This document shows, in pieces, positions 1-50,028 of a DNA stretch of 50,028 bases. Source of the stretch: Crocosphaera sp. (GTDB taxonomy: Bacteria > Cyanobacteriota > Cyanobacteriia > Cyanobacteriales > Microcystaceae); the NCBI RefSeq assembly GCF_030064895.1, contig NZ_JASJEB010000114.1:1-50028 (forward strand), in the 5' to 3' direction. The position numbers and the translations under genes were made by a program. Under the pieces are notes generated by a model. The model ran no database searches. It was not told where the DNA came from and saw only the letters and a program-made list of their open reading frames with translations. Each line of letters begins with the position of its first letter. Positions within the stretch are counted from its first letter, which is position 1.

Positions 1-2
1 CC

Positions 3-122
3 GACCTCTGGGTTGTTAATGGCAACATTGATAATCTAAGTTGTCTCGTTGAACAAGGAATCTCTAGTAGTGATACGGAGAGAATCCCCCACTATATTGC
101 TACACAAGCGCGGAGCAATTAG
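3..122 (+). pseudogene. 3' end of an open frame cut by the window edge, possibly the tail of an IS200/IS605 TnpB
   Basis: An open frame enters from the left edge and stops at 120-122, giving 39 residues. It has no recognisable domain by itself. The last codons lie in a long hairpin containing GAATCCCCC. The same string occurs at the right end next to the clear tnpB remnant near 32.3 kb, so this may be the tail of a TnpB-type gene running into the element's right end. The assignment is inference; the bases to the left of the window would decide it. Confidence 0.35.
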
Positions 123-130
123 TGGTGGGA
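84..130 (+). repeat. Bulged long stem-loop, IS200/IS605-type right end or terminator
   Basis: CCCCCACTA-T-ATTGCT pairs with AGCAAT-TAGTGG-T-GGG around a loop of about 12 bases, with single-base bulges. It overlaps the stop codon of the preceding frame. Imperfect hairpins with bulged bases are typical of IS200/IS605 ends. Confidence 0.5.
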
Positions 131-261
131 GTATGTCAAGACACCATATTGCAACAGACTTATACTCTGCGACATTAATTCCCTCTGGTACAACATATTT
201 TTATGTCCCACTAAATTGACTTAATGGAGCAATTACTACATAATCACCTAATCTATTCTGA

Positions 262-546
262 TTATTTTCCACCATAATAAAAAGCAATCTCTTTATCTTT
301 AAGTGGAGGAAACTCTGCGGAGATTAGACGTTGATTAAGTTCTTCAAGAGAAAGATGTTTAGCCCCAATTCTAACAATTCGAGAACGCATAGTATTAGTG
401 ACACCACTACGTTTGCGTTGCCCTTCTAATGCCATAACTTCCTGGTATAGATTTAATTTTTCAGGTGGTATGGGTGTTCCGTCCAAATCAATTCCTTGAG
501 CAATTGCCTTATCAACTGCATCAGCACCAGTGTTAGAAGATTCCAT
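262..546 (-). CDS. Small hypothetical protein, 94 aa
   Basis: This is a 94-residue soluble protein with an ATG start. It is charged, has no signal peptide or membrane segment, and shows no motif I recognise. The central part (about residues 25-75) is predicted helical, and the C-terminus ends in a tyrosine/glycine run (FYYGGK). The upstream sequence has only a weak purine stretch before the ATG. It stands alone between a transposon tail and the glutathione peroxidase gene, so context says nothing about its role. The composition looks like a genuine gene, and I see no overlapping alternative. Confidence 0.6.
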   Translation of the reverse strand: MESSNTGADAVDKAIAQGIDLDGTPIPPEKLNLYQEVMALEGQRKRSGVTNTMRSRIVRIGAKHLSLEELNQRLISAEFPPLKDKEIAFYYGGK

Positions 547-641
547 AAAAAACTCACAAATTATCTGTCAAAACTGACTTAAACTATATCACGAATTAGC
601 TCAATTATTATCAACAATTATCACGGCTTGGTCTTAAGCAG

Positions 642-690
642 GGAATCAGGAAGAAGAGATATTTATCAAAAAATTCTAACTCCTGATTCC
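642..690 (-). terminator. Inverted repeat downstream of glutathione peroxidase gene
   Basis: GGAATCAGGA and TCCTGATTCC form perfect 10-base arms around a loop of about 29 bases, lying 18 bases beyond the peroxidase stop codon on the minus strand. The long loop makes a strong intrinsic terminator uncertain. Confidence 0.4.
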
Positions 691-707
691 TCCATTATAT
701 TTACTTC

Positions 708-1172
708 TTAACCTAATGCTTTCTCAATAGCAGTTTCAAGTTGGGCATCATCAGGAGGAGTAGTTGGTTCAAAACGTTCTACCACTTCACCATCACGACC
801 CACTAAAAACTTACCAAAGTTCCAGCCAATATCTTCACCATCCTTAACTAAGAACTGGTAAAGGGGGCTACGGTTAGACCCATTCACATCTTGTTTTTCC
901 AGTAAAGTAAATTCAACATTATAGTTGCTACTGGCAAACTCTTTAATTTCAGCAGGGGTTCCCGGTTCTTGTTCACCAAACTGATTACAAGGAACAGCAA
1001 CTACCTTAAATCCACGTTCACCATATTTTTTGTCCAGTTGTACCAAACCAGAATATTGAGGGGTTAAACCACATTTACTGGCAACATTAACAAAAAGAAT
1101 CACTTTGTTTTCTAATTCGCCGGCAGGAAGTGGGTTTCCCTCAAGTGTGACAAGATTAGTTGGTAAGGGCAT
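708..1172 (-). CDS. Glutathione peroxidase family protein
   Basis: This is a thioredoxin-fold peroxidase that reduces hydroperoxides. The family signature is complete: NVASKCGLTPQY with the peroxidatic cysteine (cysteine, not selenocysteine), the glutamine in VPCNQFGEQEPG, and the tryptophan/asparagine in GWNFGKF. The 154-residue length is normal for the family. A longer reading from 1238 adds 22 residues with no family match, so the ATG at 1170-1172 (protein starting MPLPTNLV) is chosen. Cyanobacterial members are known to use NADPH or thioredoxin rather than glutathione as donor; which applies here cannot be read from the sequence. It is likely cytosolic, since there is no signal peptide. 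It is monocistronic, with an inverted repeat just downstream. Confidence 0.9.
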   Translation of the reverse strand: MPLPTNLVTLEGNPLPAGELENKVILFVNVASKCGLTPQYSGLVQLDKKYGERGFKVVAVPCNQFGEQEPGTPAEIKEFASSNYNVEFTLLEKQDVNGSNRSPLYQFLVKDGEDIGWNFGKFLVGRDGEVVERFEPTTPPDDAQLETAIEKALG

Positions 1173-1262
1173 AATCGTTAAATAGGTATAAAAGAAAACA
1201 TCGTTCTTTATTATCCTTCTTTTGTGACCCTTAAACAATAATTATTATCAGATAATCGATAA

Positions 1263-2039
1263 TTAACTGTCTCGCTTTAACCAGAGCATAACAATAGTAG
1301 AAACATATTTACGACCTTTACTCAAATAATCCCATAAATTAATGCCCGTTTTACTTTCTCCAGAAGTACGAGGCACACAAATATAAGGTAATTCTTTCAT
1401 CTGATAATCGAGTCTAGCAGCCCGACATAATAAATCAATACAATATTCCCCATAATCTCCTTTGAGGCGAATTTTTTGTAAAACTTCCGACCGTGCAGCA
1501 ACAAAGCCACTTGTATAGTCATGAACTTTGCGACCCAACAATAACATAGCAAAGTTATTAATAATCCAACTTAACATCCGTGCCATCAAACCATGAGCAA
1601 CATCAGTTCCCCCTTTGACCCAACGGGAACCCACTGCAACGTCAGTCTCTCCTTGTCTAATGGCTTCGACCAATTTTGGCACATCTTCAGGGGGCATAGA
1701 TAAATCGCAATCCATCCAAGTGACAATCTTGGCATTATAGGTCTGTATTGCTTCATCAATCCCTCGTTGAATGGCAGAGGTTAAGCCCTTTTCTTCCAGG
1801 CGACGGACTAAAGCAATACCGGACTTAATTTCCTTCTCCCCAGGAGCATAAGGTGCGGATGCAGCCATGTCTGCTACAATCTTCCAGGTTTTATCTGGGG
1901 AATCATCATCAATCACCAAGACGAGATAAGGGGGAGAGACACTAGCCATCAGACGTTCAATTAAGTCGGTGATATTACCACTTTCGTTAAAGGTGGGTAA
2001 AACGGTGCAAACCAGGGCATTATCGTCAACCTTAGACAT
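1263..2039 (-). CDS. Family 2 glycosyltransferase, polyprenyl-phosphate (dolichyl-phosphate mannose synthase-like)
   Basis: This 258-residue GT-A enzyme probably transfers a hexose from a nucleotide sugar to a polyprenyl phosphate. Visible features are the N-terminal nucleotide-binding strand with LVIDDDSPDKTW, the metal-binding DCDLSMPPED, and VGSRWVKGG with the following GFVAAR segment typical of DPM1-like proteins. It has no C-terminal multi-spanning GtrA domain, so it resembles short soluble DPM1. An upstream TTG at 2078 would add 13 residues; the ATG at 2037-2039 (MSKVDDNAL) fits the family N-terminus better. The sugar and acceptor are not determinable from sequence. Neighbouring genes are unrelated, so it is probably transcribed alone. 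Confidence 0.8.
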   Translation of the reverse strand: MSKVDDNALVCTVLPTFNESGNITDLIERLMASVSPPYLVLVIDDDSPDKTWKIVADMAASAPYAPGEKEIKSGIALVRRLEEKGLTSAIQRGIDEAIQTYNAKIVTWMDCDLSMPPEDVPKLVEAIRQGETDVAVGSRWVKGGTDVAHGLMARMLSWIINNFAMLLLGRKVHDYTSGFVAARSEVLQKIRLKGDYGEYCIDLLCRAARLDYQMKELPYICVPRTSGESKTGINLWDYLSKGRKYVSTIVMLWLKRDS

Positions 2040-2130
2040 GGGCGTAGTTTTAGAGAAGGGTATCTTAACATTATTCAAGACACAAAGTATTTTAGCTTAG
2101 AATGGGCAACCCGACTCTGATTTAACCATC

Positions 2131-3669
2131 TTAATAAGTTGAAGTTTCTGTGTCTGTGCCAATTTTAGGCAACATTAAAACATAACGATAGCCGGCTTCT
2201 GGGGAACCTTGAACCACAATTTTACCCCCATGATCTTCAATGAGATGACAACTTAAGAGTAAACCCAATAATTCTTGAGGGTTTTGAGAAGATCGTTCCT
2301 TTTGTTCTTCTGCATAGAGTAATGTTTCCAGGTAAGAAGTGCGCAAGATATAGTCATCTGCTGTTGCCGTAACTGTTTGATTCGTTTCAAGAGAATTGAC
2401 AGAATGATGGGAGTGGGTTAATTTGTTCTGATTCAATAAGGGATGAACATTGACTTGGGGTAAACCATCTCCCAACCAAGGATGAGATAACCAAACCGCG
2501 ATATTCACAGTTTTACTACGACGAGAGATATGAATACGGACTTCTCCTCCTACTTCTCCCGACTCGAGAATACTCATGACCAGGTAATACAAGCTTTGGC
2601 GGACAATTTCTTTATCTAACAGCCATATCCGTTTTCCAGGTTCAACGGAGAGGCGTAACTTTTGTTGTTTTTGATTGACCAGTTCAGCTAAACTGTTAAT
2701 AGTGTTTTGCGCCAGCATTTCGATGTTGACGGGGTTTAATTGTAGTTCACGATCATTCTTGTAGGAAATTCCTAAATTTAGAATCCCCTTGACCAAAGAA
2801 TTCATCTGTTGACCGCTATCGTGGATGATTTTTAAATATTCTTTTTGTTTGAGGTTCAAAGAACCAAATACTTCACCCTGTAAAACGCTCGCCATACCAA
2901 TCACAGAGGTTAAGGGAGTACGAAATTCCCCGGTCAACTGCCGTAATAATTGCAGTTTAATGGTATTGATGGACGATGCAGATCCTGATGATGAACTAGA
3001 CCGAGAACTCTCAGGGGCAGAAAAGTTAGAGGTCATCAGGTTTAAGCATTGATCCTCCTGGAGAGATTGAGTTTTCAGTAGATGATTGCGTTCAAATTCC
3101 CGTAAACACCAACGGGCAGTTATAGAGAGAAATTCTACATCTCTGGCACTAAATTGACGGGGAATTAAATCCATCACTGCTAAGGCTCCCAAACATTGCC
3201 CTTCTGCTGTGATTAAAGGAGTGCCTAAAAAGGCTCGAACCCCGTAATCTTGTACAAGAGAACTGCTGGCAAAAATCTGGTCTTGTAAAGTGTCATAAAT
3301 AACTAAGGGTTGTTGACTATCGACAACGTAGGTACTCAAGGCTTCTTGACGCGCAATTTTGCGTGTTGAGGCTAAATTGTTCATCAGCCCTAATCTTGAT
3401 AGTCCTACGGCTGATTTGAGGCAAAACTGATCTTGAACCATTACGCCTAACAGACAGATGGGAGTTTCTATGAAACGGGCTGCAGTTTGGGTTGCCTCAT
3501 CAAAAATGGGAATGGTTTCGGTATCTAAGAGTCGTAATTGTTTTAATATATTGGCTCTTTTTTGTTCTCGAACGGCTGGACTCAATCCATCTAAACGACA
3601 AAAAAGACGATTAGTTGGGTTGAACATAGGATGAATATTTACCCCTAAATTTACTGCTTGCACTTGCAT
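2131..3669 (-). CDS. GAF-domain protein with degenerate histidine kinase core (pseudo-kinase)
   Basis: This 512-residue protein is cytosolic and has no membrane segment. Residues about 40-195 form a GAF domain (LGVMVQDQFCLKSAVGL, then FLGTPLITAEGQCLGALAVMD). A serine-rich linker follows, then a dimerisation segment and an ATPase-like region. The expected H-box reads LTGEFRTPLTSVIG: the phospho-acceptor histidine is replaced by glycine at residue 247, while the RTPL that follows is kept. The N-box is also unrecognisable (YYLVMSILESGE), and the final G-box is weak (LIEDHGGKIVVQGSPEAGYRYV). It therefore probably cannot autophosphorylate in the normal way and may act as a GAF-ligand-dependent partner or regulator. 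The family origin is clear; the function is inference. An ATG at 3667-3669 follows a GTG one codon earlier. Confidence 0.8.
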   Translation of the reverse strand: MQVQAVNLGVNIHPMFNPTNRLFCRLDGLSPAVREQKRANILKQLRLLDTETIPIFDEATQTAARFIETPICLLGVMVQDQFCLKSAVGLSRLGLMNNLASTRKIARQEALSTYVVDSQQPLVIYDTLQDQIFASSSLVQDYGVRAFLGTPLITAEGQCLGALAVMDLIPRQFSARDVEFLSITARWCLREFERNHLLKTQSLQEDQCLNLMTSNFSAPESSRSSSSSGSASSINTIKLQLLRQLTGEFRTPLTSVIGMASVLQGEVFGSLNLKQKEYLKIIHDSGQQMNSLVKGILNLGISYKNDRELQLNPVNIEMLAQNTINSLAELVNQKQQKLRLSVEPGKRIWLLDKEIVRQSLYYLVMSILESGEVGGEVRIHISRRSKTVNIAVWLSHPWLGDGLPQVNVHPLLNQNKLTHSHHSVNSLETNQTVTATADDYILRTSYLETLLYAEEQKERSSQNPQELLGLLLSCHLIEDHGGKIVVQGSPEAGYRYVLMLPKIGTDTETSTY

Positions 3670-3949
3670 CACAAAATCCCACTGACTTGAGGTTTAGAGA
3701 AATTACAAATAACCGAGTTTATAGGTAAATTAGTGGTTTACCCTTGGTGGTATCTACACGGATATCACCTCTTCTCTAGTTAATTTGCTAATTCTAAAGT
3801 TCCCAAAAATTTCCCTTTCTGAACATAAAGCTCAAATTTTTCTCTAATCTTCTATTTAATTGGTGATATTACCTAAAATCTTGCTGAAAATAGAATGGGA
3901 ACATCAAAGCGATCGTTCCTACCTCAGAATGACATGATCCAAAAAACCA

Positions 3950-4981
3950 CTAGAAAATATAATCCAACAAATAATCCCCCCCAAATCTGACCACATCGGT
4001 AGAGGGAAGTCCGGTGGTTTCTTGAGTGGTTTCTATGGCTTTTTTGGCTTCTTTTTCTTCTAGATGAAAGGTATTGAGGGCGATCGCTTTGACTTTAACG
4101 GGATCGGTTGCACCGCCAACCTTAGCTACTTGTTCGTATAATTCGATCACCTCTGGTAGAGGGGGAATAGCAACCTGGGGGGCGTTATGGATCTGGGTTT
4201 GTCCCACACGATGTACTAAAATTAAATCTGTGGGTTGGCTACCTCTGATCAAAGGTAAGGTGGCTGTTGAGCCTGGATGGAGCAAAGATCCTTGACCTTC
4301 TATCCAAAGAATATCATAGTTTTCTGCTGCTTCTAAGACCATTTTTTCCACTGCCCCGGCAGCAAAATCAACTCTAATCGCATCTAGGGGAATACCCTCT
4401 CCTGCGATCATAATTCCTCCTTGTCCAGTGCCGAGGAATTTTGATTTTAGACCCCGTTTTTGAGCGGCCTCATGACATTCTAAACAGGTGGACATTTTCC
4501 CGACAATCATATCGGTACCAACTGTTAAAATTCGTCTACAACTGAGAGATTGCGCTTTAGCTAGGGCGATCGCTAACCCAGTTGGTTCTTGGCGTATATC
4601 CCAGATCCATTGTTGCGGTTGTAATCTATCAAAATAGGGTGCTAAAGGTGTATGTAACCCATTGACAACGGATAAACCGGCTTTAATTCCTTGTTTAATT
4701 TCTTCTAATAGGCGATCGGATAAAATACCCCCAGAAGGGGCAATACCGATTAATAAGACATCTGGTTTGTAGGCTAAGGCTGTTTGTAAGTCGGCAACTA
4801 TAGGGATATCTTTGGCCATACCTGCTACTTTTTCTAAGGATTGTCCGGCGGTTTGAGCATCGATAATGGCAGCGATGGCAGCTTGTCCGTAGCGTATATA
4901 AGCTAATCCTGTTTTTCCATGACTCCCTTTCACTCCTTCATCAAGTAGAATCGCAACACGATGATTTGCCGTCAGATGCAC
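3950..4981 (-). CDS. DUF1611 family protein (P-loop NTPase-like, DgcN-type)
   Basis: This 343-residue cytosolic protein has an N-terminal Rossmann-like half and a C-terminal half with a P-loop-like motif, VGTDMIVGKMST (near residue 150), followed by GTGQGGIMIAGEG and IEGQGSLLHPG. These match the DUF1611 family. Some members (DgcN) are linked to D-glutamate/N-acyl amino acid metabolism and are often encoded next to a mandelate-racemase-type dipeptide epimerase; no such neighbour is seen here. The start is a GTG: AAGGAG lies about 11 bases upstream, and no in-frame ATG lies near. Function in this organism is not established. Confidence 0.75.
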   Translation of the reverse strand: MHLTANHRVAILLDEGVKGSHGKTGLAYIRYGQAAIAAIIDAQTAGQSLEKVAGMAKDIPIVADLQTALAYKPDVLLIGIAPSGGILSDRLLEEIKQGIKAGLSVVNGLHTPLAPYFDRLQPQQWIWDIRQEPTGLAIALAKAQSLSCRRILTVGTDMIVGKMSTCLECHEAAQKRGLKSKFLGTGQGGIMIAGEGIPLDAIRVDFAAGAVEKMVLEAAENYDILWIEGQGSLLHPGSTATLPLIRGSQPTDLILVHRVGQTQIHNAPQVAIPPLPEVIELYEQVAKVGGATDPVKVKAIALNTFHLEEKEAKKAIETTQETTGLPSTDVVRFGGDYLLDYIF

Positions 4982-5209
4982 AGTTAGTTACTCCTTACAC
5001 AAAACAAATTTTAAGATAGAAATTTTTTATTTTCTACTAATTATTTCTCTGAGTTTATTATATTCTTCCTTTCTCGAAATTTAGCCAAATATTAAGGCTT
5101 TTTTAATCAATGTTTCATTTCTCTATTTGATTTTACTTTTTTTCAACTAAATCCCTCTAGATACTTTATACTAAGTCTTGCTGTCAAACCAATCTTATCT
5201 TTTAGAAGA

Positions 5210-5247
5210 GGCAGGAGGCAGGGGGCAGGGGGCAGGAGGCAGGAGGG
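5210..5247. repeat. Period-7 tandem repeat, unit GGCAGGR
   Basis: Five 7-base units (GGCAGGA or GGCAGGG) plus GGG in a purine-rich run. The same unit recurs at 29043-29072 and 49772-49803. Confidence 0.9.
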
Positions 5248-5393
5248 TTTTCAAGTTTTCAGCTATCAATTTCAACAGGGGGTATCTAAATCGTATTTGG
5301 TATTATCCATTAGGGAATTTCCCCTCTGTACCAACTATATCAGCCTCGGTAGGTAGGATTTATAGGGGTATTCCCATAATGATTAAAGAGTCC

Positions 5394-5421
5394 AAGAAAT
5401 CTTTTATAAAAAAGATTTCTT
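5394..5421 (-). terminator. Perfect 12-bp AT-rich hairpin after the radical SAM gene
   Basis: AAGAAATCTTTT and AAAAGATTTCTT are perfect 12-base arms with a 4-base loop, lying 16 bases beyond the minus-strand stop at 5438. The stem is AT-rich and lacks a separate T-tract, so it may equally protect the 3' end of the mRNA. Confidence 0.6.
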
Positions 5422-5437
5422 AATTTTGATACTGTTG

Positions 5438-7006
5438 TTAAGCGTTGACTTTTTGGCGAATTTGTTGTTTTTCTCTGGTTAAAAATTCTTGTAACTGTTG
5501 TTCAATTTCATTGCGAACAATTTGACGATATTCTATAAAATGTTCGTTGTGAGCGCAGACAGTTAAATAATGTTCCCAAACAGGAGTATTATGTTTAAGA
5601 ATACCAAAGAAATGATGCCAAAATTTCCAACGGGTTTTCCGTTTAAACCCTTGTCGCCAAACAACAATAGCTAAAGCTCGTAAATCAACCCAACTGGGAA
5701 ACTTAAAAGGGGCATGACATTTAGGCGCACCTAACTTTAAGAAACAACGATAAGTTCGGTCTAAGAAAATTTCTGCATCGTATAATGTCCAAAAAGCTTC
5801 TATATATTCTCGAGCAATATCTTCAATAGGACGAGTGGGAACAAAGTTCATTAAGGTACTTTGATTGATATCTAGTTTACTATTATCAACTCTTAGTCTT
5901 CCTTCTTTTTCTAAACGATGCCATAAGGCCGTATGGGGGAGTGCTTGTAACATTCCAAACATAGCTGTAGGAATGGCAGCATTTTCTACAAAGCTAATAA
6001 TACGGGAAGCAGCCCCAATTTTTTCTCCATCAAAACCAATAATAAACCCGGCCATAGGACGCAAACCAGCACGAATTAAAGTATCAATGGTATCAGTTAA
6101 AGAATCACGGGTATTTTGGAACTTTTTAGTTAGTTTTAAACTATCTTCATCGGGGGTTTCAATGCCTAAAAATACAGCATCAAAATTAGATTCTACCATC
6201 AACTCCATCAACTCAGCATCTTGAGCGAGATCAACCGATGCTTCGGTATTAAAACGGAAGGGATATTGATGTTCTTTTTGCCAAACTTTTAATTCTTTGA
6301 GTAATAATTTAACGTTGCGTTTATTGCCAATAAAATTATCATCTACCATAAACACACCCCGTCGCCATCCTAACTCATAAAGATAGTCCAACTCTTTCAG
6401 TAGTTGTGCAGGGGTTTTGGTGCGTGGTTTACGTCCATACAAAACAATAATGTCGCAAAATTCACATTGAAACGGACATCCCCTAGAAAACTGCACGGAC
6501 ATGGAGTCATAAGCGTCTAACTCTAATAAGTCGTACCGAGGAATAGGAGTTAGGGTAACATCTGGTTTTTCTTGGGTGCGGATAGTTGCTTGGGTTTCTC
6601 CTCGCTGCAACGCTTCAACAAACATAGGGAGAGTGATTTCTCCTTCATCTAAAACTAGAAAGTCTGCCCCGGCCTCTCGTACTTCTGAGGGGACTGAGGT
6701 AGCGTAGGGACCCCCTACAACAACACATTTACCCCGTCTTTTCGCTTCTTTTATTTGCGCGATTAAATCTGGTTTTTGGACAATCATGGCCGAAAAAAGC
6801 ACCATTTCGGCCCACTCCCATTCTGCTTCCGTTACCTCTCTAATATTGCGATCGCAGAGTTTAAATTCCCAGGTTTGCGGTAAAATTCCAGCAACGGTAA
6901 TTAGACCCAAAGGTGGTAATAAAACTTTACGATTGACTAACTCCAAGCTTTTGTCATAGGACCAAAAGGTTGGCGGAAATACTGGATAAATAAGTAATAC
7001 TCGCAC
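5438..7006 (-). CDS. B12-binding radical SAM protein (DUF4070-type C-terminus)
   Basis: This 522-residue enzyme has an N-terminal cobalamin-binding-type Rossmann domain (about 1-140: RVLLIYPVFPPTFW, VVVGGPYAT). A radical SAM barrel follows, with the cluster-binding CxxxCxxC in SRGCPFQCEFCDI near residue 182, then FMVDDNFIGN and FLGIETPDEDSL. A C-terminal basic domain is typical of DUF4070 members. The usual DxHxxG B12 loop is absent. Relatives methylate unactivated carbons, for example HpnP on hopanoids, but many cyanobacterial paralogues of unknown substrate share this architecture, so I do not assign a substrate. The start is a GTG directly after TAGGAC; no in-frame ATG lies near. It is probably monocistronic. 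Confidence 0.8.
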   Translation of the reverse strand: MRVLLIYPVFPPTFWSYDKSLELVNRKVLLPPLGLITVAGILPQTWEFKLCDRNIREVTEAEWEWAEMVLFSAMIVQKPDLIAQIKEAKRRGKCVVVGGPYATSVPSEVREAGADFLVLDEGEITLPMFVEALQRGETQATIRTQEKPDVTLTPIPRYDLLELDAYDSMSVQFSRGCPFQCEFCDIIVLYGRKPRTKTPAQLLKELDYLYELGWRRGVFMVDDNFIGNKRNVKLLLKELKVWQKEHQYPFRFNTEASVDLAQDAELMELMVESNFDAVFLGIETPDEDSLKLTKKFQNTRDSLTDTIDTLIRAGLRPMAGFIIGFDGEKIGAASRIISFVENAAIPTAMFGMLQALPHTALWHRLEKEGRLRVDNSKLDINQSTLMNFVPTRPIEDIAREYIEAFWTLYDAEIFLDRTYRCFLKLGAPKCHAPFKFPSWVDLRALAIVVWRQGFKRKTRWKFWHHFFGILKHNTPVWEHYLTVCAHNEHFIEYRQIVRNEIEQQLQEFLTREKQQIRQKVNA

Positions 7007-7059
7007 GTCCTAGCACCCCACAAAAATTATTTTCGTCTTCAATATAACATTCTCAAAGA

Positions 7060-7318
7060 TTAATTTTCCCCGTTGTCTCCTTTTAACCAATTTTCTAAGT
7101 CAGCCATATTGTTAAAATCAAGTAGTGCTTCACCAAGGTTTTCTAATTGTTCTAAAGACAAATTTTCAACGCTTTGATGGACTTCTGGGGATAATTCTCC
7201 TACTCGTTTGGTTAGTTGGCGGAAAATAAGCGATCGTGCTTCTACTTCTTTTCTTTCTTGCTCAATCTCTCGATAAACTCGTGTCTCCTGAATTGTATTC
7301 CTAACATTTCTTCTACCT
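7060..7318 (-). pseudogene. Remnant of a DUF4351-containing Rpn/PD-(D/E)XK-type protein
   Basis: On the minus strand the last 80 or so codons read as the C-terminus of the DUF4351 family: RSLIFRQLTKRVGEL and later LGEALLDFNNMADLENWL, ending at the stop at 7060-7062. Immediately upstream, EVEEMLGI appears in a different frame, so a single-base shift separates two parts of the family sequence. Before that lies a GGATAAT tandem repeat and no further coding match. The gene is therefore 5'-truncated and frameshifted. Full-length relatives carry an N-terminal nuclease/transposase-like domain, which is missing here. Confidence 0.7.
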
Positions 7319-7416
7319 CTAAAAAATGGATAATGGATAATTATTAATTGTCGAAAGAGTTTATAAAAAATTTATTCTCGACGCATAAAAAAAGTTAGCC
7401 AATTCAACAATAAAAC

Positions 7417-9081
7417 TTATATTCCATGACTTTTCCCAATAACCCAATGACGACGAAAAAAGCGAGACAAAGAAGATTCTTCTAAAGATAAATAGATAGG
7501 TCTTCCGTGGGGACAAGTGCGAGGATTACGGGTTTTTTTCCAATTATCTAAAAGTTCTTGCATTTGGTTCATTTCTAATACTATGCCGTTACGAATGGCA
7601 CTGCGACAAGCAACGGCTACCTGTGCGCTTTCTAAGTCTCCTCCTAGACTTAATTCTATCAAAGCATCTGTACAATCTTCTCGATTTTCTAATAATCTAG
7701 GAACATTCCTCACTGCCCAAGTATTGTCCCCAAATGGTTCAATTTCTAAACCAATTCTTTCTAATTGTTCCACTTGTTTAAGAGATAATTGGGTTAAAAT
7801 AATGGCTTGTTGTACAGGAATTAATTGCCATTTGTCTTGTAACTGTTCATATAAAATTCTTTCGTGGGCAATATGTTGTTCTACTAACCATAAACCTTGA
7901 GAATGTTCGGCTACAATGTAAGTTTTATTGACTTGCCCTACCGCTCGCAATTTCATTAATTCTAACTCACTAGCAGTTGAAGGACTAACTTGATAACTTC
8001 CCTTATTTTCTGACGCTTTCAACAACTTTTTAACACGCTGATTTTGTTCTCCTGTAGTAATAGTGATAGGAGATAATTTTAAAGCCTTTTCTATAATTTC
8101 TGTAACTTTTTCTTGCCAAAATTCCAAAGACTGTAAATAAATTTCTGTTTTAGCCGGATGACGATTCCAATCAATTTCTGAGGGTGGTATCATAAGGTGG
8201 CAAAAGGCAACAGGAAAACGTCCTTTGGGTAAAGTTCGACTCAATGCCCCCAATATAGTTTGTTCTAATTGAGGCGATCGCACTACACGGCCATTAACTG
8301 CTATTTTTAACCAGTCCAAACGACCTCGTGAAGTGCGATCAGGCAATCCCAAAACCATCTCTATCTTAGCCTCTTCATTGTTAGGAGTTACTAAAGTATC
8401 ACAGAGAAACTGTAAATCATGAAAATGGACTCGCTTCAATAATTGAGGTAAAATGTGTTGCGAGGTTTTTCCCGTACTGATACTCAACCAAAGTTTATGA
8501 TTGTGGTGAACTTGCCAAGTAATTTGGGGATGAGACAGGGCTAGATTCTCAATTATTCCCTGTATCGCTTTTAATTGCTGCGAGAAGGTTGGTAAACCTT
8601 GACGACGGACAGGAATAGACCCGAACAGGTTAGAAGCTGTCACAATGGTTCCTGGTGCCATTGGGGCGGTTGATTTTTGGATAACTTCCCCTTGCTGATT
8701 ATACTCAACCAACCATCCGTTACTATCATCCGTAGCATGACAACTCTGAATGCTCAATTGACCGACTTGAGCAATACTAAATAAAGCTTCTCCGCGAAAC
8801 CCTAAACTGGTAATTTTCCAGAGATCATCTAAATCAAAAATTTTGCTGGTATGATGTGCCTGAGCGCAATGACGTAAGTTTTCCAGTGACATTCCCCTCC
8901 CATTATCAGTCACCATCACTTGCCAAAGTTCAGGGAACACTGAAATGGTTAAACGGGTAGCTTGTGCGTCAATGGCATTTTCAACCAATTCACGAACTAC
9001 AGCAGCTAAGGAGTCAATTACCTCTCCGGCTGCGATTAAATTAACAATCTCAGGGGAAAGAAGTTGAATGGGGGGCGACAT
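7417..9081 (-). CDS. mutL: DNA mismatch repair protein MutL
   Basis: MutL links mismatch recognition to strand processing. The N-terminal GHKL ATPase is complete: VRELVENAIDAQA (with E and N of motif I), VTDNGRGM (DxGxG) and TSLGFRGEALFSIA. The transducer domain runs to about residue 320, followed by a short linker and the C-terminal dimerisation/endonuclease domain. The endonuclease motif is present in variant form: VEQHIAHERILYEQ, with glutamate where many homologues have the aspartate of DQHA(x)2E(x)4E. CPHGRP near the end is the second metal-site motif. The organism is thus of the nicking-MutL type rather than the MutH type. At 554 residues it is within the family range with a short linker. 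ATG start; no adjacent mutS. Confidence 0.95.
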   Translation of the reverse strand: MSPPIQLLSPEIVNLIAAGEVIDSLAAVVRELVENAIDAQATRLTISVFPELWQVMVTDNGRGMSLENLRHCAQAHHTSKIFDLDDLWKITSLGFRGEALFSIAQVGQLSIQSCHATDDSNGWLVEYNQQGEVIQKSTAPMAPGTIVTASNLFGSIPVRRQGLPTFSQQLKAIQGIIENLALSHPQITWQVHHNHKLWLSISTGKTSQHILPQLLKRVHFHDLQFLCDTLVTPNNEEAKIEMVLGLPDRTSRGRLDWLKIAVNGRVVRSPQLEQTILGALSRTLPKGRFPVAFCHLMIPPSEIDWNRHPAKTEIYLQSLEFWQEKVTEIIEKALKLSPITITTGEQNQRVKKLLKASENKGSYQVSPSTASELELMKLRAVGQVNKTYIVAEHSQGLWLVEQHIAHERILYEQLQDKWQLIPVQQAIILTQLSLKQVEQLERIGLEIEPFGDNTWAVRNVPRLLENREDCTDALIELSLGGDLESAQVAVACRSAIRNGIVLEMNQMQELLDNWKKTRNPRTCPHGRPIYLSLEESSLSRFFRRHWVIGKSHGI

Positions 9082-9222
9082 AAAGGGAAAATATGATTCC
9101 TCGGATTTATGATCTTACTGCATTGTCCACTTTTTTCCAGTGAACCAATGTTTGAGATGTCCCCCCACTTCCACATCATTCAGGGATTGTGTCACAAAGA
9201 AATCCCTATGTTTCGGAACCAT

Positions 9223-9963
9223 TTACACTACTGCCGCATCGGTAGATAAAGGCATCTGTTCAGAACTGGGTAACTCTAAACAGTAACCTGCTCCGTAAAC
9301 AGTTTTGATATAGCAAGGATGTCTGGGGTCTGGTTCGAGTTTTGTCCGTAAATGACGAATATGGACACGAATAGTCTCAATATCGTCATCAGGATCATAT
9401 CCCCACACTTCCTTAAGAATTTCGCTGGGAGAAACAGTTTGACCGTGACGTTGTAATAAGCAGTGTAGCAACTCAAATTCTAGGTGAGTTAACTTAACGG
9501 TATCTTCAAACCAGATAGCTTCAAAACGCTCAGGAATTAAGGTCAATGGACCATAATTTAGTATTTCTGAATGTTTAGCCGCTTGGGGAATGCGATCGGT
9601 TCGTCTTAATAAAGCCCGGACTCTAGCCAGCATTTCTGCTAACTCAAAAGGTTTGGTCAAATAATCATCCGCACCAGCATTAAATCCTTCTACTTTATCT
9701 TGGGTTTGACCCAAAGCTGATAACATCAACACGGGAATATCCGCAGTACGCTCATCCCGGCGAAGTCTTTGGCAAACGGTAAAACCGTCCACTTTGGGCA
9801 ACATTAAATCAAGCATGATTAAATCAGGCTGTAATTGAACGGCTAACGCCTGTCCTTTAATGCCGTCTGGTGCTTGCTTGATGTCATAACCGGCCATCTC
9901 TAGATTGGTGGCAATCAGGTCTCTGATGGCATCATCATCTTCAATTACTAGTATTCGAGGCAT
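9223..9963 (-). CDS. rpaA: OmpR-type response regulator RpaA
   Basis: This 246-residue two-domain regulator has a receiver domain (about 3-118) with the acidic pocket DD, the phosphorylation aspartate in [13 protein letters not shown], and the conserved lysine in [10 protein letters not shown] winged-helix DNA-binding domain follows (about 140-235: [41 protein letters not shown]). The sequence matches RpaA of cyanobacteria throughout, including the linker [20 protein letters not shown]. RpaA is known as the clock output regulator, phosphorylated via SasA and dephosphorylated via CikA, and affects phycobilisome association. It is divergent from the histidine kinase gene at 10365. ATG start with no clear Shine-Dalgarno, usual in this phylum. 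Confidence 0.93.
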
Positions 9964-10364
9964 TGCAACAAATGATAACTAAATGTAAAGGTTAACTAAG
10001 AAGTATGTTCAGATCATAATGAATCCTGTACCGATTATAAGCGTGTTTTCTAAAATCGTTCTTAAATTGTTAAATTTCCCAGATAAAACCCTGTAGTTAA
10101 TGCTTATTCGTTAAGAAGTGTTAAGAAAAAATATTGTTCACAGCTATACCATTTTTATCGACTTAGACTAAGTACCTAGACAAAAATAAAGGTTACAAGA
10201 GATTACATGAAAACCCTAGAAAAGCCGTCCTTTTAGGACGGGGCTTTAAACCCAAATTTTCGGTAAGTTTTATACCTAGCGGTTGGTAAATCCTCTAATT
10301 CCATTTAAGATAGAATGACAAGAAGAGTCGGATTTTGCTAGGATACTCTGGACCTAATCATTAG
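9964..10364. other. Divergent promoter region of rpaA and a histidine kinase gene
   Basis: About 400 bases without a gene, expected to hold both promoters. It contains an orphan IS200/IS605-type end (10225-10267). No other palindrome stands out. Confidence 0.6.
10225..10267. repeat. Orphan IS200/IS605-like end: CCGTCCT hairpin plus conserved tail
   Basis: CCGTCCT-TT-AGGACGG forms a perfect 7-base stem. It is followed by TTAAACCCAAATTTTCGGTAA (10246-10266), which recurs with one difference at 35301-35321. No transposase lies next to it. Confidence 0.55.
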
Positions 10365-12440
10365 ATGAGCAAATCAAAATCGGTTTTAACACGACTACTG
10401 CAAATTTTTCCTCAATGGCGGCCTCAAATGTATTTTAAGGCTTCCTTAACGGCCTTATCTCATGCTATGGAAGATCAAGTATTAGCAGGATTAGAAGAGC
10501 CGTTGGTTATCGCTAGTTTTCAACGAGAAAGGTTTTATCGTCAAGAGGCTCAGCGATATAGAAGAATCGCCCAAAAAAGCGATCAGGTTTATGTGCTGGC
10601 TGCCCCTGAAACTGAGTTTAAAAACTGTTCCCTAGATTATGAAACTATTGCTTTTGACTCGGACGATACCTTGACCGAAGAATGGCATTTAATTGTTCTG
10701 GGAGCTAGTTATGCTAGTTGTTTAATTTGTCAAGAAAAAATTGTCTCCAAAAATCAAGGGATGACAGGAGGGATTGATAATAATCGTCGTTTTGAAGGGA
10801 TCTGGACTTTTGACCGCCAAGTAACACAACAGGCTGCTCATATCCTCTTAAACACCATTGTTGAATATCGTCCAGAGCTACAAGAAAAGGCAGAATTTGC
10901 TCGTCAACAATATTTACCCCCTGATATCGTAACCCAAACTGTTGCCCAACCTAACAATATTGATAACACCACTTGGGATGTTACAAGCAATAATCCTGAC
11001 CCCTTTGTACAACGGTTAGTGACTTATCTTCAAGCGGGTCAATATAAGCTGATTAAAGCGAATCGTTCTTTAGGGGACAAGGAACACAAAGAACGTTTAA
11101 TTAACTCAGTTACCACTGCTATTCGTTTATCCCTCGATCCCGACGAAATTTTGCAAATCGCGGTACAAAAGTTAGGGGAGGGTTTGGGAGTCTGTCGTTG
11201 TTTAGTGTATCGTTGCAAGGAAACAGATACCACAGCCACTATTGAACACGAATTTCTTAATCAAGGAATTGCTTCAATTAAAGGACAAACTTGGCCCCTC
11301 AAACATAATCCTCTATTCCAAGAGGTGGTTGAATTACGAGATGCTTTAACTATTGATAACGCTATCCATGATCCTCGCTTAAGCCGTGAGCAAGAGGAAG
11401 GAAAATTATCAGGAAAATCTTTACAGATATTAGTCAATAGTTGTTCAATTTTATCCTGGATGTTAGTGCCGATTTTTTATCGAGGACGACTCTTAGGGAT
11501 GTTAGAATTGCATCATTGTGGGCCTAAACCTGTGACTTGGAAGGAGGAAGATGTAGGGTTGGTTAATGCGATCGCCACGCAAATTGGGGTAGCTTTGATT
11601 CAAGCGGAAGCCTATGCTAATCTTCAGGATCTCAATGAACAATTAGAAGCTCTTGATCGCACTCGTTCTAATTTAGTTGCGATTACTGGCCACGAGTTAA
11701 GAACTCCTTTATCTACTATTCAAGTCTGTTTAGAAAGTTTAGCTTCAGAACCAGATATGTCCCCGGAGTTGCGTCAAGTGATGCTCAACACCGCCTTACA
11801 AGATGCAGAAAGAATGCGAAAACTGGTGCAAGATTTCTTAACACTCTCACAGTTGGAAAGTGGGCGAGTGGAATGGAACATTGAACCCTTAGATTTACAC
11901 GAATGTGTGGATTTGTCCTTAAGTAATGTACGGGCCCGTCACCGAGAAACACCATTGCCTAAAATTGAAAATAGGGTCAAGGATGAATTACCGTTAGTTA
12001 AAGCTGATGGGGAGTGGTTAGTGGAAGTTTTGGCGAAGTTATTGGATAACGCTTGTAAATTTACCAGCACAGAAGGCAAAATTACCATAGAAGTCAGTTG
12101 TAATAGTCCTTACCATTTAGAGGTCACTGTAAGCGATACAGGGAGAGGAATTGAACCGAAACGCCTAGAAACTGTCTTTGACCGTTTTTACCAGGAAGAA
12201 GGGGCATTACGTCGCAGTACAGGGGGAACTGGTTTAGGGTTGGCTATCTGTCGTCAAATTGTTCGAGGTTGGGGTGGAAAAATTTGGGCAGAGTCTCAAG
12301 GGAAAGATCATGGTAGTCAATTTCATTTTACTGTTCCTATTTATGCTGACCAAATGTCAACGGAACCCCCTAAACCAACTGTGACCCGTTCTCGTCAATC
12401 AAGGACAAAGACCAAAGGAAAAAGCAAAAAAATATCTTGA
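10365..12440 (+). CDS. DICT-GAF hybrid sensor histidine kinase
   Basis: This 691-residue soluble kinase begins with a DICT sensory domain (about 1-185: MEDQVLAGLEEPLVIASFQRE-type start), then has a GAF domain (about 245-410: LGEGLGVCRCLVYR to ATQIGVALIQAEAYANL). The transmitter is complete: H-box ITGHELRTPLST near residue 445, N-box KLLDNACKFT, G1 DTGRGIEPKRLETVFDRFY and G2 GGTGLGLAICRQIV. It ends in a basic tail. All catalytic residues are present, in contrast to the degenerate kinase at 2131-3669. Its position divergent from rpaA invites the idea of a partnership, but SasA and CikA are the documented partners and this protein is neither. It is followed by tRNA-Leu. Confidence 0.88.
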   Translation: MSKSKSVLTRLLQIFPQWRPQMYFKASLTALSHAMEDQVLAGLEEPLVIASFQRERFYRQEAQRYRRIAQKSDQVYVLAAPETEFKNCSLDYETIAFDSDDTLTEEWHLIVLGASYASCLICQEKIVSKNQGMTGGIDNNRRFEGIWTFDRQVTQQAAHILLNTIVEYRPELQEKAEFARQQYLPPDIVTQTVAQPNNIDNTTWDVTSNNPDPFVQRLVTYLQAGQYKLIKANRSLGDKEHKERLINSVTTAIRLSLDPDEILQIAVQKLGEGLGVCRCLVYRCKETDTTATIEHEFLNQGIASIKGQTWPLKHNPLFQEVVELRDALTIDNAIHDPRLSREQEEGKLSGKSLQILVNSCSILSWMLVPIFYRGRLLGMLELHHCGPKPVTWKEEDVGLVNAIATQIGVALIQAEAYANLQDLNEQLEALDRTRSNLVAITGHELRTPLSTIQVCLESLASEPDMSPELRQVMLNTALQDAERMRKLVQDFLTLSQLESGRVEWNIEPLDLHECVDLSLSNVRARHRETPLPKIENRVKDELPLVKADGEWLVEVLAKLLDNACKFTSTEGKITIEVSCNSPYHLEVTVSDTGRGIEPKRLETVFDRFYQEEGALRRSTGGTGLGLAICRQIVRGWGGKIWAESQGKDHGSQFHFTVPIYADQMSTEPPKPTVTRSRQSRTKTKGKSKKIS

Positions 12441-12485
12441 AACTAATCAACAAATATGTTATGATAATAAGTCGGACAACAAAAT

Positions 12486-12566
12486 GCGGACGTGGCGGAA
12501 TTGGTAGACGCGCTAGATTTAGGTTCTAGTGTCTTTGGCGTGAGAGTTCGAGTCTCTCCGTCCGCA
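12486..12566 (+). tRNA. tRNA-Leu (anticodon UAG)
   Basis: The acceptor stem GCGGACG/CGTCCGC is perfect, with discriminator A. The D-arm reads TGGCGGAATTGGTAGACGC. The anticodon stem CTAGA/TCTAG encloses TTTAGGT with anticodon TAG. A long class II variable arm and the T-arm GAGTTCGAGTCTC follow. CCA is not encoded. Confidence 0.96.
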
Positions 12567-12599
12567 TTAAAAAGGAAAATTAACAATAAATCTTTTCAG

Positions 12600-12645
12600 G
12601 TGGGCAAGTTTTGTCAACTTGATGATAAGTTTCTTGTTTGCCCAC
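12600..12645. terminator. Inverted repeat between tRNA-Leu and a convergent gene
   Basis: GTGGGCAA and TTGCCCAC form 8-base arms around a loop of about 30 bases. It lies between the plus-strand tRNA and the minus-strand gene ending at 12678, so it could end transcription from either side. Confidence 0.45.
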
Positions 12646-12677
12646 GCTACTATATTGAGACTAATACTATAGAAATG

Positions 12678-13118
12678 TTAGTACAGATAAACTGCACCGG
12701 TTTGTTGTAAATTAACGGAACGATGTCCTAAAAAACTGGGCTGATCTTTGATGACTGAAACATTGACAATATTATTATCTTCATCCATTTCTACTGTGTA
12801 ACGTAGATTAAATTCACTGGTATCATTAACCAAGGGATAAATAACAATATTAGCAGAACTACCGAACCCTTTTAAATTTCCAGTTTGTTTTGGTTCTAAC
12901 TTTTGAGGGTTCATTGCTTCGAGATCGGTTAAGTCATATTCTATGGGAATATCTGTGTTATTAATAATATTAACTTCTACAATTCTTTTGGTATCAAATC
13001 TAGCTACGGGTTGCCAGTAACCGGGTTGATAAGTCTCGGCAGGTGGAGCTTGCGCTTGAACCAAAGAAATAGGATAAACCCCTAATGTTAATAAAAGAAT
13101 AAGTGATAATGATTTCAT
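12678..13118 (-). CDS. Secreted hypothetical protein, 146 aa
   Basis: The N-terminus is a clear Sec signal peptide (MKSLSLILLLTLGVYPISLVQAQA), with cleavage expected after the AQA near residue 24. The mature part is a small, probably all-beta domain with alternating hydrophobic residues (VEVNIINNTDIPIEYDLTD, ANIVIYPL, FNLRYTVEMDEDNNIVNVSVI). It has no cysteine pair, lipobox or membrane segment. I recognise no family. It would be periplasmic or extracellular. It is transcribed in the same direction as the kinase genes upstream but about 160 bases from them. Confidence 0.7.
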   Translation of the reverse strand: MKSLSLILLLTLGVYPISLVQAQAPPAETYQPGYWQPVARFDTKRIVEVNIINNTDIPIEYDLTDLEAMNPQKLEPKQTGNLKGFGSSANIVIYPLVNDTSEFNLRYTVEMDEDNNIVNVSVIKDQPSFLGHRSVNLQQTGAVYLY

Positions 13119-13275
13119 GAAGTTATGGATTTAAAGTAATGGTTTATGGTCTACGTTATCAGGTAATTGTATTGATTGAATTATCTATGGTCAGTTTTTC
13201 TAACTGTCCATTTATACAAAAACACGACTTAACATTCTTTCACTACATGGGAATCACTCCCCAAAGACTTAATCT

Positions 13276-15471
13276 TCAATTCTCATTATATAACTTAGCG
13301 TAGCATAAACCAGTCTTTGGATATTGGCGACCTTGACACTTTTCTTTATCATCAGTAATTTCAACTAAATCTGGTTCTCTATCTATTTTTTGACCTGAAT
13401 CGTCAAAAAATCGTAATAGTTTACCAGAAGTTTGGCAATTTTCATTGGACAGATTAACTTCTTTAATTTTTTGATGAATAGAACCTCGATTAATGTTTTT
13501 CCCCTCAAGAGCCTTAATAGCATGAACAAATGCTTGAAGAGCATCATAAGTAGTAGCTGTTCGCCAACTAATAGGTCCCCACTTTTTACCCAGACCACAA
13601 GAGTTCGGGGAATAAGCCCAAGGCGCACTTATAATAATTCCCTTGGCTGCTTCCCCTGCGTTAGCTATTACTATACCCTGATAAAGAGTATCTCCGCCCA
13701 AAATGGGCAATTTGTAAGAAGAGCTATTACGTTTAATCAAGTCGATAGCCCAGTCAATATTATCGAATTCTGGAAGGAGGATCATTGCTCCTACATTCTT
13801 ATTTTTTAGCTGTTCATATTCATCCCTTTTTGTTTTCACATCAATGGGAATAACCTCATCCTTTTCTAAAAATTTTATTAAATCATCCTTCAGTAAACTA
13901 CTATAAGATGAGCTACCTTTTTCGCTACTATAAAAAATAGCAACCTTTTTGCTTTTATCTTTTTTAAGAAGTTCCTTTACTTTATTCGCTATTTTTTTAG
14001 CTGTATTGAGATCAGAACTATTTGTTCTATGAAAATTAAAACTATCTTTTCCTAGCGTTGTTGCTGAAGCGGTTGGCGTAATCATAACTAGCTTTTTATA
14101 TTTTTCAATTACGTCTAAGACTTTTTTATTATTACTGGATGAACCTACTACAATAACACCCATAATACTCGTATCATTAGCAATCTCCTTGGCAAGATAT
14201 TCGGCCTTGTTGTCGTCATTGTCATAATTGACTATGACGATTTGTATTAATTCACTATTGTTAGACGGTAACAATTTTTCTTGAGAGTCTGCTATTCCTC
14301 TAAGACTTTCTAAAGAATAGCTTATTATTTCATTTTGACTACATTCTTCAGTACCTTGTCCAGGAATCATAACAGCAATACGAATAATCTTTATTTTCCT
14401 TTTTTTTCTTTTTAATTCTGCTTTCTCATTCTGCCTAATAATCTCTTGCTCTGGATTGATTTTGTTTTCGCATTTAGTCAAGAATTGGTTGGCAAAATTG
14501 TCAACATTGGCAAGTTCAGTATTTTCTTCTATTGGTTTAGAGATAGTAGATTGGAATAATCTAACATAGCCAAAAGCCCCAATACAAATACCAATACTTA
14601 TGCCAAAACAAAAAGGGAGAATTGATGAACGCTTAAATATGTTGAATATATTATTTTCTTGAATCCTTTGAAGAGCTTGTAATACTTCCGTGACTGTCTG
14701 ATAGCGTTTATGCGAATCTGAGTTCACCATTTTTCTAATAACTTTTTTTAAATCTCTAGATGCCGATGATAGATGTTCCCAAGCTATTTCCCCATTGTTA
14801 GGATCGTTTAAATTTTCGGGGCATCTCCCAATTAGTGATTGAATTCCAATCATTCCTACCGCATAAATATCACTACAAAAATTTATTTTCCCTTCTATGT
14901 TTAATTGTTCAGGAGAAGCATAAGGATAAGTTCCAATCACTGTATTCTTTTGACCTTCAGAAATCTCCCTATTTTGACGTTCTGTAACACAACCAAAATC
15001 AATTAATACGAGTTGCTTGTTATTAGTTCTGCGAATAATATTTTCTGGTTTAATATCTCGATGAATTAAGTTATCTGAGTGAACGACTGCAAGAATTTTT
15101 AGAACTTCGCAGAGCAAATTGATTACTTCGGTTTCGGGTAGTTTATTTCCTTCTCTAAGTTCTTGCTTATTCAAATTGTTTCCCTCAATATATTCCATGA
15201 TTAAATAACAATCTTTATTGTCGTCTTTAAAAAAATCTTTTTGTTGCGGAATGCACGAATTATTTTCTCCTAACTTCCTGAGAGCTTGGTCTTCTCTGGT
15301 AAATAATTCTTTTACTTTTTGAAGATAACAAGCAGAAAATATCTCACTCTTAAGTCGTTTAACTACTACTCGTTCATTATGATTATCTGTATCCTCAGCT
15401 AGATGTGTCTCTCCAAAAGCTCCAGATCCTAGTAAATCAATAATTTTATAGCGATTGTTGATTAAACACAT
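13276..15471 (-). CDS. Serine/threonine protein kinase fused to a periplasmic-binding (type 1) sensor domain
   Basis: Residues about 8-270 are a complete Hanks-type kinase: glycine loop LLGSGAFGE, lysine K38 in VVVKRLK, catalytic loop HRDIKPENII, DFG in LIDFGC and APE-type SPEQ. A single membrane segment (about 284-305: ILPFCFGISIGICIGAFGYV) follows. Residues about 368-725 form a periplasmic-binding type 1 fold like branched-chain amino-acid receptors (IRIAVMIPGQG, VIVVGSSSNNKKVLDVIEKY, ITPTASATTLG, KVAIFYSSEKGSSSYSSLL, ILGGDTLYQG, ATTYDALQAFVHAI). The topology implied is kinase inside and ligand-binding domain outside, so an external small molecule may control phosphorylation. The ligand is unknown. 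The gene lies 69 bases downstream of the NFG kinase gene, likely in one operon. Confidence 0.88.
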   Translation of the reverse strand: MCLINNRYKIIDLLGSGAFGETHLAEDTDNHNERVVVKRLKSEIFSACYLQKVKELFTREDQALRKLGENNSCIPQQKDFFKDDNKDCYLIMEYIEGNNLNKQELREGNKLPETEVINLLCEVLKILAVVHSDNLIHRDIKPENIIRRTNNKQLVLIDFGCVTERQNREISEGQKNTVIGTYPYASPEQLNIEGKINFCSDIYAVGMIGIQSLIGRCPENLNDPNNGEIAWEHLSSASRDLKKVIRKMVNSDSHKRYQTVTEVLQALQRIQENNIFNIFKRSSILPFCFGISIGICIGAFGYVRLFQSTISKPIEENTELANVDNFANQFLTKCENKINPEQEIIRQNEKAELKRKKRKIKIIRIAVMIPGQGTEECSQNEIISYSLESLRGIADSQEKLLPSNNSELIQIVIVNYDNDDNKAEYLAKEIANDTSIMGVIVVGSSSNNKKVLDVIEKYKKLVMITPTASATTLGKDSFNFHRTNSSDLNTAKKIANKVKELLKKDKSKKVAIFYSSEKGSSSYSSLLKDDLIKFLEKDEVIPIDVKTKRDEYEQLKNKNVGAMILLPEFDNIDWAIDLIKRNSSSYKLPILGGDTLYQGIVIANAGEAAKGIIISAPWAYSPNSCGLGKKWGPISWRTATTYDALQAFVHAIKALEGKNINRGSIHQKIKEVNLSNENCQTSGKLLRFFDDSGQKIDREPDLVEITDDKEKCQGRQYPKTGLCYAKLYNEN

Positions 15472-15540
15472 TACACACTTCCTAAAAAATAAAAGTACAT
15501 ATTACAGAAACGGAAAAATAACTAAACTGAAAGAAAAACA

Positions 15541-16641
15541 TTAGAGCAAATTTGCAAAGTCTTTGACAACTTTGGATACTGACTGATAACGCTTCTGAAA
15601 ATTGAACTGTACCATTTTCTTCAAAATACCTGCAAATTTATCTGAGACAGATACTGTTTCTGGCCATAAAATCTCTCCCGTTTGAGCATTAATGTTAAAG
15701 TCGGTTGGTGGAACCCCAGTTAATGCTTGAATCCCCATAATTCCTAGAGAAAAGATGTCACTGCACTGACGAGGTATTCCATGAAGTTGTTCAGGGGCAG
15801 CATACCCTGGTGTTCCTATAAAAGTACGTTTATTGTTGGCATCAAGTTGTTTGATGGAGCCAAAATTAATTAAGACTATATCCCCATCAGGTGTTTCAAT
15901 TAAATTTGATGGTTTTATATCTCTATGAATGATATTTCTTTGATGAACAAATTCGAGAATATTTAAAATAGTGCCAACTAGATTAATTACCTTATCTTCA
16001 GACCAAGGTTTGCTTATATTCTCTTCTAAAAGTTTATCACTTAAGGGGCTGCCTGGGATAAATTGATGAGCCAAAAAATATCCATTTTCATCTTCAAAAT
16101 GGGCTAATAAGCCGGGGATTTGGCAATGCCAACCTAACTGATATAAAGCTCCAGTTTCCCTGTCAAAATTCCTTTTAATCCTTGGGTTTGAATTAAGTTT
16201 TAACTGCTTAATAAAACATGGTTGATTATTGAGTTGTAAATCTTCGCCAATATAAGTATTACCAAATTCGCCTCGATTCTTTAAGCTAATAATTTTAAAC
16301 CGACTAGCAATGATTTGGCCAACTAAATCATGAGATGTGTAGCGTTTAACGATCGGTTCTATTAAAAAACGGAACCTCTTTTTGCAAACTTTCTCATTGT
16401 TTTCAATAAACCCAGCTTCTCTTAAAAGGTTCGTTAAATTTTCCCAAAGCTTAGGAGCCAAGTTAGTTTTTATATAACCTATAGAATACCCTAAGATTAC
16501 CATATCCTCATATTTCTTCCCTTCCCAGCTATATCTTAAAATCGCTTTGTCAATCGCATCAAAGTTATCTCCTTTTTTTAAGAATAATGGATCTAAAAAA
16601 CTAATTACTTGTTCAATACTCATAACTTTCGTGTCGGTCAT
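15541..16641 (-). CDS. Protein kinase-like protein with N-terminal VMAP-type HTH domain and NFG motif
   Basis: Residues about 6-110 resemble the HTH domain found at the N-terminus of vWA-MoxR-associated proteins in cyanobacteria (AILRYSWEGKKYEDMVILGYS, then LAPKLWENLTNLLREAGF). Residues about 125-366 are a Hanks-type kinase fold: glycine-loop-like NRGEFGNTY, lysine in CFIKQLK, HRDIKPSNLI and GTPGYAAPEQL. The metal-binding DFG is NFG: the codon at 15865-15867 (residue 259) reads AAT on the coding strand where GAT is expected. Catalysis is therefore doubtful, and the protein may act as a scaffold or regulator, perhaps of the intact kinase encoded downstream. No membrane segment. ATG start; the gene opens the operon. 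Confidence 0.8.
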   Translation of the reverse strand: MTDTKVMSIEQVISFLDPLFLKKGDNFDAIDKAILRYSWEGKKYEDMVILGYSIGYIKTNLAPKLWENLTNLLREAGFIENNEKVCKKRFRFLIEPIVKRYTSHDLVGQIIASRFKIISLKNRGEFGNTYIGEDLQLNNQPCFIKQLKLNSNPRIKRNFDRETGALYQLGWHCQIPGLLAHFEDENGYFLAHQFIPGSPLSDKLLEENISKPWSEDKVINLVGTILNILEFVHQRNIIHRDIKPSNLIETPDGDIVLINFGSIKQLDANNKRTFIGTPGYAAPEQLHGIPRQCSDIFSLGIMGIQALTGVPPTDFNINAQTGEILWPETVSVSDKFAGILKKMVQFNFQKRYQSVSKVVKDFANLL

Positions 16642-17329
16642 AATTATAACGCTCCTAATGTTTAATAAGTGAATATACTATTTCTCGGTTTTTTGGCAAA
16701 CCTAGACCTCAGCGATAGCGGGTCGAGATAGTTGACAGATCACTTACTTGAGTTGTGAACAAGTTCATTATGAATATCCGTAACTTTACTAAATATTATA
16801 TATAAGCTCAATGAACTTTGCAAAAAACACCTGAACTTTCTGAACTTCATTGAAAAGTAAGTTAATCACAATCGAACTATAGCAATCAGGAATGATTCAT
16901 GAGATATCTTTTTTCTTATCTATATAATCGAAAGTAACTGGAAAATTATTGATTATAAATCGCAATATAGTTTATATCTATCGCCATTTTCAAAAACTTG
17001 TATGAGACACTTGAAACTCAGACAAATCATTTTTCATGAAATTGCTTTAAATGTGATTGCCCTAGATTGAAGGGCTTTTAATCGATTTTACGGGGTCTGC
17101 TTACTTTAGCCAAGCTTTGAATTTAATAGCTCAACTTTATGAACTTTATAAACTTTATGAATAAAAGAAAATAAATTTCGATAGCACTTTCAAAATAGAT
17201 GAACTTTCTATATTGATTATATGGTTTAAATCTTTTAATCTTGTAATGAAAAATTTATTACATACAAAAAAGGGTGAACTTTTCCCTAGTTTTCCCCCTA
17301 CTTAATTAGCACAATAAAATAGGTTTATT
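16642..17329. other. Long divergent intergenic region rich in TGAACTT heptamers
   Basis: About 690 AT-rich bases with no supportable gene. The region must hold promoters for both the kinase operon and the giant surface protein. Its notable content is the repeated heptamer described separately. Confidence 0.7.
16756..17281 (+). promoter_or_regulatory. Cluster of TGAACTT heptamers and one TGAAC-AA-GTTCA palindrome
   Basis: TGAACTT occurs at 16812, 16832, 16841, 17140, 17200 and 17275, all in the same orientation. The palindrome TGAACAAGTTCA at 16756-16767 is an inverted pair of the same half-site. A given heptamer is expected far less than once here. They face the surface-protein gene starting at 17330, and a regulator-binding role is inference. 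Confidence 0.4.
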
Positions 17330-20300
17330 ATGGCGATTCTTTACGTAAGCTCCGGTTCGACTGGTAATGGTTCTTCATGGAATAATGCGTTTGGTACGTT
17401 ACAAAGTGCGATCGCTGCTGCACAAGCAGGGGATCAAATTTGGGTTGCTGGGGGGACTTATACCCCCGGAACCGAAAGAACAGATAGTTTTGTTCTCCAA
17501 AATGATGTAGCAATTTACGGGGGTTTCGCAGGAACAGAAACCAGTTTAAATCAACGGGATATTAACAATAATGTCACCATTTTAAGTGGTGATATTGGAA
17601 CCGTTGGTGATGATAGTGATAACTCCTATCATGTGGTGAGAGCAGAGGGGTCTTTTATTTCTCCCATCAGCACCAATACTCTCTTAGATGGATTTACTAT
17701 TTCCGATGGTAATGCTAATGGTAGTACCGATGATGGGAATGGTGGAGGTGTTTTCCTCGACAATGCTAATCCTACCTTAAGCAATATCATTTTTACGGAG
17801 AATAACGCCACAAATGGTGGAGGTTTATACAGCGAAAATGGCAGTAACCCCATTCTCACTAATACTACTTTTGAGTTTAATACAGCTACCAATGGGGCAG
17901 CTATTTACAATGATTTAAGTAGTCCACAGATTACCAATGGTACTTTCCGTCTCAATGTTGCTAACAATAGCGGGGGTGCAATTTTTAACACCAGTAGTAG
18001 TAACCCAACTATTATAAACAGTGTTTTTAGTCGAAATTCTGCTAATACTAGCAATGGTGGTGCAGTTTTTAACAACCTTAGTAACCCCAATTTTATTAAC
18101 AGCAGTTTTAGTGGAAATGTTGCCGTTACTGGTGGTGCAATTAGTAATAGCTCTAGTAGCGTTTCCCTCAACAATAGTATTCTCTGGGGGAACAATGATA
18201 GCAGTAATACTGGTGCGCAAATTGCTGGAACAGGAGTTACAGCAAACAATAGTATCATTCAAGGTGGACAATTTGGGGCCACGAATGAAGATCCTCTGTT
18301 TGTGGATGCGAAAAATGATGATTTACGCTTAAATACAGGTTCTCCTGGGTTAGATGCAGGGAATCAAAGTTTACTTCCTGCGGATAGTCAAGATATTGAT
18401 GGGGATGGTAATACGACGGAGAGAATACCGTTAGATTTGTCTGGAAATAGTCGTGTTTCTGGGACTGAAATCGATTTAGGTACTTATGAAGGGGTTGCAG
18501 CTTCTCCTGCACCCGATCCTGCGGATGTTCGCATTTTCTTTGTCAGAGGTAATGCAGGAGGGGATAATGATGGAAGTTCCTGGGTAAATGCGTTTACTGA
18601 TTTACAGGATGCTTTAGCAGTAGCAAGAAGTGGTGATCAAATTTGGGTAGCAGCAGGGACTTATACTCCCACGGATGGAACAGATCGCAATGCGTCTTTT
18701 GTCCTGAAAAATCATGTTGAGGTTTATGGGGGGTTTGTTGGGACAGAAACCAGCTTAAATCAACGGGATATCGTCAATAATGTCACGATTTTAAGTGGGG
18801 AAATTGGAGATACGGAAACCATTGATGATAATTCTTATACCGTTGTTAATGCTACTCGAACCACCAACACGACAGTTTTAGATGGGTTCACTATCACTGG
18901 AGGTAATGCAAGTGTTAATACCTTCAATTCTACTACAGGTATAGGTGGAGGAATGCTCATTAGTGATGGTAGTCCTACCCTTAATAACCTCATTTTTGAC
19001 AATAATCGGGCAACCTATGGAGGGGGACTCTTTAATAATAGTGGAGCAAATCCCATCTTAACTAATGTTACTTTTAGGAATAATACTGCTACTGCTCAGG
19101 GTGGTGCTGTTTACAACTATTTTGCCGGTAATCCCACTTTCAATGAAGCTATCTTCACTAATAACACAGCAACAAATGAAGGTGGAGCAGTCCTTAATTA
19201 CAGCAGTAATCCCACTTTCAATGATGTCACTTTTGCTAGTAACTCTGCTGCCAATGGTGGGGCAATGTATAGTCAAGTTAACAGTGATCCTATTGTAAAT
19301 CAGGGGATTTTTGCTAACAATACAGTTACTGGAGACGGTGGTGCAGTTTATCAAGCGGATAATAGCTTCCAGTTTACTGATGTCACTTTTGCTCAAAATC
19401 AAGCAACTTCAGAAGGGGGTGCAATTTATCAAATAAGTGCTAATGGTTCTACCATTACAGAGGGAACATTCACCCGCAACACCGCAGTTGATGGTGGGGC
19501 AATTTACCATAATTTTAGTCAGTCTTTCTCCCTAACCAATATTACCTTTAACCTCAATTCTGCTACTACTAATGGTGGGGCAATTTATAACTTCAATACT
19601 TTGCAGAATAATTTACAACTGACTAATGCTGTTTTTAGTCGGAATAATGCGGGAAATCGAGGTGGCGCAATTTATCAGTTAGATACTTCCAATAATAATA
19701 GTAGTACGAGCGGTACAATTACTACTATTACTAATAGTAGTTTTAGTGGTAATTCAGCTGCCTCTGGTAGTGCAATTCGTAGTGATGGATTTGACAGCAG
19801 TGATCGTATTAACACGACTATTCGTAATAGCATAATTTGGGGCAATGCTGGAACAGCACTTTCTATTAATTCAAGTTCACTGGCCACTTTTAACGCAGGT
19901 GACACCAACATCATCCAAGATGGACAATTTGGAGGAGTCAATCAAGATCCTTTATTTGTCGATGCAATCAACGATGATTTACGACTTCGAGAAAACTCTC
20001 CTGCAATTGATTTAGGAAATCAAACCAATCTTCCCACAGATACCAGTGACTTAGACGGTGATGGAGATACCAGCGAAGCAACCCCCATTGACTTAGATGG
20101 TGCAACCCGTGTTGTGGGTGAGAATGTAGATGCAGGTGCTTTTGAATTTGCCACTAATGCTGCACCCGTAATTGAAGATCAAAGCTTTTCTACCGTTGAA
20201 AACATCCCTCTCAATACCATTATTGGTCAAATTGCCGTTACTGATAACAATAATGACGCTTTAACTTACACCATCACCTCTGGAAACCCCAATCTTGATG

Positions 20301-22867
20301 GAGATGAAACCTCCGGGTTTTCTATTGATGCTGAAGGACGATTACGGGTTGCTGATCCCGATGATCTCGACTTTGAAACCAACCCCAGTAACGCTTTAAC
20401 CGTAGAAGTCAGCGATGGAGAATTAAGCGATACTGCCACCATTACCGTCAATTTAACCGACGATCCCAACGAAGGCAACCAACCCCCACAAATTACTGAC
20501 CAAAGCTTTACCCTAGCGCAAGATAGCAGTAATGGAGATGCAGTGGGAACAGTCAGTGCAACCGATCCTGAAGGGGACAGCATTACCTATAGTATTACCA
20601 ATGGAAACCCCAATATTGACGGAGATGGAACCTCAGCATTTACCATCAACCCAGGAACAGGTTTAATCACCGTTGCAGATACAGATGACTTCGGAACAAC
20701 CACTCAATTTAACTTAGAAGTTACTGCAACGGATAATGGTGATCCTTCTCGCGCAGGAACAGGGAATATTACTGTTAATTTAGCCGCAGTTAACCTTGCA
20801 CCTGTAGTTAATAACGCTAACTTCACCTTAGATGATAATCCTGCGGTTAACCAAATCGTGGGAACCGTCAGCGCAACAGATCCCAACAACGATACCCTCA
20901 CCTACACTATCACCAACGGCAACCCCAACTTAGATAACGATGGAACCTCAGCTTTCAATATTGATAGTTCCGGAACCATTACCGTTATCGATCCCGATGA
21001 CATCGACTTTCTGGTTAATCCTAACCTCAATCTCACCGTTACAGTCAGCGATGGTAATTTAAGCGACACTGCACAAGTTTCCATCATCGGTGAAGGAATT
21101 CCCACCGTTAACCCCATTAATAACATTAGTGTAGCCGAAAGCATCACTGCTGGTGATGTGGTCATTGCAGCAGCAGACGTTACCGCAACAGATCCCGATA
21201 CTCCCGTTGAAGACTTAACCTTTGCTTTCAGTAGCGTTCCCAATGATAACAACGGAAATAACTTGTTTGCTATTGATGCAACCACTGGAGAAGTTACCAT
21301 CACCCAAGCAGGGGTAGATAACCTTAATTTCACAGGACAAACCCAATTCTTTAACCTGGGAATTACAGCATCCGATGGAGTCCAGGTTTCCAGTCCGGAA
21401 ACTGTGCAAGTTTTAGCCAATACTCAACCCACAACCGTCGAAATTGTCCTTTATCAAGATAATAACGGTGCATTAGGAGATGTTATTGAGTCTAACGAGG
21501 CTATTTTAGGGGATAACTTCTTTGTCGAAATCAATTTAGGGGATATTCGTACCGATGCTGCTGGGTTAGTTGCTGCTGCACTGGATTTAGGGTTTGCTGC
21601 GGATGTTGCCCAAAATATCGATGATTTCTCCAGTTTAGCCTCAATTCTTACCAATGAATTCCCCTTATTCCAAACGGGAACAGTTAACAATACCACCGGA
21701 ACCATTGATAACTTAGGTGCCGGTGCATTACCTCCCGATAACGGATCTGCTATCGGGGTAAATAGTAGCGAGCGCTTTGCACTATTGCGCTTCAGTACCA
21801 CAGATGATCGTGATGACTCCCAAATAGTCTTAGACTTAGATGCGTCTCAAACAGGGTATGCAGACGGGTTATTTGCCGATCCCAGTAACACTCAATTTAG
21901 TCGTACTTTAATCATTAATGATGCGCCGGAATTAGATGCGATCGCCGATACCACCCTCTCAGAAAATGCTGCAGCAGGAACCGTTGTTGTAGCAGGAAAC
22001 CTAGTTATTGCCAATGATGATCAATTTGGTAACACCCCTACTTTCAGCTTAAATACCTCCCCCACAGATGGCAATGGGGACGCTTTATTTGCTATTGATG
22101 AAAATACAGGGGAAATCACCCTTACTCAAGCAGGAGTAGACACCATTGACTTTGAAAGTGGCGTTACTTCCTATAATCTCGGTGTAACGGCTTCTGATGG
22201 CTTTAAAACCTCCACTGAAGAAACCTTTACCGTCTCTATTCTTAACGAAAATGAGGCAATTATTAAAGTATTCCTGCCCAATGGAGAAGAAGCGGACGGA
22301 ATAAACGATATTACTTTCACCACCGAGTTATCACGCTTCCGTACTGATGTAAATGGCGATCCTGTAGCTGATAGTGAGTTTATCCGTCCTAATTTTGCAG
22401 ATACCTTCAAATTCATCGATATTTTGAACGATACGATGGGAGACGAAGATATTTTACAGATTACGGACTTTTCTATCCTAGGAAGCTTAACAGGGGTTAG
22501 CATTGACGCACCAGAAGGAGATACTTTAATTAATCCTGGGGAAACAAAACGATTCTTCTTAACTTACGCTCCAAATCAAGCAGGAGAGAGCTTTGATGAA
22601 GGTAACGGTTTAACTATTATTAGTAACGCCACCAATGACCCTAGTTTTGAGATTAATTTAGCAGGAAAATCCACATTTAATAGTGATATTTCCTACGATG
22701 GACAAGTCAATTTAACCGACTTAGGAACATTACAATCCTCTGGATTATTTGGTAGCGAAAATGGTCAAAGTAACTATGACCCCACTGCTGATATTACAGG
22801 AGACGGCAGAATTAATTTAGCAGAATTAGTTCCCTTAAATGCTGAGTTTGGTAGTTCAGTTCTTTAA
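17330..22867 (+). CDS. Giant repeat-rich surface/adhesin protein: duplicated beta-helix, cadherin-like repeats, dockerin-like end
   Basis: This 1845-residue protein is acidic and rich in Asn/Thr/Asp. Residues 1-395 and 399-940 are two copies of a right-handed beta-helix module. Each starts with GSSW-NAF-LQ-A and GDQIWVA-GTYTP, has many GGA(I/V)(Y/F)N turns, and ends in a choice-of-anchor-like segment. Cadherin-like repeats follow, starting near 945 (APVIEDQSF), 1050 (NQPPQITDQSF), 1156 (APVVNNANF), 1258 and 1532 (APELDAIADTTLSE). The segment 1368-1530 is homologous to most of the 212-residue protein encoded at 23403. The C-terminus (about 1786-1845) has two dockerin-like calcium loops (DISYDGQVNLTD, DITGDGRINLAE). 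There is no signal peptide, so secretion would need a type I or other signal-independent route. The ATG has no clear Shine-Dalgarno. Confidence 0.85.
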   Translation: MAILYVSSGSTGNGSSWNNAFGTLQSAIAAAQAGDQIWVAGGTYTPGTERTDSFVLQNDVAIYGGFAGTETSLNQRDINNNVTILSGDIGTVGDDSDNSYHVVRAEGSFISPISTNTLLDGFTISDGNANGSTDDGNGGGVFLDNANPTLSNIIFTENNATNGGGLYSENGSNPILTNTTFEFNTATNGAAIYNDLSSPQITNGTFRLNVANNSGGAIFNTSSSNPTIINSVFSRNSANTSNGGAVFNNLSNPNFINSSFSGNVAVTGGAISNSSSSVSLNNSILWGNNDSSNTGAQIAGTGVTANNSIIQGGQFGATNEDPLFVDAKNDDLRLNTGSPGLDAGNQSLLPADSQDIDGDGNTTERIPLDLSGNSRVSGTEIDLGTYEGVAASPAPDPADVRIFFVRGNAGGDNDGSSWVNAFTDLQDALAVARSGDQIWVAAGTYTPTDGTDRNASFVLKNHVEVYGGFVGTETSLNQRDIVNNVTILSGEIGDTETIDDNSYTVVNATRTTNTTVLDGFTITGGNASVNTFNSTTGIGGGMLISDGSPTLNNLIFDNNRATYGGGLFNNSGANPILTNVTFRNNTATAQGGAVYNYFAGNPTFNEAIFTNNTATNEGGAVLNYSSNPTFNDVTFASNSAANGGAMYSQVNSDPIVNQGIFANNTVTGDGGAVYQADNSFQFTDVTFAQNQATSEGGAIYQISANGSTITEGTFTRNTAVDGGAIYHNFSQSFSLTNITFNLNSATTNGGAIYNFNTLQNNLQLTNAVFSRNNAGNRGGAIYQLDTSNNNSSTSGTITTITNSSFSGNSAASGSAIRSDGFDSSDRINTTIRNSIIWGNAGTALSINSSSLATFNAGDTNIIQDGQFGGVNQDPLFVDAINDDLRLRENSPAIDLGNQTNLPTDTSDLDGDGDTSEATPIDLDGATRVVGENVDAGAFEFATNAAPVIEDQSFSTVENIPLNTIIGQIAVTDNNNDALTYTITSGNPNLDGDETSGFSIDAEGRLRVADPDDLDFETNPSNALTVEVSDGELSDTATITVNLTDDPNEGNQPPQITDQSFTLAQDSSNGDAVGTVSATDPEGDSITYSITNGNPNIDGDGTSAFTINPGTGLITVADTDDFGTTTQFNLEVTATDNGDPSRAGTGNITVNLAAVNLAPVVNNANFTLDDNPAVNQIVGTVSATDPNNDTLTYTITNGNPNLDNDGTSAFNIDSSGTITVIDPDDIDFLVNPNLNLTVTVSDGNLSDTAQVSIIGEGIPTVNPINNISVAESITAGDVVIAAADVTATDPDTPVEDLTFAFSSVPNDNNGNNLFAIDATTGEVTITQAGVDNLNFTGQTQFFNLGITASDGVQVSSPETVQVLANTQPTTVEIVLYQDNNGALGDVIESNEAILGDNFFVEINLGDIRTDAAGLVAAALDLGFAADVAQNIDDFSSLASILTNEFPLFQTGTVNNTTGTIDNLGAGALPPDNGSAIGVNSSERFALLRFSTTDDRDDSQIVLDLDASQTGYADGLFADPSNTQFSRTLIINDAPELDAIADTTLSENAAAGTVVVAGNLVIANDDQFGNTPTFSLNTSPTDGNGDALFAIDENTGEITLTQAGVDTIDFESGVTSYNLGVTASDGFKTSTEETFTVSILNENEAIIKVFLPNGEEADGINDITFTTELSRFRTDVNGDPVADSEFIRPNFADTFKFIDILNDTMGDEDILQITDFSILGSLTGVSIDAPEGDTLINPGETKRFFLTYAPNQAGESFDEGNGLTIISNATNDPSFEINLAGKSTFNSDISYDGQVNLTDLGTLQSSGLFGSENGQSNYDPTADITGDGRINLAELVPLNAEFGSSVL

Positions 22868-22908
22868 GCTCGTAGCACAAGTATCTTGCTTGTAAAACAG
22901 TAGATTTT

Positions 22909-22935
22909 GATGGGTTAGCGATTGCTTAACCCATC
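22909..22935. terminator. Bidirectional hairpin between the giant protein gene and a convergent small-gene pair
   Basis: GATGGGTTA pairs with TAACCCATC around 9 bases, and the flanks (GTAG...CTAC) extend the symmetry. It sits between a plus-strand stop at 22867 and a minus-strand stop at 22948. Confidence 0.6.
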
Positions 22936-22947
22936 CTACGAATAAAA

Positions 22948-23154
22948 TCAATCTGAAATTTGTTTGATTTTATCTTTAAAAATAGCTTCTACTTCATCAT
23001 AAGACATAGACAAAGGAGAAGGATATTTTGTGGTATTTTGCTTACGACTCATTAATAACTCCAATGCTTGACTAAAAGCATTTTCATCGTTTCTATTTTC
23101 AGACAAATAACGACGTAATTCAACATTAGTCATTTCTTCAAGAGGTTTATTCAT
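22948..23154 (-). CDS. DUF6887 family small protein
   Basis: This 68-residue protein matches the cyanobacterial DUF6887 pattern: an N-terminal TNVELRRYLSENRND segment that looks like a helical adaptor, then a loop and a short acidic/basic C-terminal helix (YDEVEAIFKDKIKQI). It overlaps the upstream DUF6888 gene by four bases (ATGA), so the two are translationally coupled. In many cyanobacteria the two genes occur in tandem. Their order and size recall toxin-antitoxin modules, but I know of no demonstrated activity. Confidence in the family is good; function is unknown. Confidence 0.75.
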   Translation of the reverse strand: MNKPLEEMTNVELRRYLSENRNDENAFSQALELLMSRKQNTTKYPSPLSMSYDEVEAIFKDKIKQISD

Positions 23155-23348
23155 GACTCAAACTCCCAAGTTCCATTTTCATCAATTAAAACTTCAATTC
23201 CTTCATTTATTCCTGCCACGATATAGATAGTTTTTAGTCTTCTATCATAGCGAAATAAATGAATTGATTGATAAAGATTAGAAAGTAGCTGACAAACAAA
23301 TATCGCAGCATCTTTCTGTTTTTCAGTTGGCAAGATTGAAAACTCCAA
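23151..23348 (-). CDS. DUF6888 family small protein
   Basis: This 65-residue protein matches the DUF6888 pattern: LPTEKQKDAAIFVCQLLSNL, then IHLFRYDRRLKTIYIVAG and a short beta end (IEVLIDENGTWEF). It is the upstream partner of the DUF6887 gene and overlaps it by four bases. No ATG lies in frame near the family start; translation probably begins at the TTG at 23346-23348. The fold is probably a small alpha-beta domain. The tandem pair behaves like a mobile two-gene unit in cyanobacteria; a toxin-antitoxin role is inference only. Confidence 0.7.
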   Translation of the reverse strand: MEFSILPTEKQKDAAIFVCQLLSNLYQSIHLFRYDRRLKTIYIVAGINEGIEVLIDENGTWEFES

Positions 23349-23402
23349 CAGACGAAACGTTAATTTTCTAGCCTTTCCATTATAACTTAAGAGGAGAAAA
23401 CC

Positions 23403-24041
23403 ATGACCACTCTAACCACACAATTTAATCTCAGAACCGATAATAATGGCGTTCCTGGAACTATTATTAATAGTCCCTTAGACACAGGAGATACTTTTTT
23501 TATTGAAGTATTAATGGGAGATATTCGTGATAGTGCTGTCGGAATAACTAGCAGTAATATTGCTTTTTCTTTTGATGCAAATCAAATACAAAATATTAAT
23601 AACCCCTTCGATCCTACTTCTGCAAGTAGTCCTTTATTACCTTCAACTTTTCCTTTATTTAGAACAGGAATATTAGATAATTTTGATGGAACAATTACTA
23701 ATTTAGGTGGAGCAGCTTTTCCTAGTGGTTTTGTAGGTTCACCAATTGGAGTTAATCAACTAGATACTTTTAGTTTATTAAATTTTCAATTAACAGGAAC
23801 AGAAACATCTACCCTAACCCTTACCATTGATTTATCAGAAACAGGTTTTGCTAATGGTACATTTGCCAGTCAATCACCCAACCAAAGTCAATTTAATCAA
23901 CTGATAGAAGTTAACCCATCTGTTTCCCCCACTATTCCTGAACCATCTATGAATATAGGGTTATTTTTAATAGGTTTATTAGTTTTTATGAGACATAAAA
24001 AAGAAAATTATAGCCGAACAAAAATTGATCAGAATGGATAA
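23403..24041 (+). CDS. PEP-CTERM-type protein sharing a domain with the giant surface protein
   Basis: Residues about 1-175 of this 212-residue protein form a beta-rich domain homologous to residues 1368-1530 of the giant protein: both have a NNG..G start, D(T/N)FF(I/V)E, MGDIR or LGDIR, FPLF(R/Q)TG, NLG and G(F/Y)A(N/D)G. The C-terminus has a PEP-CTERM-like tail: IPEPSM, a hydrophobic stretch (IGLFLIGLLVFM) and a basic end (RHKK). That is the substrate pattern for exosortase processing. GAGGAG precedes the ATG, so the start is well supported, yet no N-terminal signal peptide is present, which is odd for a PEP-CTERM protein. No exosortase gene is in the window. Confidence 0.7.
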   Translation: MTTLTTQFNLRTDNNGVPGTIINSPLDTGDTFFIEVLMGDIRDSAVGITSSNIAFSFDANQIQNINNPFDPTSASSPLLPSTFPLFRTGILDNFDGTITNLGGAAFPSGFVGSPIGVNQLDTFSLLNFQLTGTETSTLTLTIDLSETGFANGTFASQSPNQSQFNQLIEVNPSVSPTIPEPSMNIGLFLIGLLVFMRHKKENYSRTKIDQNG

Positions 24042-24064
24042 ATTAAATATAAAAATTGGTTGAC

Positions 24065-24124
24065 TTCCCACACTCACTCAACCGAAATATTGATACACCA
24101 AATTGAAAAGTGCTATAAGTGCGA
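24065..24124 (+). repeat. 60-base dispersed repeat, copy 1
   Basis: Aligns without gaps to 38275-38334 with nine differences (about 85% identity by my count); the core is TTGATACACC-AATTGAAAA-TGCTAT. Confidence 0.75.
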
Positions 24125-24252
24125 TCGGCGAACAAAATATGCGATCGCATATTTTTTGGTGTAAGTTTTGCTCTGTGTACCTGAGTTCGATATAAGGTAT
24201 AGACAAATGGTCTTTCATCAAGAGTCTTAAATCCTAATTATCTCATGGAAAA

Positions 24253-24291
24253 ACTCCAACTCCGAACTCCTAACTCCTAACACCCAACTCA
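24253..24291. repeat. Period-7 tandem repeat, unit ACTCCTA
   Basis: About five degenerate 7-base units, the reverse complement of the GTTAGGA array at 38130-38160. Confidence 0.8.
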
Positions 24292-24363
24292 GGTTGTCTA
24301 TGTTGAGTCACCAAAACTTCCGCTAGAATAAAAGTTATAGGAATAGAATAGTTATTTGTACTT

Positions 24364-24849
24364 ATGTTTGCTACTGCAAAAGAAACAGCCGAAATATTAG
24401 GAGTTTCTAGACGAAGAGTGCATCATTTACTGACTAATAACCGCATTGAAGGGGCGTTTAAGCTAGGAAATCAATGGGTTATACCTTTGTGTGATGGAAA
24501 ACCGATTATTAGTGAGGGCAAACGCGGTCCTAAAGCTCGTTGGCATAAAAAAGCAAAAAAGCCCCTGAAAAAAGATTTAGCGGTAGTCAAAGTAGTGCGA
24601 CAGAATATTGATGGTAATGCCAACAACAAAACGAATAAGACTGTGATTAGTGTTAAGCGAGGTAGTCAACGAGTCATTCAGGGTCATGCTATTGATATTC
24701 ATGGACCATGTAGAATGTTTTATTCCCCTGAAGTAAGGGCTGATAAAGGTGGAGCTAGAGTTTGGTTAGAAACTTATTTTGATGTAGATGTTTTTGTTGA
24801 TCAAGATTGGCAACCTCCAGTAGAATCAGGATCGATCTTCATCAATTGA
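24364..24849 (+). CDS. Helix-turn-helix (excisionase/MerR-like) protein, 161 aa
   Basis: Residues about 1-45 form an HTH of the DNA-binding excisionase family: FATAKETAEILGVSRRRVHHLL, then IEGAFKLGNQWVIP. A basic, lysine-rich linker follows (about 55-80: KRGPKARWHKKAKKPLKK) and may contact DNA or RNA. The C-terminal region (about 95-161) is a compact domain I do not recognise (VISVKRGSQRVIQGHAIDIHGPC, then a V-E-Y-DVDV segment). No integrase or phage gene is near, so an excisionase role is unlikely; a transcriptional regulator is more plausible. ATG start, monocistronic, convergent with rnj. Confidence 0.7.
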   Translation: MFATAKETAEILGVSRRRVHHLLTNNRIEGAFKLGNQWVIPLCDGKPIISEGKRGPKARWHKKAKKPLKKDLAVVKVVRQNIDGNANNKTNKTVISVKRGSQRVIQGHAIDIHGPCRMFYSPEVRADKGGARVWLETYFDVDVFVDQDWQPPVESGSIFIN

Positions 24850-24891
24850 ATTCAAAAAAATTTTGATGACTGAAATTATTTTTTTAGGAAA

Positions 24892-24923
24892 AAAGATAGG
24901 GGTCAACAAATGCTGACCCCTAC
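24892..24923 (-). terminator. Intrinsic terminator of rnj
   Basis: TAGGGGTCA/TGACCCCTA form a perfect 9-base stem with an 8-base loop. On the minus strand it is followed by a T-run (TCTTTTTTCC), the standard arrangement, 23 bases after the rnj stop codon. Confidence 0.85.
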
Positions 24924-24945
24924 CACAAGACTATTTATGATGGAA

Positions 24946-26724
24946 TTAAGAAGCCGTAGAAGCCGTAGGACGACGACGACGATAAACTTTACGGTTGCTC
25001 GTGCTGGCAGGTTCAGGTGTACTGGAAGGAGTGTCTGGGGTTTGTAGGATAAATATCACTAACGGATAACTCCGTAATTCCCGTTTAACTAATCTTTGTA
25101 AAGTGTTTTCAACTTCTTTTTGTAAGTAAGACCAGTCCACCTTCACCGTGCGATCGGTGGATGAAAATTCATCCCAACGGTTTTCGAGAATATTCTCGAT
25201 GGCCCGAATAATTAGTTGTTTGAGCAAAGATGGTTCGACTTTGGTCACCACACCTCGTAAGTCAACTTGAGGCGGTGTAATTAATTTTCCTTCCCAACTA
25301 ATGGCGGCCGCTACGGTAACAACCCCATCTTGAGCGAGTTGTTGACGATCTTGCATCACGTGTTCATGAACCACACCGGCTTGATCTACTAATTCGATGC
25401 CAGAGGGAACTTTTCCTTTCACAGCAATTTTTTCTGTGGACAGTTCCACAATATCACCGTTATCGATAATGACGATATTATCTGCCGGAACTCCCATCTT
25501 ATAACCGATCTCTGCGTGTTTAACCAGCATCCGGTGTTCCCCATGAACAGGAACGAAGAATTTAGGACGAGTCAAGGCTAACATTAGTTTATGGTCTTCT
25601 TGGCAACCGTGGCCAGAAACGTGAATACCATGTCGACGGCCATAAATCACTTTTGCCCCCTGCATCATCAAGCGATCAATTGTATTAACAACTGCGATGG
25701 TATTACCTGGAATGGGGTTAGCAGAGAAGACGATAGTATCTCCTGGACGGACTTTTAGATGACGATGCGCGCCTCTGGAAATACGGGTTAATGCGGCTAA
25801 GGGTTCTCCTTGTGACCCGGTGGTTAAGATTAAAACTTGTTCATCTGGTAAGTTATTAGCTGCTTTGAGGGAGATAAAGATATCATCAGGACATTTAACA
25901 TAGCCTAATTCTCTAGCATGGGCAATGACGTTTAACATGGAACGTCCTACTACAGCCACTTTCCGTTTATGTTTTTGTGCCAGTTGTAAAATAATATTGA
26001 CCCGATGCACGGAAGAAGCGAAGGTGGTGATCATTAACCTTCCTTCTGCTTGGGCAATAATGCGATCTAAGTTAGGGTAAACTGAGCCTTCGGAGGGGGT
26101 ACTACCAGGAACTTCGGCATTGGTGGAGTCACTGAGTAAACAAAGAACTCCTTTTTCTCCGTATTCAGCTAATTTTTGCAGGTCAAAATGTTCTCCATCC
26201 ACGGGGGTATGATCAATTTTAAAGTCCCCTGTATGAATAACAACCCCTAAAGGAGTATGAATAGCTATGGTGAAGCTATCAGCCATAGAATGGGTATTAC
26301 GAATAAATTCTACGGAAAAGGAAGGACAAACCTTTACCGTTTCTCTGGGACTCACAGTTTGTAATGTTGTGCGATCGCTTAGTCCTGCTTCGTCTAATTT
26401 ATCTTTAACTAAAGCCATGGCCAATTTTGGCCCGTAAATCTTAGGAATCTCAAACTGCTTCAAATGATGGGGAATACCACCAATATGGTCTTCATGACCG
26501 TGAGTTGCAATCATTCCTTTGATTTTATGGCGATTTTCTCGTAAATAGGTCATGTCGGGGAGGACAATATTCACCCCGTGCATTTCGTCGGTGGGAAAGG
26601 CAATACCAGCATCAATTAGGATAATCTCGTCATTGTATTCCAATATACAGGTATTTTTCCCGATTTCGTGTAACCCGCCCAAGGGAATAATTTTTAGGAT
26701 AGGTTGTTGTTTGGTTTTACTCAT
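24946..26724 (-). CDS. rnj: Ribonuclease J
   Basis: This 592-residue metallo-beta-lactamase/beta-CASP ribonuclease combines endonuclease and 5'-3' exonuclease activity in bacterial mRNA decay and rRNA processing. Metal-site motifs are intact: ATHGHEDHIGG, HTGDFKIDHTP and the beta-CASP HVSGHGCQEDHKL, with later VPVHGEHRML. The C-terminal domain and a low-complexity tail rich in Ser/Pro/Arg complete the usual cyanobacterial length. GGAGG lies just before the ATG. It is the third gene after asd and dapA (149 bases downstream of dapA), a conserved cyanobacterial order, and ends at a strong terminator. Confidence 0.95.
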   Translation of the reverse strand: MSKTKQQPILKIIPLGGLHEIGKNTCILEYNDEIILIDAGIAFPTDEMHGVNIVLPDMTYLRENRHKIKGMIATHGHEDHIGGIPHHLKQFEIPKIYGPKLAMALVKDKLDEAGLSDRTTLQTVSPRETVKVCPSFSVEFIRNTHSMADSFTIAIHTPLGVVIHTGDFKIDHTPVDGEHFDLQKLAEYGEKGVLCLLSDSTNAEVPGSTPSEGSVYPNLDRIIAQAEGRLMITTFASSVHRVNIILQLAQKHKRKVAVVGRSMLNVIAHARELGYVKCPDDIFISLKAANNLPDEQVLILTTGSQGEPLAALTRISRGAHRHLKVRPGDTIVFSANPIPGNTIAVVNTIDRLMMQGAKVIYGRRHGIHVSGHGCQEDHKLMLALTRPKFFVPVHGEHRMLVKHAEIGYKMGVPADNIVIIDNGDIVELSTEKIAVKGKVPSGIELVDQAGVVHEHVMQDRQQLAQDGVVTVAAAISWEGKLITPPQVDLRGVVTKVEPSLLKQLIIRAIENILENRWDEFSSTDRTVKVDWSYLQKEVENTLQRLVKRELRSYPLVIFILQTPDTPSSTPEPASTSNRKVYRRRRPTASTAS

Positions 26725-26872
26725 TTTCCTCCTGGATAATGTTTGTGAGTTGTTAATAATTTTGGTTGGTGAAAAAAGCTAAAAATGTCAATAAAAAGAC
26801 TCTCAAAAACAACCGATGAGTTGTTTAGTCCTACTGTTGATGAAACTATTATTGATCTAAATTTTATTGAGT

Positions 26873-27772
26873 TTACTTGCTTCCTATCAACGATAATTCT
26901 TCTAAAACTAATTTAACCTCTTGTTTCAATGTTTCAGAAATATTTACTAAGGGTAATCTCACCCCTCCTACATCCCATCCTTGTAAGTTTAAAGCTGCTT
27001 TAATAGGGATTGGATTAGTGGTACAAAATAAGACTTTAAATAAGGGAAAAAGTTTCACATTAATTTCACTTGCTCGACTTCCTTGCTGGTGATTATAAGC
27101 TGCTATCATTTCTTGCATTTGTAAGCCTACTAAGTGACTGGATACACTAACAACTCCCACACCTCCTACGGTTAATAATGGTAACGTCAAAAAGTCATCT
27201 CCTGCATAAATTAAAAAAGAACTATCAGTCATTCTCCGAATTTTACAAGCTTGTTCTAGATTTCCACTCGCCTCTTTTATAGCAATGATATTATTGATTT
27301 CTGCTAATTTTGCAGTGGTTTCTGGAGACATATTTGCTCCAGTGCGTCCTGGTATATTATACAACATTATAGGAAAATTGCCCACTGTTTCCGCAATTTT
27401 TTTGAAATGTTCATATAATCCTTCTTGGGGAGGTTTATTATAATAAGGAACCACTTGTAAGGAACCATCCAAACCCATTCTAGCCACTTCTTGGGTCATT
27501 TCTATGACGTGTTGGGTTGAGTTTCCTCCTGTTCCTGCTAATACTTTAGCCTTATCACCTACAGCTTTTTTAACCACTTTAAATAGTTGACATTTTTCTG
27601 ACCAACTTAGGGTAGGAGACTCTCCTGTGGTTCCACAAACTAATAACCCATCACTACCATTATTAACTAAATGAATGGCCAATTTTTCTGCCACTTCATA
27701 GTTAACATTTCCTTCTTTATCGAATGGTGTTACCATTGCGGTAATTACGTTGCCAAAAGTTTGTTCACTCAT
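26873..27772 (-). CDS. dapA: 4-hydroxy-tetrahydrodipicolinate synthase
   Basis: This 299-residue TIM-barrel aldolase condenses pyruvate with aspartate semialdehyde, the branch point to lysine and diaminopimelate. Family motifs are complete: [39 protein letters not shown], the tyrosine in LYNIPGRTG, and the Schiff-base lysine in [16 protein letters not shown] precedes the ATG. It stands directly downstream of asd, which makes its substrate, with a 198-base gap containing no clear terminator. Confidence 0.97.
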
Positions 27773-27970
27773 TCCCTTTTTTATCGGTTACAGTTTAATT
27801 CAGTCCCTAATTTATTTAATCATAATTGCTAAACTTCTGAGGTTTATTTTTTTGTAAGCATTCAGCCGTCATTTTTCAGTGTTCAGCATTTTTAAATTAT
27901 TCAAATTTTATCAATATCGAATCCTCCTTATCTTTATCTTGGTTTAAAGCTGATGATTTAATACTTATTA

Positions 27971-28996
27971 TTAGTTGTTATTGCTCCAACTCTTTTCTAT
28001 TAATAATTCAGCAATTTGTACGGCGTTTAAAGCTGCCCCTTTGCGAATTTGATCCCCACAGAGCCATAATTCCAAGCCATTAGAACAAGAGATGTCTTGA
28101 CGAATTCTACCTACTAATACATCATCTTTTCCTGAAGCATCTATGGGCATGGGAAAGTAATTTTTTTGCCAATCTTCTAGTAGTTCAACCCCTGGAGATT
28201 TAGCAATAATTTCCCTCGCTTGAGCTACAGAAAACGGTTGTTTGAATTCTAGGTTAATGGCTTCTGAATGGGCCCGTAATACAGGAACCCTAACACAGGT
28301 GGCAGTAACTTTTAAATTAGGTTCGCCGAATATTTTACGGGTTTCGTTAACCATTTTCATCTCTTCTTCACAGTATCCCACATCTGTTAAAGGAGAATTA
28401 TGGGGAAAGAGATTAAAAGCGAGAGGATAGGGTAAAATTTCTGCTTTGGGGTTTTCTCCATTTAAAATAGCCTGGGATTGAATTTTCACTTCTTCCATTG
28501 CCCTGGCCCCGGCCCCACTGGCAGACTGATAAGTAGACACGACAATGCGTTCAATGGGTTGAACTTGATGCAGGGGATATATAGCCACTGCCATGAGGAT
28601 AGTTGTACAGTTGGGGTTAGCGATGATACCTTGATGGTTGGCCGTAGCTTCTGGGTTAATTTCTGGAACAATCAGAGGAACGTCTGGGTTCATTCGGAAA
28701 GCACTGGAGTTGTCCACCATCACTGCCCCAGACTCGACAATGGTTTGCGCCCAAGCTTTGGAGGTAGAACCGCCGGCTGAAGCTAATACTATATCAACGT
28801 CTTGAAAAGCCTTGGCCTCTACCGCTTCAACTGTGAGGGTTTCTCCTTTAAACTTAAGGGTGGTTCCAGCGGAACGGGGAGAAGCGAGGAGTTTGAGGGT
28901 TTTGAGAGGAAAGTTGCGGCTTTCTAATAGTTCTAACAATTCGGTGCCGACGGCTCCGGTTGCTCCTAATATAGCGACGTTGACTGACTTGGACAA
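27971..28996 (-). CDS. asd: Aspartate-semialdehyde dehydrogenase
   Basis: This 341-residue NADP-dependent enzyme reduces aspartyl phosphate to aspartate semialdehyde for lysine, threonine and methionine synthesis. It shows the N-terminal dinucleotide motif GATGAVGTELLELL, the catalytic cysteine in IIANPNCTTILMA, QSASGAGA, and the active-site histidine in RVPVLRAHSE. The start is a TTG (28994-28996), supported by GGGAGGA 11 bases upstream. It is first of the asd-dapA-rnj series in this window. Confidence 0.96.
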   Translation of the reverse strand: MSKSVNVAILGATGAVGTELLELLESRNFPLKTLKLLASPRSAGTTLKFKGETLTVEAVEAKAFQDVDIVLASAGGSTSKAWAQTIVESGAVMVDNSSAFRMNPDVPLIVPEINPEATANHQGIIANPNCTTILMAVAIYPLHQVQPIERIVVSTYQSASGAGARAMEEVKIQSQAILNGENPKAEILPYPLAFNLFPHNSPLTDVGYCEEEMKMVNETRKIFGEPNLKVTATCVRVPVLRAHSEAINLEFKQPFSVAQAREIIAKSPGVELLEDWQKNYFPMPIDASGKDDVLVGRIRQDISCSNGLELWLCGDQIRKGAALNAVQIAELLIEKSWSNNN

Positions 28997-29042
28997 TCGA
29001 GTGTTCCTCCCGAATCTGTAGGGTTCTCTATTTTAGCATTAT

Positions 29043-29072
29043 AGCAGGAGGCAGAGGGCAGGAGTCAGGAGG
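29043..29072. repeat. Period-7 tandem repeat, unit GGCAGGA
   Basis: Four degenerate 7-base units between asd and chlG, followed by another G-rich stretch to about 29140. Same unit as 5210-5247. Confidence 0.8.
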
Positions 29073-29171
29073 TAAGCAGTTAAACTACTCCGTGGTGACT
29101 GACTCCGGAGACGGGGAGACGGGGGGACAGGGAGAGGGTTTTACGGTTCAAGCTTATCCGAGTAATATTGG

Positions 29172-30152
29172 CTAGATCCCAGCATGGCCTAAAGCTAATC
29201 CAGCCACTAACATTCCTAACACTAAAAAGGGTTGTGCGCTGGCCTGGTATTTGACATCGTTTTCTAAGGGATCACGCAAGAAATACATATCTTGAAAAGT
29301 GATCTGAGGAATTACCAATAACAGGACAATGGCAGCATAAAGATTTTGATGGATGTAAATCAAATAAGCACCAATACCAGCTTGAAACAGATCGATCATA
29401 ATCACACATAGCCAAGCTGCCGTATTAACCCCAAACATCACGGGCAGAGATTTTAGCCCTAGTTGGCGATCGCCTTCTACACTCTTGAAGTCGTTAACCA
29501 CGGCAATGCCTAAACCAGCTAAGCTATAAAACAGAGTCAAAATAACAATTGTCAAGTTTAACTCCCCAAATAAAGCGTGGCCAGCCCACCAAGGTAAAGC
29601 AATATAACTAGCCCCTAGAGCATAATTTCCTAACCAACCATTTTGTTTTAACTTCAGGGGTGGGGCTGAATAAATATAAGCCAGGAACGCCCCTCCGATG
29701 GTCAAACATAACATGATGGGAAAGTCATGTCCGACCCATCTATCTAAGCCATAACTCAAAGCCAGTCCTAACCCCAATAACACCAAAATTTGTGTTACCA
29801 CTTGAGGAACAGAAATGGCCCCAGAGGGAATGGGACGATAGGGTTCATTAATGGCATCGATTTCGCGATCGTAGAAATCATTGAGGGTTTGGGTGTATCC
29901 CGCCATCAACGGACCTGACAATAACATACAGGCAGCCGCCATAAGAAAGTTTTCCAGGGACCAGATATAATTTCCTGATGAAGCTGCCCCACAAACCACT
30001 CCCCAAATTAAAGGTATCCAAGTAATAGGCTTCATTAACTGTAAGCGTAACTTCCATATAGAAGTTTCTCCAGCATTAGCCCCTTTCATCCCTAATAATT
30101 GACGGGTTTTGCTGCTTTGTTCGTTAATTTTGGAAGTAGAAGAATCAGACAT
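29172..30152 (-). CDS. chlG: Chlorophyll synthase (chlorophyllide a polyprenyltransferase)
   Basis: This 326-residue membrane enzyme of the UbiA family esterifies chlorophyllide with geranylgeranyl or phytyl diphosphate, the last step of chlorophyll a synthesis. It shows the diphosphate-binding motif NDFYDREIDAINEPYRPIPSG, the second aspartate motif VVNDFKSVEGDRQ, and about eight to nine hydrophobic segments. The N-terminal extension with RQLLGMKGA is typical of ChlG rather than other UbiA members. ATG start. A GGATAAT tandem pair (30161-30175) lies in its leader. It is the clearest marker of a photosynthetic, chlorophyll a-containing host. Confidence 0.96.
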   Translation of the reverse strand: MSDSSTSKINEQSSKTRQLLGMKGANAGETSIWKLRLQLMKPITWIPLIWGVVCGAASSGNYIWSLENFLMAAACMLLSGPLMAGYTQTLNDFYDREIDAINEPYRPIPSGAISVPQVVTQILVLLGLGLALSYGLDRWVGHDFPIMLCLTIGGAFLAYIYSAPPLKLKQNGWLGNYALGASYIALPWWAGHALFGELNLTIVILTLFYSLAGLGIAVVNDFKSVEGDRQLGLKSLPVMFGVNTAAWLCVIMIDLFQAGIGAYLIYIHQNLYAAIVLLLVIPQITFQDMYFLRDPLENDVKYQASAQPFLVLGMLVAGLALGHAGI

Positions 30153-30226
30153 AAGTTAATGGATAATGGATAATAGACAATGAGCAGAATAAATAATTCT
30201 ACATCTTCAATCAATAAACTCTTTTA

Positions 30227-30793
30227 TTAATCGAACCAACCAATGTCTTCATTGGTTAATGGTTTGCTGCTTAAAACTGGTGCAGCAAAGGGTTCTAACT
30301 CTTTTCCTTGACGGGTTAACATTGTTTCTTGTACTACTAATTCTTGGGATTCTTCAGTGGAAGCAAGGGGTAATGGTTCTTGTTTTAGTTTAGCCTGTAG
30401 ATTAGCAATTATTTCATTTTTTTCGGCCAATTCTACTGCTAATTCTTCTTTTTGTTGCAGTTGGGTATAGAGTTTTTCTACCAATTCTTTTTGTTCATTT
30501 AATTGGGATTGATAGTCTTCTGCTCCTTGTAACTCATTTTGCAAACGACTACTCAATTCTCTTTCGTCTTTAATCTCATTTTCTAAGATTTTAACTTGAT
30601 TTTGTAAACTGTCAACTTGTTTTTTTTCTTGTTGTAAAGCTTGATTTAATTGGGTGATTAGTTCATCCAATTGCGCTTTAGTCATGCGACTACGATTACT
30701 AGGAACTGTTGGAGTATCTGCTGTTTTACTAACAGTTTCTGAAGGGTTAGTCGCTTCTTCTCTGATTAAATCTGATAATTTTTTTGTTGTCAT
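30227..30793 (-). CDS. Coiled-coil protein coupled to a ParA ATPase; McdB-like candidate
   Basis: This 188-residue protein has a short basic N-terminus ([13 protein letters not shown]), a Ser/Thr/Pro-rich stretch, then a long glutamine- and glutamate-rich coiled coil (about 38-145). A low-complexity linker and a conserved-looking C-terminal end, EDIGWFD, follow. The ATG at 30791-30793 overlaps the ParA stop (ATGA), so translation is coupled; an ATG four codons earlier lies inside parA and is less likely. A small coiled-coil, Gln-rich partner with a tryptophan near its C-terminus, directly after a ParA gene, is the description of McdB, which nucleates on carboxysomes and drives McdA gradients. 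The assignment is inference; no carboxysome gene is nearby. Confidence 0.6.
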
Positions 30794-31464
30794 AATTGAT
30801 TCCAATCTCGTTGTAATTCTTCTACGACTCGACGATAATCAGCTTGTGCTTCTTTAGCATTTTTGCCACGCCATTCTGTAATAGGAACCCCGTCTAAAAC
30901 GGCTCGTTCATGGGCTTTGTATTGACGAATAAAGGCATTACAAGCAGGAATTCCCAATTCGAGTAAAGTGTTTTGAGCTTCTAGGGTTTCCTTTAAACTG
31001 CGAGAGTCTACTTTTGTTAATAATACCCGATGAGCGACCTTTAAGGGCATAACTGTGGTTTTCACTGTTTCGATCAATGCGGTTAAGTCCATGGCCGCTG
31101 GAGGTGTGGGCAAGATTAAATAATCAGCACAAGCGATGGCTGATTTTAATGCCTCTGAGCGTAGCGCAGGGGGAGTATCAATGACAATAACCTCATATTC
31201 TTCTATCTGACGCATTTTTTCGAGAATTTTGGGGTTATTTTCTTCGGTTAAATCAAAATCAATCCCCTTTTTACTCCGTTGAGTCCACCAACTGGCGGAA
31301 CCTTGGGGATCAGCATCTACTAATAAAACGTCTTGTTTTTCGGCTAAAATAGCGGCCACATTAACCGCAGTGGTTGTTTTTCCCACACCCCCTTTACCAT
31401 TGATGATGCCAATAATAGTGGTTTTAGATGAGGTAGACACTAATTCAGAATTCTCCTTGCTCAT
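30790..31464 (-). CDS. ParA-type ATPase, McdA-like candidate
   Basis: This 224-residue ParA/MinD ATPase has the deviant Walker A motif GKGGVGKTT with the signature lysine, the A' motif [12 protein letters not shown] and the Walker [11 protein letters not shown]. It lacks an N-terminal HTH, so it is of the short orphan ParA type. These position cargo such as plasmids, chemoreceptor arrays or carboxysomes on the nucleoid. The downstream coiled-coil partner with a C-terminal tryptophan, the coupling of the two genes and the cyanobacterial host point to the type 2 McdA system. An inverted repeat (GTTACA/TGTAAC) lies about 45 bases upstream. The ParA class is certain, the McdA identity probable. 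Confidence 0.85.
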
Positions 31465-31868
31465 ATTTTCCTATATCAACCCATTCCCTCATTATCCCAT
31501 CCCTGTGTTACAACCAACATTAATGTAACGGGTGTCTTCACCTCGACATTAAAGATAAAACCCAGAATCTGGTAGTTTTTCCCCCAATAGCTTGGTGTTT
31601 TTCTCAATCAAACGGGAAAAACAGAACTCTAAATCTTCTCTGGCCTCAAAGGATCAATACAAAACAAGCATTTAAACCGGCCGCAAACTCATTTCGGCTC
31701 AGGGCGCGATCTCCTGAGAGTTGTACCTTTTCCTTAAAATCTAAGTTTTTTTTACTAAGTTTTCAATGTATTTTCATTGCTATTGTAGTCTGGATAGCTC
31801 ATTACTACTATTTTAAAAGTTTTGGTTTTTATTCAGATGACTATTATCGAGTTGGCCTAGCAATTAAG
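31465..31868. other. Intergenic region upstream of the ParA gene
   Basis: About 400 bases with no supportable gene. It holds the 31507-31529 inverted repeat and presumably the promoter of the ParA/coiled-coil pair. Nothing else stands out. Confidence 0.6.
31507..31529. promoter_or_regulatory. Inverted repeat GTTACA-N11-TGTAAC upstream of the ParA gene
   Basis: Six-base arms separated by 11 bases, about 45 bases before the minus-strand ATG at 31464; a candidate operator or leader structure. Confidence 0.35.
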
Positions 31869-32027
31869 ATGGAAACTCGCGAATTATTAATATATATTCG
31901 AGATACTTTTAAAAATTTTAGTGGACAAGGTCGTCCATGGTATCCTGGTTTAATTTACGGGTTAACATTTTTAGGAGTAAAATTAGGAAAAATTTTTATG
32001 ACTATGTTATTAAAGACAGCAGCATAA
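31869..32027 (+). CDS. Small hypothetical protein, 52 aa, hydrophobic C-terminal half
   Basis: An ATG-initiated frame of 52 codons. The N-terminal half is charged (METRELLIYIRDTFKNF), followed by SGQGRPWYPG and a hydrophobic stretch of about 20 residues with glycines (LIYGLTFLGVKLG). It ends in a short basic tail. The protein looks like a small membrane-associated protein. There is no clear Shine-Dalgarno, and a tnpB remnant starts right after the stop. Coding potential rests on the ordered composition only, and I recognise no family. It could also be a fragment. Confidence 0.45.
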   Translation: METRELLIYIRDTFKNFSGQGRPWYPGLIYGLTFLGVKLGKIFMTMLLKTAA

Positions 32028-32029
32028 AA

Positions 32030-32266
32030 CGAGTAAATTATCTCAGTAAGGGACAAACTAAAGAATAGACGAGTTTAGCGAGTGTATTAGATTTAGATAA
32101 GCTACCAGAATATAATGCAGATAATCCACAAACCTACGAATTTTCGGGTCAGAGAATCAAGAGAGGTTTGTATCGGACTTTGGATAAAAAATTAGTCAAC
32201 TCAGATATTAATGGTTCTGCTAACATTGGACGTAAAAGTAAAGCCAATCTCTTTGAAAAGAGGTAG
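32030..32266 (+). pseudogene. tnpB (IS200/IS605 OrfB) C-terminal remnant
   Basis: One frame reads SKGQTKE, an in-frame stop, then TSLASVLDLDKLP, EFSGQRIKRGLYRT and VNSDINGSANIGRK before the terminal stop at 32264-32266. These are the C-terminal segments of TnpB; the tyrosine expected before TSLAS is a stop codon, and everything upstream is missing. The gene is thus truncated and interrupted. Intact TnpB is an RNA-guided nuclease; this copy cannot be active. Confidence 0.85.
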
Positions 32267-32314
32267 GTATTAGAGGGGCAAATGGCGCGCTCCAAGACGA
32301 TACTTTATCGTGTA

Positions 32315-32375
32315 AAGAATCCCCCTGCGAAACACAGGCTTTGCCTGACCGCCTTACGTTGGGGTAGTTCAAAAT
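32315..32375 (+). repeat. IS200/IS605-type right end after the tnpB remnant
   Basis: AGAATCCCCCTGCG is followed by CAGGCTTTGCCTG (small hairpin) and TTGGGGTAGTT, which can pair back to the CCCC run. Its start matches the hairpin at the left edge of the window. Confidence 0.55.
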
Positions 32376-32394
32376 TATTAATGTCACCTGTGAG

Positions 32395-32982
32395 ATGTTT
32401 TCTATGATTTCCGTTGCAACTGCCGATTTATCAGTGTTACGCACCTATCTTCTAGAATTATTTGTTAAATTAGCTTACAAAGAAGGAGACTTTACCCTGT
32501 CTTCCGGTCAAAAAAGCAGTTATTATATCAATGGCAAACAGGTGACACTAAGGGCTGATGGGGCTTTGGCCATTGGTCGTTTATTATTATCGATGTTGCC
32601 CCCCAACATTCAAGGGGTTGCTGGGTTAACTTTGGGGGCCGATCCTATTGTTAGTGCAGTGAGTGTGGTGTCTGCCTATGAAAATTGCCCCATTCCAGCT
32701 TTAATTATCCGTAAACAAGCTAAAGGCCACGGAACCCAAGCTTATATAGAAGGGCCAACTCTTTCCCCAGGAGCGACTATGGTTGTCTTAGAAGATGTGG
32801 TGACAACTGGTAAATCAGCTATGTTAGCCGTAGAACGATTACGGGACGTTGGTTACACAGTTAATACTATCATTGCTTTAGTTGATCGTGAACAAGGTGG
32901 GGCTGCTTTTTATAAAAGTCAAGGGTTAACTTTTCAAGCTTTATTCTCCATTAGCGAAATACAAAAGTCCTATCAACAGTAA
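32395..32982 (+). CDS. pyrE: Orotate phosphoribosyltransferase
   Basis: This 195-residue enzyme joins orotate to PRPP to give OMP in pyrimidine synthesis. It shows the type I PRTase motif VVLEDVVTTGKSAML (PRPP loop), the flexible catalytic loop IIRKQAKGHGTQAYIEG, and the N-terminal FTLSSGQKSSYYINGK. Two ATGs, at 32395 and 32404, are both possible; the family N-terminus does not distinguish them. It has no pyrF fusion. It stands alone, with an IS remnant upstream. Confidence 0.95.
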   Translation: MFSMISVATADLSVLRTYLLELFVKLAYKEGDFTLSSGQKSSYYINGKQVTLRADGALAIGRLLLSMLPPNIQGVAGLTLGADPIVSAVSVVSAYENCPIPALIIRKQAKGHGTQAYIEGPTLSPGATMVVLEDVVTTGKSAMLAVERLRDVGYTVNTIIALVDREQGGAAFYKSQGLTFQALFSISEIQKSYQQ

Positions 32983-33077
32983 AGCTAGAGGAAGACTGGA
33001 AGACTGATAAGACTGATAAGTTGATTAAATACTGAGTCTGGCAAGTCTGGGGAGTCTAGGGAGAATTAAGAGTTGAC

Positions 33078-33113
33078 AATCTCCCGTTACAATCTTTGAT
33101 TTGACGGGAGATT
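33078..33113 (+). terminator. Perfect 10-bp hairpin downstream of pyrE
   Basis: AATCTCCCGT and ACGGGAGATT around a 16-base loop, followed by a weak T-rich stretch (CTTGCTTCTTTC). Terminator or IS-end hairpin. Confidence 0.5.
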
Positions 33114-33190
33114 CTTGCTTCTTTCACATTGCCTCGTAACTAGATGCTAATTTCTTAACACCCCCGTCCGACCGACTCCACAAGCTTCTT

Positions 33191-33234
33191 GATGCAGTCG
33201 CTCATGGGGGAAACCCCCAAGACCGCGCTGCATC
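33191..33234. repeat. Compound palindromic repeat (GATGCAG...CTGCATC with inner GGGGG-AAA-CCCCC)
   Basis: The outer arms GATGCAG-T-CGC/GCG-CTGCATC enclose a second hairpin, TGGGGGAAACCCCCA. Its left flank on the reverse strand, GCGACTGCATCAAGA, recurs at 38331-38345 and 40735-40749. Confidence 0.7.
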
Positions 33235-33456
33235 GCTTTTCTGTTTCCTGGTTTCTATCTGTGAACACGGGCTGCCCGACCGCAAAAAGTATCAGTTTTT
33301 CTAGTCCCTCAAAGTTTTACATTACCAGGGATTAGTGGTAAAAACCTTCTACTTTGACTCTTCAGTTTTCTTGGTACTTGTTAGTTTTTGTTTATTCACT
33401 GGCCCACATTACTGGTCACTTGGTTATAATAATTATTGTACTCCAATCAAGGGAAC

Positions 33457-33621
33457 ATGGCAAGGGATAAAAGCATTAAAGTTAGGTTAACCGACGACGA
33501 ATTTGAACGTATTACACTTTACGCTAAATCTAAAGGGTTTTCTGTCTCTGAGGTTATTCGTGATTATATTAAACGTTTACCTAAAAGGGAGACTGTTGAC
33601 CGAAGATTGGAGATTGAGTAA
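33457..33621 (+). CDS. Ribbon-helix-helix (CopG-type) protein, 54 aa
   Basis: The ATG at 33457 follows AAGGGA and gives a typical RHH fold: the DNA-contacting strand SIKVRLTDDEFERI, then helix, turn and helix (YAKSKGFSVSEVIRDYIKRL). Seven further codons upstream lack any family match, so this start is preferred. Such proteins are commonly antitoxins, but no toxin gene follows: the next 500 bases hold a CAATCTG period-7 repeat and a palindrome. It may be a solitary regulator. Confidence 0.75.
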   Translation: MARDKSIKVRLTDDEFERITLYAKSKGFSVSEVIRDYIKRLPKRETVDRRLEIE

Positions 33622-33649
33622 AAATAAGCCTTTGCTTTCAAGCATTGGT

Positions 33650-33690
33650 CAATCTACAATCTGCGAGAATACAATCTGCAATCTGCAATT
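33650..33690. repeat. Period-7 tandem repeat, unit CAATCTG
   Basis: Four clear CAATCTR-type units interrupted by one degenerate unit, directly after the RHH gene. Confidence 0.65.
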
Positions 33691-33905
33691 GTTTGACATG
33701 ACCTTTTCTTAAACAAAATTTTCATTATAGATTTCCCAAATTTTTTTCACACCCTAATAAGGATTTTCCACAGATTTCACTAAGTTTTCCCCAGGCTTAT
33801 CTAACTTTTCAACAATAAAAAACCAAATAATAGACTTGTGGGAATTCATGGGGAAAAGTATTTGCTTAATTCGTGTTTAAAAACTGATAATCACTTTTTT
33901 TGTAT

Positions 33906-33925
33906 CCTATGTTAATATACATAGG
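33906..33925. promoter_or_regulatory. Palindrome CCTATGT-TAATAT-ACATAGG
   Basis: Perfect 7-base arms around six bases, about 210 bases upstream of the DUF2811-like gene; operator-like but without a known binder. Confidence 0.35.
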
Positions 33926-34133
33926 TCAGAGGTAATTAAGTGGGACAATAAATGTATCTAGTTGTGATTACTAGGTGTTTTTATTACCTTTTTATTCTTA
34001 AGAATAAATGAGTTTGTATATCTCTTAAATCTTTATGATAATGATCAGATTTTAGCCTACTTTAAACTATGCTTTACTAAATCAAATAATACCAATTGTC
34101 TCCATTTTGTCCTTAATTATTGTTAGGAAAAAC

Positions 34134-34355
34134 ATGCAAACACCTATAGCCCTTGAAGTTGAAATCCCCGAAGAAACCTATGTTCTGCTCACAAACTTTG
34201 TTGAAAGCAATGCGCCCTTGGGATTTAATGAAGTTATTTCGTTAGCTGTTTCTAACTTTTTAATTAATCAAAAAATACCCCTAAACTCTTGTCAATCTTA
34301 TCTCTCTAGTTTGTACGACTGCGCCAACAATTCACAGAAGGTTATAGAACAATGA
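34134..34355 (+). CDS. DUF2811-like small protein, 73 aa
   Basis: The ATG at 34134 follows TTAGGAA and gives MQTPIALEVEIPEETYVLL, matching the N-terminus of the cyanobacterial DUF2811 family. The remainder is a helical segment (FNEVISLAVSNFLINQ) like a ribbon-helix-helix relative, with a divergent C-terminus. A TTG nine codons upstream is less likely. The stop overlaps the next gene's ATG (ATGA), starting a three-gene coupled unit. Function unknown; the fold suggests small DNA-binding or adaptor proteins. Confidence 0.65.
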   Translation: MQTPIALEVEIPEETYVLLTNFVESNAPLGFNEVISLAVSNFLINQKIPLNSCQSYLSSLYDCANNSQKVIEQ

Positions 34356-34567
34356 AACCCAAAAAATTAATTCCTTTGCCTTGGAAAACAAGAGAAAGAA
34401 TAAAAGCTTTTTCTCAGGTGTTTCCTGATGTTCCTTTGTTAGAAAGTCCCACCACTGGGGATCAATTATCTCAGGTGATTGATCGACTTCAACCCATCGC
34501 AAAATCAGAAAGTGCTGCTTTTTCTTTATTACGAGAATTAGATTCTTATCGGTGTTACGGTGAATAA
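34352..34567 (+). CDS. Small hypothetical protein, 71 aa
   Basis: This 71-residue soluble protein begins with a basic segment (KPKKLIPLPWKTRERIKAF) and continues with predicted helices (DQLSQVIDRLQPIAKSESAAFSLLRELDSY). It has no cysteine cluster, signal or membrane segment. Its ATG overlaps the stop of the DUF2811-like gene and its end overlaps the next gene by eight bases, so it is clearly part of the coupled unit. I recognise no family. Confidence 0.6.
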   Translation: MKPKKLIPLPWKTRERIKAFSQVFPDVPLLESPTTGDQLSQVIDRLQPIAKSESAAFSLLRELDSYRCYGE

Positions 34568-34886
34568 TTCAAAGGAAAATAAACCGTCTTTTTTTGAACC
34601 GGTTAACCTTTTAATTGCGGTGATTATTATCACCGTGGTTATTATTATTTCTATTTCTAACCTCACAGAAAATCCAGAAAGTCGTCAAATTCGACAAACG
34701 GCTGAAAAAAAACTGAGATTATTTGCTAGAGGTTATAGCCTTAATGCTATTAACTGCGAGGGAGTTGATAATAATAATAATGGGTGGGTTAATTGTCGGG
34801 CTGATGATCGCAAAGGAAATATGCTTTACTTAGAATGTCCCTATAATTTTCCTGAACCTGAATGTCGTTATCTAGAGAAAAATTAG
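34560..34886 (+). CDS. Single-span membrane protein, 108 aa
   Basis: It starts at a GTG overlapping the previous gene by eight bases. Residues about 13-33 form one membrane segment rich in Ile/Val (VNLLIAVIIITVVIIISISNL). The outer part has four cysteines arranged as two pairs (NCEGVDNNNNGWVNC and LECPYNFPEPEC), likely disulfides in the periplasm. The acidic NNNNGWVNCRADD segment could bind calcium. I recognise no family. Its place at the end of the coupled three-gene unit suggests a shared process with the two soluble proteins. Confidence 0.6.
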   Translation: MNNSKENKPSFFEPVNLLIAVIIITVVIIISISNLTENPESRQIRQTAEKKLRLFARGYSLNAINCEGVDNNNNGWVNCRADDRKGNMLYLECPYNFPEPECRYLEKN

Positions 34887-34958
34887 TTGAATTTTAAATA
34901 AAAAGTCGCCCCCTCTCCCAAACTTCTTTCTCCCTAAAGGGAGAGGCTTGAAACCAAA

Positions 34959-34986
34959 ATGTTTAATGTTCAATGTTCAATGTTTG
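34959..34986. repeat. Period-7 tandem repeat, unit ATGTTCA
   Basis: Four near-perfect 7-base units downstream of the membrane protein gene, after a CTCCC-TAAA-GGGAG hairpin at 34930-34944. Confidence 0.85.
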
Positions 34987-35101
34987 GCCACCATTATACT
35001 AATCTTTTAGCATAATAAGTCCTGTAGAACCAAAATAGTATAATAGTAATAATACTGATTTTTTAGCACACTAAAATAGCAATTTAAAGATAGTAAAAAA
35101 A

Positions 35102-35290
35102 ATGCAAACAACAGCAGATTATACTTGTGCCTTTTGTGGAGAATCTAGTACAACTTTTATAGATATTAGTGCAGGTAACTATCAATCTTATATTGAAGAT
35201 TGTCAAGTATGTTGTCGTCCTAATATTCTGTATATAGAAGTTGATGAAAATACCCTCGAAGTAACTATTAATACTGACTATGAAGAGTGA
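35102..35290 (+). CDS. CPXCG motif-containing cysteine-rich protein, 62 aa
   Basis: The spacing CAFCG ... CQVCCRPN matches the small CPXCG family, where two CxxC pairs bind zinc. The rest is acidic (YIEVDENTLEVTINTDYEE). The 62-residue length is normal. The first motif has Ala-Phe instead of Pro-x between the cysteines, a common variation. ATG start in an A-rich leader with no evident Shine-Dalgarno. Function of the family is not established; genes of this kind are usually monocistronic, as here. Confidence 0.8.
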   Translation: MQTTADYTCAFCGESSTTFIDISAGNYQSYIEDCQVCCRPNILYIEVDENTLEVTINTDYEE

Positions 35291-35300
35291 GGCAAAATGA

Positions 35301-35321
35301 TTAAACCAAAATTTTCGGTAA
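35301..35321. repeat. Copy of the IS200/IS605-like tail sequence
   Basis: TTAAACCAAAATTTTCGGTAA differs by one base from 10246-10266; here the CCGTCCT hairpin is absent. Confidence 0.5.
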
Positions 35322-35374
35322 AATCGAGATGATCTTCTGTTTGCTGAAGTTGAACAAGTTTTGTTGAGTGTTGG

Positions 35375-35443
35375 ATAATCGTCATTATTCAGTATCTACA
35401 GGGGAAGTAGAGGCGATCGCCTTTTTAAAATAAGCGATCGCCT
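35375..35443. repeat. Dispersed repeat ending in paired HIP1 hairpin, copy 1
   Basis: ATAATCGT...CAGTATCTA...TAGAGGCGATCGC followed by a second HIP1 in inverted position, so AGGCGATCGC/GCGATCGCCT form a hairpin between convergent genes. The first 46 bases match 48843-48888 with five differences. Confidence 0.75.
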
Positions 35444-35449
35444 GAAAAT

Positions 35450-38050
35450 CTAAGACTCAGGACAAGGAGTCAAAGGAATCTGTTTTGTGCCAATTTCGGC
35501 AAAATCAAAGGATAAATAGGGTTCTTCGGGTGCATCAAAATCTACATCCAAATAACCTACCCAATATCCTGCTTCACCACTGCTATCTCCATCAGTAAAG
35601 ACCTGGGAGAAGTCTAAATTTGCAAATGCCGATGCAATCATACCATCGTTTTTCCCTTGGGCCGAAGCAGTCAAATCTTGTTTAACCGTTTCACCTTGAC
35701 TATTCTTGAAAATGATGGCGATGGGTTTAACATCATAGTCACCAAAGACAACATTAAAGAATAGGGGAGTACCTTCGGGTAATTTCTCCTTAGCTACCTT
35801 GAAGCGGAACTCAAAACCAGGAGTGTTGGGTAAAGTTTTGGGGTCACCATCAGGGAAAGAATTTCCGTAGGTGGGAGAAGTCTTATAACCGAACACTTTA
35901 CCCAAAGAAAGATCCGTATAATCAGACCCTTGACTGCCCATATCTTCAAAACCGTCACCAGTGAGGTAAGTTCCAGCAACTTCGGCATCGGAACGGTTAT
36001 CAAAAGGATCACCTGCATCACGGTTACTGATTTTACCATCTCCATTGAAGTCGGGAAGGAAATCATTAACAGATAAAACACCCTGACCATCAACATTAAT
36101 GGCTTCACCAGAGGCAGATTTTAGCCCTGTACCATCTTTAAAACCGAAGCCATCAAAATCACCGATACGAATGGTACTAAATGCCCCAGGAATCGGTTTA
36201 TTGGGGTCACAGGCTTCAATTGGGGGTTCAGGTTCACAAGGTTTAGTTGAGAGAATAGAGACATTATCTAAGGCAGGACCTTGAGGGACATCATCTTGAC
36301 TAACAAAGGTTAAGGTTGTGGCCGAATCCTTTGCTGTAAAAGTCCAGGTTTTGTTTTGCCATCCCATATCTGAACCAGATTTACCAGTGGTGTCAAAGGT
36401 AAAAGTAGCAGAGTCTCCTCCTGCTGATAGTTTGAGTGATCTTTGCGTTTGGGCAACACTAGTACCAGGATTTCCTGCTAAATCAAAGGTCACTTTATAA
36501 GTTTTACCAGGAACAGTTTTGAAGGTTTGTTGAATTCCTCCAGCCGCAAGACCTGATAAATCAAGACTGCGACTTCCTTGAGAAGCTTGCCACAATGAAC
36601 CGACATAATCAACATTACCTGTACTTACAGACCAATCAGCAATACCAGTGGAACCTTTAGACAAGTTAGCAAAAGATGAGTCTAGATTTTGTCCTAATTC
36701 AAAACCACCATTCTTAATTAAATTTTCTTCAGGACAATCTGGGGCAGGGGGTTCAGTTTCACAGGGTTTAGCACCAGTTGCGTTGAAGTTATCGAAGGCA
36801 AAACCCCCACCAGTGATGCGTTTTACTCCAGAAATGCGAATAAAACTAATATCCTGACCTTTATCGGGGAAACTGAAGTTATAAGGCAAAGCATCATAAG
36901 TACCAGCTACTTCACCAGCCGGGATGTTACCAGGGGTTAAAATGGTGCTAATTACCTTACCATTGGCATCTAGAGCTTCAATTTTGTATTGTTCTCCAGC
37001 ATCAATATCCCAAAGTTGGCCAGAAGCACTTTGAACAGGGGTTCCAGAATAAACCACCAAAAAGTCTGCCTGTTTTTTGTTGGGGACATTATTAAACACA
37101 TTGAAACCATCAGGGGCGCGAAGTAACCAGTCACCGCCTTCTTTTGTCGGTGTTTTGTCGATATCAGCAACACCTTTGCTTGTATAACCAACAACTGAAG
37201 CACGACCATCTTTACGACTTTCCAAGACAGCTTTTTTATCAATCTTTAAATCGCGATTACTATCAAATCCGAAAGTAACCACTGTTCCTTGATCGTAGTA
37301 AGAACTGGTTAAAGCAGCATTGTCAACTGGGGCTAAACCACCTGGGGTTGTTTCAAAACCAATAGTTCTGGTTGATATAAATGGCTCACAATCGCCATTG
37401 TCTGATGTAGCTGCGATTGGTGGGTTTTTATAGAGAATGCTCCAATGAGTAGTTTTCGGACCTCGTTCTTTGGTACTCGATGTAGAAACACAGAGGAAAT
37501 TGTCTTCACACCCATAATTCTTGGTGTCTAAATAACTATCATCAAATCCATTCTGTAAATAAATTTCATCACTAGACATTACCGAAGTCCCAGGTTGTTT
37601 ACCTGTGGCAGAAACAATAGTCCAGGTTCCTGTTCCTGCACCTCTGGTGGGGGTACTAGCAGTGGAAACACAAAGATCATTAGCTTCACATCCTCGATTT
37701 CTGGTATCTAAATAGCTACCATCAAATCCATTCTTTAAATAGACTTTGTCATTGTATAAAACAGGTGCGTCTGCTTCCTTTCCAGTAGCAGAAACAATAG
37801 TCCAACTTCCTGTTCCTGCACCTCTGGTGGGGGTACTAGCGGCTGAAACACAAAGAACATTATCTTCACATCCTCGGTTTCTGGTATCTAAATACCCTCC
37901 GTCCCCTCTCCAAAGATTGGGGATATAGTATTCTTCCCCATAGGTAACTTCGGGGTTAGTTTGAGCAAAGGCAGGTTGCCCCACCATCATTAACATCAAG
38001 GCCAACGCTATCAGTATTACCTGAAAGCTTCTCAGAATTTTCTGTTTCAT
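35450..38050 (-). CDS. Secreted multidomain protein with three-fold repeat, DUF642-like and shared C-terminal domain
   Basis: The first 29 residues are a Sec signal (LALMLMMVGQPAFAQ). Residues about 36-215 are three copies of a roughly 60-residue unit (YLDTRN-GCE-N-LCVS-ST--RG, ending in W-I), which suggests a beta-trefoil lectin-like fold. Residues about 220-430 form an unrecognised beta domain (IGFETTPGG, then GGGFAFDNFNATG). Residues about 440-600 resemble DUF642/choice-of-anchor C (LIKNGGFELGQ, KTYKVTFDLAGNP, LDNVSIL). Residues 613-866 are the domain shared with the two neighbouring secreted proteins, with a calcium-loop-like [16 protein letters not shown]. There is no membrane anchor or sorting tail. 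A carbohydrate-binding, extracellular role is inference. Confidence 0.85.
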   Translation of the reverse strand: MKQKILRSFQVILIALALMLMMVGQPAFAQTNPEVTYGEEYYIPNLWRGDGGYLDTRNRGCEDNVLCVSAASTPTRGAGTGSWTIVSATGKEADAPVLYNDKVYLKNGFDGSYLDTRNRGCEANDLCVSTASTPTRGAGTGTWTIVSATGKQPGTSVMSSDEIYLQNGFDDSYLDTKNYGCEDNFLCVSTSSTKERGPKTTHWSILYKNPPIAATSDNGDCEPFISTRTIGFETTPGGLAPVDNAALTSSYYDQGTVVTFGFDSNRDLKIDKKAVLESRKDGRASVVGYTSKGVADIDKTPTKEGGDWLLRAPDGFNVFNNVPNKKQADFLVVYSGTPVQSASGQLWDIDAGEQYKIEALDANGKVISTILTPGNIPAGEVAGTYDALPYNFSFPDKGQDISFIRISGVKRITGGGFAFDNFNATGAKPCETEPPAPDCPEENLIKNGGFELGQNLDSSFANLSKGSTGIADWSVSTGNVDYVGSLWQASQGSRSLDLSGLAAGGIQQTFKTVPGKTYKVTFDLAGNPGTSVAQTQRSLKLSAGGDSATFTFDTTGKSGSDMGWQNKTWTFTAKDSATTLTFVSQDDVPQGPALDNVSILSTKPCEPEPPIEACDPNKPIPGAFSTIRIGDFDGFGFKDGTGLKSASGEAINVDGQGVLSVNDFLPDFNGDGKISNRDAGDPFDNRSDAEVAGTYLTGDGFEDMGSQGSDYTDLSLGKVFGYKTSPTYGNSFPDGDPKTLPNTPGFEFRFKVAKEKLPEGTPLFFNVVFGDYDVKPIAIIFKNSQGETVKQDLTASAQGKNDGMIASAFANLDFSQVFTDGDSSGEAGYWVGYLDVDFDAPEEPYLSFDFAEIGTKQIPLTPCPES

Positions 38051-38129
38051 GATTAATTCTCCAAAATGATTGAGTTGTTTAATGTTTCCTGCTTAGAGCA
38101 ATTTTCATTTGCATAGATTACAAACGTGA

Positions 38130-38160
38130 GTTAGGAGTTAGGAGTTCGGAGTTAGGAGTT
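38130..38160. repeat. Period-7 tandem repeat, unit GTTAGGA
   Basis: Four units with one substitution; reverse complement of the array at 24253-24291. Confidence 0.85.
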
Positions 38161-38274
38161 ATAATTTTTTTAACGAGAAAATGAAGGTTTGAGACTTTTG
38201 ATTTGAGTCAGTTTTCTCGAAATTTCCTTATATCGAACTCAGGTTACAAACTCAAAGAAAAATACTCCCCACAC

Positions 38275-38334
38275 TTCCCACCCTCACTAAACTGAGATTT
38301 TGATACACCCAATTGAAAACTGCTATTAGGGCGA
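38275..38334 (+). repeat. 60-base dispersed repeat, copy 2
   Basis: Gap-free match to 24065-24124 with nine differences; followed directly by the GCGACTGCATCAAGA element. Confidence 0.75.
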
Positions 38335-38383
38335 CTGCATCAAGACGCGATCGCTTATTTTCAAAAAGCGATCGCCTAAAAAT

Positions 38384-40663
38384 CTAAGATTTAGGACAAG
38401 GAGTCAAAGGAATCTCTTTAGTAGCAATCTCGGCAAAATCAAAGGCTAAAGTAGGTTCATCGGGGGCATCGAAATCTACATCTAAATAACCTAACCAATA
38501 ACCTGCTTCACCATTGGTATCACCATCAGTAAATACTTGGTCAAACTCCAGGGAAAGATAAGAGGTTTGAATCATGCCATCTTTTTTCCCTTTCGCTGAG
38601 GCAGTAACTTCTTTAGTCACCGTATTACCATCACCACTGTTGAGAATAACCTGTACCGGTTCCACGTCAAAGTCACCCAAGACAACATTTAAGAATAAAG
38701 GAGTCCCTTGAGGCAGTTTATCTTTAGCTACCTTAAAGCGGAACTTAAATCCAGGAGTATTGGGGAGGGTTTTAGGATCACCATCGGGGAAAGAATTTCC
38801 ATAAGTAGAAGAACTCTTATTAGCGAAAGCTTTACCTAAGAAAAGATCCGTATAATCAGAGCCGGTGCTACCAGTATCTTCGTAACCATCACCAGTGAGG
38901 AAAGTTCCTGCAACTTCTTCCCCAGAACGGTTGTCGAAAGGATCACCACCATCACGGTTGCTGTACTTGCCATCTCCATTGAAGTCGGGTAGGAAATCTT
39001 GGGTAGACAGAAGACCAGAACCATCACGGTTAACAGGGCCACCATAGGCTGCGGTTAACCCTTCGCCATCGCCGAAACCAAAGCCATCAAAGTCCCCGAT
39101 ACGAATGGAACTGAATGCCCCAGGAATGGGTTTATTGGGGTCACAGGGATTGGTTTCGGGTTCTGGTTCGGAGCAGTTTGAGAGAACAGCAACATTATCT
39201 AAGACTGGACCATAACCACTATCATCTTGACTGACAAAGGTTAAGGTTGTTGTTGAATCCGTTGCCTTAAAACTCCAGGTTTTGTTTTCCCAACCCATAT
39301 TCTGATAGGATTTACCAGTAATATCAAAGGTAAACTCAGCCGACTCTCCTGCTGCTGATACCTTCATGGATTTTTGTTTTGGTCCAGAACGGGGATTTCC
39401 TGCTAAATCAAAGCTCACTTCATAAGTTTGACCAGGGACAGTATTGAAGGTTTGTTGAACTCCTCCAGCAGAACGAACCTCACCTTCTAAATCGACACTG
39501 CGAGTTCCTTCAGAAGCTTCCCATAATGTACCCATATAATCAACATCAGCCGAACTGATAGACCAGTCAGGAATCTTAGTTGAACCTTTAGGCAATCGGA
39601 CAAACCATGAGCCAGCATTTGGTCCTGATTCAAAACCACCATTCTTAATTAAATTATCTTGAGAGCAATCAGGTTTACTAGGTTCGGTTTGGGGTTCAAG
39701 AGATGCAAAGGTTAAATTATCAATACCAATGGGATCATCTCCAATCATCTCAATGGTTTTAATCCCTTCAAGGTCACTCAAATCCAACTTAGTCAGGGCT
39801 GCGTCAGCACCGGTTGAACTGGGAAAGGCTTTGGTGTAAAGAGTTTTTCCTTGAGCATTTAATACCTTAACGTTAATCCCTTGACCCGAATCAACGTCAG
39901 CCATAGATAAACAGAGATGATCTACTGGTTCACTGAAGTTGATCGCCCGGCGATAGTTTTTGGGACGATAAGCAGCACGGGCCCCTGGTTCTGTCAAAAA
40001 GCGACCCTTAAAGTTAGCTTGATCGGAAGCAATCACTTGGTTCGCCCCAGCTTGGCCACCAAATCCTCCTTGAGATGCACCCACTGTCAGGACGTTAAGT
40101 CCTTCAAAAGAAACGGTGACACCGCCACCGGAAATGGCATTGGCCTTCCCATTTAAAGGTTCTGCTGTATCGAAGTCAATTAAAGCAGTCTTATCTCCTT
40201 CTAAACAAGCATCGGGTCCTGTAGTAGGAGGAATAACTGCGGTTGTGCCAACGGTAAAACTAGAACGGGTTTGAACGTTATAGCCACCGGCGGACCAGTT
40301 AAAATAGCTTCTTACTTCATACTCCCCGGCAGGAAGTCCTCTAAAGGTGTAAGTACCATTTTGTTTGCCTTGAGTGTAGAAATATTGACCATAGCGATTA
40401 TCTGGGTTACTCGCAGGGCTAATGGTAATCCAGTCTCTGGCATTGCCAGGAAACCCAGAATAATCTACTACAATCTGCTCATTAGCTGCATAATCGGTCT
40501 TTTGGGTTTTAGCGATCGCTGTCCCTACTGCTACTGTGTAGTTGTTTAACAGTTGGTTACTAGAGGAATTGGTTTGAGCTAACGTAGGTTGTCCCACCAT
40601 CATTAACATCAAGGCTAACGCCATCAGTATTACCTGAAAGCTTCTTAATAGATTTCGTTTCAT
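38384..40663 (-). CDS. Secreted multidomain protein, paralogue 2 (Ig-like, DUF642-like, shared C-terminal domain)
   Basis: It has almost the same signal peptide as the gene downstream (LALMLMMVGQPTLAQ) and the same leader bases, indicating tandem duplication. Residues about 35-140 form an Ig-like beta domain (VVDYSGFPGNARDWITISP, then GTYTFRGLPAGEYEVRSYF). Residues about 155-335 are a beta domain with IDFDTAEPLNG and IGIDNLTFASLEP. Residues about 345-500 are DUF642-like (LIKNGGFESGPN, SFDLAGNPRSG). Residues 506-759 are the shared domain (IRIGDFDGFGFGDGEG, DFNGDGKYSNRDGGDPFDNR). No anchor is visible, so release to the medium or loose surface association is expected. Function unknown. Confidence 0.85.
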   Translation of the reverse strand: MKRNLLRSFQVILMALALMLMMVGQPTLAQTNSSSNQLLNNYTVAVGTAIAKTQKTDYAANEQIVVDYSGFPGNARDWITISPASNPDNRYGQYFYTQGKQNGTYTFRGLPAGEYEVRSYFNWSAGGYNVQTRSSFTVGTTAVIPPTTGPDACLEGDKTALIDFDTAEPLNGKANAISGGGVTVSFEGLNVLTVGASQGGFGGQAGANQVIASDQANFKGRFLTEPGARAAYRPKNYRRAINFSEPVDHLCLSMADVDSGQGINVKVLNAQGKTLYTKAFPSSTGADAALTKLDLSDLEGIKTIEMIGDDPIGIDNLTFASLEPQTEPSKPDCSQDNLIKNGGFESGPNAGSWFVRLPKGSTKIPDWSISSADVDYMGTLWEASEGTRSVDLEGEVRSAGGVQQTFNTVPGQTYEVSFDLAGNPRSGPKQKSMKVSAAGESAEFTFDITGKSYQNMGWENKTWSFKATDSTTTLTFVSQDDSGYGPVLDNVAVLSNCSEPEPETNPCDPNKPIPGAFSSIRIGDFDGFGFGDGEGLTAAYGGPVNRDGSGLLSTQDFLPDFNGDGKYSNRDGGDPFDNRSGEEVAGTFLTGDGYEDTGSTGSDYTDLFLGKAFANKSSSTYGNSFPDGDPKTLPNTPGFKFRFKVAKDKLPQGTPLFLNVVLGDFDVEPVQVILNSGDGNTVTKEVTASAKGKKDGMIQTSYLSLEFDQVFTDGDTNGEAGYWLGYLDVDFDAPDEPTLAFDFAEIATKEIPLTPCPKS

Positions 40664-40888
40664 GATTAATTCTCGAAAATGATTGAGTTGTTTAAGGAGC
40701 GATGCAGAGCGATCTTGAAGGTTTCCTTCTTATGGCGACTGCATCAAGAGGCGATCGCTTTTTTAATTTAGAGATGCGATCGCTGTACCTACTGCTACTG
40801 TGTAGTTGTTTAAGAGAATGCAAAGACTCCCCACACTCCCCACCCCTCCCACACTCCCTTAAAAACGGCTATAAATCACAGGATTGCA
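40664..40888. repeat. Intergenic region carrying a duplicated fragment of the neighbouring gene
   Basis: Bases 40776-40813 repeat 40512-40549, which lies inside the start of the upstream secreted-protein gene, with one difference in 38. The region also has GCGACTGCATCAAGA (40735-40749) and two HIP1 sites. Confidence 0.75.
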
Positions 40889-42880
40889 CTAATTACTGGT
40901 GTTACCGAAGTTGATATCGGAGACGATTTCATCTTCACCGAGAGTAACTTTAGCAAATCCACCGCTTGGGGCAGTTTGTTTGTAACCAGAGTCCACAACT
41001 TCTCTGACAACGTAAGTTCCTGGGGCTAAATCTGTAAATTGATACAGTCCTTGGTCGTTGGTTTTCTGAGAAGGTTCGTTACTATCCAGGGTTCCATTGT
41101 TATTCAAATCGAGGTAGATAGTCACACCTGGTAACACAGGTTCTAAACCACTGGTTCCAGTAGTAGTAGTGGTTCCGCTTGTACCATTGAAAACGGCAAT
41201 CAATTCATCGGTAGTGGTGAAAACCTCGGCCCGAGAGTCAATTTTTGCTAAGGGAGGAATTTTAGCTCCTGAACCGGCACCGAAAGCGGTGACGTTGACT
41301 TTCGTATTTTGCAAGGTATTGGCTTCATCTACGTAGTTGGTTTGAAATATGTTGAATTGTGGAGTTCCTTCTAAACCACCACCGGGTACACCGTCAGAAA
41401 TGAACACTACATTACCTTTCCCTGTGGGTGCATTTAACCTTTGTAAGGTGCTGATGGCTAACTGTAAATCGGATTCATAGTTAGTTCCAGTACCCCGGCC
41501 GCCCCGCCCGTTAACGTAGTAAGCTCCAACCTCAAAGGAGTTGGTGGCGGTATTGGCGAAAAAGCGGTTGTAGTCCATCTTAATTGAAGAAAGAAGGTCT
41601 TCTACATCCGGTTTACCGTTGTTATTTTTATCTGCTCCAGGAGAGGTTGCTAACTGAATACCAGGGGCAACTGGGTCCATATCTACGTTACTGGCTTTAT
41701 AACCAAAGCCAATAATACTTACTTTTCCTGTGTCGCCAAATCCTTGATCGATCAGTTGTTGATTTAAGGTGATAAAGGCTTTTAGTTCACCATCGAGGAT
41801 ACTATTGACGTTACCATCTCCATTAACATCTCCCATATTGCTACCTTGAAATCTCTCTTTGGTACTGGGGGAGAGATCGATGACGAACATTGCATAAGGA
41901 GGATTTCCAGAAATCAGGGTGGAGCGATCGCCGTCTCCATCGCTGTCATCCCATTTTAAGCCACGAATTTCACCTTTATACTCTTTGGGAGGACAAGGTG
42001 CTAAGGGAATCTGTTGGGTGCCTATTTCGGCGTAGTCAAAGGCTGTATAGGGTTCATCGGGAGCATCCAAGTCCACGTCTACTGCACCGATCCAATAACC
42101 GGGTTGTTTGCCTTTTTTGTCTCCATCTTTAAAGACTTGGGTAAATTTTAAGGGGACATAGGCTGGTTCAACGATCCCGTTACGTCCTCCTGTAACTTTC
42201 TCGGAGGCGGTTAGGGGAATAGTAAGGGTGTTACCACTAACTGCTCTGAGATTGATTTGTCCGGGTTCAACGTCATAGTCTCCGAGCATGATGTTGAAGA
42301 ATAAGGGGGTGCCTTCTGGTAGTTTATCTTTTTCTACTAAAAAGCGGAATTTAAACCCGGGTTGGTTGGGTAGGGTTTTGGGATCGCCATCAGGAAAGGG
42401 TCGACCATAGGTGGGGGAGGTCTTATAACCGAAGGATTTTCCTAAAGATAGGTCGGTATAGTCGGAGCCGGTACTACCATCATCGATGTAGTTATGACCC
42501 TGGAGATAGGTCCCTGCTAGTTCTTTATCGGAACGGTTATCGAAGGGATCTCCTTCTCCTCGGTTACTGATTTTGCCATCTCCGTTAAGGTCGGGCAAAA
42601 CGTCTCCTGTGCTGATAATACCTTTATTATCAGCGTTGATGGCTTTGCCATCGGAGCCAACATAGCCTTTTCCTACACCATAACCAAAGCCATCTACATC
42701 GCCAATGCGGATGAAGTCAAAGGCGTTAGCAAGGGGGGTGGGGTTACACTGTGCTTCGGTTGCTGCTTGGGCTAATGCTGGAACTGGAGATACCAGCACT
42801 GACATAGCACCTAACAACATTACCATTAGTAATGCAATCAGTTTCTTTTTCATTATTAACTTAGTGGTTGTACTAGGCAT
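40889..42880 (-). CDS. Secreted protein with shared domain at the N-terminus and a vWA domain inserted in an SdrD-B-like domain
   Basis: A signal peptide ([19 protein letters not shown] to ALAQA) follows a nine-residue extension; a start at the ATG at 42853 would give a more standard signal. Residues about 46-300 are the domain shared with the two downstream genes ([37 protein letters not shown]). Then [17 protein letters not shown] opens an SdrD-B-type domain. It is interrupted by a von Willebrand A domain (about 325-570; [26 protein letters not shown]) and resumes with [20 protein letters not shown] and [11 protein letters not shown]. The vWA suggests metal-dependent adhesion. No C-terminal anchor is present. 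Confidence 0.85.
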
Positions 42881-43273
42881 TGGACTATTTACTTATTAGA
42901 AAAACTAATAAGTGTTGTACACAGAAATTTTGACGGCTTATAAAAGTCAAAAAAGCCTAAATTGTTCTAACTTTTGAGGGTAATTTTTTTACTTATTCGT
43001 TAGACAAGAGGATATTATCATGGATTGGATTTGTACAAAATAAGTTTATGAAAATTAACTTCTTATTTCTTCTGTTTTTAAGTTGATTATCAACGATAAT
43101 ATTTAACAATATAGGTTTTATTTAACTTATTCTTAAATTATTAAGGTCACCAAATTATAACAAGATTGATTTTCCTCACAAAAGGATACTACTTAATGAT
43201 ATGATGCACAGTTGCTTAAAAAACTGTTTTTCGAGTGAGTTTTAAGAGAATTTTAGGGTATATTCCCATAGCG

Positions 43274-43306
43274 TAATACACCAAAATCTTGGTTTTTGGT
43301 GCGTTA
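43274..43306. repeat. Palindromic element TAATACACCAAAA/TTTTGGTGCGTTA
   Basis: Thirteen-base arms with two mismatches around seven bases; resembles a miniature palindromic repeat rather than a terminator, as it lies far from any stop codon. Confidence 0.6.
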
Positions 43307-43570
43307 CAGCATAAAAATGATATGATGGTTGGTTCAAAAGAACTTTTTGTGTTCAGCGTTCAGCTTTTGAATGAAAAAAATTGATCAATACTTTTCCAAT
43401 TAAGCAAAATTAGGTTATAGTAAGCTTTAAGGATTAAAGGTCTTCCCAAAAGTAGTCAAAACCCATTGATTACTTATCTTTGAGTTCAAGCTTTGTTTGT
43501 CTCATATTTCTGATTAGGAACCTCTGGCGTTCCTGGGAGGACAGTTAGTGACAACATGAAAACCTTAGCC

Positions 43571-43587
43571 AATGATTGACAATCATT
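43571..43587. promoter_or_regulatory. Palindrome AATGATT-GAC-AATCATT just before the cluster's first gene
   Basis: Perfect 7-base arms around three bases, ending 16 bases before the ATG at 43604. It lies where a repressor or leader structure could control the whole cluster; the binder is unknown. Confidence 0.45.
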
Positions 43588-43603
43588 TATTGCTTAAATA
43601 ACA

Positions 43604-45373
43604 ATGACAAATAATGGATTTAGAGTAAATAGAGGACTCAAAACCATCTCACAATTAAAACCCTCAAAATATGAAGCACAAGACCATGAAACTTACGAAA
43701 AAATGAGACAATTAACTCTATCTTATTCTACAGAAGGGTTAATTCGGTCTCAAAAATGTTTGATAAGATCAGGTCAATTAGGACTTCATAGTGCTTGTAG
43801 CATTATTAATCCAGGAGTTTTATATAAAGATAATCAATTTTCGATGCTGTGTCGTGGGGAACCCGATGCAACAGTATGGTTTGGAGATTTTTTGGAACGT
43901 CAGGCAACACCGTTATGGTGTACTTTAGACAATAATTTTAATGTAAAAACTAACTTTCCTTTAACCTATTCAGAAATTCCTGCAAACAGTCGTCCAGAAG
44001 ACTGGCGTTTGTTTGAATATAATGGCAAAATTTACAGCAATCATAGTATTTATACCTTACTAGATAGAGAGCGATGGATTATCCGTTCTCGTCCTGGTAT
44101 TGGTGAGATTAATCTTGATAAGAAAACTATAGAATTACGTTGCATACTCGAACCTCCTTTTGAACCTTCAAGAGAAGAAAAAAATTGGAGTTTCTTTGTT
44201 CATGAAGGGGTTTTGATGTGCATTTATTCTTTCAATCCTTACATCATTTTAGAGGTAGATTTAGAAAAAGGAACCACTCATAAAATATTAGAAGAAAACC
44301 TTACCTATCAATGGTACGACAAGAAAAAGTTTGTGGGAAATAGTGCTAATGTGGTTTCCTGGGATGATGAACACTATATCACCTTTGTTCATGATTTTCT
44401 GGAACCCAAACATGAACAAAGAAACCGTGCATATATGCAATATGGGGTTCTGATTAGCAAAAAAACTCTCTTACCCACCAACATTATTCCTCGTCCCTTA
44501 GTGATGGGAGGAGACGAACCGGGGAGACATCCTGGGGTGCATTATACCAGTTCTCTAATTAACCGAGAGGATGGATTATATGGGTTTTACGGACAGGGAG
44601 ACACCCATATTGGACTGGTGGTGTTTAATAAAAGTCCTCTCAATCAATTATTTGCACAATATCCAGTATACAGTCAAAATAACGCATCTTTAGGAATATG
44701 TAGGGGAATTGATCCCAGAAAAGGAATTATTGTTTCCTTTCCTAGAAATGGTTTAAACTGGGTACGTTATTGTCTCGAACAGTTAACAGGGTTACGAACC
44801 GCCGGACGACTGAAACTGATAGAAGAGGGGGACTTAGGGGTTTATAGAACTCATCATGTTCTAGAATCAGATATGGCCGAATCTTGTTATTGTCCTTTTT
44901 ATGACTCGGATGGTAAACCCTTACATCAAAAAGTTGTTTTAATTATTAGAGATTATCGCGAGTCCTTTCTAAGGATGACGAAAAACAAACAAGATACTAC
45001 TCCTACAGCGCAACAAATTAAAGACGGAGATATTTTTCACTTTAGGGACTATTTTAACAATCTTAAAGCTTATGATGAATTTAAGGGGGAAAAACTATTA
45101 GTTTATTATCCTAATCTTGTTAGTGATTTCTCAGAAATGATCAAGATTTTAGAGTTCTTGGGAGTGAGTTACGATCTCAATAATTTTGACTTAGAATATC
45201 ATCGTCAACAATCCTTAGATTTGTATGATATTCAACACAAATCTTATACCAAAGATAATCTTTATGATTTTACTTTCCATCAAAGTCAAGTCGACGCTGA
45301 TGTTATTGAAGCGATAGATGATTTTGTGGACAAAAACTATCGAGATTTAGCCCAGAAATATTTACAATTATAA
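43604..45373 (+). CDS. Fusion protein: GH130-like beta-propeller plus type A sulfotransferase
   Basis: Residues about 40-360 of this 589-residue protein resemble the five-bladed propeller of GH130 enzymes: SIINPGVLYKDNQFSMLCRGE, PEDWRLFEYNGKIYSNHS (like the family EDPR strand), EKNWSFFVHEGVLMCIYSFN (like the family KNW motif) and GGDEPGRHPGVHYTSSL. Residues about 374-589 resemble PAPS-dependent sulfotransferases: IIVSFPRNGLNWVRY (5'-phosphosulfate loop) and VVLIIRDYRESFLRM (3'-phosphate site). The propeller would bind or cleave mannoside-like glycans and the second domain would sulfate them; this is inference. No signal peptide, so it is cytosolic. It heads a five-gene plus-strand cluster. 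No clear Shine-Dalgarno. Confidence 0.75.
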   Translation: MTNNGFRVNRGLKTISQLKPSKYEAQDHETYEKMRQLTLSYSTEGLIRSQKCLIRSGQLGLHSACSIINPGVLYKDNQFSMLCRGEPDATVWFGDFLERQATPLWCTLDNNFNVKTNFPLTYSEIPANSRPEDWRLFEYNGKIYSNHSIYTLLDRERWIIRSRPGIGEINLDKKTIELRCILEPPFEPSREEKNWSFFVHEGVLMCIYSFNPYIILEVDLEKGTTHKILEENLTYQWYDKKKFVGNSANVVSWDDEHYITFVHDFLEPKHEQRNRAYMQYGVLISKKTLLPTNIIPRPLVMGGDEPGRHPGVHYTSSLINREDGLYGFYGQGDTHIGLVVFNKSPLNQLFAQYPVYSQNNASLGICRGIDPRKGIIVSFPRNGLNWVRYCLEQLTGLRTAGRLKLIEEGDLGVYRTHHVLESDMAESCYCPFYDSDGKPLHQKVVLIIRDYRESFLRMTKNKQDTTPTAQQIKDGDIFHFRDYFNNLKAYDEFKGEKLLVYYPNLVSDFSEMIKILEFLGVSYDLNNFDLEYHRQQSLDLYDIQHKSYTKDNLYDFTFHQSQVDADVIEAIDDFVDKNYRDLAQKYLQL

Positions 45374-45382
45374 GAGGATAAC

Positions 45383-46480
45383 ATGAGCATCATTAATCCT
45401 CCACCTGGAAATTATCACGGTCATAGACCAGCATCCAGATTGGGTTCTTCCAAGTATCAGACCCAAGATGATACTACTTATAAACAGATGAAACAATTAA
45501 CCTTGTCTCATTCAAAGTCAGGTCTAATTCAAGTTAAAAAAAGTTTAATTCAATCCGGTCAATTAGGAAATGATACTGCTTGTAGTATCATTAATCCAGG
45601 TGTATTATATAAGGATAATCAATTCTCTTTACTTTGTCGTGGAGAACCCGATGAACAAGTCTGGTTTGGGGATTTTTTAGCTTGTCAAGCAACACCGTTG
45701 TGGTGTACCTTAGACAATGAATTAAACCTTACCAATAGCTTTCCCTTGAGTTATCAAGACATTCCCCCAAGAAGTCGTCCCGAAGATTGGCGTTTGTTTG
45801 AATATCAGGGCAAACTATACAGCAATCATAGTGTTTATACTATCTTAGATCGCGATCGATGGATGATTCGTTCTCGTCCAGGAATTTCAGCAGTTGATTT
45901 GCAAAGACAAAAACTAGAATTATGCTGGATGTTAGACCCTCCTTTTGAACCTTCTCCAGAGGAAAAAAACTGGAGTTTTTTTGTTCATAATGGGTGTTTA
46001 ATGTGTCTTTATTCTTTTAAACCCTATATCCTTTTGGAAATCGACCTAAAACGGGGAACAGTTTATAAAATACTAGAAGCAACTCTAGCTTATCAATGGT
46101 ACGATAAGGGGAAATTTGTGGGGAACAGCACCAATTTAGTCTGCTGGGATGATGATTACTATATCATGTTCATTCACGATTATTTGGAACCTAAAAATGA
46201 GCAAAGAAATCGTTCTTATATGCAGTATGGCATCTTAATCAGCAAAAAAACTCTTTTACCTACCCATGTCATTCCTCGACCTTTAATAATGGGAGGAGAT
46301 GAACCTGGCCGACATCCGGGGGTTCACTATACTAGTTCATTAGTTAACCGAGAGGATGGACTATATTCCTTTTATGGACAAGGAGATAGTCACATCGGGA
46401 TGGTACTTTTTAATAAGGATAAACTGGCTGAATTATTTGAGCAATATGCTGTCAGTTTAGCTACAACTACCTTGAGGTAA
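45383..46480 (+). CDS. GH130-like beta-propeller protein, stand-alone copy
   Basis: The 365 residues align along their length to the propeller half of the upstream fusion (for example CSIINPGVLYKDNQFSLLCR, RPEDWRLFEYQGKLYSNHS, EKNWSFFVHNGCLMCLYSF, GGDEPGRHPGVHYTSSL). The two copies are closely similar, so the duplication is recent or kept under strong constraint. It ends just where the sulfotransferase half begins in the fusion. AAGAGGA precedes the ATG, nine bases after the fusion gene's stop. It is cytosolic by sequence. Whether it is a glycoside hydrolase, a phosphorylase or only a binding domain cannot be told. Confidence 0.75.
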   Translation: MSIINPPPGNYHGHRPASRLGSSKYQTQDDTTYKQMKQLTLSHSKSGLIQVKKSLIQSGQLGNDTACSIINPGVLYKDNQFSLLCRGEPDEQVWFGDFLACQATPLWCTLDNELNLTNSFPLSYQDIPPRSRPEDWRLFEYQGKLYSNHSVYTILDRDRWMIRSRPGISAVDLQRQKLELCWMLDPPFEPSPEEKNWSFFVHNGCLMCLYSFKPYILLEIDLKRGTVYKILEATLAYQWYDKGKFVGNSTNLVCWDDDYYIMFIHDYLEPKNEQRNRSYMQYGILISKKTLLPTHVIPRPLIMGGDEPGRHPGVHYTSSLVNREDGLYSFYGQGDSHIGMVLFNKDKLAELFEQYAVSLATTTLR

Positions 46481-46507
46481 TAGTTAGAAAAATTTAAGGA
46501 ACAAAAT

Positions 46508-47239
46508 ATGCTTATTTCTGATGAATACAAATTTATTTTTATCCATATTGGTAAAACCGGTGGAACCAGTGTAGAAAAAGTCCTCTGTGATTATCTAAAT
46601 TTAGATTTTAAGGTAACTAAAAAGAGTCCCGAGGGGAAATGGTGGAAACATATTTGGGCCCAAGGTATGAAAAAATATGTTGGGGAGGAAATTTGGAATA
46701 ATTACTTTACTTTTGCCTTTGTCCGTAATCCCTATGATATGATTTTGTCTCTTTATTCCATGTATACTCAATATCCTGAATATACCAATCCCCAAAAATA
46801 TCCGAGACTTTATCATCCTTGGAACCAATATAAAAGTTTTGAAGACTTTATTTTGAGTATGGGAAAGCGTCAACATGAACCCAATGAAAAATGGCGATTA
46901 CAACTTAATAAATTGGGTGTGAAAGGAACTATGAACTTATGGTATAGTATTGAAAACTTACAAAGTAGTTATTTAACCAATAGTTGGAAAGGAAAAGAGC
47001 ATGGTAAAGGCGAAATTTTAGTTGATTTTGTCGGACGATATGAAAATTTATCCCAAGATTTTCATTATGTATGTGAGAGGGTTGGATTGCCTAAACTTGA
47101 ATTAGTTCAACATGGGGCAACTCGACATAAACCCTATCAAGAAATGTACACAGAACAGATGAAAAAAATTGTTTATAATCATTCTTCTGTTGATATTGAA
47201 AGGTTTGGTTACTCGCTGAAAAATCAACTTATTAGTTAA
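46508..47239 (+). CDS. Type B sulfotransferase (Sulfotransfer_2-like), copy 1
   Basis: This 243-residue protein has the 5'-phosphosulfate loop FIFIHIGKTGGTSVEKVL at the N-terminus and the 3'-phosphate motif FTFAFVRNPYDMILSLYS near residue 75-92, the pattern of carbohydrate sulfotransferases of the Sulfotransfer_2/3 group. It is a different type from the sulfotransferase half of the fusion gene. AAGGA lies about ten bases before the ATG, and the gap to the propeller gene is 27 bases. No membrane anchor is present, unlike Golgi relatives. It is closely similar to the gene at 48136. The acceptor is unknown. Confidence 0.8.
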   Translation: MLISDEYKFIFIHIGKTGGTSVEKVLCDYLNLDFKVTKKSPEGKWWKHIWAQGMKKYVGEEIWNNYFTFAFVRNPYDMILSLYSMYTQYPEYTNPQKYPRLYHPWNQYKSFEDFILSMGKRQHEPNEKWRLQLNKLGVKGTMNLWYSIENLQSSYLTNSWKGKEHGKGEILVDFVGRYENLSQDFHYVCERVGLPKLELVQHGATRHKPYQEMYTEQMKKIVYNHSSVDIERFGYSLKNQLIS

Positions 47240-47372
47240 TAAATTAACAGCAAAAAATTGCTATATTTTAAGCTAATAAATATTTCCACTTCTCCCATTC
47301 TTCAATTCTTCCCGTAAATCACTGCAAAGTTATTTAACCACTAATTGCTCAATTATTTGGAGTTAGAAAATC

Positions 47373-48077
47373 ATGAAAGTTATTGATGCTAAAGGAATAA
47401 AAAAAATTAACCGTCAAAAAGGGATTATTGTTTCTTATCCCAGAAATGGTTTAAACTGGGTTCGTTATTGCATTGAATATTTTTCTGGACTACAAACACC
47501 CGGTAAAACAAAAATTTATGACCAGGGTAAATTTGCTGTTTATCGAACTCATAATGTTAAGCGGCCTGGTCCTCGGAGTTCTTGTTATTGTGCTTTTTAT
47601 GATCATGATGGTAAACCCATCCATAAAAAGGTTCTTTTATTACTAAGAGATTATCACGAATCTTATATTAGGGTTGCCAAAAGAAAACAAAATGGAGTAG
47701 TTCCCACAGCAGAAGAAATTAGAAATGGGAAGATTTTTAACTTTAAAGACTACTTTGAAAATCTAAAAGCTTATGATCAATATTCAGGGACAAAAATGAT
47801 TGTTCGTTATCAGAATCTTGTCAAAGATTTCTCCGAAATTACTAAGATTTTAGACTTCTTTGGTTTTTCCTATGATTTAAGCAATTTTGATATAGAAGAA
47901 CACCGTCAAAAATCAATAAATCTGTATGATACACAACACAAATCCTATAGTAAAGATAATCTTTATAATTTCACCTTCCATCAATCTCAAGTAGACCCCG
48001 AGGTCAATAAGGCCATTGATGAATTTGTTGATGCAAATTATAAAAAGTTAGCTGACAAATATTTACGCTTAGGTTAA
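47373..48077 (+). CDS. Type A sulfotransferase, stand-alone copy
   Basis: The 234 residues align to the C-terminal half of the fusion at 43604: GIIVSYPRNGLNWVRYCIE, YRTHNVK, SCYCAFYDHDGKP, LLLLRDYHESYIRV, then QHKSYSKDNLYNFTFHQSQV against the matching segment in the fusion. A short own N-terminus (MKVIDAKGIKKINRQ) replaces the propeller. The PAPS-loop and RD motifs are kept. It lies 133 bases after copy 1 of the type B gene. It is the partner missing from the stand-alone propeller gene. Confidence 0.78.
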   Translation: MKVIDAKGIKKINRQKGIIVSYPRNGLNWVRYCIEYFSGLQTPGKTKIYDQGKFAVYRTHNVKRPGPRSSCYCAFYDHDGKPIHKKVLLLLRDYHESYIRVAKRKQNGVVPTAEEIRNGKIFNFKDYFENLKAYDQYSGTKMIVRYQNLVKDFSEITKILDFFGFSYDLSNFDIEEHRQKSINLYDTQHKSYSKDNLYNFTFHQSQVDPEVNKAIDEFVDANYKKLADKYLRLG

Positions 48078-48079
48078 GA

Positions 48080-48102
48080 AACCGTCAGGATGGACGGGTT
48101 CT
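48080..48102 (+). repeat. CCGTC/GACGG hairpin between cluster genes
   Basis: AACCGTC-AGGATG-GACGGGTT lies between the stop at 48077 and the ATG at 48136, resembling the CCGTCC hairpin at 10225. It may be an attenuator or an IS-end relic. Confidence 0.4.
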
Positions 48103-48135
48103 AAGAAGGATTAAAACAGATTCAAACAACCAATT

Positions 48136-48846
48136 ATGCTCATTTCTCACGAATACAAATTTATTTTTATCCATATTGGCAAAACCGGTGGAACCAGTGT
48201 GGAAAAAGTCCTCTGTGATTATCTAAATCTGGATTTTGAAGTAACTAAAAAGAATCCAGAGGGAGAATGGTGGAAACATATTTGGGCCAAATACATGAAA
48301 CAATACATTGGTGAAGATATCTGGAACGATTATTTTACCTTTGCTTTTGTTCGTAACCCTTTAGATATGATTCTCTCTTTGTATTCCATGTACACCCAAT
48401 ATCCGGAATACACCAACCCAGAACAACATCGCGATTTATATCACCCTTGGAATCAATATAAAGACTTTGAAGACTTCATTTTGAGTATGGGGGAACGCAA
48501 ACATGAACCCAATGAAAAATGGCGATTTCAACTGGATAAGTTAGGGGTGAAAGGCACTATGAATCTATGGTATGGTATCGAAAACCTACAAAGTAGTTAT
48601 TTAACCGATAGCTGGAAAGGGAAAGAAAATGGCAAAGGAGAGATTCTCATAGATTTTGTTGGTCACTATGAAAATTTATCTCAAGATTTTCATTATTTTT
48701 GCGAACAAGTTGGACTCCCCAAACTTGATTTAATTCGTCATGGTGCAACTAAACATAAACCTTATCAGGAAATATACACCGAGAAAATGAAAGAAGTTGT
48801 CTATGAACACTCATCCATAGATATTGAACGTTTTGGTTACAAATAA
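48136..48846 (+). CDS. Type B sulfotransferase, copy 2
   Basis: The 236 residues are nearly collinear with the gene at 46508 (both MLIS-EYKFIFIHIGKTGGT, FAFVRNP-DMILSLYSMY, HEPNEKWR, GTMNLWY-IENLQSSYL). PAPS motifs are intact in both. It lacks the last seven residues of copy 1. Its stop codon is inside a dispersed repeat that ends in a HIP1 hairpin. It is the last gene of the five-gene cluster. Two intact copies suggest either dosage or two acceptor specificities; this cannot be decided from the sequence. Confidence 0.8.
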   Translation: MLISHEYKFIFIHIGKTGGTSVEKVLCDYLNLDFEVTKKNPEGEWWKHIWAKYMKQYIGEDIWNDYFTFAFVRNPLDMILSLYSMYTQYPEYTNPEQHRDLYHPWNQYKDFEDFILSMGERKHEPNEKWRFQLDKLGVKGTMNLWYGIENLQSSYLTDSWKGKENGKGEILIDFVGHYENLSQDFHYFCEQVGLPKLDLIRHGATKHKPYQEIYTEKMKEVVYEHSSIDIERFGYK

Positions 48847-48909
48847 TCGTTATTCTTCAGTATCTAGAGGAGAATTAGAGGCGATCGCAATTTAAGAAAG
48901 CGATCGCTT
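48843..48909. repeat. Dispersed repeat ending in paired HIP1 hairpin, copy 2
   Basis: Overlaps the cluster's final stop codon. It matches 35375-35420 with five differences, then a pair of HIP1 octamers forms GCGATCGC/GCGATCGC and a probable 3' end structure. Confidence 0.75.
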
Positions 48910-49026
48910 AATTGTAACCGCTATCCTAAAAAAAGAATAACCCTTAATGCTACTAGAAAACCTTTTTGCAAGAGGTATATTGAAGAGAAATAAAATATAA
49001 TTATACATAGTCTTTTAAAAATAAAT

Positions 49027-49584
49027 ATGGACCCAGCAGAGTACCTAGCATTTGTTCCTCTCTTGTTTTACGGAATTGCTTTAGCAGACCTACTAGGACA
49101 GTGGCGACGTTTTTTTGACAGGAATTATTTTTATTTTCCCTATTTCTTGACCACTATTATATTCACAGAAGCAGGGGTTTGGAATGTATATCAATATCTC
49201 GAAATCGTCTCTCGTTTAGAAGGTGTTTCCTATGCACAGTATTGGTTGTACCTCGTGCAGCCGATCATTTTTCTGCTTACGGTGAGCGCATTAACCCCAG
49301 AATTTGAAATCAAAGATACCGAATCTTACTTCAAAGAACGGCTTTCTCTGGTGTACGGACTCCTAGCCATATTTATTTTTAGTCATTTTTTTAGCGGATT
49401 TAGCTCAATGATAGCTGTGTCTTTTCTCAAATATACTCGAATTATCCTCGCTTTCCTTAGTATCATAATCGCCTTCATAAAAAGGATTTGGCTTATCTAT
49501 CTGATGGCAGTTATAGCAGTCGCCAAAGCTATTAGGACATTTTTCTGTTCCCTGTTCCCTGTTCCCTGTTCCCTTAAAATATAA
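49027..49584 (+). CDS. Multi-spanning membrane protein, 185 aa, C-terminus encoded by a repeat
   Basis: ATG start in an AT-rich leader. About five hydrophobic segments are visible: AEYLAFVPLLFYGIALADLL, FPYFLTTIIFTEAGVWNV, WLYLVQPIIFLLTVSAL, VYGLLAIFIFSHFF and IILAFLSIIIAFI. The pattern resembles small conserved bacterial inner-membrane proteins with a RRFFDRNYF loop, but I recognise no family. The last residues, CSLFPVPCSL, are the translation of the TGTTCCC tandem repeat at 49546-49573, so the original C-terminus has probably been lost or replaced. It may be a decaying gene. Independent of the sulfotransferase cluster by spacing. Confidence 0.6.
   Translation: MDPAEYLAFVPLLFYGIALADLLGQWRRFFDRNYFYFPYFLTTIIFTEAGVWNVYQYLEIVSRLEGVSYAQYWLYLVQPIIFLLTVSALTPEFEIKDTESYFKERLSLVYGLLAIFIFSHFFSGFSSMIAVSFLKYTRIILAFLSIIIAFIKRIWLIYLMAVIAVAKAIRTFFCSLFPVPCSLKI
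49546..49573. repeat. Period-7 tandem repeat, unit TGTTCCC, inside a coding frame
   Basis: Four perfect 7-base units that form the 3' end of the membrane protein frame. Confidence 0.9.
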
Positions 49585-49771
49585 TTTATGTGTCCTAACT
49601 AGCCTGTCTATTGCTATATCTGGTTCTTAAGTCTATTGCTAAGAATAACCTATAGTTGAATCTTCTGAAATCCCTAACCTAAAGGGAAAATTTTTTGTCT
49701 ATTTCTGTAAATCATCCCTTAATAATGCAACGCCCTAAAACTGAAACGCAAATCAACAGCCCTTCGGGCGA

Positions 49772-49803
49772 GGCAGAAGGCAGGGAGCAGGAGGCAGGAG
49801 GGA
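49772..49803. repeat. Period-7 tandem repeat, unit GGCAGGA
   Basis: Four 7-base units (GGCAGAA, GGCAGGG, AGCAGGA, GGCAGGA) next to a GCCCTTCGGGC hairpin. Confidence 0.85.
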
Positions 49804-49928
49804 AGATTTTTAGTTAGGGTTTGCTGAAAAAGTTACTAAAAAATTTATGCTACTTTTGACAAAGAATTTTCTAACAAATTAATAAGTTTAACTACAGAAA
49901 AATGGTTTAACAGGGATGTCAAAAGAAG

Positions 49929-49974
49929 TCCCCATCTATAAATTCTAAAAGAATACCCAAATTTTAGATGGGGA
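49929..49974. repeat. Long hairpin TCCCCATCTA.../...TAGATGGGGA
   Basis: Ten-base arms that can extend inward through AAATT/AATTT with one unpaired base, around a loop of about 16 bases; IS-end-like or a terminator of a gene beyond the window. Confidence 0.5.
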
Positions 49975-50028
49975 TGAATTTTGACCAATATATTAACGTG
50001 CAAAGCACAACCTTGCTTAGATGATTTG

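Follow-up and report, generated by a model that had tools for sequence, protein, structure and literature searches.

A propeller and sulfotransferase gene cluster linked to IRIGD-domain surface proteins suggests a possible module for surface sulfation in a few cyanobacteria

The sulfated cell-surface material of cyanobacteria is known mainly as exopolysaccharide. In the xss cluster for synechan in Synechocystis PCC 6803, two sulfotransferases of distinct subfamilies occur together, as in the locus described here, but they are accompanied by eight glycosyltransferases and Wzx/Wzy/PCP (PMC8205485); no such family is common to the loci compared below. In Xanthomonas, the sulfotransferase gene raxST likewise adjoins the gene of an exported client, RaxX, a peptide of 60 residues served by a type I exporter, which is described in PMC6637879 as the sole documented bacterial tyrosine sulfation as of 2019. 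The present cluster differs in its large proteins with hydrophobic leaders, its two sulfotransferase kinds and its propeller. This propeller resembles GH130 (CAZy), a family of mannoside phosphorylases and beta-1,2-mannosidases, and, compared by fold only, the GT108 dual mannosyltransferase-phosphorylases of Leishmania (6q4x, 6q4z, 6q50), which are eukaryotic and serve mannogen metabolism (PMC8950772); according to the title of 6q4z, the fold is able to use GDP-mannose. The cluster is built of known parts, and the literature searched holds no description of such a propeller/sulfotransferase/IRIGD system. Its organization suggests a dedicated way of sulfating, probably of a mannose-type sugar, on or around a group of surface proteins.

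The window, that is the whole stretch of 50,028 nucleotides analysed here, is a contig of Crocosphaera sp. (NZ_JASJEB010000114.1). Five genes on its plus strand form the cluster. P1 (43604..45373, ORF of 589 aa) encodes a propeller of GH130/GT108 fold (residues ~40-355) fused to a type-A sulfotransferase-like domain (358-589), and P2 (45383..46480, 365 aa) a stand-alone propeller that groups with the P1 of the window (93/95 support). B1 (46508..47239, 243 aa) and B2 (48136..48846, 236 aa) encode Sulfotransfer_2 (PF03567) enzymes with their motifs (E 2.9e-16 and 5.5e-15), and A2 (47373..48077, 234 aa) a stand-alone type-A protein, sister to the stand-alone A of locus L005 (100/100). Successive genes are separated by 9, 27, 133 and 58 bp. 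The propellers of P1 and P2 are 71% identical, the A part of P1 and A2 61%, and the two B proteins 84%. Coordinates, gaps and identities bear out the five plus-strand genes and their order as given in an earlier note on this DNA. The extent of the cluster had to be revised: the five genes do start at 43604, but the conserved unit reaches beyond them, to three secreted-protein genes on the minus strand (35450-42880). Duplicate P and A copies have long been retained (clade support 99/97 and 100/100). With Pfam and NCBIfam, B alone among the five cluster proteins gets a name. The family searches of the window covered its ORFs other than those at 10365-16641 and 24364-32982.

The propeller is modelled with a pLDDT of mostly 75-93, lower in the loops. 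In a Foldseek search with the P1 model, rows 1-38 of the best 50 listed all belong to GH130 or GT108 (best E 3.7e-12, probability 1.00), the class of rows titled merely 'glycosidase' being assigned in part through PMC4264767. This structure search and a profile match to the beta-1,2-mannobiose phosphorylase 7fip (E 6.3e-4) uphold the GH130-like propeller claimed in the earlier note, and structure prediction of P1 indeed gave a propeller of GH130 type; a single-sequence PDB search with P1 returned one weak GH130 row (E 0.32). P differs from GH130, however, in its identity of only 11-17% to the first 38 Foldseek rows, in its fusion to a sulfotransferase-like domain and in its linkage to surface proteins. 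Since PF04041, the Pfam GH130 family, is silent on the propellers (no match in the five cluster proteins at E up to 10, and in 0/11 genomes), P is not filed as a GH130 member.

Five residues of P (N69, E132, D133, H263 and D333) are invariant in 12/12 copies, and with such candidate key residues conserved, the idea of a dead scaffold was dropped. Asp333 aligns with Asp287 of Teth514_1789 in a stretch of 17.2 bits, with the same pairing in a second alignment, and Asn69 aligns with Asn28 in a stretch of just 2.5 bits; Asp287, which is C-terminal, and Asn28 are residues of the -1 mannose subsite (PMC4264767). The E-D pair of GH130_NC, in which the catalytic Asp is preceded by Glu, is matched in a forced alignment only: the EDWR of P (Glu132-Asp133) lands on the GH130 EDPR in a forced global alignment, and elsewhere under another setting. 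In the GH130 motifs KxGxG and HGV, the Lys is aligned with Lys242 of P, which the L006 fusion replaces by Ala, and the His with His263. These two are presumably among the three basic phosphate-binding residues of phosphorylases, the third of which has no placed counterpart in P. The mannose-site residues of P are thus candidates, the alignment to GH130 being partly weak. That the cluster contains no glycosyltransferase, as had been noted, holds for the ordinary families; yet the hit list includes, by title, a GDP-mannose-dependent mannosyltransferase (6q4z) and a mannoside synthase (9erg), both of GH130 fold, so that the propeller may itself transfer sugar and could be the 'missing' sugar-transfer enzyme of the cluster.

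PAPS sulfotransferases are characterized by a positive residue in the 5' motif, a Ser in the 3' motif and a His between them (PMC6637879). All three features are present in B, with the motifs GKTGGTS and R73...S81 and with K16, H48 and S81 invariant in 10/10 copies; H48 is the putative base by our assignment. B1 and B2 score 60.8 and 56.6 bits against PF03567 (cut-off 22 bits), and by its sequence B is an ordinary Sulfotransfer_2 enzyme, for which single-sequence and profile searches of the PDB gave chance rows only. An APS kinase in the genome of the window indicates a supply of PAPS. The kinship of A to Sulfotransfer_1 was found by hhalign (probability 93%, pairwise E 3e-7 against PF00685 proteins, residues 82-166), in a test that used 8 of 15 sulfotransferase loci and left out 7 in which the frame guess gave short pieces; Pfam gave no row above cut-off on A, the match to PDB 5x2b had an E of 0.021 only, and the A part of the P1 model is of low confidence. 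The Lys position of the 5' motif is occupied by Arg (PRNG/PRSG) in 7/9 aligned copies of A and by Ala in L007 and L008, as well as in a third copy, L087, outside this alignment. In the 3' motif, position +8 after R92 is Arg (R100) in 9/9 instead of the expected Ser, and Ser97, close to this site, is Ala in the L005 stand-alone copy. H60, invariant in 9/9 and situated between the two motifs, would be the His base by our assignment. The earlier statement that PAPS-binding motifs are intact in every sulfotransferase therefore stands for B and fails for A, in which two positions regarded as essential for PAPS enzymes are changed. A may still be a sulfotransferase, though a divergent one, or else a partner that binds the acceptor.

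The three minus-strand genes encode proteins with a domain that is absent from Pfam and is named IRIGD here. IRIGD proteins 1 (35450..38050) and 2 (38384..40663) consist of a hydrophobic leader, DUF642 and a C-terminal IRIGD domain (35453-36190 and 38387-39124, respectively), whereas IRIGD protein 3 (40889..42880) has a leader, the IRIGD domain (41990-42730), and SdrD_B-like and weak VWA-like parts. They are mosaics, in which DUF642 and other surface modules stand beside the IRIGD domain. A hydrophobic N-terminus was found in 12/12 IRIGD proteins tested (15-residue Kyte-Doolittle mean 2.0-2.9) and in 0/5 cluster proteins (-0.1 to 0.9). The domain is a beta-sandwich with weak (TM 0.39 or less) and mixed fold matches, including weak CBM and lectin rows, and a profile search gave chance rows only.

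In a comparison of seven loci (77 ORFs), just three ORF families were common to at least two loci, and each is found in 7/7: the IRIGD protein, P/A and B. In 6/6 further loci B lies behind the P-A fusion, in L005 with a second A in between, an order that is not due to chance. The genome survey bore out linkage beyond close relatives, with 7 intact loci in four cyanobacterial families and four genera, among them the near-identical pair L004/L009 (97% in P1). The nearest IRIGD ORF lies 723 bp from the cluster in the window, where the divergent intergenic region (42881..43603) separates the two sets of genes, and 719 bp in L005, 510 in L006 and 497 in L008, a locus of Cyanothece sp. BG0011. The gap is 181 in L004, to a truncated piece, with the nearest long copy 2.8 kb away, 84 in L009 (30 from the start of the longest frame), and 3.6 kb in L007; in L004, L009 and L006 an IRIGD ORF runs in the same direction as the adjacent P gene. 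Transposase-like ORFs were noticed by eye close to the L004 and L009 clusters. Hitch-hiking on a mobile element as the sole cause of linkage was dropped, as no other family is shared by the loci.

In the order survey of 388 genomes, P was found in 8 (7 intact, 1 remnant), IRIGD in 13 and both in 8 (one-sided Fisher 1.1e-13, a statistic that ignores common descent). Five of the 13 IRIGD genomes (G172, G633, G640, G644 and G648, two of them 81-83% complete) have no P, so that the domain does not depend on the cluster throughout. P, IRIGD and A are all absent from six genomes of the same genus (79-100% complete). In the remnant, G143, all that is left is a piece of P of 32 residues next to the final ~59 positions of an IRIGD domain. 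No relatives were found among the plasmids searched with P2, A2 and the IRIGD domain or the viral contigs searched with P and IRIGD, and there is thus no sign there of plasmid or phage carriage. The surveys comprised 386 and 388 drawn genomes, one being queried with one protein and the others with alignments; at order level, the search for A and B was confined to 18 chosen genomes, and the contig scan for further loci, with one protein and peptide patterns as query, reaches close relatives only.

We put at roughly 38% the probability that these genes form a module of two parts, inherited together in a few cyanobacteria, by which the cluster equips IRIGD surface proteins with sulfate, probably via a mannoside made by the propeller. 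We infer an enzymatically active, cytosolic part, in which P (fused to A) would handle mannose much as GH130 phosphorylases or GT108 mannosyltransferases do, with mannose-1-phosphate or GDP-mannose as donor. B would sulfate the product with PAPS, and A, with its altered PAPS site, would act in one of the two roles given above. In the client part, secreted mosaic IRIGD proteins may have the sulfated group attached to them, or hold it by binding, outside the cell. Counting against this reading are the genomes with IRIGD but no P, the silence of PF04041, the partly weak site alignment, the altered A, the weak and mixed IRIGD fold matches, and a linkage known from seven loci, two of them near-identical; known GH130 and GT108 enzymes also act on sugars, not proteins. 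Such a compact enzyme set, found only together with a shared surface domain, would offer a second way of sulfating surface proteins that can be put to the test, with a naturally occurring protein in which a mannoside-enzyme fold is joined to a sulfotransferase-like domain and with a few precise residues for experiments to probe. In a stricter form, possible if somewhat unlikely, IRIGD would be a portable modification tag, placed towards either end of otherwise unrelated surface proteins, to which P-A and B attach a sulfated mannoside or tyrosine sulfate before export. If true, bacteria would possess a protein sulfation or sulfoglycosylation system of a new kind, in which a cyanobacterial protein of GH130 fold works as a biosynthetic enzyme.

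It could also be imagined that the cluster makes a free sulfated mannoside, an oligosaccharide or glycolipid, and that IRIGD is an extracellular lectin, itself unmodified, that holds it in the matrix. The sulfated glycan or glycolipid proposed in the earlier note is a possible product. The invariant mannose-site candidates, the beta-sandwich with CBM and lectin rows among its matches, the DUF642 and other surface modules on IRIGD proteins and the precedent of synechan, a sulfated polysaccharide (PMC8205485), are all in keeping with this; cyanobacterial sulfotransferases, however, mostly sit in clusters with polymerase, flippase, exporter or glycosyltransferase genes (PMC8205485), and no such ordinary family is common to the 7 loci, the flanks of which are partly annotated; a GT2 gene lies 41 kb from the cluster in the window, and a PMT_2 gene is found beside L009. 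Genes for sulfated EPS of Wzx/Wzy or ABC type are likewise lacking from the five genes and from the families shared by the loci, with the same partial annotation of flanks. We regard a free product as rather unlikely.

Direct tyrosine sulfation before export, with A and/or B acting on the Tyr of the GS[DE]YTD motif of IRIGD and the propeller as a docking part, would resemble the action of RaxST on RaxX, and the enzymes do neighbour an exported client, as in raxX-raxSTAB (PMC6637879). Tyr91 is the sole tyrosine invariant in 12/13 aligned IRIGD domains from cluster genomes; the candidates in the window are Tyr711 of IRIGD protein 1 (codon 35918-35920), Tyr604 of protein 2 (38852-38854) and Tyr141 of protein 3 (42458-42460), all on the minus strand. 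Among distinct copies from cluster genomes that cover the site, Tyr follows Asp or Glu in 15/16, including two truncated L004 pieces; set aside were L007, L020, L081, L082, L083 and the L088 fragment, in which the site is uncovered, and the L088 duplicates of L005. The two copies of G172, a genome 99% complete and without P or A, carry Phe after Arg. On the other hand, G640 (83% complete), in which no P was found, keeps Tyr, after Thr, and L084, the thirteenth aligned domain, from cluster genome G438, has Leu; owing to these misfits, a change from Tyr to Phe as the mark of P loss was not taken to prove tyrosine sulfation. Three copies lack Tyr; two of them have a PEP-CTERM-like end (by eye) and the third is cut off by the contig edge, so that a separate domain lineage may account for the pattern, while the flanking S89 and T92 are invariant even without P and the loop may therefore be structural. 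As it also leaves the invariant mannose-site candidates unexplained, this mechanism seems distinctly unlikely.

A catabolic or housekeeping cluster, in which P would break down an internal mannoside by phosphorolysis, the sulfotransferases would have unrelated small molecules as substrates and IRIGD would be a neighbour by descent or through a shared mobile stretch, could draw on the catabolic pathways served by GH130 phosphorylases (PMC4264767) and on the transposase-like ORFs of L004 and L009, but is very improbable given that the same source links the Teth514 enzymes to GDP-mannose biosynthesis, that three families and no other persist across the loci, that P and IRIGD fragments are still adjacent in decayed G143, and that duplicate P and A copies were long retained. 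With 7 intact copies and a single decayed one among 388 genomes, the locus is rare, and this, together with its patchy presence within one genus, makes a good natural comparison.

The cluster consists of five open reading frames (ORFs) on the plus strand: P1, a fusion of a propeller and sulfotransferase-like module A (43604-45373), the propeller P2 (45383-46480), B1 (46508-47239), A2 (47373-48077) and B2 (48136-48846). They are separated by 9, 27, 133 and 58 bp, and our ORF map bears out the positions proposed in the earlier note. Between the two copies of each module, identity is 71% for P, 61% for A and 84% for B. The window represents bases 1-50028 of its contig in a genome of 5.5 Mb, and the relatives recovered in the search are cyanobacterial.

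A partner family overlooked in that note is formed by secreted proteins carrying the IRIGD domain. Positions 33601-50028 of the window were compared with loci L004-L009 from other cyanobacterial genomes, covering 77 ORFs of at least 120 codons after removal of overlapping shorter frames. Only three ORF families were found in at least two of these seven loci, each of them in all seven: P/A, B and the secreted family. The IRIGD domain, about 245 residues long and starting near the motif IRIGD, matches no Pfam family and sits toward the C- or N-terminal end of mosaic proteins, the other parts of which are DUF642, VWA-like or SdrD_B-like. Three IRIGD genes are present in the window (35450-42880, minus strand), at 723 bp from P1. 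In five of the other loci this distance ranges from 84 to 719 bp, the L004 value being measured to a truncated piece; in L007 it is 3.6 kb, and only the first 33 positions of the domain are visible before the contig ends. A hydrophobic leader is found in all 12 IRIGD proteins tested and in none of the five cluster proteins. The model of the domain (pLDDT 70.9) is a beta-sandwich with weak and mixed structural matches: a plant synthase, a phloem lectin, sandwich parts of large secreted proteins, and CBMs. In L004 (7388-9816), truncated IRIGD pieces (7388-8002 and 9148-9816) flank an ORF assigned by eye as a TnpB-like transposon gene (8015-9175); since both contain the GSDYTD site, they are not simply halves of one gene. 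Its near relative L009 has a single unbroken copy (3760-4608).

Among 386 genomes surveyed across the phylum, IRIGD was found in three, P in two and A in one. Within the order (388 genomes), IRIGD occurs in 13 and P in eight, all eight having both, and five having IRIGD without P. Seven of the eight P genomes, from four families, hold an intact cluster; six of these correspond to L004-L009, as matched through contig coordinates. The eighth has a decayed cluster, in which a 32-residue P fragment adjoins the final portion of an IRIGD domain. A was detected in six of 18 selected genomes, the very six that carry an intact P, and B-family matches at E < 1e-140 are confined to the same six; counting weaker Sulfotransfer_2 matches, the number rises to 14. 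P, IRIGD and A are all absent from six genomes of the same genus (79-100% complete).

The AlphaFold model of P1 has a mean pLDDT of 67.8, mostly 75-93 in the propeller and lower in the A part. Foldseek gave 439 matches at E up to 0.001; among the best 50 of these, the first 38 are GH130 or GT108 proteins, led by 5ay9 (E 3.7e-12), followed by other propellers. A few of the 38 are titled only 'glycosidase', and their placement relies in part on excerpts of PMC4264767. A PDB profile search with the propeller retrieved the beta-1,2-mannobiose phosphorylase 7fip (E 6.3e-4), of which Asp298 lies opposite Asp333 of P within a stretch of 17.2 bits, and Asn39 opposite Asn69 within a weak stretch of 2.5 bits. 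Numbers in Teth514_1789 are lower by 11, which makes the two residues its Asp287 and Asn28; the excerpts of PMC4264767 list them together with Asp98 as recognizing mannose. Profile comparison with six plasmid-derived GH130 proteins aligned residues 219-348 (E 6e-6, probability 85%). The candidate catalytic pair in EDWR falls on GH130 EDPR in a forced global alignment only, another setting having placed the pair elsewhere. N69, E132, D133, H263 and D333 are unchanged in all 12 propeller copies. As PF04041, the Pfam GH130 family, did not recognize the propellers in the cluster proteins or in the genomes scanned, we call them GH130-like rather than GH130.

B belongs to Sulfotransfer_2 according to a Pfam search, with Lys16, His48 and Ser81 constant in its alignment. 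A gave no Pfam match above the cut-off and resembles Sulfotransfer_1 proteins from the same genomes (profile comparison, 93%, E 3e-7). Three residues are essential in sulfotransferases according to excerpts of PMC6637879: a positive residue, a serine and a base. In the nine aligned copies of A, the first position is Arg in seven and Ala in two, the serine position is always occupied by Arg, and the His is always kept. A could be a sulfotransferase that has diverged, or a partner without catalytic activity.

The seven loci have no polymerase or exporter family in common. PAPS synthesis is cytosolic, and an APS kinase is present in the genome. Given these points and the lack of leaders on the enzymes, the simplest reading is that they would serve the IRIGD proteins, the sole members of the unit with leaders. 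This reading is tentative, at a probability of about 0.38, lowered from 0.40 by the weak alignments of the Asn and the catalytic pair. The IRIGD domain would either be modified itself or bind a sulfated sugar. A mannoside is favoured by the mannose-site candidates in the propeller. The GH130/GT108 fold includes enzymes transferring mannose from GDP-mannose (PDB title of 6q4z) or, according to excerpts of PMC8950772, from mannose-1-phosphate; P may therefore be the sugar-transferring enzyme that the earlier note found missing. A literature search, with subscription papers and preprints outside its scope, returned no paper with both 'GH130' and 'sulfotransferase', and no title or abstract among the matches listed describes a propeller-sulfotransferase pair.

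Tyr91 of GS[DE]YTD is suggestive as a candidate modification site. It is the only tyrosine constant in 12 of 13 aligned IRIGD domains from cluster genomes, where 15 of 16 distinct copies covering the site have Tyr; the exception is Leu, in an unlinked PEP-CTERM-like copy of genome G438. Genome G640, with IRIGD and no P found, retains the Tyr, preceded by Thr. In genome G172, where P and A were sought and neither was found, both copies have Phe instead; they lie at two contig ends (L018, 9345-9974; L019, 8964-9695), the former leaving its contig and the latter ending in a PEP-CTERM-like segment.

P2 of the window is a local duplicate or converted copy, since the tree groups it with P1 (93/95). 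The stand-alone propellers of L005-L008 group together, away from the fused ones (99/97), and the stand-alone A modules of the window and L005 make up a further clade (100/100); both clades are old duplicates that were retained. In the linker of the L006 fusion (10001-11929) the beginning of A is repeated in part, and L005 has a residual C-terminal piece of an additional A (8216-8398), so that A was duplicated repeatedly. P1 of the window and P1 of L007, from the same genus according to the genome search, are only 64% identical versus 84% for a sensor-kinase gene common to both, the single gene compared; this is a hint of independent acquisition.

In L087 (5958-7636; genome G624, contig C164), a second fusion of P and A has a shortened propeller and adjoins an ORF that is transposase-like by eye. 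The stand-alone propellers of L007 (7260-8468) and L008 (7315-8454) have basic C-terminal extensions, possibly a membrane-binding helix. A PMT_2 gene, of a protein-mannosyltransferase family, adjoins the L009 cluster (8241-10025), without relatives in the other compared loci. Elsewhere in the window are a surface protein of 1845 residues (17330-22867) that matches cadherin and Chlam_PMP and, weakly and under the cut-off, dockerin, a 212-residue protein without Pfam matches that has a PEP-CTERM-like end by eye (23403-24041), and, likewise by eye, an apparent Ser/Thr kinase with a periplasmic-binding-protein-like receptor half (13276-15471).
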